Assembly (NCBI GenBank): GCA_030998225.1
Contig: JAPYXD010000696.1
Coordinates: forward strand, 2,480,001-2,544,000
From: Diplolepis rosae
Lineage: Eukaryota > Arthropoda > Insecta > Hymenoptera > Diplolepididae
DNA: 64,000 bases
Direction: 5' to 3'
Below, one piece after another: positions 1-64,000 of the stretch. Within the stretch, counting starts at the first letter, position 1. Every line of letters starts with the position of its first letter. A program made the position numbers and the translations under genes. The notes under the pieces are model-generated. The model did no database searches. It was given only the letters and a program-made list of their open reading frames with translations, and was not told where the DNA came from.

Positions 1-475
1 CTATTTCCCTTGGGTGAATGAACTTTTTAGGTAGTAGAGGATTAATGGTTTGTGTACATAACGCATTATAATGCATTCCGATGGGGTTCCTCAATGAGTA
101 CAATTTCGTTTTGTCTAGACATTTAGGGTTATTCTACGATCTATATATTCAGAGCCTGTTGCTTTTACATTTTTATTACTTTGACATTATTAATTTTACA
201 CAGATTATTTTGTAAATAAATATTCATAGTCACGGGACGTGGCATATTTAACAATTATCCTGATAATATTTTTCGATTAAACCAAAATTTTAAAAGTTAC
301 AGTAAATTAAAACTATAAAAAAGTCAATATCAAAATACAATTTCCAGTTAAACTAGTGAAGAAACTAAAAGAATGTTATGATACAAAATTTGTTACTACA
401 AAAAGATCTACAAATTTAAGAAATATAAAATCGATGAAATATTTTCGAGAAATAATTTCTTAACTTACAAGTGGA
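1..475. other. AT-rich stretch without recognised gene
   Basis: Very AT-rich sequence with stops in all frames. I see no coding signal, RNA gene or clear repeat boundary here. Confidence 0.6.
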
Positions 476-900
476 GACGTTGTAAATGACAAATCTTTGG
501 ACAAATTGGAGGTTTCAAGAAATAAATATATTTAAAACCTTTTTAATATATTTTTGAATCTACGTATCTGGATCAAAAATATGCCCCCTTCAGGCCAATT
601 CTGAAATAAATGTGAAGGAATTTTTTTGGTCCTTCATACAACCTTTAAACAAAGGAGAAAATATGAAGTTTCTAAATAATATTTGCATAAGAAAATTCTC
701 TACTGACTATGTTTCAAAATTACTACATTTTTATCTGTATTTTGATATTATGCATTCGACCTTTACATTTATTTCGGAATTGGCCTGAAGAGGAGATCTT
801 TTCGATCCTTAAACATCGCTTCAATTATGTATTAATAAGGTTTTTGATACATTATTTTTTAAATCTTAAATTTGTCTGAAAATTTGTCATTTACAACGTC
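476..900. repeat. Foldback (inverted-repeat) element, about 425 bp
   Basis: The left arm begins GACGTTGTAAATGACAAA at 476, and its reverse complement closes the element at 900. A second matching block, TTCAGGCCAATTC, lies at about 589 and again, inverted, near 777-790. The arms are roughly 145 bp each, diverged, and surround an AT-rich centre. This is the form of a non-autonomous DNA element or MITE. No transposase and no clear target duplication were found. Confidence 0.65.
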
Positions 901-1112
901 CATACACGTATATAAAAAAAACTACCAATTTGAAACACAACATATTTAGAAGATGTATATTTTTCTCTTTAATTTAAAAAAATACTATTGAAAATGAAAA
1001 ACTCAATTTTTTAAGCAGAATATGTGCAATACGAAAAAAACGTATGAATGCAAAATTTTTCACTTTAATAAGGTTTACGAATTTCGTCTAACATTCTACA
1101 AAAAGCGGTTAA

Positions 1113-2369
1113 CCCTTTCAGGGGCACATTTTTCTGGTGCATCTACTCCAAATATGATAGTAACTATAAGGGTTTTCGGGGTTGCTGATAATGAATCTGA
1201 AATCAGATATTCAAATTTAAAAATGGCGGATCCAATATGGCGGTCAAAATTTTCAGAAAGGGTAAATTGATGCTAAATTTTGGTTATAAGGGTTTTTGGG
1301 ATCGCTGATTACGAATCTGAAGTCAGATTTTCAAAATTCAAAATGGCGGATCCAATATGGCGGTCAAAATTTTCAAAAAAAGGCAATTTAATGCTTAATT
1401 TCGGTTATAAGGGTTTTTTCAATTGCCTGCGATCTGGCGATCCCGTTAGAAAGGAATGTGATTTAGAAATTTGTTCATAAAAAAATTAATAATTAAAGTA
1501 CGCAATCTAAATGTAATTATACATGTATAAATAGTATAATAATTTACGTTTCTGTAATACCTTGCTTGCAAATTCGATATTAAATGGATTGTCCGTGATG
1601 CTGATATGAAAAGTCGTTTCTTGAAAAATACACGCCTTCGTCCACTCGTGAAAATCAACATAAACGTCTCGAATTTCTTAACTAGGTACAGGACAATAGT
1701 CTTCTTCAAGGAGGAAAAGAACCTCTCAGGATTGCTTATAGGAAAAAAATTTTCGGTCAGCAAAGCCACATGTCCCGAGTCGGTTTTTAAAACAGTTCAG
1801 ATCATTCCGTGAGAGACGCCGGTAATAAAGTCTTCACGAGAATTTTTCATGAATGTAAAACTTGTTCGCGTTTTGCCATTGAGAACCAATTTGGCATCCT
1901 TCTTTAATAATAAACATTTTTTGGAAAAAAAATTGCGGTCTATTCGTGTGCAAAATCTTTTATATTTTTTCAGTTTATCCGCGTGGTTTTTTATTCATAG
2001 TGAACTCCAAATATTTTTTCAATTCGTGATGCTTTATACTGAACTACTTCATTTTGAATTGCAAGCTCTGAGATAAGTTTTTAATTTCTATGATAATTTT
2101 TTTGATTATCTTCTATATACCAATCCTTTACAGAAATTTTGAAAGACCGATTTTTTTCTGAAAAAAACGTGTTTTTTCGTGTTACTTTTTTATAACAAAC
2201 AAATATATAAATAAAATAATGCAATTTTTCACCAGATTATAATAACTCAGACTTCTAAGAGTCTAATAAGTATATATTTGCATAGATAAAGTGCCAAAAT
2301 CTATCGGAAATATAACAAAAACTAAGACAAAAAAGGTGGCACATAATCGTCCCACCGCTCCTGAAAGGG
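1113..2369. mobile_element. Non-autonomous piggyBac-type element flanked by TTAA
   Basis: The left end is TTAA followed by CCCTTTCAGGGGC. The right end is GCTCCTGAAAGGG followed by TTAA. A TTAA target duplication with termini starting CCC is the piggyBac signature. The 1257-bp interior has no transposase. It holds the 120-bp tandem repeat and AT-rich DNA. The short ORFs at 1606-1812 and 1849-2076 have no recognisable content. The ends match for only about 13 bp, so this is either an old copy or a short-TIR family. Confidence 0.6.
1160..1420. repeat. Tandem repeat, period about 120-121 bp, about 2.2 copies
   Basis: The phrase TATAAGGGTTTT recurs at about 1166, 1286 and 1407. Each of the first two units also contains AAATGGCGGATCCAATATGG followed by CGGTCAAAATTTTC. 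Units 1 and 2 are clearly homologous but diverged; unit 3 is cut off after about 30 bp. The short open frames at 1022-1270 and 1280-1480 are readings through this repeat, not genes. Confidence 0.85.
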
Positions 2370-2639
2370 TTAATTGCCAAATCGTATCTTCAAATAAAGT
2401 CAACACTGAGAAAAAATCTTGGGCGTATTGACGTGATATATGTAGTTGGAAATGTGCTTAACTACTTTTTGTGTTTGAATTCAAGCAATGATTGACCCGT
2501 CAGTCAGTGTAGGTAATGAAAGTGGTTGCCGTGACTAAGTAATGTAGTCGCAGCGACTATGTAATTTTGTCACAGTCACTATATATAAGTATTAACTATA
2601 AAGTTATGTAAAATCAAATGCATAAAATCACTACGTGGA
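2370..2639. other. Unannotated AT-rich spacer
   Basis: No gene seen. The string CACTGAGAAAAAA occurs near 2403. Related CACGGAGAAAAA and CACGGAAAAAAA strings near 19738 and 52252 suggest the end of a dispersed repeat family. Confidence 0.4.
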
Positions 2640-3040
2640 ACATTGTATTTTTCATAGCACTTCTTTTGAAAATATGATTTTCGGTATCTGTAGAGGGGTT
2701 TGAAACTTTAAAAGTAGGGTTAAAAATCAGTTTCGACCCGCTCTATAGTCACGTCAATGCAAATTCTTAAAAAAGTTGCTATGAAATAGTATATTGCACT
2801 ACAAGGGACGAAACGAAATCCGCTATCTTTTGGTTCGAGTAATGCATATTATTTTTCATAGAAACTGTTTTGAGAATTTGATTTAATGTAACTGCGTAGA
2901 GCGGGTTGAAACTGCGATTTGTAACCCTACCTTGAAAGTTTCAGCCCTAGAGATGGAACTCACAGTTTCAACCCGTTTCGCAGGTACTGAAAATCGACTT
3001 TTCAATACAGGCGCTGTAAAATAGTATATTATGCGCCGAG
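2640..3040. repeat. Imperfect nested palindrome
   Basis: Sequence around 2700-2830 (GTAGGGTTAAAAATC, then CGACCCGCTCTA, then CAAATTCTTAAAA) returns inverted at about 2835-2945 (TAGAGCGGGTTGAAAC, GTAACCCTAC, CTTGAAAGTTT). Outer blocks around AATCGACTTTTCAATACAGG also pair, weakly, with 2670-2690. The motif ATAGTATATTGCACTACAAG at 2786 recurs, diverged and inverted, at about 55145-55172, so this is a family rather than a unique structure. Confidence 0.6.
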
Positions 3041-4496
3041 GCTCAGAATGAGGGTTATTACGCGACGAGCGACAATGCTCGCAGGAGATCAAAGCCAAGG
3101 CGTAGTCGAAGCAAAACCGAGGCGAAACAGAGGCCAGATTAATCCTGCGAGCATTTTAAGCGAGTCTCGTAATTACTCGAATTGTGTGCATTGGCGCTTA
3201 TATTATTTGATGTGACTTCGGCATATTTACTAGTTCTTTTGTGTATACTCGAATCCAATCTAGTACACGCAGAATCGTCCAATCGAATCTTCGGTAATAG
3301 AAAATTACGCAATTGACACGAGACAGCTAGAAATACGTAAGATGGAGGAGCGACTTTCGAAATACATCGCTGCCAAGCCGCAATAATAAAAAAATATTAC
3401 TGATAATTTCCAGAAAACTTCTTCTAACGGTAAGGAACAAATTCGTCGCTGGAAGTTTTCTGAAATAGAAAATTTATTAGAGGCTTTCTACCGGGACAAC
3501 CACAAAAACATGGTTTTTTTATTTACATTAAAAGATTATTTAAAGAAAAATGTTTCGACATATTTCATTTAATACATTGGCTCCGCTAAAGTACTCCACG
3601 TCTAATGATAAAAAAAAACAAACGATTTCGTCAAAAATTGACCGAGTAATAGTAATTTATGTTTAGAAAAACACTGATTTTCGATCATTTTAGATGACGA
3701 AAATTAAGTGTTTCGAATTCTTATTTAAAAAATTATTAAGGCTGCATAAAAATTGTATTTAGATAAAAATGTGTCATGACCAATCCTACAAAACGGTATT
3801 TTTGTTTTATTGAATGACCGAAAAACAATTTTTATAACGATTTTCTTGCGTGGACAATAGTTTTTCGCCATCTCGAGCACTCGGCGAGTAATTACTGGTG
3901 GCCCTTCATTTGTAGTTTCGACTTTTACCTATTTGACGCATTAATCTCGATTTGTGTTTATTAATACCAATAACGTCGATGTATTGACAATCACCCCGGA
4001 TTTAAATCGTTTAATTGGTATCAAGTTCGTAGTTCTATATGTCGCAACCTGTCACCGTATTGTAATAGAAGCATGCACAGTTCAATTTTTACATTATGCT
4101 CCGCTGTGTCGTAATAGGCGCATACGCAGTTAAATTTTTACATTATGCTCCTCTGTATCGTAGGACACAACATTACGCTACTTTCAACTGTCACATAAAA
4201 ACGCGTAAATGTGTCGGAGTCACATAAAATAATATTTATTACTCGAAATAAAATACAACGGATTCAACGAGTGTAAAGTTTGCTACCTTGGTTATAGCGA
4301 CTAAGTTATTCTAGCTATGAAAACTCAATGTTTCAAGTTCTCATAGCGAGATTTAAGAGTTAAGGACAATTTCAACGACGTTAACTAGTCGCCATGACCA
4401 GGTATTCAGAAAAAGTTGAGCCCCGAGGGCTATATGTTATCTGTCATTTTTGTGAGCTAAATTGAGCTAACAAATTGTTATAAAATTGATTAATTT
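3041..4496. other. Gene-free stretch with small repeats
   Basis: No convincing coding region. Two small structures were seen. A hairpin pairs AGAAAACTTC at about 3411 with GAAGTTTTCT at about 3454. A 49-bp sequence is repeated twice in tandem, with GCATGCACAG at 4071 and GCATACGCAG at 4120, followed by TTTTTACATTATGCTCC in both copies. Confidence 0.55.
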
Positions 4497-4727
4497 TTAT
4501 CTTTGATAGTTTATAAATTCGGCCATATGTGCCAACACATCGTTCGTTATGCCTCGAACGTTTTCGATCCTCTCCCCTTTACAGGCATGGAATCGATTGG
4601 TTTCGCCCCTCCCCATCGGAGTGAAAATTAGCGTTTTTGCTCCGCTGTCGGACAAATCATGTTTCTTTAGCCATAGGTCAAGTAGCAAAAACAAGTCTCC
4701 TTCGTTACAGTCACTATTTTTTTTCAA
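4497..4727 (-). CDS. Unrecognised 76-aa ORF
   Basis: A minus-strand open frame with unusually mixed, non-AT-biased composition for this neighbourhood (for example FTPMGRGETNRFHACKGE). I recognise no family. It could be a fragment of a transposon gene or a chance frame. No splice or promoter signals decide the matter. Confidence 0.2.
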   Translation of the reverse strand: MKKNSDCNEGDLFLLLDLWLKKHDLSDSGAKTLIFTPMGRGETNRFHACKGERIENVRGITNDVLAHMAEFINYQR

Positions 4728-5686
4728 CTACATTTTTCCTAGTCATTATGACCAGGTGCTATTTTTCTCTGTGTACCATTTTTTTTCTATTTTGAGATGA
4801 TTCGAAGAAAATAAATCATTATAATTATATAATTTACAAGACAGTTACAGAAATTTTTATACAATATCGAGTAAATCATATATAAAAATCGCATTTAAAT
4901 ATGATCTTCTGAATAACAAATAGTTTTGCCGTTTTTCATTCCTAAACCTTCATAAAATTCTTAAAAAGATTCCAAAAAAGTCCATATAAAAATAATAAGC
5001 GAGCTTACATTTTGAAGATTCTAACTTTTTTAAATGCAAAGTGATTGGTTGTATAGATTTGAGAATATTTCTACAATATTTCTACAACATTCAAAGGTAC
5101 AGTGAAAGACAATAGAATTATCTTTGTTGGTGCCGAAACTGCAAGTATAGTTGAATCGGCAAATGTGGTTGGTTCGCCAGCTACCTCATTACTTTACGTC
5201 CACTGCGTGGCTTTCTCTCACGCGACCCAGGGGTGGTTGAACTGCTGTCGCCGACATTTGCCAACGGGGCTTTTTTGTCCGCAATATGGATTAAAATATG
5301 AAATATACGTTTGTTTTTAGACTTCATGTTAAGAAATATTATATTTCTCATCTTCAAATTCTCACTATTCTAACGATAAGTTTTTTTCTGAGTCAAAAAT
5401 TAGAATAAATGTGCATTTTTCTGTAATTCACTAAACCAGGAATTCTTTTAGTACACTTTATTAAATAATTTCATTTGTAAGAAGTTTGAATCTATACACA
5501 TATAGAAATTGTAAAATACATGGTGAGAAAGAGAAAAGTTAAAATAATATCATTACTTTCAATTTTCTGTGAGTTTGTAAAGATACAGAATATTCCTTCG
5601 TTGAAAATATTTAGTGGGCCTAAAAAAGGCTGATTGAAGTTCCAGGTAAAATTAATAAGTAACAGGACCATAAAGAAAAAGGGAAG
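4728..5686. other. Gene-free AT-rich stretch
   Basis: No gene recognised. The 72-aa frame at 5102-5320 has no family resemblance and looks fortuitous. Confidence 0.4.
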
Positions 5687-8600
5687 TTGCCGAGGCGCTA
5701 TCCAGCCGCCAGATCGGGGGACGCTATAAGGGTATCGGCGAAGGATGGTGAGTCCTACGCCGAGATCCTGACAGCTATGAAGGCGGAGGTCAACCCGCAA
5801 AATGCAGGAGAGGAGGTCCTCTCCATTCGGAGAACCAGGAGGGATGAGATCTTCCTGGTCCTCAGAAAGGGGGGTGACGTCTCGGCCTTTGAGAAGGCGC
5901 TCGATCAGGTGGTCGGGGGGAAGGCCGAAGTGAAATCATTGGTCTCGAAGAGGTCCCTTGAGGTTAGGGACCTTAACGAGACCGTCACAAGGGAAGAGGT
6001 TGTTTCCGCGCTATGCATCGCGCTAGGCAAGCCAGACCTTGGGGACCAGTGCAGGCTGTCCAAGCGCTTCGGCAGTGTGTATGACCATGTGTCGCGTGGC
6101 TGCGCGCTTCCAGGCAGGAAGGATGCCTGCTGGAGGTGTGGGGGCGCGTCGCACGTGGCCAAGGAATGCAAGGCTCCTCCTCGGTGCCTGACTTGCGCTG
6201 ACAGGGGCGAAGAAGATGTCACCCATGCTTCAGGGAGAGAGGAAAGTAAAGTTCCTACAGCTCAACCTCGGGAGAGGGAAGGGAGCACAGGACCTTCTGA
6301 TGCAGACTGCCAGGGAGAGGGGGGCAAATGGTCCGAAAACTCTGCTTGGTACCAGGCTGCATGACGGAGGGCTGGGATCCTTGTTTGTAGCCCTGATTTG
6401 AGCATCGGGGACTTTCTGGAGACCGACGTGGGGTTCATTTGGGTGGAGGTGGCGGAGGTACGTGTATACAGCTGCTACTTTTCTCTCAACGATCCTTTCG
6501 AGATCTTCGAGATCCACATCCTTCTCCTTGAGGATAGCCTCAGAGAGGCTAGTGGGCGGTCCCTTATTACGGGTGACTTTAATAGTAAGTCGCCCGAGTG
6601 GGGAGAATCCCGTCTGGACAGGAGCGGGATCTTGGTCGGCGAGATGGTCGCTAGGAATGACCTGATTGTATTGAATCGGAGCAGGGATTTTACGTTCAAA
6701 CGAGGAGCGGGGGGGGTCGATTATCGACCTCACGATTGCCGCACCCCGTCTTGCCTCAAGGATAGGCGACTGGTGCCTCCTCGAGGTAATAACCTTGAGT
6801 GACCACCAGTGAATTGAGTTTAGCATCCGGGAACAGAGTCACCCAGTGAATACGGGAAGGGTCGGCAAGGTGAGGAGCATCTCCTGGAACACAAAACGAC
6901 TCAGCAAAGGCAAGTTTTGCGAACATCTTGAAGAAACCAGGCTCCTAGATGAGCTTGGTTAGGTAAGATCTGCTGGGTCGTTGGAGGACACTGTGCTGGC
7001 GGCGAGGCGGAATGTGGTCGCAGCATGTGACCACTCCACGCCGCGGGCACGGGCGTACCGGAGAACTGGTGGAATGACCAGTTGTTTGTCCTGCGTCGAA
7101 AATGCGTCACAGCGCGGTGGAGTTTAACCCGCTCAAAGGATGATCCTCTGCTACGCGAGGCATGGAAAAAAGAAAAATCAACTCTGAGGCAAGGCGTAAA
7201 GAAAAGCCGACTTCGTGAGATTGGTGACCAAAAGAGAGACCCCGGGCCTGGATAATCCCGATCGAGTCAAGTACATCGTGCGAAGCTTGTTTCCGCATGT
7301 AGAGCCGTTCCAAAGACAGCACCGAAGCTCCTGCGTGGTCCGGCGCGAAGAACTCTTCGATCTCGAAAAAGTAAAGAGAGCGGGTGGAAGGCTCAAGGCA
7401 AACACATCGCCGGGGATCGATGAGTTGCCGAACGAGATCCTCAAAGAGGTGATCGGGGCATACCCGGAGATCCTCCTAGAAGCCTACAACTCCTGTCTTC
7501 GGGAGGGGAGGTTCTTCGTAGACGGGAAGAAGCAGAGGTTGTTCCTGCTGAGGAAGGGCAACAAACCTCTAGGGGATGCCTCATCGTGTAGACCAATATG
7601 TCTATTGAATATGATGGGGAAACTTCTGGAGGAAATGATCCTACAAAGACTACAGGGTCACATGGTCCGCGAGACTGGTCTCTCGGAAAACCAGTTCGGC
7701 TTTCGGAAAGACAGGTCCACAGTTGACGCCATCCAGGCAGTGCTGGACATTGCCACTAAAGCAAGAAGAGGAACTGGTGAGCGTAAGAGATTCTGCGCGT
7801 TGATCAGCATGGACATACGCAACGCATTCAATACCGCGAGATGGAATATCTGCATCGAGGCGATAGTGCGGAAAAAGGTTCCAGACTACCTGTTGCGAAT
7901 GATAGATGACTATCGGAGAAACAGGTTGGTAATATACGAGGGTGACAATGGTCCCTCAAGGAAGAGATGACATGTGGCTCCCCTCAAGGGTCGCGGGTGT
8001 GCCCACTCGTTTGGAACGTCATGTACGACGATTTCCTGCACATGGGCCTGCCTGCTGGAGCGAGCATCATCGGCTTCACGGATGACGCACTTGTCGTGTG
8101 CGCCGCTGATGACGTCAAAATCCTGAAGCTGAGGATCAATGATATACTGTGGCGGGCAAAGCGTTGGTTGGATAGCAGATGTCTGAAAATGGCCCCTGAA
8201 AAGACCGAAGTTTTGCTGGTCACAGACAGAAGGTCCTTTAAATTCCCGAGAATTGTTCTCGGGGACCATGAAATTGAGTGGGAAAAGAGCATTAAGTACC
8301 TGGGTGTGCAGTTCAATCGAAGGCTTAGCTTCGGCGAACACCTGCAGACCGCGACGGCCAAAGCCATCCAATTTGGGGCTGCCTTGACTCGGCTCATGGC
8401 CAACATTGGTGGACCCAGGGAAGCTAAGAGAAGGCTGGTGGCGAGCGTGGTAAACAACTATGCTATCCTGAAGAAGCTGTTCTCGGCACAAAGAGGTGTG
8501 GTGATGAGAATTGTCTCAGCATACCGAACTGTGACGACGAGCGCTATGTTGGTCCTGGCGAGCCTCCCACCAATAGATTTACTCGTCGAGAAATGACAGA

Positions 8601-9035
8601 CGATATGGCATGGTGACTTATCCGGGAGATAGACACACCGTCTGATCCCGGAGCTCGCCACCGGGCTGGATAAAAAGCACGGTCATTCGGCTTTTACCTG
8701 GCGCAAGCGCTTTCGGGCCATGGTTGCTTTAATACGTACCTGAAGCGCTTCAAGAAAAGCGACGATAAGTGGTGTCGCTACTGAGGTTCCCTTGTGGAAA
8801 ATGCAGAGCTCCAGTCTGAACAGGTATGGATGCTTATCGAGTGATTTGTCACCCTGCTGATGAAGACGACGGAGCTCGATGGGCGTGTATAGCGCGGCAA
8901 CAACGGGGGCCAGTAGAAATCGCATCGGGGCCTGCACCCGCGGTCCTGCGTCTTGGGCGGACTTGGCTGCCCGCGTCGACCGGGGGAGGAATCTTCTTAT
9001 TCCTCCCCTGGTCGGCGAGACTATTCGGCCTGCCT
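5687..9035 (+). pseudogene. Decayed R1-clade LINE, 5'-truncated
   Basis: This is a second copy of the LINE found at 21514-27425, recognised by long near-identical stretches. It begins inside ORF1, at the point matching about residue 215 of the other copy, and runs through a shortened zinc-knuckle region (CWRCGGASHVAKEC), the endonuclease (GDFNSKSPEWGE) and the reverse transcriptase (ENQFGFRKDRSTVDAI at about 7685-7735, DIRNAFNTARWNIC near 7815, FTDDALVVCA near 8074). It ends in the 3' UTR. Deletions remove part of the first zinc knuckle, the ORF1-ORF2 junction and pieces of the endonuclease. The reading frame shifts several times (frames 5687-6364, 6398-6802, 7215-7970, 7967-8596). At one site it keeps the ancestral sense codon (TCA, Ser) where the younger copy has a stop. 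No poly(A) or target duplication was found. It is certainly inactive. Confidence 0.88.
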
Positions 9036-9159
9036 AAAGAGCAGGAAAAAAACCTTCAGTATCGGACAATAAGGATAACTTATGTTTTACGGCAGGAGAA
9101 TCAGGAAACGAAAGTTCAGAGGTATGGTTCATAGTTTCAGGCGCATCAAGCCGCATGGG

Positions 9160-10250
9160 AGTTAGCCGTGATTTTTTCAAGATTTAAATCCACTTAATAC
9201 AACCGTTTGTCTAGCAAAACAAAATATTACAGCCCAAGTCTTAGGTATAGGAACAGGAATAATAAAGTGTTTGGATGAGCATAAAACTCAGGTCAACGTG
9301 ATGGTAAGGTCTACGTACTTTCTTTCGATAATAACTTGCTATCGGTTCGATAATCAAGATTTCCAGCTCGAACAGCACAGCAAATTCGGTCATCGAGATA
9401 TAGAAGCAGTTTAGCAGCTCGAGAGCAATGAACTTGCAACAGGTTCAAGGATTAAGGATTAAGGACTGCGGAGTAAGGCTTACATGTGAGTGTTGTGTAA
9501 AAGGGAAGTTAGCGTGCAAAGCCTTTCCAAAGTTTTCAGAAAGCAATAATACGGAAACATTGGATTTAATACACAGATGTTTGTGGACCCATGAGGATAG
9601 TCACGCCAGATAAAAAAAGGTATATAATAACAATTATTGATGATCACAGCCGGTATTTAGTAGTATATCTAATGCAACATAAAAATGATGCCATAGATCT
9701 TATTAAAGAATTTGTAGAATTCACATAAACACAATTTAGAAAGAACCCTAAAGTAATTCGTTCAGATCAAGGAAGGGAATACATGAATTATGATATTCCC
9801 AATCATTCAAAAAAGGAAAGTATTCGTGTACAGTATACAGTCGTTTATTCACCGCATCACAACGGACTGGCAGAACGGAAAAATAGATCGTTGCTAGAAA
9901 TGGCAAGACGCATGCTTATTGATGCTAGGTTTGAAAACAAGTATTGGGGAGCAGCTGTAAACACTGAAAATTACTTACAGAACCTCCTAACAACAAAATG
10001 CAGGACGAAAACACCGTTTGGATTGTGGCATGCAGAAAAACCGAATGTTTAGAATCTTCATATTTTTCGATGTAAAGTTCTCGCACACATTCCGAACGAG
10101 CAACGAGGTAAACTGGATGAAAAAGCTGAGGAACTAACCTTCGTGGGATACTCAGTAACTTTAAAAGGTTTCAGATTGCTGAATACAAGGACTAACAGGA
10201 TCACGATTAGTTGAGATGTCGTTTTTATAGATACGAAGGTGTTTCAAATA
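9160..10250 (+). pseudogene. Ty1/copia retrotransposon remnant (gag-pre-integrase and integrase)
   Basis: Reading along the plus strand gives a GAG-pre-integrase-like block (KFGHRDIEAV near 9385, then CECCVKGK near 9493). The integrase core follows: IIDDHSRYLVVYLMQ near 9635, VIRSDQGREY at about 9754-9785, then SPHHNGLAERKNRSLLEMAR at about 9848. The block FVGYSVTLKGFRLLN at about 10140 is the copia post-integrase region. In-frame stops occur near 9726, 10050 and 10212, and frames change. Protease, RT and LTRs were not found. It is an old fragment. Confidence 0.85.
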
Positions 10251-10739
10251 GTAGTGGAGTTGGAATTAAGTTGTTTATTTAGTTTAATACTTGTTCATTC
10301 TGCTATTTGTTTATCGAATATATGTTGTCAATTTTTAGGCTTTTCGGGTGTATTAAGTTTGTAAGAAAGTGCCTAGGTTGGAAGGAAACTTCGGATGCTG
10401 CCGCTGTGAATCAAAGGTAGTTGACAATCAAAATATTTATTGTAAAAGATACCAGGATGGATCGAGAAAGAACTAATCTTAGATTCAAAATATTTATCTC
10501 AAATGAGCTCAATTCACTTCGGTTGCCAAATTACATAATGGAACACGTGTCGGCTGTAAATAAAGGAAAGGTCGTTATTGACTAATCAACAGATCCTTTC
10601 ATGCTAAGTCTCCCTGTGTGAGGAAAAAATCCCCATGCTGGCGGTCAAAATTTTACGTGCTCAGCCTGACTGAGGCCGTGATTTACCTGAGGTCCTAAAA
10701 AGGCTCATACTCAAGAAAAGGTAAAATGCTTTTTACGTG

Positions 10740-10850
10740 CACGGACCTCATCCCTACATATCTTTCCCACGCAATTGTACGCACATGTACGCTACACAGT
10801 GCGACTGTGTGGCAAAGGGGCGCAAGGACTACTCAATGGTTTCGCGAAAA
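10740..10850 (+). repeat. LTR-like fragment matching 12070-12345
   Basis: TATCTTTCCCACGCAATTGTA (split here after ATTG) and then TGTACGCTACAC, GTGTGGCAAAG and CGCAAGGACTACT occur in this order here. The same blocks occur in the same order within 12073-12345. About 170 bp of CT-rich sequence that separates the first two blocks in the downstream copy is absent here. It lies directly upstream of the BEL RT catalytic motif, where coding sequence would be expected. Confidence 0.65.
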
Positions 10851-10884
10851 GCAATCCGGATGCTTCCACGAACGTGTTTAAAAT

Positions 10885-12039
10885 CAGTTACATGGACGAT
10901 TACTTGTCCAATAGGAAAACGGAGAAAGAAGCGAGGTAGCTTATACGCGGTATTATCAAAATAAATAAAGAAGCTAATTTCGAAATGCATGGTTGGGTGT
11001 CAAATAAGCCGCAAGTGTTACGTGATCTCCCGTCAAACAAACAAAAAACGACTGAAAAAAGAAACGCAGTTGTTCGATAAGGGTGGAGAGCGCGTGCTGG
11101 GCTTATATTGGGATACGCGAACAGATGAATTAAAGTTCAACGTTGCCTTTAAAAAGATTCCACAAAACATTTTGAATGGTGAAAAGCGGCCAACGAAACG
11201 TAAGTTTTTAAACGTGATAATTTCGGTTTTTGACCCTCTCGGTCTTATCGCTCCATTTACCTTAAAGTCGAAAATATTGATGCAGGAGATATGGCGAAGT
11301 GACATAAACTGGGACGACATATTACGTGATAATGAATACACTCGTTGGTTGCAATGGATTTCGAAGATTGACGTTTTAAAGGAGTGTCGAATATCGCGTT
11401 GCTACGTGAGTTATGCAGGCGAAGGCACGGCGCAACTTCATTTATTCTGTGACGCGAGTTTAACCGCTTACGCTACGGTTGCGTACTTACGTTTCGAGCG
11501 CGAAGACAAGAGAATTGAAGTTTTCATAATAATGGCCAAAAGTAGAGTCGCTTCTCTGAAACCTTTATCGGTTCCGCACTTAGAATTACTAGCCGCGCTA
11601 CTTGGCGTGTGTTTGAGGAACTTTATCGAAAAGGAACTTGAATTAAAAATAAGAAAACGTTGTTTTTGGTCGGACTCAAGTATGGTGATTCGTTGGATTA
11701 AATCAGAGCCGCGCACGCGTCAAGTATATGTAGGAGTATATGTTAGGAGAAATCAGCGAACTTACAAAAGGCTCAGACTGGTTTTGGGTACCTACTGCTC
11801 AAAATCCAGCAGATTACGCGACGCGGTTCGCTAATGATGCTATTTGTGAAAAATCTCGATGGTTCAATGGTCCCGAATTTTCACATCTACCCGAATCCCA
11901 TTGGCCGAAAGATAATTTCTTGAGTAAAGACGAAAAAAGAACAATTGACAATTTAGAAGTGAGAAAAGGTTTCGCATGCACATTTTCCTCAAAACCTACG
12001 GAATTTCCTCTTCCAAATAGACCACCATCAATCTCATAA
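10885..12039 (+). pseudogene. BEL/Pao retrotransposon pol remnant (RT end, RNase H, start of integrase region)
   Basis: The RT active-site motif YMDDYLSNRKTEKEA is readable near 10890. A frame change precedes the 281-aa frame at 10989-11834, which has GLYWDTRTDELKF, SVFDPLGLIAPFTLKSKILM and the Pao-type RNase H block (LFCDASLTAYATVAYLR, VPHLELLAALLG, FWSDSSMVIRWIKSEP). A one-base insertion near 11735 moves the reading into 11740-12039 (VGEISELT-like start, then WFWVPTAQNPADYATR). The order and spacing of these motifs are those of BEL/Pao pol. gag, protease and most of the integrase are missing. It is inactive. Confidence 0.88.
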
Positions 12040-12072
12040 AAGTTTCATCGAAAATTTTATCACGCAAGTAGT

Positions 12073-12660
12073 GATATCTTTCCCACGCAATTGTATCACC
12101 TTCTCTCTCTATCTCTCCGTTCTTCTCACTCTCTCAGTCTCCTCCTTTCTTTTCCTCTCTCTTTATGTCCACCTTTCTTTTCGTCTCGAAACTTCTCTCT
12201 TCCTCTCATCAAAATTGACACCTCTCTTGATTGTCCCACTTTCTCGGATTCTCCCTTCTTTAAACGCACACACACTTATGTACGCTACACCTGGAGACTT
12301 TCCGTGGCCGTGTGACTGTGAGGCAAAGCGGTGCAAGGACTACTTAGTAGACTAAGGATCAGAAAGGGTAAGAAAGAGGGAAACGGTGAGGTGGGAGAAG
12401 TAAGGGATGGCAGTTAATAAAAGGGTTGACTGGCCCACGAGTTCCTTCTTGTTGTCTCATCCTGGTAGCTTAAAAGTTACGCTGCGCATTTCGACTTGTG
12501 TGCTAGTTGTTAGTGGCGATCAACGTGTTTGGTTGTTATTCGTATCTCCTTCATATTATTGGAATTAATTGTAAACCTTTTCGGTCTAACATCAATTTGA
12601 ATTAAAGAGAGTTAATCCTTTGCAACAAACTTGTGTCTTTTATTTTTGGAATAAAATTAT
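12073..12660 (+). repeat. Candidate 3' LTR of the BEL/Pao remnant
   Basis: Sequence following the pol remnant starts TGATATCTTTCCC, contains a long CT-rich tract at 12106-12250, and ends with poly(A)-signal-like AATAAAATTATCC near 12650. A fragment of the same sequence lies at 10740-10850. The matching 5' LTR is absent, so neither boundary nor target duplication can be confirmed. The open frames at 12071-12355 come from the CT-rich tract. Confidence 0.45.
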
Positions 12661-12682
12661 CCCACCCCTATAATTTTCAGAA

Positions 12683-13015
12683 GGTAGGTATACATTGTAC
12701 CATAGTTTTAGTTGTCCAAAGTTCCAATTGCCCATAAAATCACCAGAAGTCACTATATTTGAAAAGCAGTGTTTGACGAAGATTATGAAAGGAATGCGTT
12801 AGCAAAAATTGCAAGTATATATCAAATATAGGCTGTAGAGAGCGCTTCATGGAAATGCACAGGAATCCTGCATCTTGGAATCCTCGCAGTTTTTGCCAAC
12901 ATATTCCTTTCATAAACTTCGTCTAACACTGCTTTTCGAATATATTGACGTCTAGTGATTTTATGAGCAATTGGAACTTTGGGCAACTAAGACTATGGTA
13001 CAATGTATACCTACC
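12683..13015. mobile_element. MITE with long terminal inverted repeats and 9-bp target duplication
   Basis: The left end GGTAGGTATACATTGTACCA is mirrored at the right end (TGGTACAATGTATACCTACC). Pairing continues for well over 100 bp on each side (GTCCAAAGTTCCAATTG, AAGCAGTGTTTGACGAAG). The 9-bp direct repeat TTTTCAGAA flanks both ends (12674-12682 and 13016-13024). Length is 333 bp with no coding capacity. A 9-bp duplication suggests a Mutator-like (MULE) mobiliser; that assignment is inference. Confidence 0.85.
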
Positions 13016-13024
13016 TTTTCAGAA

Positions 13025-13230
13025 GGTAAAAATTCAAAAGGAAAAGGTAAACAAGGATAAGGAAATTAAAGAAATAAATATAAAAGTACCCTATGAAATA
13101 CTCAAAGAAGATGACAGATTAGAAGAAAAAAGATCAAAGCATTGATCCTGATCAAGGTAATGAATTGGAAGAAATTTCTAATTCCACCAATACAGGATTA
13201 TGTGAATTCATACAGATATTCACGTGTTAG
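13025..13230 (+). CDS. Lysine-rich exon-like fragment, unrecognised
   Basis: Directly after the TTTTCAG of the MITE target site comes a frame rich in Lys and Glu (VKIQKEKVNKDKEIKEINIK, then VPYEILKEDDRLEE). A neighbouring frame continues as DPDQGNELEEISNSTNTG. TTTTCAG followed by coding-like sequence resembles a splice acceptor. The fragment might be a cellular exon or the tail of a retroelement gene. One frame change is needed to read through. I recognise no family. Confidence 0.2.
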
Positions 13231-13662
13231 TTTTTATTATTTACATTAATGATCTAAAACAATATAATATAAACCGGAATATAGAATTATAACACATGTG
13301 ACCATATAAGTGTCTGCAGATATTTACCTATTAATTTTCATCATTTATATTTATAATTATCCAGCTTTTATTCAAATTTAAGTTTTAATTTTGAATGAGT
13401 TTAGTAAATTATTACTCTAGTAAAATTTGTTGGAATACTGTTAGAAATTTCTGTATTAAACTTACATCGCACATAATGGAAGTTTGTTTTGCAGTAGCGC
13501 ATATTACATTCGAAATACTTTCCTCTTAAGAAGAATATAGCTTTTAACATTAATTTTAATATATTTTATGCATATATTTTAATAATGCTCACTTTAATTT
13601 TGATATATTTTGATTCAAAAGTTATTTAATTTAATATGAATGTACAGAAATTTTTCACAATA
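13231..13662. other. Gene-free AT-rich stretch
   Basis: Very AT-rich, and nothing recognised before the TA that borders the next transposon. Confidence 0.5.
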
Positions 13663-13782
13663 TAAAGGGTTTCCCAATAGGCACATAACAATTCTATCTA
13701 TGAATAAAACGCAGAAATATTTGAGATATTGAGTTCAAATTTATTGTGGATGTAGTGCAAGCATTACATTATATGAATGGAC

Positions 13783-14712
13783 TTAGATATCGGTCATATG
13801 ACCACCACGAGCCCGTTTACAGCGGTCGATTCTTTGGACCCAATTTTCCACCACTCTGGCACACATTTTGACCGGATCGTTGGCAATTTCGCGTTGGATG
13901 TTGTCTTTGAGGTCCTCTAAAATTGCTGGCTTGTTGGCATAGACCAGTGACTTGATATGGCCCCATAAAAAGAAATGCAATGGCGATAGATCGCATGAAC
14001 GACGCGGCCATTCGACCGGACCATTTCTCGAGATAAGACGTTCACCGAATTTGCCTTTCAATAAATCGATTGTGACGCGTGATGTGTGGCCAGTGGCACC
14101 GTCTTATTGAAATCACATATCGTTGATGTCAAGTTCATCCAAGTCTGGCCACTAATAATTTTCCAACATAGCACAATAGCGCTCTCCATTAGCGGTAACA
14201 TGAAGATCGTGTTCATCCACGAAAAAATACGGTCCAATCACACCTCCGGCATGAAAGCCGCACCAAACAGTCACTTTTTGCGGATGCAACGGTGTCTCAA
14301 GTAGCACTTTTAAGTTTGTTGCTGAACAGTAACGCATATTTTGCTTATTAACAAAGCCATTGAGCCAGAAATGAGCTTCATCGCTGAAGATTATTTTTCG
14401 ATGAAATTCTTCATTTTCTTCAAGCTTTGCCAGAGCCCAATTAGAGAAGTTTCGGCGTTTAAAATGATCAAGTGGCTTTAGTTCTGGAGTCAATTTAATC
14501 TTGAAAGCATCTAGGCTAAGATCTTTTCGTATAATCCGCCACAGTGTCGTTTGAGCGATGCCCAATTCTTGAGAACGACGTGAAATCGACTGATTTGGCT
14601 CATTTTGAATGGATGCACTTACGGCTGCGATTATTCCGTCGCTTCGAGCAATACGACGTTCTTTTGGCACCGGAACGTCCAATAGTGTAAATTTTGTCTG
14701 GAATTTATCCAC
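13783..14712 (-). pseudogene. DD41D-type Tc1/mariner transposase, broken
   Basis: The frame at 14712-14152 carries a helix-turn-helix region (SISRRSQELGIAQTTLWRII) and the first catalytic Asp in IIFSDEAHFW. Three in-frame stops follow (near 14152, 14113 and 14105), one replacing a residue next to the second catalytic Asp (DGATGH). The same frame then runs to 13783 (GPVEWPRRSCDLSPLHFFLW). Spacing from the second Asp to the expected third acidic residue is 41, but that position is His (SPLHF), so the triad is incomplete. The N-terminal coding part continues beyond the foldback insertion (LRTLTPIFGSNNRPTRQSV near 15310-15385) in another frame. It is non-functional. Confidence 0.85.
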
Positions 14713-14714
14713 TA

Positions 14715-15301
14715 TCCCTAGCGAACTGGCTGAACGGTAGCTTTACGCTGTACCGTAAAGCTATCGTAAAAGTATCGTAAAGTAGCATTATAACTCATCA
14801 ATGAGGCAAAATAAACATCTCAAAATGTTCTCATCCTTATTCTACGTTGAAAATAACGTTAACTGGTAATTGATTTATGCAATAATTTTATTTATTTACG
14901 CTAAAAATTTAAAAAAACATAATACCTGTCATTGAAGGCAGTGCAGTGGTTCACCTTTTGTGGAAATTCTCCGTTAAAGTAGACCATTGGTTGGAGTGAG
15001 ACACAACTATACTTTCATCTCACTCCAACAAATATTGAATCCTGACGGTGAAGACATGGAAAGTGATGAACCACTGCACTGCCTTGAATGACAGGTATTA
15101 TTTTTTCAATTTTTAGCATAAATAAATAAAATTATTGCATATTTCAATTACCAGTTAACGTTATTTTCAACGTAGAATAAGGATAAAAACATTTTGAATG
15201 TTTATTTTGCCTCATTCATGAGTTATAATGCTACTTTACGATACCTTTACGACAGCTTTACGGTACAGCGTAAAGCTACCGTTCAGCCAGTTCGCTAGGG
15301 A
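14715..15301. mobile_element. Foldback MITE inserted at a TA in the DD41D transposase gene
   Basis: The ends TCCCTAGCGAACTGGCTGAA and its inverse are bounded by TA on each side (14713-14714 and 15302-15303). The two halves pair almost throughout (AGCTTTACG, AACGTTATTTTCAACGTAG, GCAGTGCAGTGGTTCA), converging on GGTTGGAGTGAGA / TCTCACTCCAAC near 14990-15030. A TA target duplication suggests mobilisation by a Tc1/mariner transposase. Its insertion split the transposase gene after roughly its first 30-40 codons. Confidence 0.88.
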
Positions 15302-15775
15302 TAGCACACACAGACTGTCGGGTGGGACGATTATTACTGCCGAAAATTGGAGTAAGCGTTCTTAAAGTTGCGACCACCGATTCAGAATTTCAGTAGTAAT
15401 TTTTATTAATTTCCAAAGGTTGCTGGTTCGTGAACTTTACCACGATAAAAAATGTTGACTTTAACTAACGTTTTGACATTGACAGTTCATTAAAAAAGTT
15501 TAAAGGTGCGTTCATATATAGATACGAAATTGTTATGTCCCTATTGGAAAACCCTTTACAATTGCATTGACTTTGATCTACCATTTGTATGTTTAAGTAC
15601 ATCAAAATCAATAACATCTTAACGATGAAATTATATAATAATAATTTTCGGTTAATGATTATCTGGCTTGAAGTAGCAAGATTGGGAATTTCCTTCCTGA
15701 ATCAACCATTTTTAAAGTCTTCGACACGAGCTATAATCAGCAGCATCAGCGGTCTTGTCAAGGTACTCGCGTTAC

Positions 15776-15916
15776 CAGTGTGTCCAGATTTGACACGCGA
15801 ACGTTACGCACTTAACGCCAACAGCAGTACGTACGTGAGAATGGCTGCGTGCGCAGCGTAATGTGTCTGCTGTTCACAGTGGTTCTCTGAGTTTTCTCTG
15901 GTTGAAGGCTCCTTGT
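15776..15916 (+). repeat. Older dispersed repeat, copy 1, left part
   Basis: CAGTGTGTCCAGATTTGACA followed by CGCGAACGTTACGCAC matches the start of the copy at 47425. It continues collinearly to GAAGGCTCCTTGT, where the giant palindrome is inserted. The remainder resumes at 17272. Confidence 0.85.
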
Positions 15917-17268
15917 TAGACCAAGCAACAGGGAATTTGTTATGAAATTATTTATTTCAGAAAACGGACTGCGCCATCAGAAGAGAGGTTGGTCATAGAG
16001 TAATTGTGTCATGTTTTGGACAACGAAATATGATTTATAAATTTTGTTATTAACATTTAAGACCAAAAAATCGCACTTTTTTAGTTTTCTGTTTATAACA
16101 TTAAAGGTAATTATCCAATATTAACGACATTAATTGAAAAGTTGTAGAAAATTGAATTGGGAACAAAATGAGCAGCCGTTCGATCTGATCGGATAATTAG
16201 AAGCGGAGAAAATTCGGAAAAATCGGGAAATTGAGCTTTTGTTTAACTATTTAATATCTCAGTTAATTTTTAACTTTTCAGTTTGAGGTTTGGTGGAAAA
16301 GTAACCGACTTTATGCTCTTCAAATGTATAAAAAAACGGACACTTGAAGATAATACGTTTTCGCGCTATTGACACTTTAATTTATTTCATGCGTTAATTG
16401 TAAATGTTCGCTTGCCGCAGAGGTGGTCCGATTTTTATTTTGAAAAGGCTTTTAAAAATATAAATCAAGCACAACAGAACGCCAATCTTGGTTTTTCGCT
16501 AAAATGTTGCAAAAGTTCATTGAAAAAATGTCCAAACATGGCTCTAAACGCTTGAACGCAGCAAAGTGACTCAGTGAGCCTACTCACCTTCTCCCCCACC
16601 ACTGTCACTTTGCTGCGTTCAAGCGTTTAGATCCATGTTTGGACCTTTTTTTAATAAATTTTGCAACATTTTAGCGAAAAACCAAGATTGAAGTTCTGTT
16701 GTGCTTGATTTATATTTTCAAAAGCCGTTTTCAAAATAAAAACCGGACCACCACTGCGGCAAGCAGACATTTTACAATTAACGCATGAAATAAATTAAAG
16801 TGTCAATAGCACGGAAACGTTTTATCTTAAAGTGTTCTTTTTTTATATATTTGAAGAGCATAAAGTCGGTTACTTTTCCACCAAACCTCAACCTGAAAAG
16901 TTAAAAATTAACTGAGATATTAATTTGTTTAACAAAAGCTCAATTTCCCGATTTTTCCGAATTTTCTCCGCTTCTAATTATCCAATCAGATCGAACGGCG
17001 GCTCATTATGTTCGCAATTCAATTTTCTACAACTTTTCAATTAATGTCATTAATATTGGATAATTACCTTTAATGTTATAAACAAAAAACAAAAAAAAGT
17101 GCGATTTTTTGGTCTTAAATGTTAATAACAAATTTATAAATCATATTTCGTTGTCCAAAACATGACACAATTACTCTATGACCAACCTTTCTGCTGATGG
17201 CGCAGTCCGTTTTCTGAAGTAAATAATTTCATAAATCATTCACAACAAATTCCCTGTTGCTTGGTCTA
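15917..17268. mobile_element. Giant foldback element, 1352 bp near-perfect palindrome
   Basis: The arms span 15917-16570 (654 bp) and 16604-17268 (665 bp), with a 33-bp spacer. The ends read TAGACCAAGCAACAGGGAAT and its inverse. The inner hairpin is AACGCTTGAACGCAGCAAAG / CTTTGCTGCGTTCAAGCG. TGT flanks both ends (15914-15916 and 17269-17271). The related repeat at 47425-47690 has the same flanks joined without the element (CTCCTTGTACCTA), which directly fixes the insertion boundaries. No coding region. The arms remain very similar, implying recent formation or arm-to-arm conversion. Confidence 0.92.
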
Positions 17269-17271
17269 TGT

Positions 17272-17750
17272 ACCTACAGCTGATATTGCGTGTGCGAGGT
17301 ATCACATGTACGCACTGTTAGCTAAAGTTGTGTAAGTTAGATTGCTATAAGAAACTCAACAGTGTGTACGAGCACTGCTTACAAATCGACAGCTTGCTCG
17401 GTTTTTATGTCTTCTTCCACTCTGCTGGATTTCGTGCAAAAGAGGCGCAAAAGAGATGCCCAATTCGAAATGACGGAAGATATAATTTGAAAACTTAACC
17501 CTAACATCAAAATTTTATAATGTGTAAAATCTTTTACATGATAGTTTCAATAATCAAGTGTTAATTATGGGGTTCAATATTTAAGCAAGTTAATAATTTA
17601 TATTCTGATTCACATACGAAATTACAATTACTAAACAATTTTTTGTATAAAGTTGATTCGAAAAACCTTTACTATTAAGTAAAATGCTTTAAATACCGTT
17701 TTTTGAAATACATAACATCTTCTGCGTGACAATTTCAATATATATAGTAC
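17272..17750 (+). repeat. Older dispersed repeat, copy 1, right part
   Basis: Resumes with ACCTACAGCTGATATTGCG and follows the copy at 47560 onward. It has an extra segment of about 170 bp (17395-17585) that the other copy lacks. The extra segment includes GTGCAAAAGAGGCGC, a motif also found in the foldback family at 38.6 and 41.7 kb. The end (TTTGAAATACATAACATCTT) belongs to the degenerate tandem unit also seen at 47705-48235. Confidence 0.75.
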
Positions 17751-18240
17751 AGTCGGAAAGTATTAGAACAAGATAAAAGAAGTTGTTTTTGTCAGTTTAT
17801 CGTATTATTTATTGAAATATTATTCACATATTCGCGGTAGTTTTGTACGTTCATTGTAGCTCCATGATTTGAAGACATTTTTAATGCATTTTACTAAAAT
17901 TTCCATCAAAATTTATAAGGAAACAGTGAATATGTTACTTCAAGCGATTTTCTTGAAAATGGCCACCTTTTGCTTTAATGACTGCAGCGCACAAATTCGG
18001 CATTCTTTCGATGAGTTTTTGAAGTGTTTGAGGTGGAATATTATTCCACGTTTCGTTTAAACAATCCCAGAGACCAGGAAGGCCTGTTGGCTTTATATCT
18101 CTCACACGTTTGTCCAATTCTTCTCACAATAGCTCGATGGGATTTAAATTGGGGGATTGAGGCGGCCATTCCATTATATTAAGGTCACCTGCGACTTTTT
18201 TTTCGTTCCAAATAAGAAGTACAAAGTTTTGATATGGCCG
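17751..18240 (-). pseudogene. Tc1-like transposon remnant (transposase C-terminus)
   Basis: The minus-strand frames at 18372-18124 and 18117-17935 together give the D34E-type C-terminal block (EWPPQSPNLNPIELL, then LDKRVRDIKPTGLP, WNNIPPQTLQKLIERMP and AVIKAKGGH). In-frame stops separate the frames. The second catalytic Asp region and the N-terminus are missing. The usual Asp in SPDLNPIE is Asn. The left end CAGTCGGAAAGTATTAGAAC near 17751 looks like a Tc1-type terminus. It is inactive. Confidence 0.8.
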
Positions 18241-18390
18241 AAACGTTTGACTTCTCTTTTTTGCGTTTTTTATTATAAGTAACATTGATAATTTTAATAG
18301 AAAAAAATAAAAAGAAACTGACCCAATGCCAAAAAAATGAGAAATTAACAAAAATTCTATCAAATATATCATTTAAAACTAAATTTATTT

Positions 18391-19033
18391 ATAATTACTT
18401 CTATATTTTTAACTTAGGTTTTTTAAATTAAACTGATTATACAAAAATGCAAACAGCAAAAGTCTTGATAAATTTATAACATAAAATATAAAAAATTTAC
18501 ACAGGATTTAGATTTTACATGAATTAAATTATGGATCCAATAAAATTTAGTTTCATTAAACTTCATACGTATAGTTATGATAAAAATGTATACTAAATAT
18601 TAATTAATAATTATATTATATGTTTATCAATAATCATAATTATAAAAATTTTAAACAATATTTTATGGATAATTCATAAAAATAGTTGATTTATTTTTAC
18701 TTGAGTGAGTCTCAAAAGCTCTAGTCACGGCACTTACTCTCACAAGCTCTGAATAACTCTTGCAATCACTATATAAGAAAGTTCCAAATTTTATGTTTCA
18801 GGATTGTAAGCGAGCGTGTGCGTGATTCAATGAAAGCGTGATGTCCTCTATATAAGTTTTAGTTATTAGGTTTGTATTTGTGAAGTTGTAAATTTAAGTG
18901 CATTTGTGATAGAATACATGATTGGCTGCGACTGAATGGTGTGAATGCAATTGTATGATGTTTATATATGTATGTATCGAATGACTAATGGCAGGTTCGA
19001 GGTAAGAATTTTTTTGTTATTTAAGAGAACCAT
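18391..19033 (+). repeat. Dispersed 0.65-kb repeat, copy 1
   Basis: Collinear, same-strand homology to 28720-29398. Shared blocks include CAAAAGTCTTGATAA, TACTAAATATTAATTAATAA, GGCACTTACTCTCACAAGCT, GGCTGCGACTGAATGGTGTG and GACTAATGGCAGG. Both copies stop after TTAAGAGAACCATA. No coding potential and no terminal repeats were seen. This copy has about 95 bp (near 18805-18900) missing from copy 2. Confidence 0.85.
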
Positions 19034-21173
19034 AACAACGTTTTACTTAACTCCTTACAATTCATGAAGTTTATATTACTTTAAATTTAAGAAATATTTA
19101 TTAAGTTTCAAAACACGTTTATTCATATCAGTAACATCTTTTTGACAAACCTCTAACTTACCATGGGCAAAATTATCGTTCTTTGCATCCATTATTACTC
19201 AATACACTTTACTACTTGACCATTTTAAACAGTAAATCACATCTTCGGAGCAAATAATTATTTAATCCTACCCAAAATTATCCCCTCAATTCAAAGAAAT
19301 ATTTCTCTGAATTTACAATACGCTCATCACAAACAAGGAATCATATATTGAAATGGAAAACTAATTTGCTTGAACCAATGCAAATTTTTTTGAATTAATC
19401 CATTGTTTCTTTGAACATGCATCACATCATTCTACACCAACGAATTTGCTTCTCTTATCAAATAATGACTACAGAATATCAATAACATATTTATTCAATC
19501 TAATGAATATTTAATAGTACTAGAAAAACATTTTTTTGCTTTAATTATTCATTTTTTAAAGACGATAAAAATATTTCTTTGATCTAAAAAAATATTTATT
19601 TGTCACCATCCAGCTCAACCATTTATTTGAATCAAAGAAATATTCCTTGATTCAAATATTCTTTTTTCTCAGTGTATGATAATTTTAGTATATACCATAC
19701 ATTGGCATCAGAAATTACAGGTTCACTTGTACTTTTACACGGAGAAAAATAGTTGGAGTAATTTTACTCAACTTCCGATCAAATTTAGGACATATGGACA
19801 AGTTAGAAGTTATTTAGTATCATTGTAATTATTTGTGACCTACTAAATGTTCAAAAATGAATCAAACCCAAAAAGCAAAGTTAGAGCAACAATTGTAGAA
19901 TTGACGGTGAATTGAATTCAGTTGTATTGGGCAATAGATGATGTAAGATGCGACTGAATAACAGAACATTTATGGCTGAATCATGGATGTCCTTTAAAGC
20001 ACACGACTTATAGGGCTTTAATTGTGAGATGTTGTTGATGTTTTTGGGAGATTATTTTGTCGATTTTGAATGCCCTTGTATTGGATCATTATGTGACGTA
20101 CTAAAGAGACGAGCAAACTTCTCAATAGATCAGTCATAAATGGGCAATAAATTGGGTATTATCGGTCATTCATTGTTGCAATATATCACCCATTATTGGT
20201 CAATTCTATTCGTGAATTAATTTACTAATTTAGATCATCTAGTTTCCGTTGCGCAGAATTAATCTCAACAAAATTATAGTGAGAACAATTTTTCATTTTT
20301 TAGTGGACATGAAGTAACTCAAGTTTTTCCGCAGAACTTGAAAAAGTTGTACTAGAAAAAATGAGAAATTCTTGTACTACCTCGAGTAATTTTTTTCCAT
20401 TCTGGCATCAAATTACAAACAAAGATAGAAACTTCCAATATTTTTTGGATAACTTTTTCTTTCTATGAACGCATATCGCTTATTTAAAAAACGATTTTAT
20501 ACAATCTCTTCAGAAAAATTTAATTTCTTGTGAATGATAACGAACTCAAGTCATTTAAATAAATGATATATGATGAGTAATACATCGTATTGCGTTGGAA
20601 TTCACTTTACGCAAAGAACAGACTATTTAACGAAAGCTATTCTATCCGTCATCAATTGTCGCATAAATGACGAATTCTCTGCATGGTATAGGTAATCACA
20701 ATAGATTTGCCAATAACTGCATGTACTCATTGTAATCGCCACCATCGATGAGAATTGTGCCATGATTGAGTTTTAACTATTGTTCGTCATTCGAAGAAAA
20801 ATAATCTCAGAAAAAGTCAATCGGAACTCATTATCGAATGAACCGAAAACGTCGTTTGTGAATGTCTTCTTTATGACTGTACAGTCTCACCTCGCTATTC
20901 CTTAAATTCAATTTACTCAATCAAAACGTACCAATCGTTGGGTCAATCAAATGTTTTTGGGAAAGTTGAGGAAAATTCAGAAGTGCAGGGTGAAGTATGA
21001 AAGCGTACATTAAAATTTCTTAAATATATATATTATTACTCGTAGTATAATTATAAAAAACCAATCTTTTATAAAATCACAAAAATAGTAGAGCTTTCCG
21101 TTCATTCTACTCTACGCTTCAATCGAGAGTTGAGTAAACCGTGAATCGCAAGATTTATTCCACCAGCTATATC
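19034..21173. other. Gene-free AT-rich stretch with MITE-like fragments
   Basis: No gene recognised. TTTTTTCTCAGTGTA near 19665, CACGGAGAAAAATAGTTGGA near 19739, and a diverged inverse of the latter near 20380-20405 (TCGAGTAATTTTTTTCCATT) suggest a non-autonomous element of about 660 bp. The match is too weak to fix ends. Confidence 0.35.
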
Positions 21174-21252
21174 TACCAGGGGTGTTAGTTGAAGTTTGCC
21201 GGTTTTTTCAATAAAGAAAACACTTAATTCTCAAGGGAATCTCAAACAATTT

Positions 21253-21513
21253 TTATCCAAAGTATTGACCATTGGATTCTACACATTTTGCCCATCTTTC
21301 AGGCAAATTATGGATACTATTCCAAAAAAACTTTCTCTCTTTCAAGGCAAACCATTCGACTTCTTTTGACTTTTTCAAAATTGGCGAAGCGCTGCTCTAC
21401 GAGCGAGTGTCCCATCGATGCGAAAAGGTGATAGTCGGACGGGGCGAGGTCTGGAGAGTACGGCGGGTGCGATAACATTTCCCAATTCAATGCTTTTAAT
21501 GTGTTCTTCACCA
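21253..21513 (-). pseudogene. mariner transposase, C-terminal part
   Basis: Continues the mariner protein from the break at VKNT. Contains the third catalytic Asp in SPDLAPSDYHLF, 34 residues after the second one (D34D spacing counted across the insertion). A one-base frame change near 21335 separates this from the normal terminus, readable in the next frame as HNLPERWAKCVESNGQYFG with a stop at 21253. Besides the LINE insertion, the gene therefore has an independent frameshift. Confidence 0.88.
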
Positions 21514-22673
21514 ACTCCGCCATTGCCGGTCCCAAGCCCGGATGAGAAAGGAGGAGGGGGCACACAGACAGCAATATGACACAACACATTACAGCGACAC
21601 TGAACACAACACGCCTAACAACCGAGAGAGCGTTTTGCGGGCGGGCAGGGTCACGCCGAGGTGTATGCATGAGTCCAAGCACGGAGCAGACGCGTCCTGC
21701 AGCCCACCAACGGTAGTAGCCACAAGGACTCTGCCAGCAGTAGGGCTGTCGCCGTCAGGATGGCCGCCAAGGGAGCCTCATAGACAGGCTTTTCCCTAGT
21801 GATGGGCCTGCCGGGCGCACGTGCCACGACGGTTGTTCTGCGACTTTCAAGCGCGTGAGGACGCGGTGTGGAGCGAAAGCATCGGGGGACCTTGAACAGG
21901 TCTCTTGATGCCGAATGAACGAGCACGGAGTGAATGCGTGGGGCCCCTTAATCGGGGTATCGCCCCAAATGCGTATGCGGCGATGACGCTGAACTTCCCG
22001 CGTGCGCTCTTGCGGTCACACCACAATCACATGCACGACACCGACACCCACACACACCAGAATGAATGGGATGCTGAGTGAATGGGGCTGCGGCCGGCGC
22101 CTGGTGGATATTCCCGATAGACTAGCCAAGGGAGGAGTAGTAGCCTCTCGACCAGGGTAGGACGCGATGTCAGTACCTCACCTCTGTGGAAGTAATATGG
22201 GTAAATGTAAGTCCCTCCGGTGCTCAGCCGCGAAGGGCAAAGATCTCGTGAAACCACATGTTAAATTGGGAAAACCGCTCACGTTTCTGCTGTCTGGAGC
22301 CAATTTCGGGGTTGAAATCATGGACGTCCGGGCGCAGGAATGAAGGATTACCTGGTCAGTATTTCCTTATATCCGACGCTGCATAGGATAAATCGCACAC
22401 CGTCTAGACCGAAGTCCGGGTCAGGTGTCGGGGCGGACCCGGCACCGCTCGCTCGATAGGGGTGACGTTAAACCTTTTGCATCATTATGGCGCGGGCCTA
22501 TCCCGTAACCTTGTTCTAGCCTCATTTAAATGTGCTGATAGGATCGACCGTCCGATAAGCCGCTTAAGGTTTCGGCCCACATAACTAGGGATCTATACAG
22601 GCGGGGATAGTAGCCCTACTGCGGTAGGGCTCCCATGATGGGCGAACCGTCTTAAGACACGACGGTATTAGAT
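21514..22673 (+). promoter_or_regulatory. 5' UTR of the LINE
   Basis: A GC-rich 1160-bp leader without a convincing gene; frames at 21542-21799 and on the minus strand are fortuitous. LINE leaders carry an internal promoter by family rule, but I can point to no specific element. The full-length leader indicates that the copy is not 5'-truncated. Confidence 0.7.
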
Positions 22674-24020
22674 ATGAATTCAAAAAAAAATGAAAGAGAT
22701 AAAGAGGTGAAGGCGCTAGATGCGCACTCACACACTCCTCCAGGGGCTGAGGGATGGCAAGACGTCCTTCAGCTCCTGAAGGAGCAAAATGACAAAATGG
22801 AGAAACTAGCCAGGGCCCTCAGCGTTATCCAACAGGGTATGCTGAGGAATAACCCTGGCTTCGTTAAAGACTCGGTGAACGAGGCAACTGAGGTGTTGAG
22901 CGGTATGCTCAACACCCACAAGTGCCTCCTGGAGAGCGGGGTGAAAATCCAGAAGAAAATGGAATCTCACCCCGCTATGAGGAAATTGGGGATCTTTCAG
23001 AGACCACGTTCGGCGTCTCTGGGAGATACCCCAAAAAATCAGGTGATGGGGCAAAAGAGATCTGCACCCTCCCCCCCTCTGGAAAAAACTCCTAAGAGGG
23101 GAAAGGGTGCCTCTTCGCCCTCTTATGCCCAGGTGGCCACGAGCCAGCCCCCAAATAAAGAAGGGGACTGGCATGTGGTCACAAAGAAGAGAAAAGAAAA
23201 GAAAAAGAAAAAAAAAGCAGAAAAAAAGGAGAAAAGGGCGGAGGACCCGGCGCAAAAAGCGCAGGGGGCCACCGCCACTCCTAAGTCGAAGCGCTCTACG
23301 CCCGCCAGGTCGGGCGACGCTATCAAGGTGTCGGCGAAGGCCGGCCAGTCCTACGCCGACATCTTGAAGGAAATGAAGGCGAAGGTCGACCCCCGGAAGG
23401 CAGGACTTGAGGTCCTGTCTATCCGGAGGACCAGGAAGGAAGAAGTCCTTCTCGTCCTCAAAAAGGGGGGAGACGTTTCGGCCTTCCGAAAGGAGCTCGA
23501 CCTGGCGGTCGGGGAAAGGGCGCAAATTTCAGCCCTGGTCTCGACGAGGTCCCTCGAAATTAGGGACCTCGACGAGACCGTTGAAAAAGAGGAGGTTGTG
23601 TCTGCCCTGTGCTTGGCACTGGGCAGACCGGCTTTTGAGGGGTCCTGCAGGCTCTTCACCCGCTTTGGTGGGGTGAAGACTGCAGTGATCCGCCTGGCTG
23701 AGGAAGACGCCGCGCGTCTGCTTCAGCTACGTACGCTGAGGATCGGGTGGGTCGCGTGCCACATTCGCGGGCACATGGAAGTCGCCCGCTGCTTAAGGTG
23801 CCTTGGGTACGGCCACGGGTCCCGGGGCTGCAGCAACCCCGACAGAAAAAACGTCTGTTGGAGATGCGGCGCAACGGGACACTTGGCCAGGAATTGTAAG
23901 GGGCCACCAAGGTGCCTGACATGCATAGACAGGGGCGACAAAGATGTCGCCCATGCGTCAGGGAGCGGCTCCTGCCCGGTCTTCCGGGAAGAGCTTCTGA
24001 GGTTGAGAGGCAGGAATTGA
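22674..24020 (+). CDS. R1-clade LINE ORF1 (gag-like nucleic-acid-binding protein)
   Basis: An intact 448-aa frame starting MNSKKNERDKEVK. Residues about 165-195 form a strongly basic stretch rich in Lys (KKRKEKKKKKKAEKKEKRAE), likely for nuclear import or RNA binding. Near the C-terminus are the zinc knuckles CLRCLGYGHGSRGC (about 373-386), CWRCGATGHLARNC (about 395-408) and a third CLTC-based motif; the first two fit C-X2-C-X4-H-X4-C exactly. By family knowledge, ORF1 coats the element RNA and helps template transfer. The stop TGA (24018-24020) overlaps the start of the ORF2 frame, as in other R1 elements where ORF2 is translated by reinitiation or frameshift. Confidence 0.92.
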   Translation: MNSKKNERDKEVKALDAHSHTPPGAEGWQDVLQLLKEQNDKMEKLARALSVIQQGMLRNNPGFVKDSVNEATEVLSGMLNTHKCLLESGVKIQKKMESHPAMRKLGIFQRPRSASLGDTPKNQVMGQKRSAPSPPLEKTPKRGKGASSPSYAQVATSQPPNKEGDWHVVTKKRKEKKKKKKAEKKEKRAEDPAQKAQGATATPKSKRSTPARSGDAIKVSAKAGQSYADILKEMKAKVDPRKAGLEVLSIRRTRKEEVLLVLKKGGDVSAFRKELDLAVGERAQISALVSTRSLEIRDLDETVEKEEVVSALCLALGRPAFEGSCRLFTRFGGVKTAVIRLAEEDAARLLQLRTLRIGWVACHIRGHMEVARCLRCLGYGHGSRGCSNPDRKNVCWRCGATGHLARNCKGPPRCLTCIDRGDKDVAHASGSGSCPVFREELLRLRGRN

Positions 24021-27000
24021 AGTTCCTGCAGCTCAACCTCGGAAGGGGGAGGAATGCCCAGGACCTCCTGATGCAGACTGCCAGGGAGAGGGGGGCCGAT
24101 GTGCTGCTCATTAGTGAGCAGTACAAGTGGTCCGAAAACTCTGCTTGGTATCAGGATGCATCAAGGAGGGCCGGCATTCTTGTTTTTAACCCTGATTTGG
24201 GCGTCGGGGACTTCCTGGAGACCGACGCGGGGTTCGTTTGGGTGGAGGTGGCGGGTGTGCGTGTGTACAGCTGCTACTTCTCCCCCGGCGATCCCTTCGA
24301 TGTCTTTGAGACCCAGATCCTCTTCCTTAAGGAAAGCCTCAGTGAGGCCATCTGGCGATCCCTCATAGGGGGTGACTTCAACAGTAATTCGCCCGAGTGG
24401 GGTGAGGCCCGCCTAGATAGGAGGGGAATCTTGGTTGGCGAGATGGTCGCTAGGAACGACCTGATCGTCCTGAATCAGGGCAGGAATTTCACGTTCAGAC
24501 GAGGAGCGGGAGGGTCAATAATTGACCTCACGATCGCCGCACCTCGCCTCGCTTGAAGGATAAGCGACTGGTCGGTTCTCGAGGTAATAACCTTGAGTGA
24601 CCACCGGTGCATCGAATTTTGTCTAGAACAAGGGTGCCAAGCGGCGGAAAAGGGTAGGGGCGGCGAAAGAAGGAGCCCCTCCTGGAACACGAGACGACTC
24701 AGCAGGGAAAGACTTCGCGAACACCTCGAAGAAACCAGGCTCATGGATGTGCTTGGTCGGGTCTGCCCTGCTGAGTCGTACGAAGCTGCTGTGCGCTCGG
24801 TGAGGCAGAAGGTGGTCGCGGCTTGTGACTACTCGATGCCTCGCCGTAAGCGCAGGCAAGCCAAGGGTTCGATGTACTGGTGGAACGACCAGTTAGCAGC
24901 CCTACGTCGAGAATGCCTCGCAGCGCGGCGAAAATTCACCCGTTCAAAGGGGGATGCTACGCTGCACGAGGCATGGAAAGGGGCAAAAACAGCTTTGAGG
25001 CGAGGCATAAAGAAAAGCCGACTTCAATGCTGGAAAGATTTGATCGGTGAGGTCGAGAAGGATCCATGGGGTCTCGCCTTCAAAATAGTCACCAAGAGAT
25101 TGGTGACTAGAAAAAAGACCCCGGGCCTCGATAATCCCGATCGAGTCAAGTACATTGTGCGAAGCTTGTTTCCACACGTGGAGCCGTTCCAAAGACAGGA
25201 CCGAAGTTCCTGCGTGGTCCGGCGCGAAGAACTCTTCACTCTCGAAGAACTAAAGAGAGCGGGTGGAAGGCTTAAGGCAAATACAGCGCCGGGTATCGAC
25301 GGGGTGCCGCACGAGATCCTGAAAGAGGTGATCGGGGCATACCCGGATATCCTCCTAGAATCCTTTAACTCCTGTCTTCGGGATGGGAGGTTCTTCGCAG
25401 ATTGGAAGAAGCAGAGGTTGGTCCTGCTGAGGAAGGGCAACAAACCTCTAGGGGTTGCCTCGTCGTATAGACCAATATGCTTATTGGATACGATGGGGAA
25501 GCTTCTGGAGGAGTTGATTCTACAACGGCTTCAGGCTCTCTTGGTCGGGGAGAACGGGCTCTCGGAAAGTCAGTTCGGATTCAGGAATGGCAGATCCAGT
25601 GTGGACGCCATCCAAGCTGTGGTTAACATCGCCACAAATGCAAGAAAGGAACTGGTAAGCGTAAGGGATTCTGTGCGTTGATTAGCATTGACATACGCAA
25701 TGCGTTCAATACCGCGAGATGGGACATCTGCATCGAGGCGATGATGCGGAAAAGGGTTCCAGACTACCTGTTGCGAATGATGGATGACTATCTGAGCGAC
25801 AGGTGGGTGATATACGAGGGCGACAAATGGTCTCTCAAAGACGAGATGACATGTGGCGCTCCTCAAGGGTCGCGGGTGGGTCCACTCGTTTGGAACATCA
25901 TGTATGATGACTTCCTGCGCATGGACCTGCCTGCTGGAACGAGCATCGTCGGCTTCGCGGATGACGCACTTGTCGTGTGCGCCGCTGACGACGTCAGAAT
26001 CCTAGAGCTGAGGATCAATGAAAGTCTGTGGCGAGCAAAACGTTGGCTGGATGGCAGAGGCCTTAAAATGGCCCCTGAGAAAACCGAGGCTTTGCTCGTT
26101 ACGGACAGGAGATCCTTCCAATATCCGAGGATCGTTCTCGGAAAGCATGAAGTCGAGTGGAAAACAAGCATTAAGTACCTGGGGGTGCAGCTGGATCGTT
26201 GGCTTAGCTTTGGCGAACACCTAAAGATCGCAGCTGCCAAAGCCATCCAGTGTGGAGCGATCTTGACCCGACTTATGCCAAACATTGCTGGACCCAGGGA
26301 AGCGAAAAGAAGATTGGTGGCCAGCGTGGTCCATTCGAAGCTGCTTTATGCAGCTCCGGTCTGGGCCAATGCATTGCAAAACCATGCTATCCAGAAGAAG
26401 CTGTTCTCGGCGCAGAGACTTGTCGCGCTGAGAATAGTTTCGGCATATAGAACTATCTCGACGAGCGCTGTGCTGGTCCTGGCGAGCGTCCCGCCAATAG
26501 ATTTATTGGCGGAGGAAAGGCAGGAAACCTTTCAGCTTCGCAAGGAGCTTACCTGCGCCGACCTGCAGGAAATCGCTCACGCGAAGGAGGCCATCCGCAA
26601 GGATGGAAGGCGCAGACTCATCGAGAAATGGCAGATGAGATGGCATGGTGAGCAGACAGGGAGATGGACGTACCGCCTGATCCCGGAGCTCGCCACCTGG
26701 CTGAACAGAAAGCACGGGGAAGTCGGCTTTTACTTGGCACAAGCGCTCTCGGGCCATGGCTGTTTTAACGCGTACCTGAGGCGCTTTAAGAAGAGAGACG
26801 AGGAGACGTGTTGCTACTGCGATTCCCCGGTGAATAACGCAGAGCACGCACTCTTCGTCTGCGCAAAATGGGGTGTGGCTAGGGAGGTCCTCGGTCAGGC
26901 GGTGGGTTCCGAACTTACTCCTGACACGATGGTCCCCCTCATGCTCCAGTCTGAACGGTTCTGGACGCTCATCGAGTCATTCGTCACACTAGTGATGAAG

Positions 27001-27051
27001 ACAAGAGAACTTGATGGGCGTCGAGAGCGAAACAACGGGGAGGGCCAGTAG
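24017..27051 (+). pseudogene. R1-clade LINE ORF2 (APE endonuclease and reverse transcriptase), two lesions
   Basis: The endonuclease starts LKFLQLNLGRGR right at the ORF1 stop and contains WRSLIGGDFNSNSPEWGE and LSDHRCIEF. The reverse transcriptase has YRPICLLDTMGKLLEE, SESQFGFRNGRSSVDAI, SIDIRNAFNTARWDIC, PQGSRVGPLVWNIMYDDFL and the catalytic GFADDALVVCA near 25940. The C-terminus has CCYCDSPVNNAEHALFVC, a Cys/His motif. There are two lesions. One is a TGA at 24554-24556 where the other copy in this window has Ser. The other is a one-base deletion near 25646 (CAAGAAAGG against CAAGAAGAGG). Otherwise the frames are long and clean, so the copy died recently. It cannot encode a full ORF2 now. 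Confidence 0.93.
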
Positions 27052-27425
27052 AAATCGCATCGGGGCCGGCACCCGCGGTCCTGCGTCTCGGGTAGACTTG
27101 ACTGTCCGCGTCGTTCGGGGGAGGAATCTGTTTGTTTTCCCCCTGGGTGGCGCGGCTAGTCGGTTATCCTAGTGGGCGTGTGGCCGCGGGTGGAAGTTCC
27201 GAGCGAACGGATGACGGAAGAGTCGTACGCGACTTTAATGGAACCAACCACCCGTGAAGTTTAAAGCCGAAAGGCGGTTCCGCGGGTGGTGTATTGGTTC
27301 GAGAGAGGGGGTTTTTTGGTTTTAACAGGTATGCCTAGACCCGTCCTAGGAGAGTCCTGTACAACGTCTATAAAAGATTTTGCCATTTTTCCTCCTCACC
27401 AAGAAAAAAAAAAAAAAAAAAAAAA
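27052..27425 (+). other. 3' UTR and poly(A) tail of the LINE
   Basis: GC-rich 3' UTR of about 350 bp ending in an uninterrupted A-tract (27404-27425) and followed directly by the target duplication. The beginning (GAAATCGCATCGGGGCC) is shared with the older copy near 8920. Confidence 0.85.
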
Positions 27426-28211
27426 TGTGTTCTTCACCACTTTAGCGGTATGAGGCGGTGCGTTGTCATGTTGTAGGATAACTTTGCCACGTCTTCGGGC
27501 CCATTCCGGCCGTTTTTCGATCAACGCATGATTCAAATTGAACATTTGTTGTCGGTAGCTATCCGTATTTACCGTCTCACCAGGTTTTAATAACTCGATG
27601 TACACCACACCACACTGGTCCCACCAAACACCGAGCATTGTCTTACGGCCAAAGCGATTTGGCCTTGGAGTCGATGGGCCAACCTCACCACGTGAAAGCC
27701 ATGATTTTTTCCGCTTCGGGTTCTCGAAATAAATCCATTTTTCGTCCCCCGTGACAATTCGATGCAGAAAAGATTCCCTTTCGAGCCACTGAAGCAGCAC
27801 TTCACAAATGGTTTTTCCATTTTCCATTTGTCTATCGTTCAGTTGGTGTGGTACCCATTTGCCATACTTTTGGATTTTTTCCATGGCTTTTAAACGTTGG
27901 CAAATTGCTCCTCGGGTCACATTTAGTGTTTGTGCCAATTGTTGTTGCGATTGGGTTGGGTCTTCATCCAATAACGCCTGCGATTCCTCGTCTTCGAACT
28001 TTTTCGCTGCACCAGGATGTTCATTGTCTGTTAAATCGAAATCTCCACTTTTAAATTGACGAAACCATGTCTCACATGTTCTAATCACTGGACCATGTTC
28101 ACCATAAGTTTCTACCAGCAATCGATGAGCTTCAACTGCTTTTTTCTTTTGATGAAATAAGGAAAGCAACGAATGCCGCAAATGCGATTTACTTGGAACG
28201 AAACTCGACAT
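27426..28211 (-). pseudogene. mariner transposase, N-terminal and central part
   Basis: Starts MSSFVPSKSHLRH at 28211 (a Met six codons upstream is in frame, but this one fits the family start). Contains the mariner N-terminal HTH domains (CETWFRQFKSGDFDL), the linker motif WVPHQL, the first catalytic Asp in IVTGDEKWIYFENPKRKKSW and the second in VILQHDNAPPHTA. It is open up to VKNT, where the LINE interrupts it; beyond that the frame runs into the LINE poly(A) tail, giving a run of Phe. The remaining third lies at 21253-21513. Confidence 0.92.
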
Positions 28212-28385
28212 ATTCACTGAGGTAAACAACTATGATGCTATTATTTTGGCAGAATGTAATTGTGTATTTTTGAAGGTTATTGTCCATAGAAAAATATGAC
28301 ATAGGTGCCAAATCATAGAAATGTATACATATCTCTAGCGACATCTATGAGTAAAACCGGCAAATTTCAATTAACACCCCCGGTA

Positions 28386-28719
28386 TTCACGCAGGAACGA
28401 ATGAAAGTAATCTGCGCCTTGGGCACACATACAATATTTTTACTTTGAAAAACCTGTTGAATTTTCAGCATACTGATGTTCCAAGTTATTATATTGAATA
28501 ATCAAAATCAATTAAAAATATACAAAATACATTTACAGTTTATTTTAGTACTCTCTAAATACAAAATAGTGGATTACACTTATAAACTAGTGATCTTACA
28601 AATTTATCGTACTGCAGTCGTGTTTGATTGTGTTTTGTCTGTTCGTTTCACATAATCTAGTTATATAAATTCTGTAAATTTAATAAATTCCTGATACAAA
28701 ATTTGTTCTTAATTAATAT
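28386..28719. other. Gene-free AT-rich stretch
   Basis: Nothing recognised between the mariner right end and the dispersed repeat. Confidence 0.5.
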
Positions 28720-29398
28720 ATAATTACTTCTTTCTTTTTCACTCAAGTTTTTTAAATTAAATTCATTTCATGAAAATTTAAACAACAAAAGTCTTGATAA
28801 GTGTATTACATAAAATTTGAAAAATCCACACAGGATTAAGATTGCACATACATTTATTAGAGACAATAATAATTTGGAAATCGATATTGTAAAATTCATA
28901 TTTTGAAAACATACAACACAGGAAATAAAAAAACCTTCTTTTAAATGTTTTTACACAAGATGCTTTTTGATAATAATGCAGTTTTGTAATATACATTTCA
29001 AACTTTATTTTACATTAAACTTCATACGTAGTTATAATAAAAATGCATACTAAATATTAATTAATAATTATATTATATATATCAACAATCATAATTAAAA
29101 TAATTTATTAATTAATTATATTAGTTAAAAAAATATTTTATGAATAATTTATGAAAAAAGTTGATTTATTTTTACTTGAGTAAGGCTCAAAAACTTTATT
29201 GACGGCACTTACTCTCACAAGCTCTGAATATCTCTTGCAGTCACTATATAATAAAATTCCAAGTTTTATGTATTTGTGATCAAAAATATAATTGGCTGCG
29301 ACTGAATGGTGTGAATGTATTTGTCTGCTGTTCAAGTATGTACCGGATGACTAATGGCAGGCTTGAGGTAAGAATTTTTTTTATTTAAGAGAACCATA
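28720..29398 (+). repeat. Dispersed 0.65-kb repeat, copy 2
   Basis: Same orientation and order as 18391-19033. It carries about 175 bp not present there (around 28845-29020) and lacks about 95 bp. It ends at the same place, TTAAGAGAACCATA. Confidence 0.85.
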
Positions 29399-30714
29399 CC
29401 ATTGCCAGTTGAGATAATACGCCCGATGCTCATTATACTCAACTACCTAATAATTTTCGGTGTTACCGCTATTATAATTTTAAGGAAAGTAGATGGCCTT
29501 TCCGGTTTTGTATAATTATTTAAGTTAGTGAAATATGAAAAATAAATAATATTTTTAGATGGTAAAATATTTTTAAGACCGAAAAAAAGGGAGGGGGTAT
29601 TGTGATAACAATCCACAGCCTGAAGTCTACAAAAAAAATTTATCCGGGCACAGAGTTTAATCTAAGAAAAATCGTCTTGACCTTCAAGTCACCTTGAAAA
29701 TTGACCTGAAGGTCATGATGGTCAAGGTGATGTACACCGTAGCATTTCATCGACTTTTATGAAGCATCTTGAACGTTTTTTCAGCCCGAAAAACCAATAC
29801 AATTCCGAAAAAGGGCATCTGGTCGTTTCTCAGGCATTTGACCTCAATTTTTTACCTTTCCAAGGTCACAAAAACCATTTTTCATAGGTCATTTTTGACG
29901 TGAAATTTCCCGCTCTTTTAAAATCCGGAGTCAAATATAGGGGTTCTTATTTAAGAAAAGGGTCTTACCTTTATTTGACCTTGAAAATTGACCTCAAGGA
30001 CAAAATTGATGATACAGTCAAATTTCCCCCTCAGTTCTGGTCAACCTTTGTCCGAACCATTTTTTCGTGAATAAAGTATTTCAGAAGATAATTGGGATTA
30101 TAGATTAAAATGGGTCACCGTGTACGTAAATACTCTAACTGTGATATTTAGATTTACTTTAAGTTACGTTTGTAATATCGTCTAGCTTTCATTTACGGTC
30201 TATATGGAATATATAAAGAAAACATTATTACTCAATCAACAGTTAGAAGAAAGAATTATAAGTTTGATGTGCATGGTTGGACGAGGTGTGCCTGGGTGAG
30301 TGCTTGTGGGGAAAAATAAAGTTATAAAGAAGGGGGAAGGGTTTTTTTTGGAAACTGAAATGAATGTAAGTTGCTCTTTTTGTACTGGAAAATCTGGTTA
30401 GTTTTTATTTTTTTCTTTTCTCCTTATTCCCTAATCTAGCATCCCAGTGGAGGCTGCGTGAAAGGTTCGCCCCCACAAAATCCCTCTCCGCAGAGCTAGG
30501 TAAGCAAGGGTTTCGGTTTACCATTTTCAAACGGTTTTCGCCCTTTTATTGTGTCAAATTTAATTACGAGCTAAGATTTCCATTGGCTACACGTGGTCGC
30601 CTATTTGTGGCGTCGCCTGACCGCCATATTTCAAGATATGTTAGTTCGTCCCGATTTCAGAATTGAATCACTATTAACCGAACACGGCTAAATACGACGA
30701 TACACGTAATCTAA
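29399..30714. other. Gene-free stretch with AAGGTCA-type short repeats
   Basis: No gene recognised. Around 29670-29720 and 29970-30000 the sequence repeats variants of TGACCTTGAAAATTGACCT and GACCTGAAGGTCA in both orientations, a simple dyad-rich repeat. Confidence 0.5.
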
Positions 30715-31847
30715 ATGTGGGAGCACACACAATCAAGCGCGCCGTGTCGGTGTGTCCCCACTTCCTCGCTTCGATTTCACGCTCTCGTCTGTTGAGCCAA
30801 GATCGAAAATTATATTTCTGTAGACTTCGTGTCAAAGTGGCGCGAAGCAGACGACAAATTTAAAATCACTAAATATATCATTTAAGATATTACCTTTCTT
30901 TCTTTGATATTTTTAAAAACATTTACCTAAAATGAATATCTAAACATTTTATTTTGAATTTTAGGTTGATTTAAAAACTCAAAAAATTATTTTCTATTGA
31001 AATTTAAATTCAATAAATTTTCAAAGTATCAAAACAAAATATCAATTTCAATATTTTTCAGCTATGCAAATCAAATAGTTCAATTAGAAAACTATGTAGA
31101 GAATATTACATATTAAGGAATGATAAAATATGATATTGGAGTTTAAAAAATAAAATACTAAAATACTCAATTTCGTATGCAAATTTAGATGTAATTTTAG
31201 TTTCTTTGAATATTGAAACCTTTTATTCACTGTTTTATAATGAAATTTATATTTAGTTATTTATTTAAATTTATATATTTATATATTCATTTATTTATTT
31301 GAATGAAATTTTTTTCAATGTTGCCTTATACCAGAGAAGAAACTCTACTGTATAATTTCGAGTGTATAATTAGATATAATTTATGTATTACTTGAGTATT
31401 TCAGTATTTTATTTTTTAAACTCCAATATCATATTTTATCATTCCTTAATATGTAATATTCTCTACATAGTTTTCTAATTGAACTATTTGATTTGCATAG
31501 CTGAAAAATATTGAAATTGATATTTTGTTTTGATACTTTGAAAATTTATTGAATTTAAATTTCAATAGAAAATAATTTTTTGAGTTTTTAAATCAACCTA
31601 AAATTCAAAATAAAATGTTTAGATATTCATTTTAGGTAAATGTTTTTGAAAATATCAAAGAAAGAAAGGTAATATCTTAAATGATATATTTAGTGATTTT
31701 AAATTTGTCGTCTGCTTCGCGCCACTTTGACACGAAGTCGACAGAAACATAATTTTCGATCTTGGCTCAACAGACGAGAGCGTGAAATCGAAGCGAGGAA
31801 GTGGGGACACACCGACACGGCGTGCTTGATTGTGTGTGCTCCCACAT
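30715..31847. mobile_element. Foldback element with equal 456-bp arms
   Basis: The left arm is 30715-31170 and the right arm 31392-31847, each 456 bp, with a 221-bp AT-rich spacer. The outer ends are ATGTGGGAGCACACACAATC and its inverse. Each arm carries CGAAGCAGACGACAAATTTA or its inverse, which links it to the foldback element at 38370-41954. ATCTGGGATCACTG, which closes the right arm there, occurs here just outside, near 31880. No coding region. Confidence 0.9.
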
Positions 31848-32566
31848 GGGAGCGTGGTGGGGGCCGCCAGCTTCCACGATCTGGGATCACTGAGCCAGCT
31901 GCGAGCGATGAGAATGTGCCCGCGGAGCTGGCAGATTTTTTTATTATTGATTTCAGTTTTGTTAAGGGTATTTTTACTTTATAAATTGAAAAAAAGAAAA
32001 TATTCAAATATTATTAAAAAAAACTATTTTATTTATAATTATAATTTTTTTCATGCATTGTTAACAATGTTTTAAGGTGTGCAAAAGTTTTGCTTAATGA
32101 TAATTGTAGAATTCCATTTGTCAAAATTATAAAACGTACTAAATTTCTTTTTGAAAACACATACTTTACCTCTATCAATAATATTTATTTGCAAATTTTT
32201 GGTTCTCCAATGGGCCCATTAATTTCGGGACCGTAGGGAAAAAATCTCGGTAATTTTACGGAAAGTAACCGCAGCATACAGAGTGGTAGATCACAGTGAC
32301 ATAGGTAATATTGGAAATTTTCGGGATTTTTAGCTTTTTAACCCTGCCAAGGTTTAAAACAGTTCGGGAATGTCTCTGAACATACTTTTTCGAAAAATTA
32401 CGGTAAGATCTAATGTTTGTTGGAGGTTGTCGAAGATTAGGGTATAGTTTCAGTCAAATCAGGTTAAAGGCATAAATACATCATACTTTGAAAATTTTTG
32501 GTAATTTCTGGTTATTGTGGAAACTTAGCGATGGGACGTGACAAAAGCTATGGTAGGGGTTTTTAA
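31848..32566. other. Gene-free stretch
   Basis: No gene recognised. The string GGTAATTT followed by CGG or ACGG recurs irregularly from 32250 to 33650, on both sides of the element at 32567, so that element appears to have inserted into an older, diverged repeat. Confidence 0.4.
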
Positions 32567-33312
32567 GGACGTTCTCTTGCCCGTAGATGTGCACATCCTA
32601 CTCTATCATTGGTAGTGGGATTACTGTTAACCTTTCTAGCCGAATGAGTTGAGCACCGTTTATGCGCAAAAGTAACAAAATGTGTGTTCTGCGTCGATTT
32701 GTGCGATTTGGCAACACCGCTTTCCTGTCTTTCTCATATCGAGTCGAAAGCATATGGTGTGAGAGAGATTATATTATGAGTTTATTGACAGTTTGTAAAT
32801 ACTAATAAGATGTCTAATAAATTTCTCATCAAAAATGCATTTTTTATTTCATAAAAATCAGCTGCTTGTAAAAACAAAGCTCTGGAAGCAATGTCAAATG
32901 TAAGCGTACGCGCTCGCTGTTGATGTGGTGTTGCCAAGTCACCATATTTGCTTCAGCAAGCCGGCTAAGAATTTGTGCAACTGCGAGTTTCAACAACGTA
33001 TATCTTTAAAAGTGGTGCCGGTACACGTATTTTTTATGATGGCATACGATTCCTTATCATCTCTAGTATAACATACTAGTTTTCCAAAAAAATCTAAAGA
33101 AAATTGTGCTTTTAATGTAAAGAAAGGTATCGCGAAACTGAACTACGCCTATCTAACACGTGTTAAGAGATTCAACTTTGGAGCTTAATTTCTCGATTTT
33201 AAGTACCGGTCTTGATGATAATCTTTTTACCGCTTTGTAGATCATGGTAAAAAGTACTTATTTACGAAGTTTGAAAGAAATCTAAAGAAAAGTGATTTTC
33301 AAGAGAACGTCC
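32567..33312. mobile_element. Non-autonomous DNA element with 13-bp TIRs flanked by TTAA
   Basis: GGACGTTCTCTTG at 32567-32579 is exactly mirrored at 33300-33312. TTAA flanks both sides (32563-32566 and 33313-33316). Length is 746 bp, non-coding. TTAA duplication points to piggyBac, but the termini do not begin CCC, so another superfamily, or a target duplication shorter than TTAA, remains possible. Confidence 0.75.
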
Positions 33313-33316
33313 TTAA

Positions 33317-34734
33317 GCGTATCTAAAATATCGATTGGGAGATTTTTGGATAAAATTCGGCAATGAGCAGTAGAATTTGGTAATTTACGGAGATTACCAT
33401 TTAAATAAGTCGAACTCGCTAAATCGCTGCAGAATTTGATTATTCGACTAGAGATGAGGTACCGTGTATTTTCGGGTAGCTCAACGGCTGATAGAGCAAT
33501 GGCAGCTTTTTCGCCTTTTTGAAATTTTGCCAGCGTTAAAGGGAGCGAATTGGCATTATTGAGAACATCGGTTGTTTTATAAAATTTATCGAAAAATAAC
33601 CTTGGGTAATTTTTAGAAATTTCGGCGAAGGCACACGAATTTCAGGTATTTTAGAAAGTTTCAGAGAAGAATCAGTATTGTGCCGGGGTAAATGGACTTT
33701 GAAGACATATTTCATAATATTTAGCGATTCTTTTTAGCTGGTAGGAAATTTACTATATCCTTTCTGGTTAAATGCAGGGATGAATATATATCCTGGTCTC
33801 ACCTGGAATTTGCCTAGGGTTTCGCTCAGGGTTGGATAGTACCACTACGTCCTTATCTGGAACTTGCCTTAGATCTCAGACTTGGTGAACAGCTGCTGTA
33901 GCGACATCCTCACTAACAATTAAACTCAATATTTGTTTTCGTTACATCCTGACACGGTGATCAGGGTTAGGAAACCAGTTTCCATCTTTATCTGGAACTC
34001 GCCCAAGATCTCAGATGACATTGTGTCGCTCCCATGCCCTCACTCTACAGTCAGAGGCCATTTATAATTCCGACCAATGGGAACGGGTCCTAGCTGTTGA
34101 GTTACACAGGACTGACTGACAGTTTTTTACCCTCAGTTTACCCACAGTAATCTGGAACTGACTCGGTTTGTGTTGGTGTCTGTCCTTCGAGCGTAGTAGC
34201 TTCCACCACTACGTAGATACGACGACTTACGTGATGTAGATGGCGTTGTGACTGGAACAGGGAAGTGAATGGGGCGGCCCTGGTGTCCATCTCATACTCG
34301 TGCAGCTATTGGTCGCCTCGGATGTACCTCTTGGGACTTCTTCCAATTACAACTCCTCATCTCTCTGGCGGTTCAATGGAAAGAGAGAAAAAATCGTACG
34401 AATTGTACGGCAGTGGAGCGTCAGGTTTTAAAGTCGACTTACGATTATTCGGCGCGAAGTGAAGTTAAATAGTATTATATTATGAAAGTTCGTTATAACA
34501 CAAAATGGATGACCATAGATTTTACATAGGACGCTAGACGTTTCTGACAACAAAACCTATCTACGGGTAAACACTACTGATATTGCCACTCCAGGTGGTG
34601 TTGTAAGTTGTAGAAATTCTACGACGTCACACCTGATAGGCCCTGCCCTCGATCCTCACGTCTTCACCTATCAGATTGCACCTCGACAACTGAGCCGTTA
34701 ATTCGGCTACTACGCACGAATCGACGTTGGGCAT
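33317..34734. other. Gene-free stretch with a degenerate direct repeat
   Basis: CTTATCTGGAACTTGCCTTAG plus ATCTCAGA near 33850-33885 recurs as TTTATCTGGAACTCGCCCAAG plus ATCTCAGA near 33975-34015; a weaker form lies near 33800. It may be the untranslated or gag region of the gypsy remnant that follows, but no protein motif confirms that. Confidence 0.35.
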
Positions 34735-35640
34735 GGGGGTAGGAACAAGAACGAGCGTTCCAAGATTTGAAGAATGCTTTGATGAGCGCCCCAACCTTTA
34801 CATGCCCCAATTTTAGGATCTCATTTTGTCTCCAGACAGATCGGTCCAGGCGCCTATCTGGCTGGGCGGTTGAGCCTTCAGGAGTACAATTTTGAGATGA
34901 TTTACTGTAGAGGTGCATTACACTCCGACCCCGACGCACTTTATTGAATATGGGAGGATGAGGAGGTATCGGCGTTTGGTGAGACTACCGACCTTCTTCT
35001 ACCGGATTTAGAGGCGTAGAAGCTGGTCTTGTCAAAAGAATTCAGCTGGGAGGTCCTGAATGAGGCACATTCGACACCTACGTCCGGTCATCTAAGAGTA
35101 GATAAGACTCATAAACGTCCCACGGCGTTATACTACTGGCCCGGAGTGTATAGAGACGTAGCGATTTTTGTAAGAGCGTGTAAGACATGCTAACAAACAA
35201 AAGTCGAGCATGATGGACCTGTCGGTTTGATGGTCCGTCATGTGTTGGAACAGCCGATACAGCCCATACAGCCGAATGTATGGGTCTGCACCCGAAAAGT
35301 AAAGGCAGATACGCATATGTGGTCGTTTTTAGGGATTTGTTTTTGAAGTGGATGGAATGCGACCCATTAAAAAAGGCTAACGTAAAAACAATCAGAAGAG
35401 CCCTGGAAAAGACGGTAGTCTATACGTGGGGACCCCCGGAGATTTTTTTCCCGGATAACGAAACCCTGTTCGCGAATAAAGAAATGGCGTAGGCAGCGTC
35501 CATGTTAGGAATCAGGCATACCATGACCGTATAGTTGCCAAAGAAAAAATACTTTAAAATCGCGAAGAAAGTTCTTGCTTCAAAGAGCAAATAAACTCGC
35601 ACACGCTACTAAGGGAAGGGTCCTCGGTACCCAAACACGA
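34735..35640 (+). pseudogene. Ty3/gypsy pol remnant (RNase H end and integrase)
   Basis: Plus-strand readings give ERAFQDLKNALMSAPTF (RT-RNase H junction) near 34750, then IYCRGALHSDPDAL (end of RNase H) near 34900. Next come the integrase zinc-binding region (SGHLRVDKTHKRPTALYYWP, then FVRACKTC) near 35080-35190, and the catalytic core (GRYAYVVVFRDLFLKWMECD, GPPEIFFPDNETLFANKEMA) at 35280-35492. Several stops and frame changes are present. The Asp in FFPDNE is kept. LTRs were not found. It is an old, inactive fragment of a different gypsy lineage from that at 48-64 kb. Confidence 0.85.
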
Positions 35641-36312
35641 TGTTGTACCTACAGTTGCCACTTTGAACTTACAATGTTTAGATAAGTAAAATTATGCAAA
35701 CATTGTTTTAAATCATTATTATCATGGATAACTGGAATGTTCAGTTTTTCACATTCAATCACCACCTTAGTAGATGTTAATATAATTTCTGGTTATTCAT
35801 TAGGTTATGAAAAAAACTTCCCCCTAAGTACACTTGGGTCTAAACACAGAATAACCAGTACGATATTTTTAAAAAAGAAAATCCGCACAGCGTTCCAAAC
35901 GAAACTTTGATCTTCTATCTCTTTTTAAAGGTTGTAAGAATGTGCTAATAAAGCTGGATGTTAAATCTAAGTTGTCACTTGCGCTCAAAATCTCTCAATT
36001 CTCTATTAGTACCGTATGTAAAAAACTTTATTTCAAAAAATTTATCAGCTAAAGTATATTTAATAAAAAAACTTCATAAAAAATGAGGAACTTTGAATGC
36101 TTATTTTAGTCTTATTGTGCCCTCTATTTACAATGTCGTAATATTTCTGGATAAATTCTGAAAAAATTCCGGAAAAAACTATTAAAATAATTAATATCGT
36201 TTCCAAATGCCTAATATTAAGCTTTTGACAAAAACTAAAATAACTCAAGCGGAAAATGTCCTGCAATCAAATTGATCGTTTCATAATAATGATATATACA
36301 TATCTGACACAG
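35641..36312. other. AT-rich intron or intergenic stretch
   Basis: Nothing recognised. If the exon at 36313 is real, this is intron sequence of that gene. Confidence 0.4.
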
Positions 36313-36642
36313 ATTATCACGCTGAAAAAATTCAAACATTACGAAACCCAGGTAAAATCTGTATCAAGCGATGAAAAACACATGACTTTATTATCGATGG
36401 AAAAAAAACAAAGGAATCTCTTGCAAGAAAGTATTTTACGCAAGCATAAAATTAATAAACTAGATATACAAAAGAAGGGTATTAAAAATCAGAGGTTAAC
36501 GGATATACAGGAGGAAGCACGTAAACGAGCCATGCATCTTCTAGAAAGAGCTTTTAACATGAAGCTCGAAGAGGAAGAAGAAATTCAGAAATGTAATAAA
36601 TACATTTTAGAAGCAAAATGCAGAGCAGTGAGAGATGCACAG
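36313..36642 (+). CDS. CFAP45: CFAP45 exon (cilia- and flagella-associated protein 45)
   Basis: A single 110-codon exon between a splice acceptor (CTGACACAG, ending 36312) and a splice donor (CAG followed by GTAAGATT at 36643), both in phase 0. The translation has the coiled-coil signature of CFAP45 (CCDC19): EEARKRAMHLLERAFNMKLE followed by EEEEIQK and YILEAKCRAVRDAQ. CFAP45 is a microtubule inner protein of motile cilia and sperm axonemes. In insects its expression would be expected mainly in testis and ciliated sensory neurons. No other exon of the gene was recognised in the window, so the introns must be very long and filled with transposons, or the exon is an isolated remnant. The exon itself is uninterrupted, which favours a live gene. 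Confidence 0.82.
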
Positions 36643-37187
36643 GTAAGATTAATCTAATTTTATCCATCTTTCTAACTTATACTTTAATAACGCCTGAAAA
36701 GATTTTATTGTGTAAACACTGTGAAATTTTAATGCGAAGTAAAGTTACGTTGTTTTAAATTGTTTTTATTTTATGCCTCATATATCACCAATTTTGAAAA
36801 AAAAGTTTATTACCAATTTCCTAAACATATATCGTTTTTTGGCATTTCTATAAAGGGTGTGACGTCCTAAAGTTTTAATTTGATAAATGATTCCTAGCTA
36901 AAAGTCTACAGTCTATTGTCCTATCTATGTTCCTCATTTAATTGTTAAAAGGTTAACAATTTTTCCGGGTTGAGGATAAGCCAATGAATTCTGTGAAAAT
37001 TATTGAACATGAATGATATTTATTAATTTTTAAAAGGAACATAAAATAATTTCTCCTACGCCACTTTTATCTATTTTATCCTATTCTAGGAAACCAGACC
37101 ACGTCCTAGAGTATTATTGTGGCCTCACCCCTGCATGCGGGACTCTGCAGGGGCGGACCGAATACTTCCCTAGCTAATCGTGAGAAT
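36643..37187. other. Gene-free stretch
   Basis: Nothing recognised. The segment becomes GC-richer after 37090. Confidence 0.4.
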
Positions 37188-37506
37188 AGAATGGAGTTTG
37201 GAAAATTAAATAAAAGCATGTGTAACGAGTTGTTCGGAGGTGAGTTGGACGTGACGGAGGAGCCTGAGGAGGATATGCCTGAAAAATCTCAGGCTAGAAA
37301 ACATTGCGATTGGCTGCACTAACTCAAAGAAAGAGACTGGTGCAGTCTGCAAAAAGTGGTCTTGAAGAGAATGGGGAACTTCTGTAAGACAAAGAAAAAT
37401 ATGTTCCTCCCCATCAGGGATGGCATCACGGAGGCACTGTGGGAGCTGCGGGTCCATGAAAAGCGGATGAAGAGCAACGATTGCTACATTGAACATTTTG
37501 AGTAAT
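37188..37506 (+). pseudogene. Unrecognised coding-like fragment
   Basis: The frame starting MEFGKLNKSMCNELFGGE continues past one stop (near 37319) as RMGNFCKTKKNMFLPIRDGI and TEALWELRVHEKRMKS. Composition and length suggest a retroelement gag-type or ORF1 fragment, but no defining motif is present. It is broken by the internal stop. Confidence 0.3.
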
Positions 37507-38369
37507 GAGATGCACGTTATTACTCGGAACCTGGCAACTCTTTTAAACTGGCTAACCCAACTAGATTTATTGATTAAATGACACCTGGAAATAAAACTGT
37601 TATTCCGAAACTTTGTTGGGCGCCAGTCACTTCTCCTAGAGTGACAAGGTCGATTCAAATAATCCTGACTTTTAATATTACTAATAACGGGCGACGGGTG
37701 GGGTCAACTGAAAGACACAACAGTTATCGAGTAATAAATAAAAACACCAGAATTTGATTAATTAAAATAGGTTGGCCGAACAAGATTTATTAAATTTAAT
37801 AACTGCTCTATACAAGGAAAAGTGAATGATTATAAAAGCCCAAAACATCTATATTAATAGCGCTAAGTATAAATATAATAACACAAATCTCGAAATTCTT
37901 CCGAGCCACGCGACAATATAGCGGATTCAATTTACTATCGCGCGTCACCACCAGAGAGAACGAGAATTTACTAATTGTTGAATTTAAGATAAGATAATAA
38001 GAGTTAAACTTTTAACATCGCGAGAGAGAATGACGCTATTTACAAAAAAAGGACACAAATATAAGAGAGCACTCGCGAAGCTATGAGAGAAAGAGAGGCA
38101 AAGTGGTCTCGGTAGAAGCGATGGACGCCATGAAGCGTCAATGTTGGTTACAGATTGTCCGGTACGTCCGGACCACTTGCCAAAGGAAAAACGTAGTAAA
38201 ACCAACTAACGCTACCTGTATTATATTGTCCGAAACTGGGTAATATCTTAAAAAAAATTCGGCCTCTATTGCCACCAGGTCAAACTTCCACTAATTTCCT
38301 CGGGAGATTGGATCTTCGAGAGACAATGTCACGCTTACACGAGTCGCAGGACGAGAGTGATGATGGAAG
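37507..38369. other. Gene-free stretch
   Basis: Nothing recognised. GAAAGACACAA with AT-rich sequence near 37713 loosely resembles the candidate LTR near 48300. Confidence 0.3.
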
Positions 38370-38994
38370 CAGTGATCCCAGATCTGAAACCGACGCAGTG
38401 TCTCACACTCTCAGCCTGCCTGTCGGTGTGAAGCGGGAAGGGAGCGAAGACGGGGCACCTGGCCAGTTTTCTTTCCTCGTCACTCTTGCATGCAAGAACG
38501 ACTCGTCCCATTTCCCCTTATTCTCCTCGCTTCCTCGTTAAAATGCATGCGTTTTCAACTGTTCCAAGTTTTAGACTTCAGGCTGTCGTTTATCGAGTCG
38601 AAATTGAGAAATGTGTTTTTCTCGACTCCGTGCAAAAGAGGCGCGAAGCAGACGACAATTTCAAATTTACAGAATATGTAGTTATGGAAATAATACTTCT
38701 TTTTTCGGTATTTTAATCAATTTTTCCCTAAAACATACATCTATAAGATTTAAAAAAATTGTGGAATCATTATGAAAGTCTAAACATTATTTTAAAGTGG
38801 AAATTTGAAATTAATAAATATTTACAGTTTGAATCTATATATAAATTGGAAATATTTGAAATTTTTAAAGGAAAGCTTAAATTATAAATATCGAATTTCC
38901 ATGCTTTTTACCAATTTTGTACATTTAAAAAATTTTCAATTAGCGAATTATTTAGCATTAAGAAGAGATAAACATAAAATTTAAGATTGAATAT

Positions 38995-39209
38995 TGTTAC
39001 CAGGCCAGATGATTACCTCCTTCCCCCAGGTTTAGTTACCCATATATGTAGAGGTTGATGACCTCCCCCTCCTAGGTTTAGCTGTCTATATATGTAGAGA
39101 TTCAGGCAGGCCTCGTCAGTTCTTCTCTAAAATCTCTCACGAATAAAAACATACATCAAACTGATGTCACTACCTTTAAAAATTAGAAAGTTTAGTTTTC
39201 ACTATAACA
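38995..39209. repeat. Solo LTR inside the left arm of the large foldback
   Basis: The left arm contains 215 bp absent from the right arm. The insert begins TGTTACCAGG, ends CACTATAACA, and is flanked by ATAT on both sides (38991-38994 and 39210-39213). TG...CA ends, a 4-bp duplication and an AATAAA near 39145 fit a solo LTR. Internally, AGGTTTAGTTACCCATATAT and AGGTTTAGCTGTCTATATAT form a short tandem duplication of about 50 bp. Confidence 0.75.
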
Positions 39210-40198
39210 ATATTACATTCTCAATTTTATGTTAGACATATTTTCATCTCATTTTTTTCAACCTAATCACAGACTTTTCATTCAAAAAATGAATTACTTT
39301 ACGGAAAGGAAAAATTTTCTAATAGGAGAAGATAAATAAAAATCTAAAAAATGTATTCAGTGATATTTGCATATGATCACATAAGTATTTATTGATTTCA
39401 AATTTTACATGAAAATTTTTTTTTCAAGTTCGTGTTTAAATCTTGTCACGATTTTACAAGATCTTATGGGCAGCTGCAATCTGTTAAATGAAATATTTTT
39501 TAATTCTTAATTTGCCTGTTCTTCTGAAATCGTAGGAAAAATTCAAAGTCGATAAATGGTTAAAATTTTATATCAAGATTTCAATTGCAAAATTTTAAAG
39601 CTTTGTGAATAAACTGATTCATATTTAGAAAATACTTCAACTCTGTGAAGCATTTTTATATTTTAAGTGTAAAATCTGTGCTTAGGTCACAAAAAAGTAA
39701 GATAAAAATACTTTCATTATAAAATTTAGAATGTAGATTTAGCACTCATTAGGTCAAATGTTTATTACTTCTTCATGTAAAATACTCTGCACATAATTCT
39801 CTAATTACATATTTTTTAAATGTTGGAACATTTAAGAAATTCATGAATATTTAACCTATTTATAAAAACTAAAAATTTACAAATGAAGCCTCGACTGACA
39901 AATCCAAGAATTTGTCAATTATTGATCTATTTTCTTGTAATTTTGAACATAGGAGAACTTAAAATTCCACAATGACTTTATTTTTTAAGTGATGCTTAAA
40001 CCTTTCTTTAATCTTGAGAATTCTTCCAGAACTTTATTTCAGGCGAGTGACTTTTTTTAAATGAAAGATTTCGTTATTCTAAATTAGGCTCATCGCGTAA
40101 AATTGTAAAAAAATTCTAAAGCTTCAAAGTAAATTTTTCTGTCTAATTAAAACCTAATAAGTATTCAATGTTTCAAATCAAAATATTAAATGAAAGAT

Positions 40199-40487
40199 AT
40201 TCAATCTCTAAATCTGAATCAGTCAAAACCTACTGATTATCAGTAAAACTCGACTGATGCAAATAGCCAAAAAGAGGTTACTGTGAATCAGTCAAATTTC
40301 ACTGAATACTTTAGTGACAATGAACTGATTCAACATAGTCAAACATAATTCTTCACTCATAAAATCGGTGAAAATGAACTAATTTATCAGTAAAAAATAT
40401 TTTGTTTACTGATAAATCAGTGAAAAGGCAAATCACTAATTCAATCAGTGAAAAATTTGACTGATTCAGATTTAGAGAGTAAAAGGA
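40199..40487. repeat. Small palindromic MITE in the spacer of the foldback
   Basis: The ends CTCTAAATCTGAATCAGTCA and TGACTGATTCAGATTTAGAG are mirror images. The interior is built of repeated CACTGATT / AATCAGTG motifs. About 285 bp, non-coding. Confidence 0.75.
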
Positions 40488-41954
40488 CTTGAAATTCCAA
40501 ACTGATATTATTTTTCAAGTGATGCTTAAACCTCTCTTTATTTTTATAAGGATTCATTGTTCAAGGTGTCATTGTGGAATTTTAAGTTCTCCTATGTTCA
40601 AACTTACAAGAAAATAGATCAATAATTGACAAATTCTTGGATTTGTCAGTCGAAGCTTTATTTGTAAATTTTTAGTTTTTATAAATAGGTTAAATATTCA
40701 TGAATTTCTTAATTGTTCCAACATTTAAAAAATATGTAATCAGAGAATTATGTGCAGAGTATTTTACATGACGAAGTAATAAACATTTGACCTAATGAGT
40801 GCTAAATCTACATTCTTAATTTTATAATGAAAGTATTTTTATCTTACTTTTTTGTGACCTAAGCACAGATTTTACACTTAAAATATAAAAATGCTTCACA
40901 GAGTTGAAGCATTTTCTAAATATGAATCAGTTTATTCACAAAGCTTTAAAATTTTGCAATTGAAATCTTGATATAAAATTTTAACCATTTATCGACTTTG
41001 AATTTTTCCTACGATTTCAGAAGAACAGGCAAATTAAGAATTAAAAAATATTTCATTTAACAGATTGGAGCTGCCCATAAGATCTTGTAAAATCGTGACA
41101 AGATTTAAACACGAACTTGAAAAAAAAATTTTCATGTAAAATTTGAAATCAATAAATACTTATGTGATCATATGCAAATATCACTGAATACATTTTTTAG
41201 CTTTTTATTTATCTTCTCCTATTAGAAATTTTTTCCTTTCCGTAAAGTAATTCATTTCTTGAATGAAAAGTCTGTGATTAGGTTGCAAAAAGTGAGATGA
41301 AAATATGTCTAACATAAAATTGAGAATGTAATATTCAATCTTAAATTTTATGTTTATCTCTTCTTATTGCTAAATAATTCGCTAATTGAAAATCTTTTAA
41401 ATGTACAAAATTGGTCAAAAGCATGGAAATTCGAAATTTATAATTTAAGCTTTCCTTTAAAAATTTCAAATATTTCCAATTTATATATAGATTCAAACTG
41501 TAAATATTTATTAATTTCAAATTTCCACTTTAAAATAATGTTTAGACTTTCATAATGATTCCACAATGTTTTTAAATCTTATAGATGTATGTTTTAGGGA
41601 AAAATTGATTAAAATATCGAAAAAAGAAGTATTATTTCCATAACTACATATTCTGTAAATTTGAAATTGTCGTCTGCTTCGCGCCTCTTTTGCACGGATT
41701 CGAGAAAAACACATTTCTCAATTTCGACTCGATAAACGACAGCCTGAAATCTAAAACTTGGAACAGTCGAAAACGCATGCATTGTAACGAGGAAGCGAGG
41801 AGAATAAGGGGAAATGGGACGAGTCGTTCTTGCATGCAAGAGTGACGAGGAAAGAAAAATGGCAACGTGCCCCGTCTTCGCTCCCTACCCGCTCTACACC
41901 GACAGCAGGCTGAGAGTGTGAGACACTGCGTCGGTTTCAGATCTGGGATCACTG

Positions 41955-42100
41955 GATGGAAGACGCGACGCTGATAAAATTCCCGACCAGCCCCACAAAT
42001 TGAACGCGTGACCCAATCGCGGACCCAGAAGAAGGTCATATGTCATACATCTAGTCAGCCCTATCCGACTCCCTGCCTGCAACGGCGAGAACTTGATTCC
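41955..42100. other. Junction between two large palindromes
   Basis: 146 bp separate the two palindromes. CATCTAGTCAGCCCTATCCG near 42048 pairs weakly with AGTCGGGCAGGGCTGCATCT near 46155, so the second palindrome may once have extended to about 42040 and 46185. Confidence 0.5.
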
Positions 42101-42916
42101 CTTAGTGATTATAGTTTCTATGTGCGAAGTTTTCTCACCAGAGCCGCGCTGCACGCGGCACGCTCTACAAAAGCATTATACTAGTAGACAAATATTTTAA
42201 AAAATTTAAATAATTAAGTTTCTGAACAATATGAAATGAAAAAATGTCCCTAAAATGATTCTAGGACTTAAAATACACATTTTGCATAAATCAATTAATA
42301 TAAAATAAAAAAAAGAACACATTAAACTTCGTAAAATATATACTGTGGATACGCATGAAGAATTCTTGAGACCCTGCACAAATTTTTTTTTATATTATCC
42401 CCATATAACTGAAAATATATTTAAAAATAAATAAAAAGCTTAAGCTTCTAAATAGAAGTATTTTCCATTTTTATTTTCCAGCTTCAAACGAATGAAATGA
42501 AAAATAATTATTTTGTTAAGCCCTGTGTTCAACATAAAAAACCATGTGGAGGGAAATACATACTAAATTAATAATTTGTAAATGTAACAAAAAATATTCA
42601 TTACTATACTAATTACTATTCATTACTAATTTGCTAGTACATATTTTTAACATATTTAAAATTGTTAACATGTACAGATCGATGATGACTAGTTAAGTTT
42701 CGTAAAGCTTGGCTGCTTTTTTCTTCAAGGCGCTAACTTTTTTAATCTCAGCCATTTCCTGTCTTACGAATTGTCTCATTCTTATTTAAAATAAAATAAA
42801 ATCACATATGCTGACATCTCTACAGCTTCATTGGCATTTTCTTTGCATTGAAAAATGAATTTTGTTTCAGATGAAATTAAATCGTCTAGAATTAGATCAA
42901 AAGAATTGCTAGACCG

Positions 42917-43306
42917 TCAATGTTTGTTAAATAGATATTCGACAACTGTGATAAGCTTGCATAACTTAACATTTGGATGTATGGAATCTTTACTTATTTT
43001 TGCAAATAGACTCAGACTTTCAGGTAACTGATCACAAGAAATAGTTATCGTATCTGCATGAATTTCAGAAGTAGTCAAAAATGCATTTAAGCATGTCGAA
43101 CACTGAGTGTGCTGTTTAATGTAAGCAGTTATACGACCAGTTGTGTAAAAAATCAAACAATCTCTAACAGCTGGTAAAGCATAATCGTGCGCTACTGCAT
43201 CTACAAAATCACTAAAATCAGTGTCTTCACAATCAATTATTGCTTTCAACTTTTCTCGAATTTCTTTAATTGCGCTTTTACTATTCGACTGATGTAATTC
43301 TTTCAA
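42917..43306 (-). CDS. 129-aa ORF resembling a P-element/THAP9-type transposase C-terminus, left arm
   Basis: An intact frame, MKELHQSNSKSAIKEIREKL at its start. The segment CLIFYTTGRITAYIKQHTQC followed by STCL and then HPNVKLCKLI resembles the C-terminal block of P-element-like transposases (tyrosine-glycine motif, Cys pair, HPN near the end). The catalytic core is missing, so it cannot be a complete transposase. Identification is by eye and tentative. It differs from the right-arm copy at three residues (Glu/Gln, Leu/Arg, Cys/Tyr). Confidence 0.45.
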   Translation of the reverse strand: MKELHQSNSKSAIKEIREKLKAIIDCEDTDFSDFVDAVAHDYALPAVRDCLIFYTTGRITAYIKQHTQCSTCLNAFLTTSEIHADTITISCDQLPESLSLFAKISKDSIHPNVKLCKLITVVEYLFNKH

Positions 43307-43651
43307 TTTTGTAATTGTTATTAAGGGCTGTAGAGGGTTGCCATCGAAAGTACTACAATTTCAAAGCTTTGCAGGTTTCAAAATGCTAAAGGCAGCTAAT
43401 ATCTTGTATATTTGCAAGAAGGTTAGTGTACAAGGATAATCATTTGTTCCTCCGGCTAATCTGATAGTGCCAAAAACTCTCTAAACAAAAGGAAAGGAAC
43501 GAAAAATTAGTGAAACTTTTATACAGTATTGATAATATTCCATTCGAAATCTCATACTGAATAAAATATTTTTATCTTGTTCAGTTAAATTTTCTGAAAT
43601 TGTAGTACTTTCGATGGTAACCCTCTACAGCCCTTAATAACAATTACAAAA

Positions 43652-44041
43652 TTGAAAGAATTACATCAGTCGAATAGTAAAAGCGCAATTAAAGAAATTC
43701 GAGAAAAGTTGAAAGCAATAATTGATTGTCAAGACACTGATTTTAGTGATTTTGTAGATGCAGTAGCGCACGATTATGCTTTACCAGCTGTTAGAGATTG
43801 TTTGATTTTTTACACAACTGGTCGTATAACTGCTTACATTAAACAGCACACTCAGTGTTCGACATGCTTAAATGCATTTTTGACTACTTCTGAAATTCAT
43901 GCAGATACGATAACTATTTCTTGTGATCAGTTACCTGAAAGTCTGAGTCGATTTGCAAAAATAAGTAAAGATTCCATACATCCAAATGTTAAGTTATACA
44001 AGCTTATCACAGTTGTCGAATATCTATTTAACAAACATTGA
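43652..44041 (+). CDS. 129-aa ORF, right-arm twin of the P-element-like fragment
   Basis: Mirror-image copy of the 42917-43306 ORF on the opposite strand, also intact. Only three amino-acid differences are seen, so either the duplication is young or the arms exchange sequence. The C-terminus-only coding capacity and divergent arrangement suggest a rearranged deletion derivative of a P-like element. Confidence 0.45.
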   Translation: MKELHQSNSKSAIKEIREKLKAIIDCQDTDFSDFVDAVAHDYALPAVRDCLIFYTTGRITAYIKQHTQCSTCLNAFLTTSEIHADTITISCDQLPESLSRFAKISKDSIHPNVKLYKLITVVEYLFNKH

Positions 44042-44493
44042 CGGTCTAGCAATTCTTTTGATCTAATTCTAGACGATTTAATGTCATCTGAAACAAAATT
44101 CATTTTTCAATGCAAAGAAAATGCCAATGAAGCTGTAGAGATGTCAGCATATGTGATTTTATTTTATTTTAAATAAGAATGAGACAATTCGTAAGACAGG
44201 AAATGGCTGAGATTAAAAAAGTTAGCGCCTTGAAGAAAAAAGCAGCCAAGCTTTACGAAACTTAACTAGTCATCATCGATCTGTACATGTTAACAATTTT
44301 AAATATGTTAAAAATATGTACTAGCAAATTTTATAGTAATGAATATTTTTTGTTACATTTACAAATTATTAATTTAGTATGTATTTCCTTCACATGGTTT
44401 TTTATGTTGAACACAGGGCTTAACAAAATAATTATTTTTCATTTGATTTGCCTGAAGCTGGAAAATAAAAATGGAAAATACTTCTATTTACTA

Positions 44494-45780
44494 GGTTGTT
44501 CAAAAAATTTTGAAAGCGGAAATGAAAATATGTTATTTTTTGGTGAAATCACTTTTATTGCTTAGTATAATCTCCCATAAGATCAATACATTTGGTCCAA
44601 CGGTCTTCCAACTTGTTTATCCCATCACGGAAGTGACTTTCTGCAAGACCTGCAAAATACTCCTCTACGACGGCTATAACCTCTTCGTTTGATGAAAAAT
44701 GCTTCCCACGAAGGAATTTCTTGAGGTGTTGGAACAGCCAGAAGTCAGAGGGAGCTAAATCAGGCAAATAAGGTGGATGCTGCAAAAATTCGTACTTTAA
44801 TTCGGTTATTTTAGTGATGGCTTTTTGAGCTGTGTGAGCGGGTGCATTGTCTTGATGAAAACGGATTTTTTTCTTCTGCAAACCGGGTCTTTTTTCACGG
44901 ATTTTTGCATCCAATTGATCCAAAAGGTTACAATAATATTCAGAATTTATTGTTTTGCCAGTTTGGAGATAATCCACCAACAAAATTCCTTTTGCATCCC
45001 AAAAAACTGATGCTAACACTTTCTTCGCCGATTTCTGGACACGAACTCGCTTCGGTGCAGAAGTGCCTGGTTCAGACCACTCCTTAGCCTCTTGTTTTGA
45101 TTCAGGATCATGATGAAAGACCCAAGTCTCATCCATAGTGACGAATTGACGGAAAAAATCCTTTTTATCCTTTCGAAAACGCTCCAAATGTTGCTCAGAA
45201 AGTCGCATTCGAACGTGTTTTTGTTCCATTGTGAGCGAATGCGGCACCCATTGTGCACAGAGCTTTCTGAAACCCAAAACTTCACGTAAAATATGACTCA
45301 CACTGCCTAATGAGATGTCTAGGGCCTCTGCTAAATCTCTCTCGGTCAATCGACGATCTTCCAAAACCATATCCTGTACTTTTGCTATGAATGCTGGTGT
45401 TGATGCACTTTTTGGACGTCCTGAGCGTGGATCGTCTTCAACGCTTTTTCGACCAAGTCTAAACTCTAAAACCCATCGATGCACAGTTGGAAATGAAGGA
45501 GCAGCTTCCTTTAACACTTTCACCATTTTTGTATGAATTTCCGTTGCTGATAAACCTTCCAAAACAAAGAATTTTATCACTGCACGATATTCGGTTTTTT
45601 CCATTGTTCAAAAATACACTGACACGTCAACTTCAAATGGCTTGTAAACAAACAATGAATTGACAGAGTGGAATGACACTTTGGGTATGTTCATATGAAA
45701 GATGAAATCTTAAAATGGCGTAGAAATTTTGGTTCTTCTACTGCTCTATAGATGTCGCTTTCAAAACTTTTTGAACAATC
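44494..45780 (-). mobile_element. Complete mariner element with intact gene
   Basis: The inverted ends GGTTGTTCAAAAAATTTTGA and, from the other side, GATTGTTCAAAAAGTTTTGA are bounded by TA (44492-44493 and 45781-45782). Length is 1287 bp. It lies inside the right arm of the large inverted duplication and is absent from the left arm, so it is younger than the duplication. Confidence 0.95.
44555..45604 (-). CDS. mariner transposase, apparently intact (349 aa)
   Basis: An uninterrupted frame of the usual mariner length. The N-terminal HTH region contains EYRAVIKFFVLEGLSATEIH. The linker motif is WVPHSL (119-124). The catalytic triad is Asp158 (TMDETW), Asp252 (HQDNAPAH) and Asp287 (LPDLAPSDFWLF), with exactly 34 residues between the last two. 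The protein cuts and pastes mariner DNA at TA sites in the nucleus. The only departure seen is Leu instead of the common Ser in YSPDLAPSD. The start ATG gives the family-typical MEKTEYRAVI terminus. The subfamily resembles irritans-like mariners; that is inference. It may still be active. Confidence 0.93.
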   Translation of the reverse strand: MEKTEYRAVIKFFVLEGLSATEIHTKMVKVLKEAAPSFPTVHRWVLEFRLGRKSVEDDPRSGRPKSASTPAFIAKVQDMVLEDRRLTERDLAEALDISLGSVSHILREVLGFRKLCAQWVPHSLTMEQKHVRMRLSEQHLERFRKDKKDFFRQFVTMDETWVFHHDPESKQEAKEWSEPGTSAPKRVRVQKSAKKVLASVFWDAKGILLVDYLQTGKTINSEYYCNLLDQLDAKIREKRPGLQKKKIRFHQDNAPAHTAQKAITKITELKYEFLQHPPYLPDLAPSDFWLFQHLKKFLRGKHFSSNEEVIAVVEEYFAGLAESHFRDGINKLEDRWTKCIDLMGDYTKQ

Positions 45781-46133
45781 TAGTAGAAGCTTAAGCTTTT
45801 TATTTATTTTTAAATATATTTTCAGTTATATGGGGATAATATAAAAAAAATTTTGTTCAGGGTCTCAAGAATTCTTCATGCGTATCCACAGTATATATTT
45901 TACGAAGTTTAATGTGTTCTGTTTTTTATTTTATATTAATTTATCTATGCAAAATGTGTATTTTATGTCCTAGAATCATTTTAGGGACATTTTTTCATTT
46001 CATATTGTTCAGAAACTTAATTATTCAAATTTTTTTAAATATTTGTGTAGTAGTATGATGCTTTCGTAGAGCGTGCCGCGTGCAGCGCCGCTCTGGTGAG
46101 AAAACTTCGCACATAGAAACTATAATCACTAAG

Positions 46134-46764
46134 GAACCGCCATTTTGTTTTTAGTCGGGCAGGGCTGCATCTAGTAGACGACTGGGCAACCCGTGCCTAG
46201 CATAATGATTGCCCTCGGCTATAAACACGCGGTTCTCTCAATTACAACGAACAGCGCTTGTAGTGCATTGGCAGTATTATAATTAGTGTCCATTTACATC
46301 ATACGATATAAATTTAGTATCACACATGTCGAAAATACTAAATATCAAGTCCCGGGATCTATGCGCCCCGGGGTACGTCTTCTGGGTCACGTGGTGGCAT
46401 CTGGTCGTCTTGCGCGTCGCTCTCCAACGATCGATGGCGGCAATGGTCGAAGCATCGATACATCGTGGCTCGAAAGTCGACATGGCGGCCAGCGTTGACA
46501 TCAACTCGGTAGCCGGTTGTGCCTCATCTCCAACGCTGCTGTCCTCATATAGTATGGAACAGACGGGACAGGAAGCGTAAGTGCGGGTAGTGAGTGATTA
46601 GTTTTTCGAGTGCTCCCGGGTGGCGACGAAATGCGGTCTCTCGCCATACGACTTTTTCCCCAGGGACATAACCCCACCTGTCAAACCGGTGAGTTTAACC
46701 AGGTAAAATTCTTTTAATGTGACGGGTAAATTGTACCACGTCACAGTAGCATTTTAGGGACAAG
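46134..46764 (+). other. GC-rich stretch with exon-like features, unrecognised
   Basis: A TATA-like CTATAAA near 46219 is followed about 20 nt later by TCTCAATTAC. An open frame MAAMVEASIHRGSKVDMAAS is followed by VDINSVAGCASSPTLLS and ends at GAAGC with GTAAGTG (46578), a good splice-donor form. TTTTCCCCAG near 46662 could be an acceptor. The pattern could be the promoter and first exon of a gene or the leader of a retroelement. No family is recognised. Confidence 0.25.
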
Positions 46765-46950
46765 ATGGTACAAAAAATCAAAGAGGTGAGGCCTCTCAAG
46801 AAGGTCGTTCTGGAAGAGTGCACCAAAACTCTCCCCGAGCCGGCACCGAGGTCCACCGAGGATCTTCGTAAGCAGCTGAGGGAGAGATGGCTCCCAAGAA
46901 GTCGGAAGAAAAGAGGCCGAGAACATCAAACATCAAAAGAAAGTACATAA
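46765..46950 (+). CDS. Unrecognised 61-aa basic ORF
   Basis: MVQKIKEVRPLKKVVLEECT, then RKQLRERWLPRSRKKRGREH. Strongly charged; no family recognised. Located downstream of the exon-like stretch and possibly part of it. Confidence 0.25.
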   Translation: MVQKIKEVRPLKKVVLEECTKTLPEPAPRSTEDLRKQLRERWLPRSRKKRGREHQTSKEST

Positions 46951-47424
46951 TTTGTTGCCTGTCCAGAAAGCTTATGAGTGAATTTTGTATTAAATTCCCT
47001 TAAAATATATATGCATATGATCTTTATTACGATTTACCTACAGATGAAATGTTTTCGAAATTTCCCTACTTCTTTGTTACAATTTCAACTCTTTGGATTA
47101 TGCAAGAAAAAAATTTTAGATTTATAATGACAATTTAGAGCGATTCTATGGAATATTAGCTTTAAAATGAGCCTAAGATCATTGAAAAATGTTGATTTTT
47201 TCGAAAGTTATTTAAAATTTAAGGAAACATTGGGACTTTTTTTGCAATAACTTCTTCAAAATTTAACGAAACGACTTCATTCCAGACTAATTTTTTAAGA
47301 TAACTTTTATGGCTCTCACATTATTAAGAGTACAAATTTCATCAATTACAGAATTGAAATTAAGATAATTCAAGCACTCATCGTAAAACGGGTGATCCCA
47401 CAATTCTGACCTGTAGTGTAGTCA
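46951..47424. other. Gene-free AT-rich stretch
   Basis: Nothing recognised before the dispersed repeat at 47425. Confidence 0.5.
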
Positions 47425-47704
47425 CAGTGTGTCCAGATTTGACACGCGAACGTTACGCACACAACGCCAACCGCAGTACGTACGTGAGAATGGTTGCACG
47501 CGCAGCGTAGTGTGTCTGCTGTTCGCAGTGGTTCTCTGAGTTTTCTCTGGTTGAAGGCTCCTTGTACCTATAGCTGATATTGCGTGCGCGAGGAATCACA
47601 TGTACGCAGTGTTAGCTAAAGTTGCGTGAGTTAGATTGCTATATGAAACTCAATAGTGTGTAGGAGCACTGCTTACAAAATACAAATCGATATTTATGCA
47701 AGTT
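47425..47704 (+). repeat. Older dispersed repeat, copy 2 (unoccupied site)
   Basis: Collinear with 15776-15916 plus 17272-17394. It reads straight through CTCCTTGTACCTATAGCTGA, where copy 1 holds the 1352-bp palindrome. This shows the state before insertion. Confidence 0.9.
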
Positions 47705-48235
47705 AATAATTTATATTCTAATTCACATACAAAATTACAATTACTAAACAATTGTTTTGTATGAACTCGATTCGACAAACCTTTACTATTGAGTAAAATA
47801 CATTAAATACCATTTTTTGAAATACATAACATCTTTTACGTGACAATTTCAATATATAAGTGTAAACAAAAGGTTTCTTTTTTTTGATGAATAAATTAGA
47901 TTTACATTTTCATACGAAATTACTCATTGTGATTCTTTGTCATTAAGTAAAAGTGACCAATATTATAAAAAAAAAATACTTTTAAAAAAAGTTTTAGAAT
48001 ACTTAAAAATTTGTATATGACAATTTTAATTTATAAATGTAAATGAAAGTTTTGATTTTTAAAAAAAGCCAACTAATTATATCTGAATTCGCATGCGAAA
48101 CTACAAATTGAGATTTCTTTGGTATGAAGATAATTCGACAAAATTTTACTGTAAATTAAAATACTTTGAATAATTTTTTTGAAATACGTAAGATCTTTTA
48201 AAATGTTACGTCACAATTAAGTAAATACTTACTTT
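47705..48235 (+). repeat. Degenerate tandem repeat, about 180-bp unit, three copies
   Basis: Three diverged units each run: CACATACAAAATTAC-like block, ATTCGACAAACCTTTACT-like block, TTTTTTGAAATACATAAC-like block, then GTGACAATTTCAATATATAA-like block. They start near 47705, 47890 and 48070. A single further unit ends copy 1 of the dispersed repeat at 17590-17745. Confidence 0.6.
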
Positions 48236-48256
48236 GATCAAAGATTCCTCGTTTTA

Positions 48257-48450
48257 AGTTAGGATCGAATGATCCTCGCTTAGGGATCAGGATAAGTCAG
48301 TGAAAGACACAAAGATTACAAAATAATACAAATTGAATTTATTTGATTGATTAAACGGTCAATACACACATTAATTAGAACAATTCACATATAACTGTAG
48401 GCACAGGCTGGTGTGCCAATAATGCCAATAATTAAGTATGATCTTATTAG
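48257..48450 (-). repeat. Candidate 3' LTR end of the endogenous retrovirus
   Basis: On the minus strand AATAAATTCAATTTG (a possible poly(A) signal) is followed by TTTGTGTCTTTCACT and ends GATCCTAACT at 48257. Errantivirus LTRs typically run AGT to ACT, which this end fits. No second LTR is in the window to confirm either boundary. Confidence 0.35.
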
Positions 48451-48452
48451 GA

Positions 48453-48803
48453 TTATGCTTTCATTTTTTTTGATAAAAAAAAAAAACATTTTTGCGTTGT
48501 GGATATCATCGCCAACCATCTTAATATATTACAGTTATTTGCAATATTTGGAAGTATACAATGTTCATACAGTTTGTGAGAAATGTCTACTATTTTGTAT
48601 TTTAAGTTTTCTGGTTGCAAAATGTCAAAATAAGAGATAAAATTGTAATTTTCGGAAAATAGACGTATTTTTGAAATTGGTTCAAAATAAATACCAGATG
48701 AGTGATAAAATTGTGAATTGATATACAAATGTTCTGCTTTAGAAGTGGAAAACAGAATTATCATCAAGTATACGCCAGAAGGTAGTTGGTATAGGAGTTT
48801 CAT
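48453..48803 (-). pseudogene. F-type envelope gene fragment (N-terminal)
   Basis: A 116-aa frame with a hydrophobic signal-peptide-like start (YLMIILFSTSKA), then FYHSSGIYFEPISKIRLF and FISYFDILQ. This is the N-terminal style of errantivirus envelope proteins related to the baculovirus F protein. An envelope protein would normally be about four times longer; the fusion and transmembrane parts are missing. It begins 57 nt after the end of the dsRNA-binding-like frame. It may be the ancestral envelope gene left behind after another glycoprotein was gained. Confidence 0.5.
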
Positions 48804-48860
48804 TATGCTTCTCGAATGGCTGAAAAGAAAAAAGGATTAGTATCGGATAAAATTGGATGT

Positions 48861-50219
48861 TTACATATGGTTGGATTTAGGTCTAGAAGTTTTTTGGAAA
48901 AAACGGGAAAATAGACTACTAAATGTTGAGGAGTTTCGTGGTGGAAGTGGAGGGGGAACTTGTGTTGATTTATGAGCTTTAAAAATATTCCGTCTACAGC
49001 ACTCTTTTGTAGTATGCAATTGAGTGTTACAATCTCTACATGAATTTTTCCATGATACTAATTTCGGTCTTGGATCAGTTTGAACACTTTGGTTCTTTGT
49101 TTTTTCTGTTTCTTTACATTTATTATTATAAAAAGCCTCATCGCAAAGATCATAAGATCTTATTAATAGTTGTAGTAATTTTAAAGCAGCTCTATTTTCG
49201 GCTAACTCGCTTGTAGGACCCGCTTGTACAGAAAAATGATCGTTTGTATTAACTTGAGCAAGAAAAAATGATTTAGTTTTTGAATTCGGATCAGGATAAA
49301 CGATGTATTGTGGTAACGTTAATCCATATTTTATCGTAAAATTTCTCAAAATTTCCACGTGGTTTAAAAGTCCCAGATAGTCTGTTCTACATATCTTTTT
49401 TTTGTAACTTCGCACGTGGGTAGGCTCATCATAGTAATGCTCCATTATAAATGATTTCCTGAATCAGTATGGAATATTTATATTAGAATTTATTGTACTG
49501 ATTGGGGGGTCTATATCCGCATTTAAAACATTTCTTAAAGCTTTTTCCAGAAAAAGGCGATGTAGTAGAAATATTATTTCTTTTTATTTTTTAAGGATTT
49601 ATATTTGTAAAACGACTGTTATTGGATGTATTAGATTTTGTTATCTGACCACTTGTTGAAGGTTTTGGATCATTTATAGGTGATTCTTATATTGTAACGT
49701 GCAAATGTTCTAGTGAGTTTATTAAATTTACTTCACATTTTTTATCTTTTTGCAAAAGAGAATTTATCATTTTTATAGCTGCGAAATCCTTTGCTGTTTT
49801 TATTGTGTTTGCAATTCCTATTCGTTTAATATCATTAATAAAACAAATTTCTATGTATGTTGAGTCTTTTGATGAGGTTTTTATTCGTAATACTGTATAT
49901 TTTGGAAACTCAAATTTATTTTGAGTGCAAATTTCGTTTAAGTTTTTGCAATTTTTCTAATAAAATTTGGTTGGACATTTTGATTTGTTTCCTTTGATTC
50001 ATTAATCAAGGCGTTATATAAATTTTGTGCTACCTTTTGCTTTACATTTTCTTTATCTTAGCCACTATTTATTATTATATAATTTTTATATTGTAAATTA
50101 ACGTGAAATAAACATTCATTATTATTGGTTTGTTCAATGAGTATCTCATAAATGAGGGGCGGATCTTCTCTTTGTTGAATAATTTTGTTTAGTAAGGTTG
50201 TAATAGGAACATGCAACAT
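48861..50219 (-). pseudogene. Triple dsRNA-binding-domain-like gene in the retrovirus
   Basis: The start ATG (50219) lies 10 nt after the glycoprotein stop. Three segments look like dsRNA-binding domains. The first, at about 50210-50001, has PITTLLNKIIQQ, LFHVNLQY and VKQKVAQNLYNAL. The second, at about 49965-49751, has LNEICTQNKFEFPKYTV, IEICFINDIKRIGI and KTAKDFAAIKMINSLL. The third, at about 49382-49160, has LGLLNHVEILRN, FFLAQVNTNDHF and SELAENRAALKLLQLL. Spacing and order recall the TRBP/Loquacious/R2D2 family, partners of Dicer. After domain 3 come a zinc knuckle CRDCNTQLHTTKEC (C-X2-C-X4-H-X4-C) and PPPLPPR. One stop in domain 1 and a frameshift in domain 2 break the first part; the last 194 codons (49445-48861) are open. 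Family assignment is by eye. Confidence 0.55.
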
Positions 50220-50229
50220 TCTTAAGATG

Positions 50230-52020
50230 TTAGATTTGAATTGAATAATGTGATCTACTAAGTTCTTCTTTTAGTTCAGAGTGAGGATAAAGAGTAGTTT
50301 TCGTACTATTATGATCTTTACCTGTATTGGTATTTTCGTTATGAGATGAACGTTTAGTTTCCTCTATAGAGTTTTGTGGTGCTGAAGCTGTGAGCAGTGG
50401 TTGATGGCTCTCAGCGGGAGGTCCAGCAGGTCGGTTGGTACCTAAGTGTAACAAGAGGTTAGTGACCGAATCTCGGAAGGCGCCTAGTAGATGGAGAGAC
50501 CATCCAAATGATCTATGTAATGCATAGCCATGAATAATGGTATCTGCTATTAATTTGATCCCTCTAATTATTATAATTCATCCAATTAAACCTGCACTAG
50601 TAGTTCCGAAATTTGTAAAAACTGTTATCAATTACTTCTTGGTTAAATAAATTTGTCAATGATATTCCTTGATTAATAGTCGGATGTCCTGTTATTTCTC
50701 TAGCTAAAGAATTTAAAATCATTGGTGTTTTTGTTGGAAACATTATATGATCTCGTAGCTTATCAAGGTCAGATTGAGAATAAATGCCACTTTTTGCTAA
50801 GGATGAAGGATTTGTATATTTCCAGGTTGCTTTTGTTAGAGGTTTAATTATAGTTGGTTCTATGGATTCAACACGATTTGGAAGTAATTTATACCAGGTT
50901 TCACCAAAAAGGTACATTGGTGGAAGGAAATATATGAGTTCGTGGAGAAAGGAAAAAGGATTGATTTCCTCTGAATACTGGTAATTGTAGATAACATTCT
51001 TCAGTTTTGCGATATTTTACTTCAACTGGTATACATTTTACGATATGTACTACTTCTCCTGCAATTACTGACATATATCCTGGGCTTTTCATTAAATGAT
51101 ATGCAAATTCGTCTGGTGATTGGGTTGCTAAGGTTAATGTATTTCTAAAAACTTGCTGTTCAAGTATACATCGTTGAGTAAGAACGTCGTGATAAAGTCT
51201 ATTTATTTCAGTGCGTATGTGTCTTTCCACATATATGAATTTAGAGTTAACGTATGTAAAAATGTCCATATTTTGAACTTCTAAATGTTTATTTTCTAAG
51301 AATGAATTTCCAGGTCTGGTTTCAAAAATTAATAATTTTGGATGTTCTGTTTATATTAAAACATAACTGCAAACTGGTTTTCTTGTTTTCTCAGCCAGTA
51401 CGAAGATTATATCTTCAGTCGTTAAAGAATAAAAGGTTTCAGAATTGTCTGTTGTGTTGTCATATGTTTTATTTGCTGGTTCTTCATAAATAATGTTTGT
51501 CCATATTCTACGTCTGTACAGAATGTGTCTGAAAGTGTGCATGTTATTCCAGATCCTAATTGAATTTTATACCAGTACAGTCTCTATTAGGTGTTACAGA
51601 ACCTGCTAAAGTAACGCTATGGAATGAAGTTTCATTTACTTTTAATTTTGATATCTGAAGAGAAGGGCTTACAAAAAATGTTTCTATTGTGTGCATTTGA
51701 TTACATTGATCTCGTGTAACATCATGTATATATTCACTGTGGCCATTTGCAACTATGGAACTGTGAGAATGCATTCCACAATGAGAGATGGCGCGTCGAA
51801 TTTCTATTTTGCATTGTATTACTTTTGTATTTGAAAATCCAGTTAATTGTAAAAGCTGTATATAAGTTCTTTCAACATGTACTTGAGATCGAGGTAGATC
51901 ACATTCTCCTACCTCCAGTAAAGATAGTGTCGTGATATTTGATTGATTTGAACCGCAATCGAATCCTATGATGGCGTAGACTGTTGTTATATAGTTGAAG
52001 TTGCAAATGAGCAGTGCCAA
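50230..52020 (-). pseudogene. Viral-type envelope glycoprotein gene, broken
   Basis: The first frame (52020-51556) has a hydrophobic start, then IIGFDCGS, SLLEVGECDLP and HCGMHSHSS. Later frames (51542-51351, 51269-50901, 50917-50597, 50454-50230) carry YHDVLTQRCILEQQ, GEVVHIVKCIPVEV and EECYLQLPV, a hydrophobic segment near 50590-50540, and a polar tail ending at 50230. The Cys pattern and these motifs resemble glycoproteins of arthropod mononegaviruses (chuvirus type), not the F-type envelope usual in errantiviruses. At least two frameshifts (near 51555 and 50910) and two or more stops disable it. Lineage is my judgement from short motifs. Confidence 0.55.
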
Positions 52021-52128
52021 AAGGAAGCCTCGTTATCCCATCTCTGGAAAAAGGAGGTTCCAATTAGCAGCTTGCTTTGTAATAAAAGAATTAATAAAAT
52101 TACTTAATAAACAATTTTGTTGTTACTG

Positions 52129-52163
<35 letters not shown>
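52129..52163. repeat. AT dinucleotide microsatellite
   Basis: An uninterrupted TA run of about 17 repeats followed by a T tract. Confidence 0.95.
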
Positions 52164-52173
<10 letters not shown>

Positions 52174-52239
52174 TAATATTTATTAAGTTTTTATTTCATG
52201 TACCTAGTCTATAATATCCAACATGTCAGCTATGACAGT

Positions 52240-52560
52240 ATGATCTGATACACGGAAAAAAAGTCCATTAAATTATATAGAACTAGTTCTATAGCAGAGG
52301 ATACGACGGGTAGTTTAATAAATGTTAAAATCGTCTTGGTTGTACATTGCGTTGACCTGTTCTACGAAATGTGTTTAAAAGTTCTATAAAATTTAAAGGC
52401 CGGGGAGACATAATGTCTAATAGAGGGCAGGGTACGAAAAATGTAGAATAGTTCTAGAAAATATAAAACGACAGCTAATATACAGTTTATATCGAAGAAG
52501 CCTCTAAACTATAGAGAACGGTTCTGTAAAATGCTGGCCGATTTTTCCACAAAAAAAAGC
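52240..52560. repeat. Repeat insertion with CACGGAAAAA / TTTTTCCAC-type ends
   Basis: CACGGAAAAAAAGTCC near 52252 faces CCGATTTTTCCAC near 52540 in inverse orientation. AACTAGTTCTATAGCAGAGG and related TAGAACNGTTCT strings recur inside. It is probably a non-autonomous element in the retrovirus. No gene. Confidence 0.45.
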
Positions 52561-52674
52561 ATCTTTTATGTTATTATTATTATAATAATCTATGTATTCA
52601 CATATTCAATTATACACAATAATACACTATTACACGAACAATCACTTACACTAATTACACTCGCACGCTATTAA

Positions 52675-52760
52675 AATTTCTATTCGCCACGGGATCGAAC
52701 CCTCATTTGCATTGCTAATTCCTAATTCTTAATGCCTAAACCCTCGCGACTAATCTAACT
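52675..52760 (-). repeat. Possible tRNA-derived SINE fragment
   Basis: On the minus strand GGTTCGATCCC (about 52689-52699) matches the pol III B box. A convincing A box is not present upstream and the cloverleaf does not form, so this is not called a tRNA gene. Confidence 0.25.
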
Positions 52761-53074
52761 TGACATACATAAAAAAAATCTGACATATAAGTTACAGCTA
52801 CAGGACCGTCTGACAAATGTTTGTGACATATTTCATCGAAAATTTTCGGAATTAAAGATTTAAATGATTTATGATTTCAAAATTTTTTCTTTCCTAATGA
52901 ATAAATGCTTTTTCTCTCAGTAAAATCATTAAATCTTTATTTAATTATAAATTTAATCAAAAATCAAAAAAATTCAATATTCTAAAATTATAAGACAAGC
53001 AAGTGTTAAATTTACAAATTTAGAAAGGTTTAGAAATCTGAAGAATTTGAAATTGTAAAATTTCCTAAATCATA

Positions 53075-53245
53075 AAACATCCGGAATTTCGACTCGATAA
53101 ACGACAGCCTGAAATCTAAAACTTGGAACAGTTGAAAACGCATGCATTGTAACGAAGAAGCGTGGAGAATAAGGGGAAATGGGACGAGTCGTTCTCGCAT
53201 GCAAGAGTGACGAGGAAGGAAAAATGGCAACGCAGCTACATTTTA
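53075..53245. repeat. Fragment of the large foldback family
   Basis: TTTCGACTCGATAAACGACA, then CATGCATTGTAACGA, then AAGGGGAAATGGGACGAGTC match 41719-41830 in the same orientation. Only the GC-richer subterminal part is present. It lies within the retrovirus, between its CARD-like ORF and glycoprotein gene. Confidence 0.88.
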
Positions 53246-53373
53246 CAGAATTGTGGTCTATAGATCCTATAAAGGAATGGTTCACAAACACTCAATACCT
53301 TGAACTTTTTTTCTATGGTATTTTTTAACATTTTTTCAAGAATTTTTCTTTATATTTAATTGAACTGGGTTAT

Positions 53374-53886
53374 TTAGATCTTACAATGGTGTGATAATAA
53401 ACTCAATACCTCAAATCTGATTTCTGCGAAAATTTTCAACATGTTTTTATGAATTTCTCTATATATTTTATAGAACTTCTTTAATTCGGGATTGAATACA
53501 AAATTTACAGTACTCGTTAGAGTTACTCCAGATTTTTCCTGCATTAAATCCTGACAGTTATACAAAACATAGAAAATTTGTTCACGGTTCGCTCGTATCC
53601 CCAACTCTTCAAATAATTCAAGAAAATTTAATGAACTTTTTTTTCCGTGTAGGCGTAAACTGAGAATCAAGTTTTTGTACGCGTCCGGTCCTCTTGTTTT
53701 GATTGTTGAAAAAATTTCTTTTATTGTATCTGGATTGTTTAGGTTTCTGCTCCATGTGGGAATATCATAGTCGTCTTGGTTAAAAATTACATTTTGAATT
53801 AAGTATGGCCAGAGAGCTACCATGTCGATAAAACAGGGAACTATTTCAATGAGATCATCTATGCGTTTGCGATGAATTTGATCCAT
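53374..53886 (-). CDS. 170-aa ORF with CARD-like domain, in the retrovirus
   Basis: An intact frame just after integrase, where envelope would be expected. Residues about 3-92 look like a caspase recruitment domain: HRKRIDDLIEIVP (helix 1), MVALWPYLIQNVIFNQDD (helices 2-3), TIKEIFSTIKTRGPDAYKNL (helices 4-5 with the RGP-x-A motif typical of caspase and adaptor CARDs) and ILSLRLHG. The rest (93-170) is unrecognised and shows no caspase catalytic motif. CARDs mediate assembly of Dronc-type caspases with Dark/Apaf-1 in insects. A stand-alone CARD in a virus would be expected to act as a decoy or recruiter; that role is inference. A diverged copy of about 105 bp of its 3' end lies at 53290-53370. 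Not confirmed by any search. Confidence 0.5.
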   Translation of the reverse strand: MDQIHRKRIDDLIEIVPCFIDMVALWPYLIQNVIFNQDDYDIPTWSRNLNNPDTIKEIFSTIKTRGPDAYKNLILSLRLHGKKSSLNFLELFEELGIRANREQIFYVLYNCQDLMQEKSGVTLTSTVNFVFNPELKKFYKIYREIHKNMLKIFAEIRFEVLSLLSHHCKI

Positions 53887-53984
53887 TATATCTGGAATAA
53901 TGTGTTATGTCTAAATTTCATGATTTTTTTTGTTTGTTTGTTGTATATATTTTTTATATAAAATATATATTTTTATATAAATAT

Positions 53985-54770
53985 ATAAAAAATACGTTGT
54001 CTCCAATTTTTACTTCTAAAGGATTTATTTTTTTATCATAATATATTTTCGATTTTCCTTTTGCTGAAATAAGATTTTCTCTTGCTTGTGTTCGCATTTC
54101 GTGTAGTTGTGTTACGAAATTAATTAAATAATAATCATACGTTTGTAATTTTTGTTGTTGTGATAAAGGTTCGCTGGAAGGTTCACGAGCTAATTTACCA
54201 AAAACTAATTCATAGGGTGTGCATTTTGTGCCTTCATGTACACTAGTATTATACGAGAACGAAATTGTTTAATTCTAAAACGTTTTGCCAATCTTTTTAA
54301 TAAATTACTTAAAAAATCTCTGCCTTGGTGAGTAAGTACTCCTTTTGGTGATCCAAATATGCAAATAAATTTTTTCACAAAAGCATCTGCTATTGTACTA
54401 GCTTGGTGATTAGAAAGAGGTATTGCTAAAGAATATTTGGTAAAATTGATATATAAGTTACCAGATTTTGTTTCAGGTAGTGGACCAACAATGTCCATTG
54501 ATATTTTTTCAAAGCAGTAGTGGGTGTGTCTGTGATTACCATAGGATTTTTTGTTTTGACTCTGATTAATTTTTTCAGTTGACACTGTAAACAGCCTTAA
54601 ATATATTTTTGAATGTCTACATTCATATTTTCCCAAAAAATATTTTGGCGAATTCGACTAAAAGTTTTTTGTGACGCCTTTATGGCCTCCTAATTCTGAA
54701 GAATGAGATTCTTCAATTAAATGAGTTCGTTGTTCTTTTGTTGGATATTGCGTTATTCCATTACAACTAT
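53985..54770 (-). pseudogene. Retroviral integrase, broken
   Basis: The zinc-binding region (THLIEESHSSELGGHKG, then GCLQC in another frame) is followed by the core frame 54636-54205, with the first catalytic Asp in MDIVGPLPE and the segment FTKYSLAIPLSNHQ. The second catalytic position reads GVLTHQG, with His where integrases have Asp. The C-terminal part (TPYELVFGKLAREPSSEPL, then KIYYDKKINPLEVKIGDNVF) follows in another frame. Together with stops this makes the enzyme inactive. Integrase joins viral cDNA to the host chromosome. Confidence 0.85.
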
Positions 54771-54799
54771 AATTTTTGTAGTTGAATTGGAAAAAATTA

Positions 54800-56087
54800 A
54801 GTCGAAAATTGATTTCACTTCTTCCCAAGATATATGATTAATTCTAGAAGTTTTTGATATACTAATAGATCGTAATTTAAATCTTTGAGATAATTCATGT
54901 AATGAGTAGATTGATGATTTTATATTATTTAAACTTTCGGATAAATTTTCGTTAGTTTCTTCTTCAATTGGAAGTGCAAAATGGTAGTAGTTTCCTTTTT
55001 TAGTTTCTTTTGCTATCCCTTTTTGTGAATTTATAAATTTTGGTTAAGTTTCACGTTTTTCTCATGTTTTTGATGCGAAAGCATTTCGTGTGATTGCAGC
55101 CCTGTTTCACTCGGGCAGCAAACTTGACACTCATGCAATCGCTCTGTTTCGCCCCTTGTAATGTAATATACTATTCTGTTTCAGAGTTTATAGGAGGAGG
55201 TTCTGGGGGTGGACGATTATCGTTTTTTCCAGAATTTATTTGAGATTTCCGGTTTAGTTACAAATTTTTTTCAAAATGAGGCTCTTCAAATTCTTCTTCC
55301 AAGTTCTCTTCTTGGTTTTCTTCAAAATTTTCCTCAAGATCGTCTCCAAAATGTTCTTCAAAATTCTGTTCAAAATTCTTTTCGAAATTTTCCTCAATAT
55401 CTTCTTCAAAATTATCTTCCAAATTTTCTTCATCATTTTCTTCGTGTGAGGTTTCAGTGTCGTTGATTTCATCTTCTGAGGTTGAGAAATAAACTTTCTT
55501 CCCTTTCAAATTCATTAATATTTTTTTGCTTCATGGCATTCTTCTTCTTGTCTTTTGCTTGAGTTTGTTTCAAATGATCTAAATGATCTGGACCAGAGTC
55601 GGAATCTGATTCTACTTTTGTTCGGCTTCCCTTTTGCATATTTATTTCTGGTAATTCATCTTCCTATATTTGTTTTCTTGGTCTACCTCTCTTTCTTTTT
55701 GTTTGAGATGGAATATTTTTCAAATTTGTAAGTAGATTTTTTCTTGGCCTACCTCGTGGTTTTCTCACAAGAGGTGTAGAAAAAAAATTTTCGTCTAATT
55801 TTTCTTGAGTTTCATTTTGATTCAAATTTTTTGCTTTATCTTGCTCTATTCTCTTTTGAGCTCTTGTAGTAATAGTTTTCCATGCTAAATTTTCGTATTT
55901 TTTGGAAAACATTGGACTTAATAAAAATATTGTCATACAAATAAGTCTTGAAGCCATATTTTTTAATACATTTTTGTATTTTAAAATATTCTTACCAATC
56001 TCACTAAATGATTTTTCACTAAGGAATTCTTGTAAAAATTCTGGAATTTTAGAGTCAATATTTAATATTTGGGCTTCCGAAATTTCG
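54800..56087 (-). pseudogene. RNase H-integrase linker with AT-hooks and acidic repeats
   Basis: The frame 55957-55664 has ITTRAQKRIEQDKAK and two AT-hook motifs (KPRGRPRKN and RKRGRPRKQ). Next, 55515-55258 is an acidic repeat of FEE/NFEE units ending EFEEPHFEKNL. Next, about 55020-54800 has NYYHFALPIEEETNE. Errantiviruses have a variable spacer here, but AT-hooks, which bind AT-rich DNA, are unusual in it. Chromatin tethering for integration is a possible role (inference). An inserted fragment at about 55074-55176 matches the 2.8-kb palindrome family. Confidence 0.55.
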
Positions 56088-58073
56088 CTAAAACGATCTA
56101 CGTCGTCTGGTACGATTCCTGGATTCGTTTCTTCGTTCTGAAGGTCTTACCTCATTTTTAGAGTTTTCTTGTTTATTTAGTGTAAAAGTTTTCTTGGAAA
56201 ACATTTTTTCTCGAGAAGTCATGAAAGTATCATTGTCATCAACTTGTAAATATTTTGATTTCTCCTTGTTATCATCAATAGGGTTTCTTGAGAGAGTGTC
56301 TGCATTTACATTCATTTTTCCTGCTTTGTAAATTACATCAAAATCATATTCTGTGAGTTTTAATCTCCAACGTGAAACTCGTGAACAAGGGTCTTTAGAA
56401 TTTTGGAACCAAACTAGAGGTTTGTGATCAGTTACCAAAGTAAATTTTCTTCCATATAAATAAGGGCGACAATGAGTTTCACAAAATATTATAGCAGGGG
56501 CTTCTTTCTCATATGTATCATATTTTTTCTCAGTATCAATTAGACTACGTGAAACATATGCTATTGGTTTATCTTTACCTATTTTACCTTGTGATAAAAT
56601 ACCCCCTACTGCACATCCTGAGGCATCTGTTGTGAGTATAAAAGGTTGAGAAAAATCAGGTCGCTGTAAAAGTGGTTCTTCACATAATTTTTCTGATAAA
56701 ATATCGAATGCTGCTTGTTGTTTTTCTGTCCAATTAAAAGGTATATCTTTTTTCAGAAGTTGATCTAAAGGACTTGCAACTTTTGAAAATCCATCAATAA
56801 ATCGTCTGTAATATCCTGCTAAGCCTAAAAGTTGTTTAACATTTTTCTGTGTTTTTGGGTCTGGAAAGTTTTTTACAGCTATTATCTTTTTTGGATCTGG
56901 ACCTACTCCATTTTGATCAATTATATGACCTAAATATCTTACTTCGGGTCGTAAAAATTTGCATTTGTCTGGTTGTAAATGAAGATTCGCTTTTCTAAGT
57001 CTTTCTGCTGAATTGTTAAATTCAATTTCGTGCTCTTCTAGAGTATTTGCATATATAAATATGTCATCAAGATATACAAAAAGTTCCTTGACGATTAATC
57101 CAGTTAATGTTAAATCCATTAATCTCTGAAATGTGGCTGGTGCAGTTTTTAAACCGAAAGGAATTCATCGAATTCGTAATGACCGTGAGATGTAGAAAAC
57201 GCAGTTTTATGCGAGTCTTTTGGATCCATTTTTATATGGTGATAACCGGTAGCTAAATCAAACACTGAAAATATTTTGCTGATCCTAGAGAATCAAGTAC
57301 ATCGTTTATATTAGGTAGAGGATACGAATCGCCAATTTTTTTTTCATTTAATTTACGAAAATCAAGAACCATTCTCTATTTTATTTTTCCTTGAGAATCA
57401 GGTTTTTTAGGAACTATCCACACTGAAGTGTTATATGATGATTGCGAGGGCTTAATTATTTTATTTTTTAATGATTCATTGACTTGTCTTGTAATTTCTT
57501 CCTTGTGAACTGGGGGAAATCTATATTGTCTTGAAAAAATTGGAGCGTCATCTACAGTAGGAATTGAATGTTGTAATACATTAGTACCTTCAAGTGGTTC
57601 TCCTGGGATTTAAAATCTGTCTGCATTATTTTCAATTAATTTTTCTACATGTTCATATTCATCTTGATTTAAATGGTCTAATCGAAGAAGTTTTTAAATA
57701 CATCCCACTTTGTCTTCGTCTGTTACATTATAAATTTTACACGAGTTAATCAGAGAAATGTCAGTTCTGAAAAAGTTATTTAATATTTTATTTGATAAAT
57801 CTTCGTTATTTGTTTGTTTAAAATTATGTAAATTTTCAATTTGTTTATAACATTCTTTTTCTTCAAAATCTTCTAAATTAACTATTGGGACTGATAATGT
57901 TATTGGTATTTCATTTGTGTTTGCAAATTTTAAATAAGCTTTTCCTTTGCGATTTTTTACAACTGCGTCTCCTATGTAAACGCCATCTTGGATATGTAAT
58001 CGTGGTACATACCCTTCACTCTTTTCTGTGTTGTTTATATTAACATATAATGTTGTAACTGTTCGAGCTGGAA
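56088..58073 (-). pseudogene. Errantivirus-type reverse transcriptase and RNase H, broken
   Basis: The 5' part (58073-57120) reads, in changing frames, IPARTVTTLYVNI, VDDAPIFSRQYRFPP, NTSVWIVPKKPDS and RMVLDFRKLNEKKIGDSYPL. It has a stop near 57374 and frameshifts near 57280 and 57165. The open 343-codon frame 57119-56088 has the RT active site VYLDDIFIYA, LGLAGYYRRFIDGFSKVASP, the RNase H start TTDASGCAVGG, and ends through DHKPLVWFQN and NADTLSRNP. This domain order is that of Ty3/gypsy pol. Confidence 0.92.
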
Positions 58074-58322
58074 TACCCGTGTAGAAATTTTGATAGGGGT
58101 CTAGTGGGGCCCCGACGAGTTTGCCCTATCTCTAGTCGGGATCTAGCGTGGAAAATTAGTCAGGGCCCCGTCGGTAACGTAACGCTTTTGTCGACGTGGG
58201 CCCCACTAGACTTTCTAGTGGGGATCTAGTGAGGTCAGCCCTTACACTACCCCACCTACAAAAAAGGACACCATTAGGGCCCTATTTGACCTCCGCATTG
58301 TATTTAAAGGCATATATCAGCA

Positions 58323-58500
58323 GGATCACGTGACCAATTTTGTTCAGGTATCTCACTGTAAAAATAATAAATAAAAAGGATTTTCCATAGCAGATAAACG
58401 TTCCTTGTTCTTTCCTTTACGTTTATCTGTTATGGAAAATCCATTTCATTTATTATTTTTTAAGTAAGATGCCTGAAAAAAATTGATCACGTGACCCAGT
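58323..58500. repeat. Hairpin MITE inside the EnSpm-like element
   Basis: GGATCACGTGACCAATTTTG is answered by a near-inverse ending at GATCACGTGACCC. The arms include GGATTTTCCATAGCAGATAA and meet at a loop of about 15 nt near 58412. About 178 bp, non-coding. It is a third nesting level: hairpin in EnSpm-like element in retrovirus. Confidence 0.85.
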
Positions 58501-58889
58501 TAATATTTGCCCTTAATAAATTGTGAATGAATGGGTACGCATACGGGACGATTCAATTCAAAATTATATAAAAGTTTTCTTAAAAATGCTTGATTCCTCT
58601 TAAGTATTGATCTTATCCAAGACCGTGTTCGGAAAATCTTCATTTTTCTCAGATAAGATCAAATTTTAATGGGAATAAAGAATCTCGAATACAATTTTTC
58701 AAAAATTTCGATTCGAAATCCTCTCATCTGTATTGTCTCGCATTTATTTTCAATTGATTAAATCCAATCCAGAGACTCTGGTGGAATGAAATCACAACTT
58801 AATTAAAATAAAAAATGTGTGATGTTTTAAACATTTCATTATTTATATTATATTGACATGTTAAATGTTAATAAATTACATTTTATAAC

Positions 58890-60070
58890 TCATTCTTCAT
58901 AGTTTTCGTATTGTTCCTGACTCCCATATTCTCTGCTCTTGCGCCCACCTTCCCAATCTTTTACATTGGGCAGAACACTTTTTAATTCCGCAAGGAAAAG
59001 TCTCTCATTAAGTTGCTGTCCTATCGTATCTGTGTGCGAATTTAAAATCGCAGCTGAAAAACATACCACCGTTATTTAAGAAATATAAAATATGAAATTG
59101 ATATATGTATTATAAATTGCATAATTTTTATTAATTCTCACCAAGCATGCATGAGTACATTCTTGTATCCTTAAAAATTTTTTTATTTTCAGTAGCTTTC
59201 ATTGCCACAAATTGAAGAGCAACATTTTTTGAGAGGAATCGTTTTAAAATATTTGAAATACTTTTTAGAGCATTTCGTGCAGGATCGTAGTAGGTTGAAA
59301 GTATTGATATCTATAAAAATGAAGTTGTTTTATTGCATATAATTGAACTGACCAAAATCTTTATATGGTTTAATGTTTTGTTAAGATAACTATACTTACA
59401 AACTTTCCACGAAAGTTTTCATCTTTTAATTGTTCTTCGAATTCAAGGAAATTGTCCATTTCTTTTAGTGGAATTACTAAATCATTATCTTGTAAGAAAT
59501 TTATTGGGGGAACGGTGGCCTTTTCCAGCTCAAGTTGGTGTATTCTTACATTTAAAGATCTTTGCTCTTTAACCACTTCTTTTAATAGAATTTGATTGGT
59601 CGTAACGACATTTAGAACTTGAGCTGCAACAAAAATTTTAACAATGATAATTTATCCTTCAAAACTTCAAAACCTAAAATTTTTTAAGCCTGCAATGAAA
59701 AATATGAATAATATTTAAATTTTTTACCTAATCGGTCTTTCTCATTTGTACATCTTTCACAGAGGTTTGTTTTGTGAGTTTTTTCGATTGGTTTCATTAA
59801 AAATCCTGAAGAAAAAATTGTAGTTAAGTGGTCCAGAACAGATATACATTTTCTAGTTAAATATCAATTTTATATTATATTTCCTTGCTAAAATAATTAG
59901 TTTAGAATACGAGATCTTAAATATGCAACATAAATTGCAATTATAAACAAATTCGTAAGAAAGAATGAAACAAAATATGTATGCACATAAAAATTTGTGG
60001 TCTTTCACCTGATTTTTTTTCCTTGGATCCTTGCTCTTTTGGTTCTATAGCATTGGGAGGCTGTTTGGCC
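58890..60070 (-). CDS. Spliced DUF4806-like gene part in the EnSpm-like element
   Basis: Several short exons with good splice signals. One near 59820-59730 contains KTHKTNLCERCTNEKDRL. One at about 59622-59399 contains LEKATVPPINFLQDNDLVIP then LEFEEQLKDENFRGKF, with donor GTAAGT. One at about 59311-59150 contains YYDPARNALKSISNILKRFL. The last, at about 59060-58895, is LPNVKDWEGGRKSREYGSQE to a stop. The LEFEEQLKDENFR block recalls DUF4806, a domain common in insect transposon-related proteins. Whether these exons join the upstream transposase exons into one protein or form a second gene is not clear. Confidence 0.5.
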
Positions 60071-60076
60071 CCTTCT

Positions 60077-61886
60077 TTATAAGATGTCCCAGCAAAATTC
60101 TTCAGAACATAAGATTCTAGCAGCCACATGTAAAAGCAAGAAATGATTGTATAATTCGTCTCTTAGAAGATGCTTTAAAACAACTGGTCCGCAATAAAGT
60201 AAGAACCTAAATTCAGTTGCTTTCCATTTTGCAAGCGATGCAGTTGATCTTGTTTTTCGCTCAAATTCTAAGGGTATCTGAGTCTTTATAGACTCCAATC
60301 GTCTACCAAGTTCGAGTCTGCTTCTTACATCGAGTCTGACATTCAAATTTCCAGTATGCAAAAAATCCAATATTTTTTTCATAATGCCATTGCAGAAAAG
60401 GTGCATAAAGTCAAGGATAAACATTGAAATTATGTCTGTCGGAGGATCTATGCGCAACAAAGGTGAAGGGCCATTGTGATTTCTAGGCTATCGATGACAT
60501 CTGAAAGAAGCGTCAGTTCGTTCTCGGGCTTCAGTATCAGGATAAACTGTCCTACGTTCTACTCTTATGCCTAAGACCTCACATCTTTCGCAGGCTTCTA
60601 TGCCGCCATGAACTAATGTGTTTTTTAAAAAAGCTCGTGCAGGCGTGTCACAGATAATGCACTTTAATTCAAACTCCATTTTCACTTCTTTTATAATAAT
60701 TCCGACATTCTGTAGTTCATTAACTTCGTCTATGAACTGTTCCAAATATTCTTCGGAGCTGTTTGGTTTTGATTGTCCAAAAAATATTGCAATCGCAAAC
60801 ACTTCATATACTTCCGGATAGAAGTGAACTTTCCCTGACAATATCCAGAATTGATCATCTCCTGATTTCTTTAAAGGAATACCGTCGGCACTAACTTGCA
60901 ACTGTATTTTTTTGTTCATGTGTAGATCAGGATTTACACAGTCTTGTAAACCTTTCCTTATGCCAAAATAAACAAACTGTCCTGGATTTTTTTTCGAAGC
61001 TGTCATCTCAATAATATTATATTGAGCATCAACAGTTCGAAGAAAAGTTTTAGAACTTTTAGGTAAGGTAGGTAGTAAGCGCTCTCTCAAAATTCCGAGT
61101 AAAACATCCAGGTCCTTTTGATTTATTTTATGTGCAAATTTACGCAACGGTTCAATTTCCGGCGGAGGATTATATTGTGGAATCTCTAATACATCATTAT
61201 CAGAGTCACTTGACTAATCTTCAGACGAATCACCATGAATTTGGTAATAATATTTCTGTAGATCGTCAGGTAAATAATTGTCGACGACCTCCTCCTCTTG
61301 ACTCCTATCAACATTTAGACTTGAAGTTGATGTAGTTAGTTCGATGGAACTAGTTAATTCATCTGAAAGTAAGAAAATAATGAGTTCTTTTTAAATAAAA
61401 CTTTTAATTAAGAAATTTCCTGACGAGTACTGAAAAAAAAAATTTTGAACCTACAATTTTGATACATTTCTATCATTTTTCTCAAAAAAATAATGTTGTT
61501 CTTAAATTACATATTTTACTTTTTAATTAAATTTTTTATTATAACTATATTAATTACCTTCTCAGCTGCCCTCTGTATCAAAGTGCACTGATGTAACCTC
61601 AATGTTTTTTACATTCTCATCTGAAACGCTATTAAGCAAATCAGATATTTCGAAAGATAATTATACTATTGTTATATGATTTCATTTTATTATTTTATAC
61701 TGTTAAATTAATTATAAATTTATTCAAAATATATTATTTACCTTTCGGAATAGTCGATGACACACATATCCTCTACAATGTTTTCAATTCTGTCAGAATC
61801 TATTCTTTGTCCAATTTTTTGCATCAAGCGAAACTTTTTACTCCGCAGTCTTCCTTGAGCCTGCTCCCGCCTTTTTCTTTCCATCA
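60077..61886 (-). pseudogene. EnSpm-like transposase gene (spliced), two stops
   Basis: The first exon, at about 61886-61741, starts MERKRREQAQGRLRSKKFRL, with donor GTAAAT. Further exons lie near 61670-61560 and 61366-60077. The long exon has IQLQVSADGIPLKKSGDDQFWI, split here after SGDD, then FELKCIICDTPARAFLK, ACERCEVLG, PPTDIISMFILDFMHLFCNG and KWKATEFRFLLYCGPVVL. The C-x-x-C and DFMHL motifs with the final block are typical of the transposase family found in CMC/EnSpm-like animal elements. In-frame stops occur near 61235 and at 60488-60490, so this copy is inactive. Confidence 0.7.
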
Positions 61887-62208
61887 CGATGCAAAAAAAT
61901 TGTAGCAGTGCACAAGGAGAGATAACACTTCAGGAACAAAGGTTATGTTGTATCTAATGGACCTAACCTTAACCACAAATATTAATAGTAGGGATTCTCT
62001 AGTCGGGGCCCCGCTAGATACAAATAGATTTTTCATACTTAAGCGAAACAAGGAATTCCTCACTGGAACCAGTTTTTTCTGGACTAGAAATACTAATCGG
62101 GTGCTAACAGGGCCCCTACCAGTTTTTTCTAGATGAGGAAATTCTAGTCCGGGCCCCACTAGAACCCAACTTGAAATAAGGAAAGATAGGGCAATTTCTA
62201 CACGGGTA

Positions 62209-62640
62209 GTAAATGTATTGGTAGATTTAAAAGGGTAACAGTGGTTCTCAATTTCTAAGCATTTTGAAGTATAATTTATATTTACACTATTATCTTGAAA
62301 AAATTCTGTTCCTAATACTCCATCTTCTTCTACTGGGACTTCATTCGGAATAATGTTAAATATCGTTGGATAACCAAAAATGTTTATTTTTACCTGTCCT
62401 AATGTGTAAAGTGGTAAATCATTAATTCCTGTAAGTTTTAATACGTTTTGGCTATTTATAGGTACTTCAGGGTTGATAAACTTTTGTTTAATTAAATTTC
62501 AAGCAGTACTAGTATCAATCATCTTGTGTGTTGGATTTTTTAAACCTTCCGTTGATATTATAATTGATGGAATCGAAGTGGACTTTGGAAAAACCAAAAG
62601 AAGTAGAATAATGTTACAAAATAAAAGCAATTTATCCGAA
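62209..62640 (-). pseudogene. Retroviral aspartic protease, remnant
   Basis: On the minus strand SIPSIIIST is followed by MIDTSTA (active-site Asp), then a stop, then LKLTGINDLPLYTLGQVKIN, IFNIIPNEVP and GVLGTEFFQ. This is the domain order of errantivirus-type proteases. It continues across the EnSpm-like insertion into pol. Confidence 0.75.
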
Positions 62641-63269
62641 TAACACTTGACACGTGATACAATAAAACCTAACATTCAATGAAATAGAGGTATTCTTTCT
62701 GTAATCCCAAAAATGTATTCCGCAATTTTCAGCCATTGATAATATTTTCGAAGACTTCATGCGTATAAATATTACGTAAACCCTAAAAATTTTTTTTACG
62801 AATTTCGAATTCTGTATTTTTAATGTGATGCGCAGCGATAAAATTTCCTATTCACAATTATTAGGCAAATTTCGGAGAAACTTGCTGGCACACAATACAA
62901 TACAAGAGTCTCAATGAAATGCATAAATATGAAAGTAAATTTCGAATCACTGTTAACTCTGTAATGATTGAAACATCCTATACGAGTTCACGTACTCCAA
63001 CGCATGACACTGTGATGTTGCCTCTATTGACAGAAGTCTGCGGCATCTTTAATGACTGAATGAATGCTTATTCGTGGCAGAATCGTATTCAACACTTGAT
63101 TGCGAAAAAAACACAAGATGTGACCCCATATTTCTGTGTTATTCCGGCATGACATTTTAACCCGTTAATTACACGTCATTGCACAATGAATAGTACACTG
63201 GGAATACTCAACAAATCTTCTTCGTGAATAAACACAAATAAGTATCAATCATTGATACATGTAAGTCTA
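62641..63269. other. Unexplained block replacing most of gag
   Basis: No retroviral gag reading and no recognised element. It contains normal-composition non-coding DNA such as ATGACACTGTGATGTTGCC. It is either an insertion or the result of a deletion and join. Confidence 0.4.
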
Positions 63270-63941
63270 TCATTTCAATTGATGAAATGTTGAGCTCAAT
63301 CTTTTGCTTTCGGGGAAAGGGACCACTTCGAGCGCGTCACGTAAGGATACCTGCTGGCTGTTAGGTATGACTACGGCCATCTCTTCGTTGTTTACTATTA
63401 CGGGGTTATCCTGATTTATGACTTCTGTGTCGCTTTTGTCGTCTTCGCTGCCATTGTTACTAATTATAGAGTCGCGTGCCAATAAGGTTTTCAATTTTTC
63501 ATTCAAAGTTTTATTTTCTATTGTTATTGCCGTTGAGCTTAGCAAATTAGATCCGTCAAAATAAGATAATTCGTTCGTTGAAGTTTGATCTTGATTACTA
63601 GATCCTGTCACAATGCTTAAATCTGGACAGAAACTTCAATAAAACCCGCTAGTTTTACTAGATTTTTCACTTGATATGCTTCGATCATTAATTAGAGTCT
63701 TGTCGAAACGTGAATCGTCTAGCTGAAGAGTGTTATCTAATTCTTGTTCAGCAGGAAAAGTGTTTGAAATATCCTTGTATTTATAGTCGACTAAATTTTC
63801 TTTTATTTTGCCTGATCTTTTTAGTTTCAAGGAATCTATTTGATTCAGATCCACAATTTTTGCGAGTTGATTGTCTTGTTTGGCTTTACTAAGCGTAATA
63901 ACCTTTTGGGCGGATTCTACAGGGGTATTTGAATTTGACAT
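63270..63941 (-). pseudogene. Retroviral gag, N-terminal part
   Basis: Starts MSNSNTPVESAQKVITLS at 63941. An in-frame stop near 63636 is followed in the same frame by more sequence, ending SLRDALEVVPFPE, a block typical of errantivirus gag proteins. The frame then stops at 63270. The capsid and nucleocapsid portions are missing. The start codon is 59 nt from the window edge, so the leader and 5' LTR lie outside. Confidence 0.6.
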
Positions 63942-64000
63942 TGAGTCATTATAAATTTACAGTTTCTTTTTATTGAGCGTTATATTAGATTATTTATTGT

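What the first reader, a model, noticed from the sequence alone, without database searches (positions are those of the whole stretch)
48861..50219. Retrovirus-borne gene with three dsRNA-binding-like domains: candidate RNAi suppressor
Seen: starting 10 nt after the glycoprotein stop, three successive segments match the dsRNA-binding pattern, followed by a perfect C-X2-C-X4-H-X4-C knuckle. Known: three dsRBDs in a row is the layout of TRBP/Loquacious/R2D2, Dicer partners in RNAi, and several insect viruses use dsRBD proteins to block RNAi. Inference: an endogenous retrovirus captured or evolved a Dicer-partner mimic. I know of no described errantivirus with such a gene.
Basis: partly seen in the sequence, partly recalled or inferred. 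Interest (0 to 1): 0.92.

Follow-up and report, generated by a model that had tools for sequence, protein, structure and literature searches.

The report
Insect endogenous retrovirus with dsRNA-binding genes
A large virus-like element scattered through an insect-like genome carries several extra genes whose proteins resemble the helper proteins cells use for RNA interference, which hints that such elements may carry tools to blunt their host's RNA-based defence.

Summary
The dsRNA-binding resemblance is real; the "one gene, three domains" layout is not. The window holds a decayed, truncated copy of a roughly 17-kb env-bearing Ty3/gypsy element with at least 150 scored matches in this genome. 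In other copies the stretch is two neighbouring genes in different frames. ORF-A (243-245 aa) has two dsRBDs and a half knuckle; ORF-B (194 aa) one dsRBD and a CX2CX4HX4C knuckle. A third gene, ORF-E (dsRBD + knuckle), lies before the 3' LTR and is missing here. All three evolve under purifying selection (dN/dS 0.10-0.26). ORF-B's best model has the dsRBD fold; the ORF-A model failed. Such genes recur in related elements of the genome. Except for ORF-B, the nearest host domains are mostly Loquacious/TRBP-type. Two unlike envelope genes, chuvirus-type and baculovirus-F-type, flank ORF-A/B. RNAi suppression is plausible but untested: ORF-B's domain lacks the RNA-contact lysines, while 48 of 73 ORF-E relatives keep the motif. 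New variant of a known kind.

The parts
63315..63941 (-). start of gag of the element
   Evidence: tblastn with gag of another copy, 72% over residues 1-208
53984..62405 (-). pol in several frames, interrupted by other sequence between about 58.1 and 62.2 kb; RT and RNase H at 56091-57164
   Evidence: tblastn with pol pieces of another copy, 67-91%; Pfam RVT_1 5.3e-17 and RT_RNaseH 5.1e-35 in the window piece
53377..53904 (-). CARD-like small ORF of the element; residues 1 to about 95 belong to the element (93-aa ORF in three other copies read), the rest matches another repeat
   Evidence: Pfam CARD E 0.0018 (window) and 0.018 (L040), both below the cut-off
50233..52041 (-). env1, chuvirus-type glycoprotein, broken into several frames
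   Evidence: Pfam Monjiviricetes_fusion up to 218.9 bits; tblastn
49486..50219 (-). ORF-A: dsRBD1 + dsRBD2 + half knuckle; broken here by three in-frame stops and a change of frame
48861..49445 (-). ORF-B: dsRBD without KKxAK + CX2CX4HX4C knuckle + proline-rich tail; open here (194 aa)
48525..48803 (-). env2, first 93 residues of the baculovirus-F-type envelope; no match to the rest of env2, ORF-C, ORF-D or ORF-E was found where they would follow
   Evidence: tblastn 70%; the gene in another copy is Pfam Baculo_F E 1.9e-22

Best explanation
What it is (shown): a decayed copy of a large env-bearing Ty3/gypsy endogenous retrovirus with an unusually rich gene set. Read from pieces of several copies the order is gag, pol, a CARD-like ORF, env1 (chuvirus-type), ORF-A, ORF-B, env2 (baculovirus-F-type), ORF-C, ORF-D, ORF-E, LTR. 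ORF-A, ORF-B and ORF-E are dsRBD proteins; B and E also carry a CCHC knuckle and are paralogues. A dsRBD+knuckle gene recurs in related elements and is probably an old accessory gene of the group, multiplied in the window's family. How it works (inferred): the proteins with retained RNA-contact lysines (ORF-E, partly ORF-A) bind double-stranded stretches of the element's own RNA in the cytoplasm, with the knuckle adding affinity, and shield it or its siRNAs from Dicer-2 and its partner proteins. ORF-B, which lost those lysines, would act by pairing with other dsRBD proteins (ORF-A/E or host Loqs/R2D2). The net effect would be suppression of siRNA-type defence.
For: Domain matches in other copies and relatives (ORF-E 17 of 18 rows); ORF-B's best model (residues 29-97, block pLDDT 75-91) with TARBP2, Staufen, R2D2, Loqs and RNase III among the best PDB matches, E 2.7e-5 for the first. 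dN/dS 0.22-0.26 (A), 0.12-0.14 (B; 0.03 in its dsRBD), 0.10 (E). Paralogy of B and E over dsRBD plus knuckle, hhalign E 5.4e-6, probability 86%. Same kind of gene in other elements: L043-L048, L049, L051-L053. Nearest host domains are Loqs/TRBP-type for the ORF-E-type HMM and A2. KK.AK in 48 of 73 ORF-E relatives (many rows are fragments). Precedent: IIV-6 340R, a 23-kDa single-dsRBD protein, blocks Dicer-2 processing and siRNA loading and needs a lysine that faces the RNA and its C-terminal part (PMC4231766, abstract and passages).
Against: No binding, expression or silencing data. In the papers seen, env-bearing gypsy elements of insects are silenced by piRNAs, whose making is not known (recalled) to need dsRNA (PMC13172572 passages). 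KK.AK is in 0 of 44 ORF-B relatives and 0 of 34 ORF-A relatives (two of the 36 found left out); ORF-A keeps two of three lysines in each domain (read). ORF-A's structure prediction failed, mean pLDDT 31.9. ORF-B's model has mean pLDDT 60.3 and the other four models 36.9-54.9. ORF-B ranks no Dicer-partner domain first, and ORF-E of L038 taken alone by pairwise score ranks a first-type domain, C252_1, above the second-type ones. By sequence ORF-A and ORF-E match PDB chains only weakly (best 0.0039 Loqs, 0.0014 plant Dicer). A knuckle next to an RNA-binding domain also suits packaging or RNA chaperoning.
Confidence: 0.5

Rival explanations
1. RNA handling of the element itself: the dsRBD+CCHC proteins act as RNA chaperones, packaging helpers or nuclear-export factors for the long unspliced RNA of an element with many genes, like a Rev- or CERV-type accessory protein.
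For: B and E join a dsRBD to a retroviral-type CCHC knuckle; the gene exists also in L043-type elements after pol and before an env-like ORF, and in L049 with no env seen. In C. elegans Cer1, a Ty3/gypsy element, the CERV protein is needed for nuclear export of genomic RNA (PMC10309623: title, start of abstract, passages).
Against: CERV has no recognised RNA-binding motif, so the parallel is functional only. No export signal or RNA target was sought here. The resemblance of most domains is to Dicer-partner domains.
Confidence: 0.3
2. Decoy for other dsRNA-sensing or dsRNA-editing proteins (ADAR-like, PKR-like or Staufen-like), not the RNAi pathway.
For: dsRBD surfaces are shared among these families; ORF-B's model matches mosquito Staufen dsRBD4 almost as well as TRBP, and its HMM ranks host domain C284_3 first (0.12; C284 looks Staufen-like by recall).
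Against: The ORF-E-type HMM and A2 rank Loqs/TRBP-type host domains first and C284 and ADAR-like ones well below.
Confidence: 0.12
3. Relics: the three segments are weak look-alikes in decaying repeat DNA, without a working protein.
For: In the window segments 1 and 3 are below Pfam's cut-off and ORF-A is broken.
Against: 141 of 150 scored ORF-B matches have no stop inside (the best 150 of 1869 candidates); 26 of 150 scored ORF-E matches, the query's own copy included, are identical proteins (2273 candidates); dN/dS is far below 1; dsRBD fold for B.
Confidence: 0.02
4. One three-dsRBD protein made by a frameshift between ORF-A and ORF-B.
For: In copies L021-L029 the stop-to-stop frames overlap by 98 nt; one of 150 copies has a single unbroken 469-aa frame.
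Against: ORF-B has its own start: 13 of 44 relatives begin with a recognisably similar N-terminus (many of the others are fragments); in the 14 intact-ORF-A copies of L002-L020 the frames do not overlap; the shift needed is +1. No search for a slippery site was run.
Confidence: 0.06

Closest known systems
Loquacious / TRBP (TARBP2) / R2D2, Dicer partner proteins
   Same: ORF-A's two domains line up with a D1-D2 order; the ORF-E-type HMM and A2 are nearest to the second dsRBD of Loqs/TRBP
   Different: The element's domains are split over three genes; B and E have a CCHC knuckle; ORF-B's domain lacks KKxAK; ORF-A's first domain is only weakly placed
Insect-virus dsRBD suppressors of RNAi (IIV-6 340R; DCV 1A)
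   Same: Small viral proteins with a dsRBD; 340R: 70-aa dsRBD in a 23-kDa protein with a needed C-terminal part (PMC4231766)
   Different: Those are DNA or RNA viruses; here a retroelement, with a zinc knuckle and several paralogues; no suppression shown
Errantiviruses and other env-bearing gypsy elements
   Same: RT, RNase H, integrase in Ty3/gypsy order, LTRs with TG..CA ends and a purine tract, baculovirus-F-type env
   Different: About 17 kb, two unlike envelopes, several accessory genes
Anakin (BEL/Pao element with chuvirus glycoprotein)
   Same: Chuvirus-type glycoprotein as env in an LTR element (PMC7642597 passages)
   Different: Anakin is BEL/Pao; this is gypsy with a second env and dsRBD genes. 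PMC10084718 reports no clear capture by gypsy (passages), but figure legends of PMC13172572 speak of gypsy with type III fusion glycoproteins in mosquitoes
Cer1 CERV of C. elegans
   Same: Accessory protein of a Ty3/gypsy element that acts on its RNA (PMC10309623 passages)
   Different: No recognised RNA-binding motif and no dsRBD reported in the passages seen

Membership tests
dsRBD (Pfam PF00035) proteins | score above the curated cut-off | tested here: met
   ORF-A 41.3 bits (A2 alone 32.0), ORF-E 29.9, L043-type 43.6, cut-off 23; A1 alone 18.8 and ORF-B 20.8 are below it, though ORF-B relatives P0021 23.6 and P0022 29.4 pass; P0010 has no match
dsRBD (Pfam PF00035) proteins | alpha-beta-beta-beta-alpha fold | tested here: met
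   ORF-B only, in the best of five models; the ORF-A model failed; ORF-E not modelled
dsRNA-binding (type A) dsRBD | KKxAK lysines at the start of helix 2 | tested here: inconclusive
   In 48 of 73 ORF-E relatives, 0 of 44 ORF-B relatives and 0 of 34 ORF-A relatives (two of 36 left out), the last keeping two of three lysines (many rows are fragments)
CCHC zinc-knuckle proteins | C-X2-C-X4-H-X4-C | tested here: met
   Pattern in ORF-B (L027) and ORF-E (L038); in 13 of 44 ORF-B and 18 of 73 ORF-E relatives, fragments included, and 12 of 18 ORF-E rows of 140 aa or more; Pfam zf-CCHC_3 for ORF-E 23.8 bits is below its cut-off of 27
Loqs/TRBP/R2D2 Dicer partners | several dsRBDs in one protein, the last binding Dicer | tested here: not met
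   A and B are separate reading frames; only ORF-A has two domains
Loqs/TRBP/R2D2 Dicer partners | monophyly with cellular partner domains | tested here: inconclusive
   Weak tree, 70/96 at the relevant fork, long branches; HMM ranking favours it for the ORF-E type and A2
Viral suppressors of RNAi | suppression of silencing in a reporter assay | not testable with these tools
   needs bench work
Env-bearing Ty3/gypsy (errantivirus-like) elements | LTRs, gag, Ty3/gypsy-order pol, env | tested here: met
   LTR and ends; RVT_1, RT_RNaseH, Integrase_H2C2, rve in that order; env; gag named by place and a sub-threshold knuckle match only; no RT tree with named errantiviruses was made
Complex retrovirus (accessory genes beyond gag, pol, env) | conserved extra genes under selection | tested here: met
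   ORF-A, B and E by dN/dS; ORF-D too diverged for dS; CARD-like ORF and ORF-C not tested for selection

The most novel reading that the evidence does not exclude
A clade of large insect endogenous retroviruses is a true complex retrovirus with a defence-blocking module. Dicer-partner-derived dsRBD proteins, multiplied into three genes, bind the element's dsRNA and compete with Loqs/R2D2. A 93-aa CARD-only protein interferes with apoptosis. Two unrelated envelopes, chuvirus-type and baculovirus-F-type, serve different cells or stages. This would mean that insect retroelements are under siRNA attack strong enough to favour their own suppressors.
Probability: 0.3. Interest if true: 0.92.

Novelty: new variant of a known kind. 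Interest (0 to 1): 0.72.

Why it matters
Insect endogenous retroviruses are usually thought of as gag-pol-env elements policed by piRNAs. Selected dsRBD genes in a group of them would make it testable whether they also fight the siRNA pathway, would give retroelements a counter-defence known from RNA and DNA viruses of insects, and would show gain and duplication of accessory genes and of envelopes on a scale more familiar from vertebrate complex retroviruses.

Tried and rejected
Single three-dsRBD gene: rejected, two frames. Decayed look-alike: rejected. The CARD-like ORF as an unrelated insertion: first noted so, then corrected, since a 93-aa version sits between integrase and env1 in the three copies read; only its 3' part in the window is foreign. 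Exogenous viral relatives: none confirmed in viral contigs by three scans (no pattern match; 32 stretches, none confirmed; 9 stretches, none confirmed). Troyka as family: considered, its paper says no Troyka element has an envelope (outline and passages). Capture shown by phylogeny: not achieved, tree too weak. Rows dropped: of 15 host dsRBD stretches printed, 13 went into (left out: C349, nearly the same as C395b1, and C424, an L049-type element); these are the best-scoring host stretches of a capped search, not all host dsRBDs. Host species: not identified; 'insect-like' rests on the element types and on a Loquacious-like exon (E 9e-33 to Loquacious chains). Papers: ten searches, judged from listings of at most 20 titles and abstract starts each, showed none describing dsRBD genes in such elements; 'errantivir' with 'dsrbd' gave 0 papers; the CARD question was asked once, 0 papers. 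Chary and Hayashi 2025 (eLife 108449), the most relevant title, was not held, so it may describe relatives. Passages of PMC12992720 held no accessory gene of this kind.

Full report
The window lies in a 757.7-Mb genome of 428 contigs. On its minus strand is a decayed Ty3/gypsy-type element. Matching it with pieces of other copies places gag at 63941-63315, pol between 62405 and 53984 with other sequence inside, the chuvirus-type glycoprotein env1 at 52041-50233, ORF-A at 50219-49486, ORF-B at 49445-48864 and the first 93 residues of a second envelope at 48803-48525. The rest of env2, ORF-C and ORF-D gave no match in the window, and ORF-E only a paralogous match to ORF-B and a 21-residue knuckle match far away at 23850-23912. 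Pfam names the first glycoprotein Monjiviricetes_fusion (up to 218.9 bits) and the second one, in another copy, Baculo_F (E 1.9e-22). RT, RNase H and integrase domains stand in the Ty3/gypsy order in the copy L042.

The finding's stretch was tested piece by piece. In the window the three segments score E 0.2, 1.3e-6 and 0.015 against Pfam dsrm; only the second passes the cut-off. In the copy L027 the same three domains score 0.0024, 1.9e-7 and 6.1e-4. Of relatives from the protein collection, 11 of 15 ORF-A rows (of 36 found; E up to 0.01), 8 of 12 ORF-B rows (of 44 found; E up to 1) and 17 of 18 ORF-E rows (of 73 found; E up to 0.01) match dsrm. So the resemblance is more than chance, strongest in domain 2 and ORF-E. 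Direct PDB matches by sequence are weak: segment 3 to TARBP2 0.65, ORF-A to Loqs 0.0039, ORF-E to a plant Dicer dsRBD 0.0014.

In 14 of 19 copies L002-L020, ORF-A is one open frame of 244 aa or more that ends 22 nt before the frame of ORF-B begins; of the other five, L003 and L005 have a shorter A frame and L009, L011 and L018 have it in pieces. In 9 of 9 copies L021-L029 the two frames overlap stop to stop but ORF-B's ATG lies after ORF-A's stop. One copy, L030, has a single unbroken 469-aa frame, by a frame change in ORF-A's tail. ORF-B's N-terminus is recognisable in 13 of 44 relatives, down to 48% identity; many of the rest are fragments. The window's ORF-A has three in-frame stops and a change of frame, while ORF-B has no stop.

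The element is large and has many copies. Of 1869 candidates for ORF-B and 2273 for ORF-E, 150 each were scored and all matched. 141 of 150 ORF-B matches had no stop inside, and 26 of 150 ORF-E matches, the query's own copy included, were identical proteins. LTRs of about 760 nt begin TG and end CA, follow a purine tract, and are 99.5-99.8% identical between two 3' and two 5' LTRs of four copies, 98-99% against a fifth, L042. The sequence after the 5' LTR looks like a primer site for tRNA-Gly (recall only). Adding coordinates gives about 17.4 kb. Between integrase and env1 the three copies read have a 93-aa ORF with a sub-threshold CARD match (E 0.018); of 150 scored matches to the window's version, 148 cover its N-terminal, element part and two only its foreign part.

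The accessory genes are selected. Pairwise dN/dS between the two subfamilies is 0.22-0.26 for ORF-A, 0.12-0.14 for ORF-B (0.03 in its dsRBD), 0.10 for ORF-E and 0.13 for env2; for ORF-D and the more distant pairs synonymous change was saturated. ORF-B and ORF-E are paralogues over dsRBD and knuckle (hhalign E 5.4e-6, probability 86%); ORF-A's second domain matches ORF-E at 2.9e-4 (probability 40%) and ORF-B at 0.0046 (probability 8%).

Other elements in the same genome carry such a gene. In the six L043-L048 it follows the end of pol (in L044 in one open frame with it); an env-like ORF follows in five, not seen in L047; the one scanned (L045) is Baculo_F, E 5.2e-36. L049 has it after an ORF-C-like gene with no env seen; L051 has a Baculo_F env (E 1.4e-22) and an ORF-C before it; L052 and L053 have it too, L053 after an ORF-D. 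L050 is a further copy of the window's family. The dsRBD passes Pfam's cut-off in all four scanned (L043, L049, L051, L052). I therefore take a dsRBD+knuckle gene to be an old accessory gene of the group; elements without it were not sought.

Origin and likely action. L043's domain matches TARBP2 at E 4.4e-10 and Loquacious at 1.5e-6. Against the 13 host dsRBDs used, the ORF-E-type HMM and ORF-A's second domain put two Loqs/TRBP-type second domains first; ORF-A's first domain prefers a Loqs/TRBP-type first domain, weakly; ORF-B has no clear relative and ranks C284_3 first at 0.12; ORF-E of L038 alone, by pairwise score, ranks the first-type domain C252_1 first. The tree agrees in outline but its fork is weak. 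ORF-B's best model has a dsRBD at residues 29-97 (mean pLDDT of the whole 60.3, other models 36.9-54.9) and matches TARBP2, mosquito Staufen, R2D2, Loqs and RNase III structures. ORF-A's model failed (mean pLDDT 31.9), so its two domains rest on sequence. KK.AK is in 48 of 73 ORF-E relatives, 0 of 44 ORF-B relatives and 0 of 34 ORF-A relatives, two of 36 left out; ORF-A keeps two of the three lysines in each domain. So ORF-E is the best candidate dsRNA binder, ORF-A a possible one, and ORF-B more likely a protein-contact domain, as recalled for the third domain of TRBP.

The best-supported mechanism is therefore RNAi suppression by dsRNA shielding and dsRBD pairing, about even odds; RNA packaging or export by the dsRBD+knuckle proteins is the main rival. 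IIV-6 340R shows that one dsRBD in a small insect-virus protein can suppress RNAi (PMC4231766, abstract and passages); Cer1 CERV shows that a gypsy element can need its own RNA-export protein (PMC10309623, passages).

Against the literature: chuvirus-type env in LTR elements is known in BEL/Pao (PMC7642597 passages) and hinted for gypsy (PMC13172572, figure legends among passages), while PMC10084718 found no clear capture by gypsy (part 1 of 5 and passages). Two envelopes plus dsRBD genes in one element were not described in anything seen, but the key survey (eLife 108449) was not held.

Noticed in passing
L040:8461-8739 (+); window 53377-53904 (-): A 93-aa CARD-like ORF lies between integrase and env1 in the three copies read, with 148 of 150 scored genome matches to its part of the window ORF; Pfam CARD E 0.018, below the cut-off, and no CARD chain found in the PDB by sequence. 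A CARD-only protein in an insect retroelement would be notable.
   Followed up: partly
L027 (env1, ORF-A, ORF-B, env2): Two unlike envelope genes in one element: chuvirus-type and baculovirus-F-type.
   Followed up: partly
L027 against L036: env1 is 99% identical over the first 400 nt compared while the stretch from ORF-B's end to env2's end is 71-83%: a mosaic that suggests recombination between subfamilies.
   Followed up: partly
L029:4583-4987; L038:23-451: ORF-C and ORF-D, cysteine-rich proteins of 135 and 143 aa with no confident Pfam match; ORF-C relatives stand beside the dsRBD gene in L049 and L051.
   Followed up: partly
window 55283-55443: A 12-nt tandem array of about 13 units inside the pol linker, in a stretch with an open frame for a charged repeat.
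   Followed up: no
window 38420-46134: Nested inverted repeats of 351-768 nt, 96-99% complementary, and a mariner-like transposase ORF at 44555-45607 (-), named from recall.
   Followed up: no
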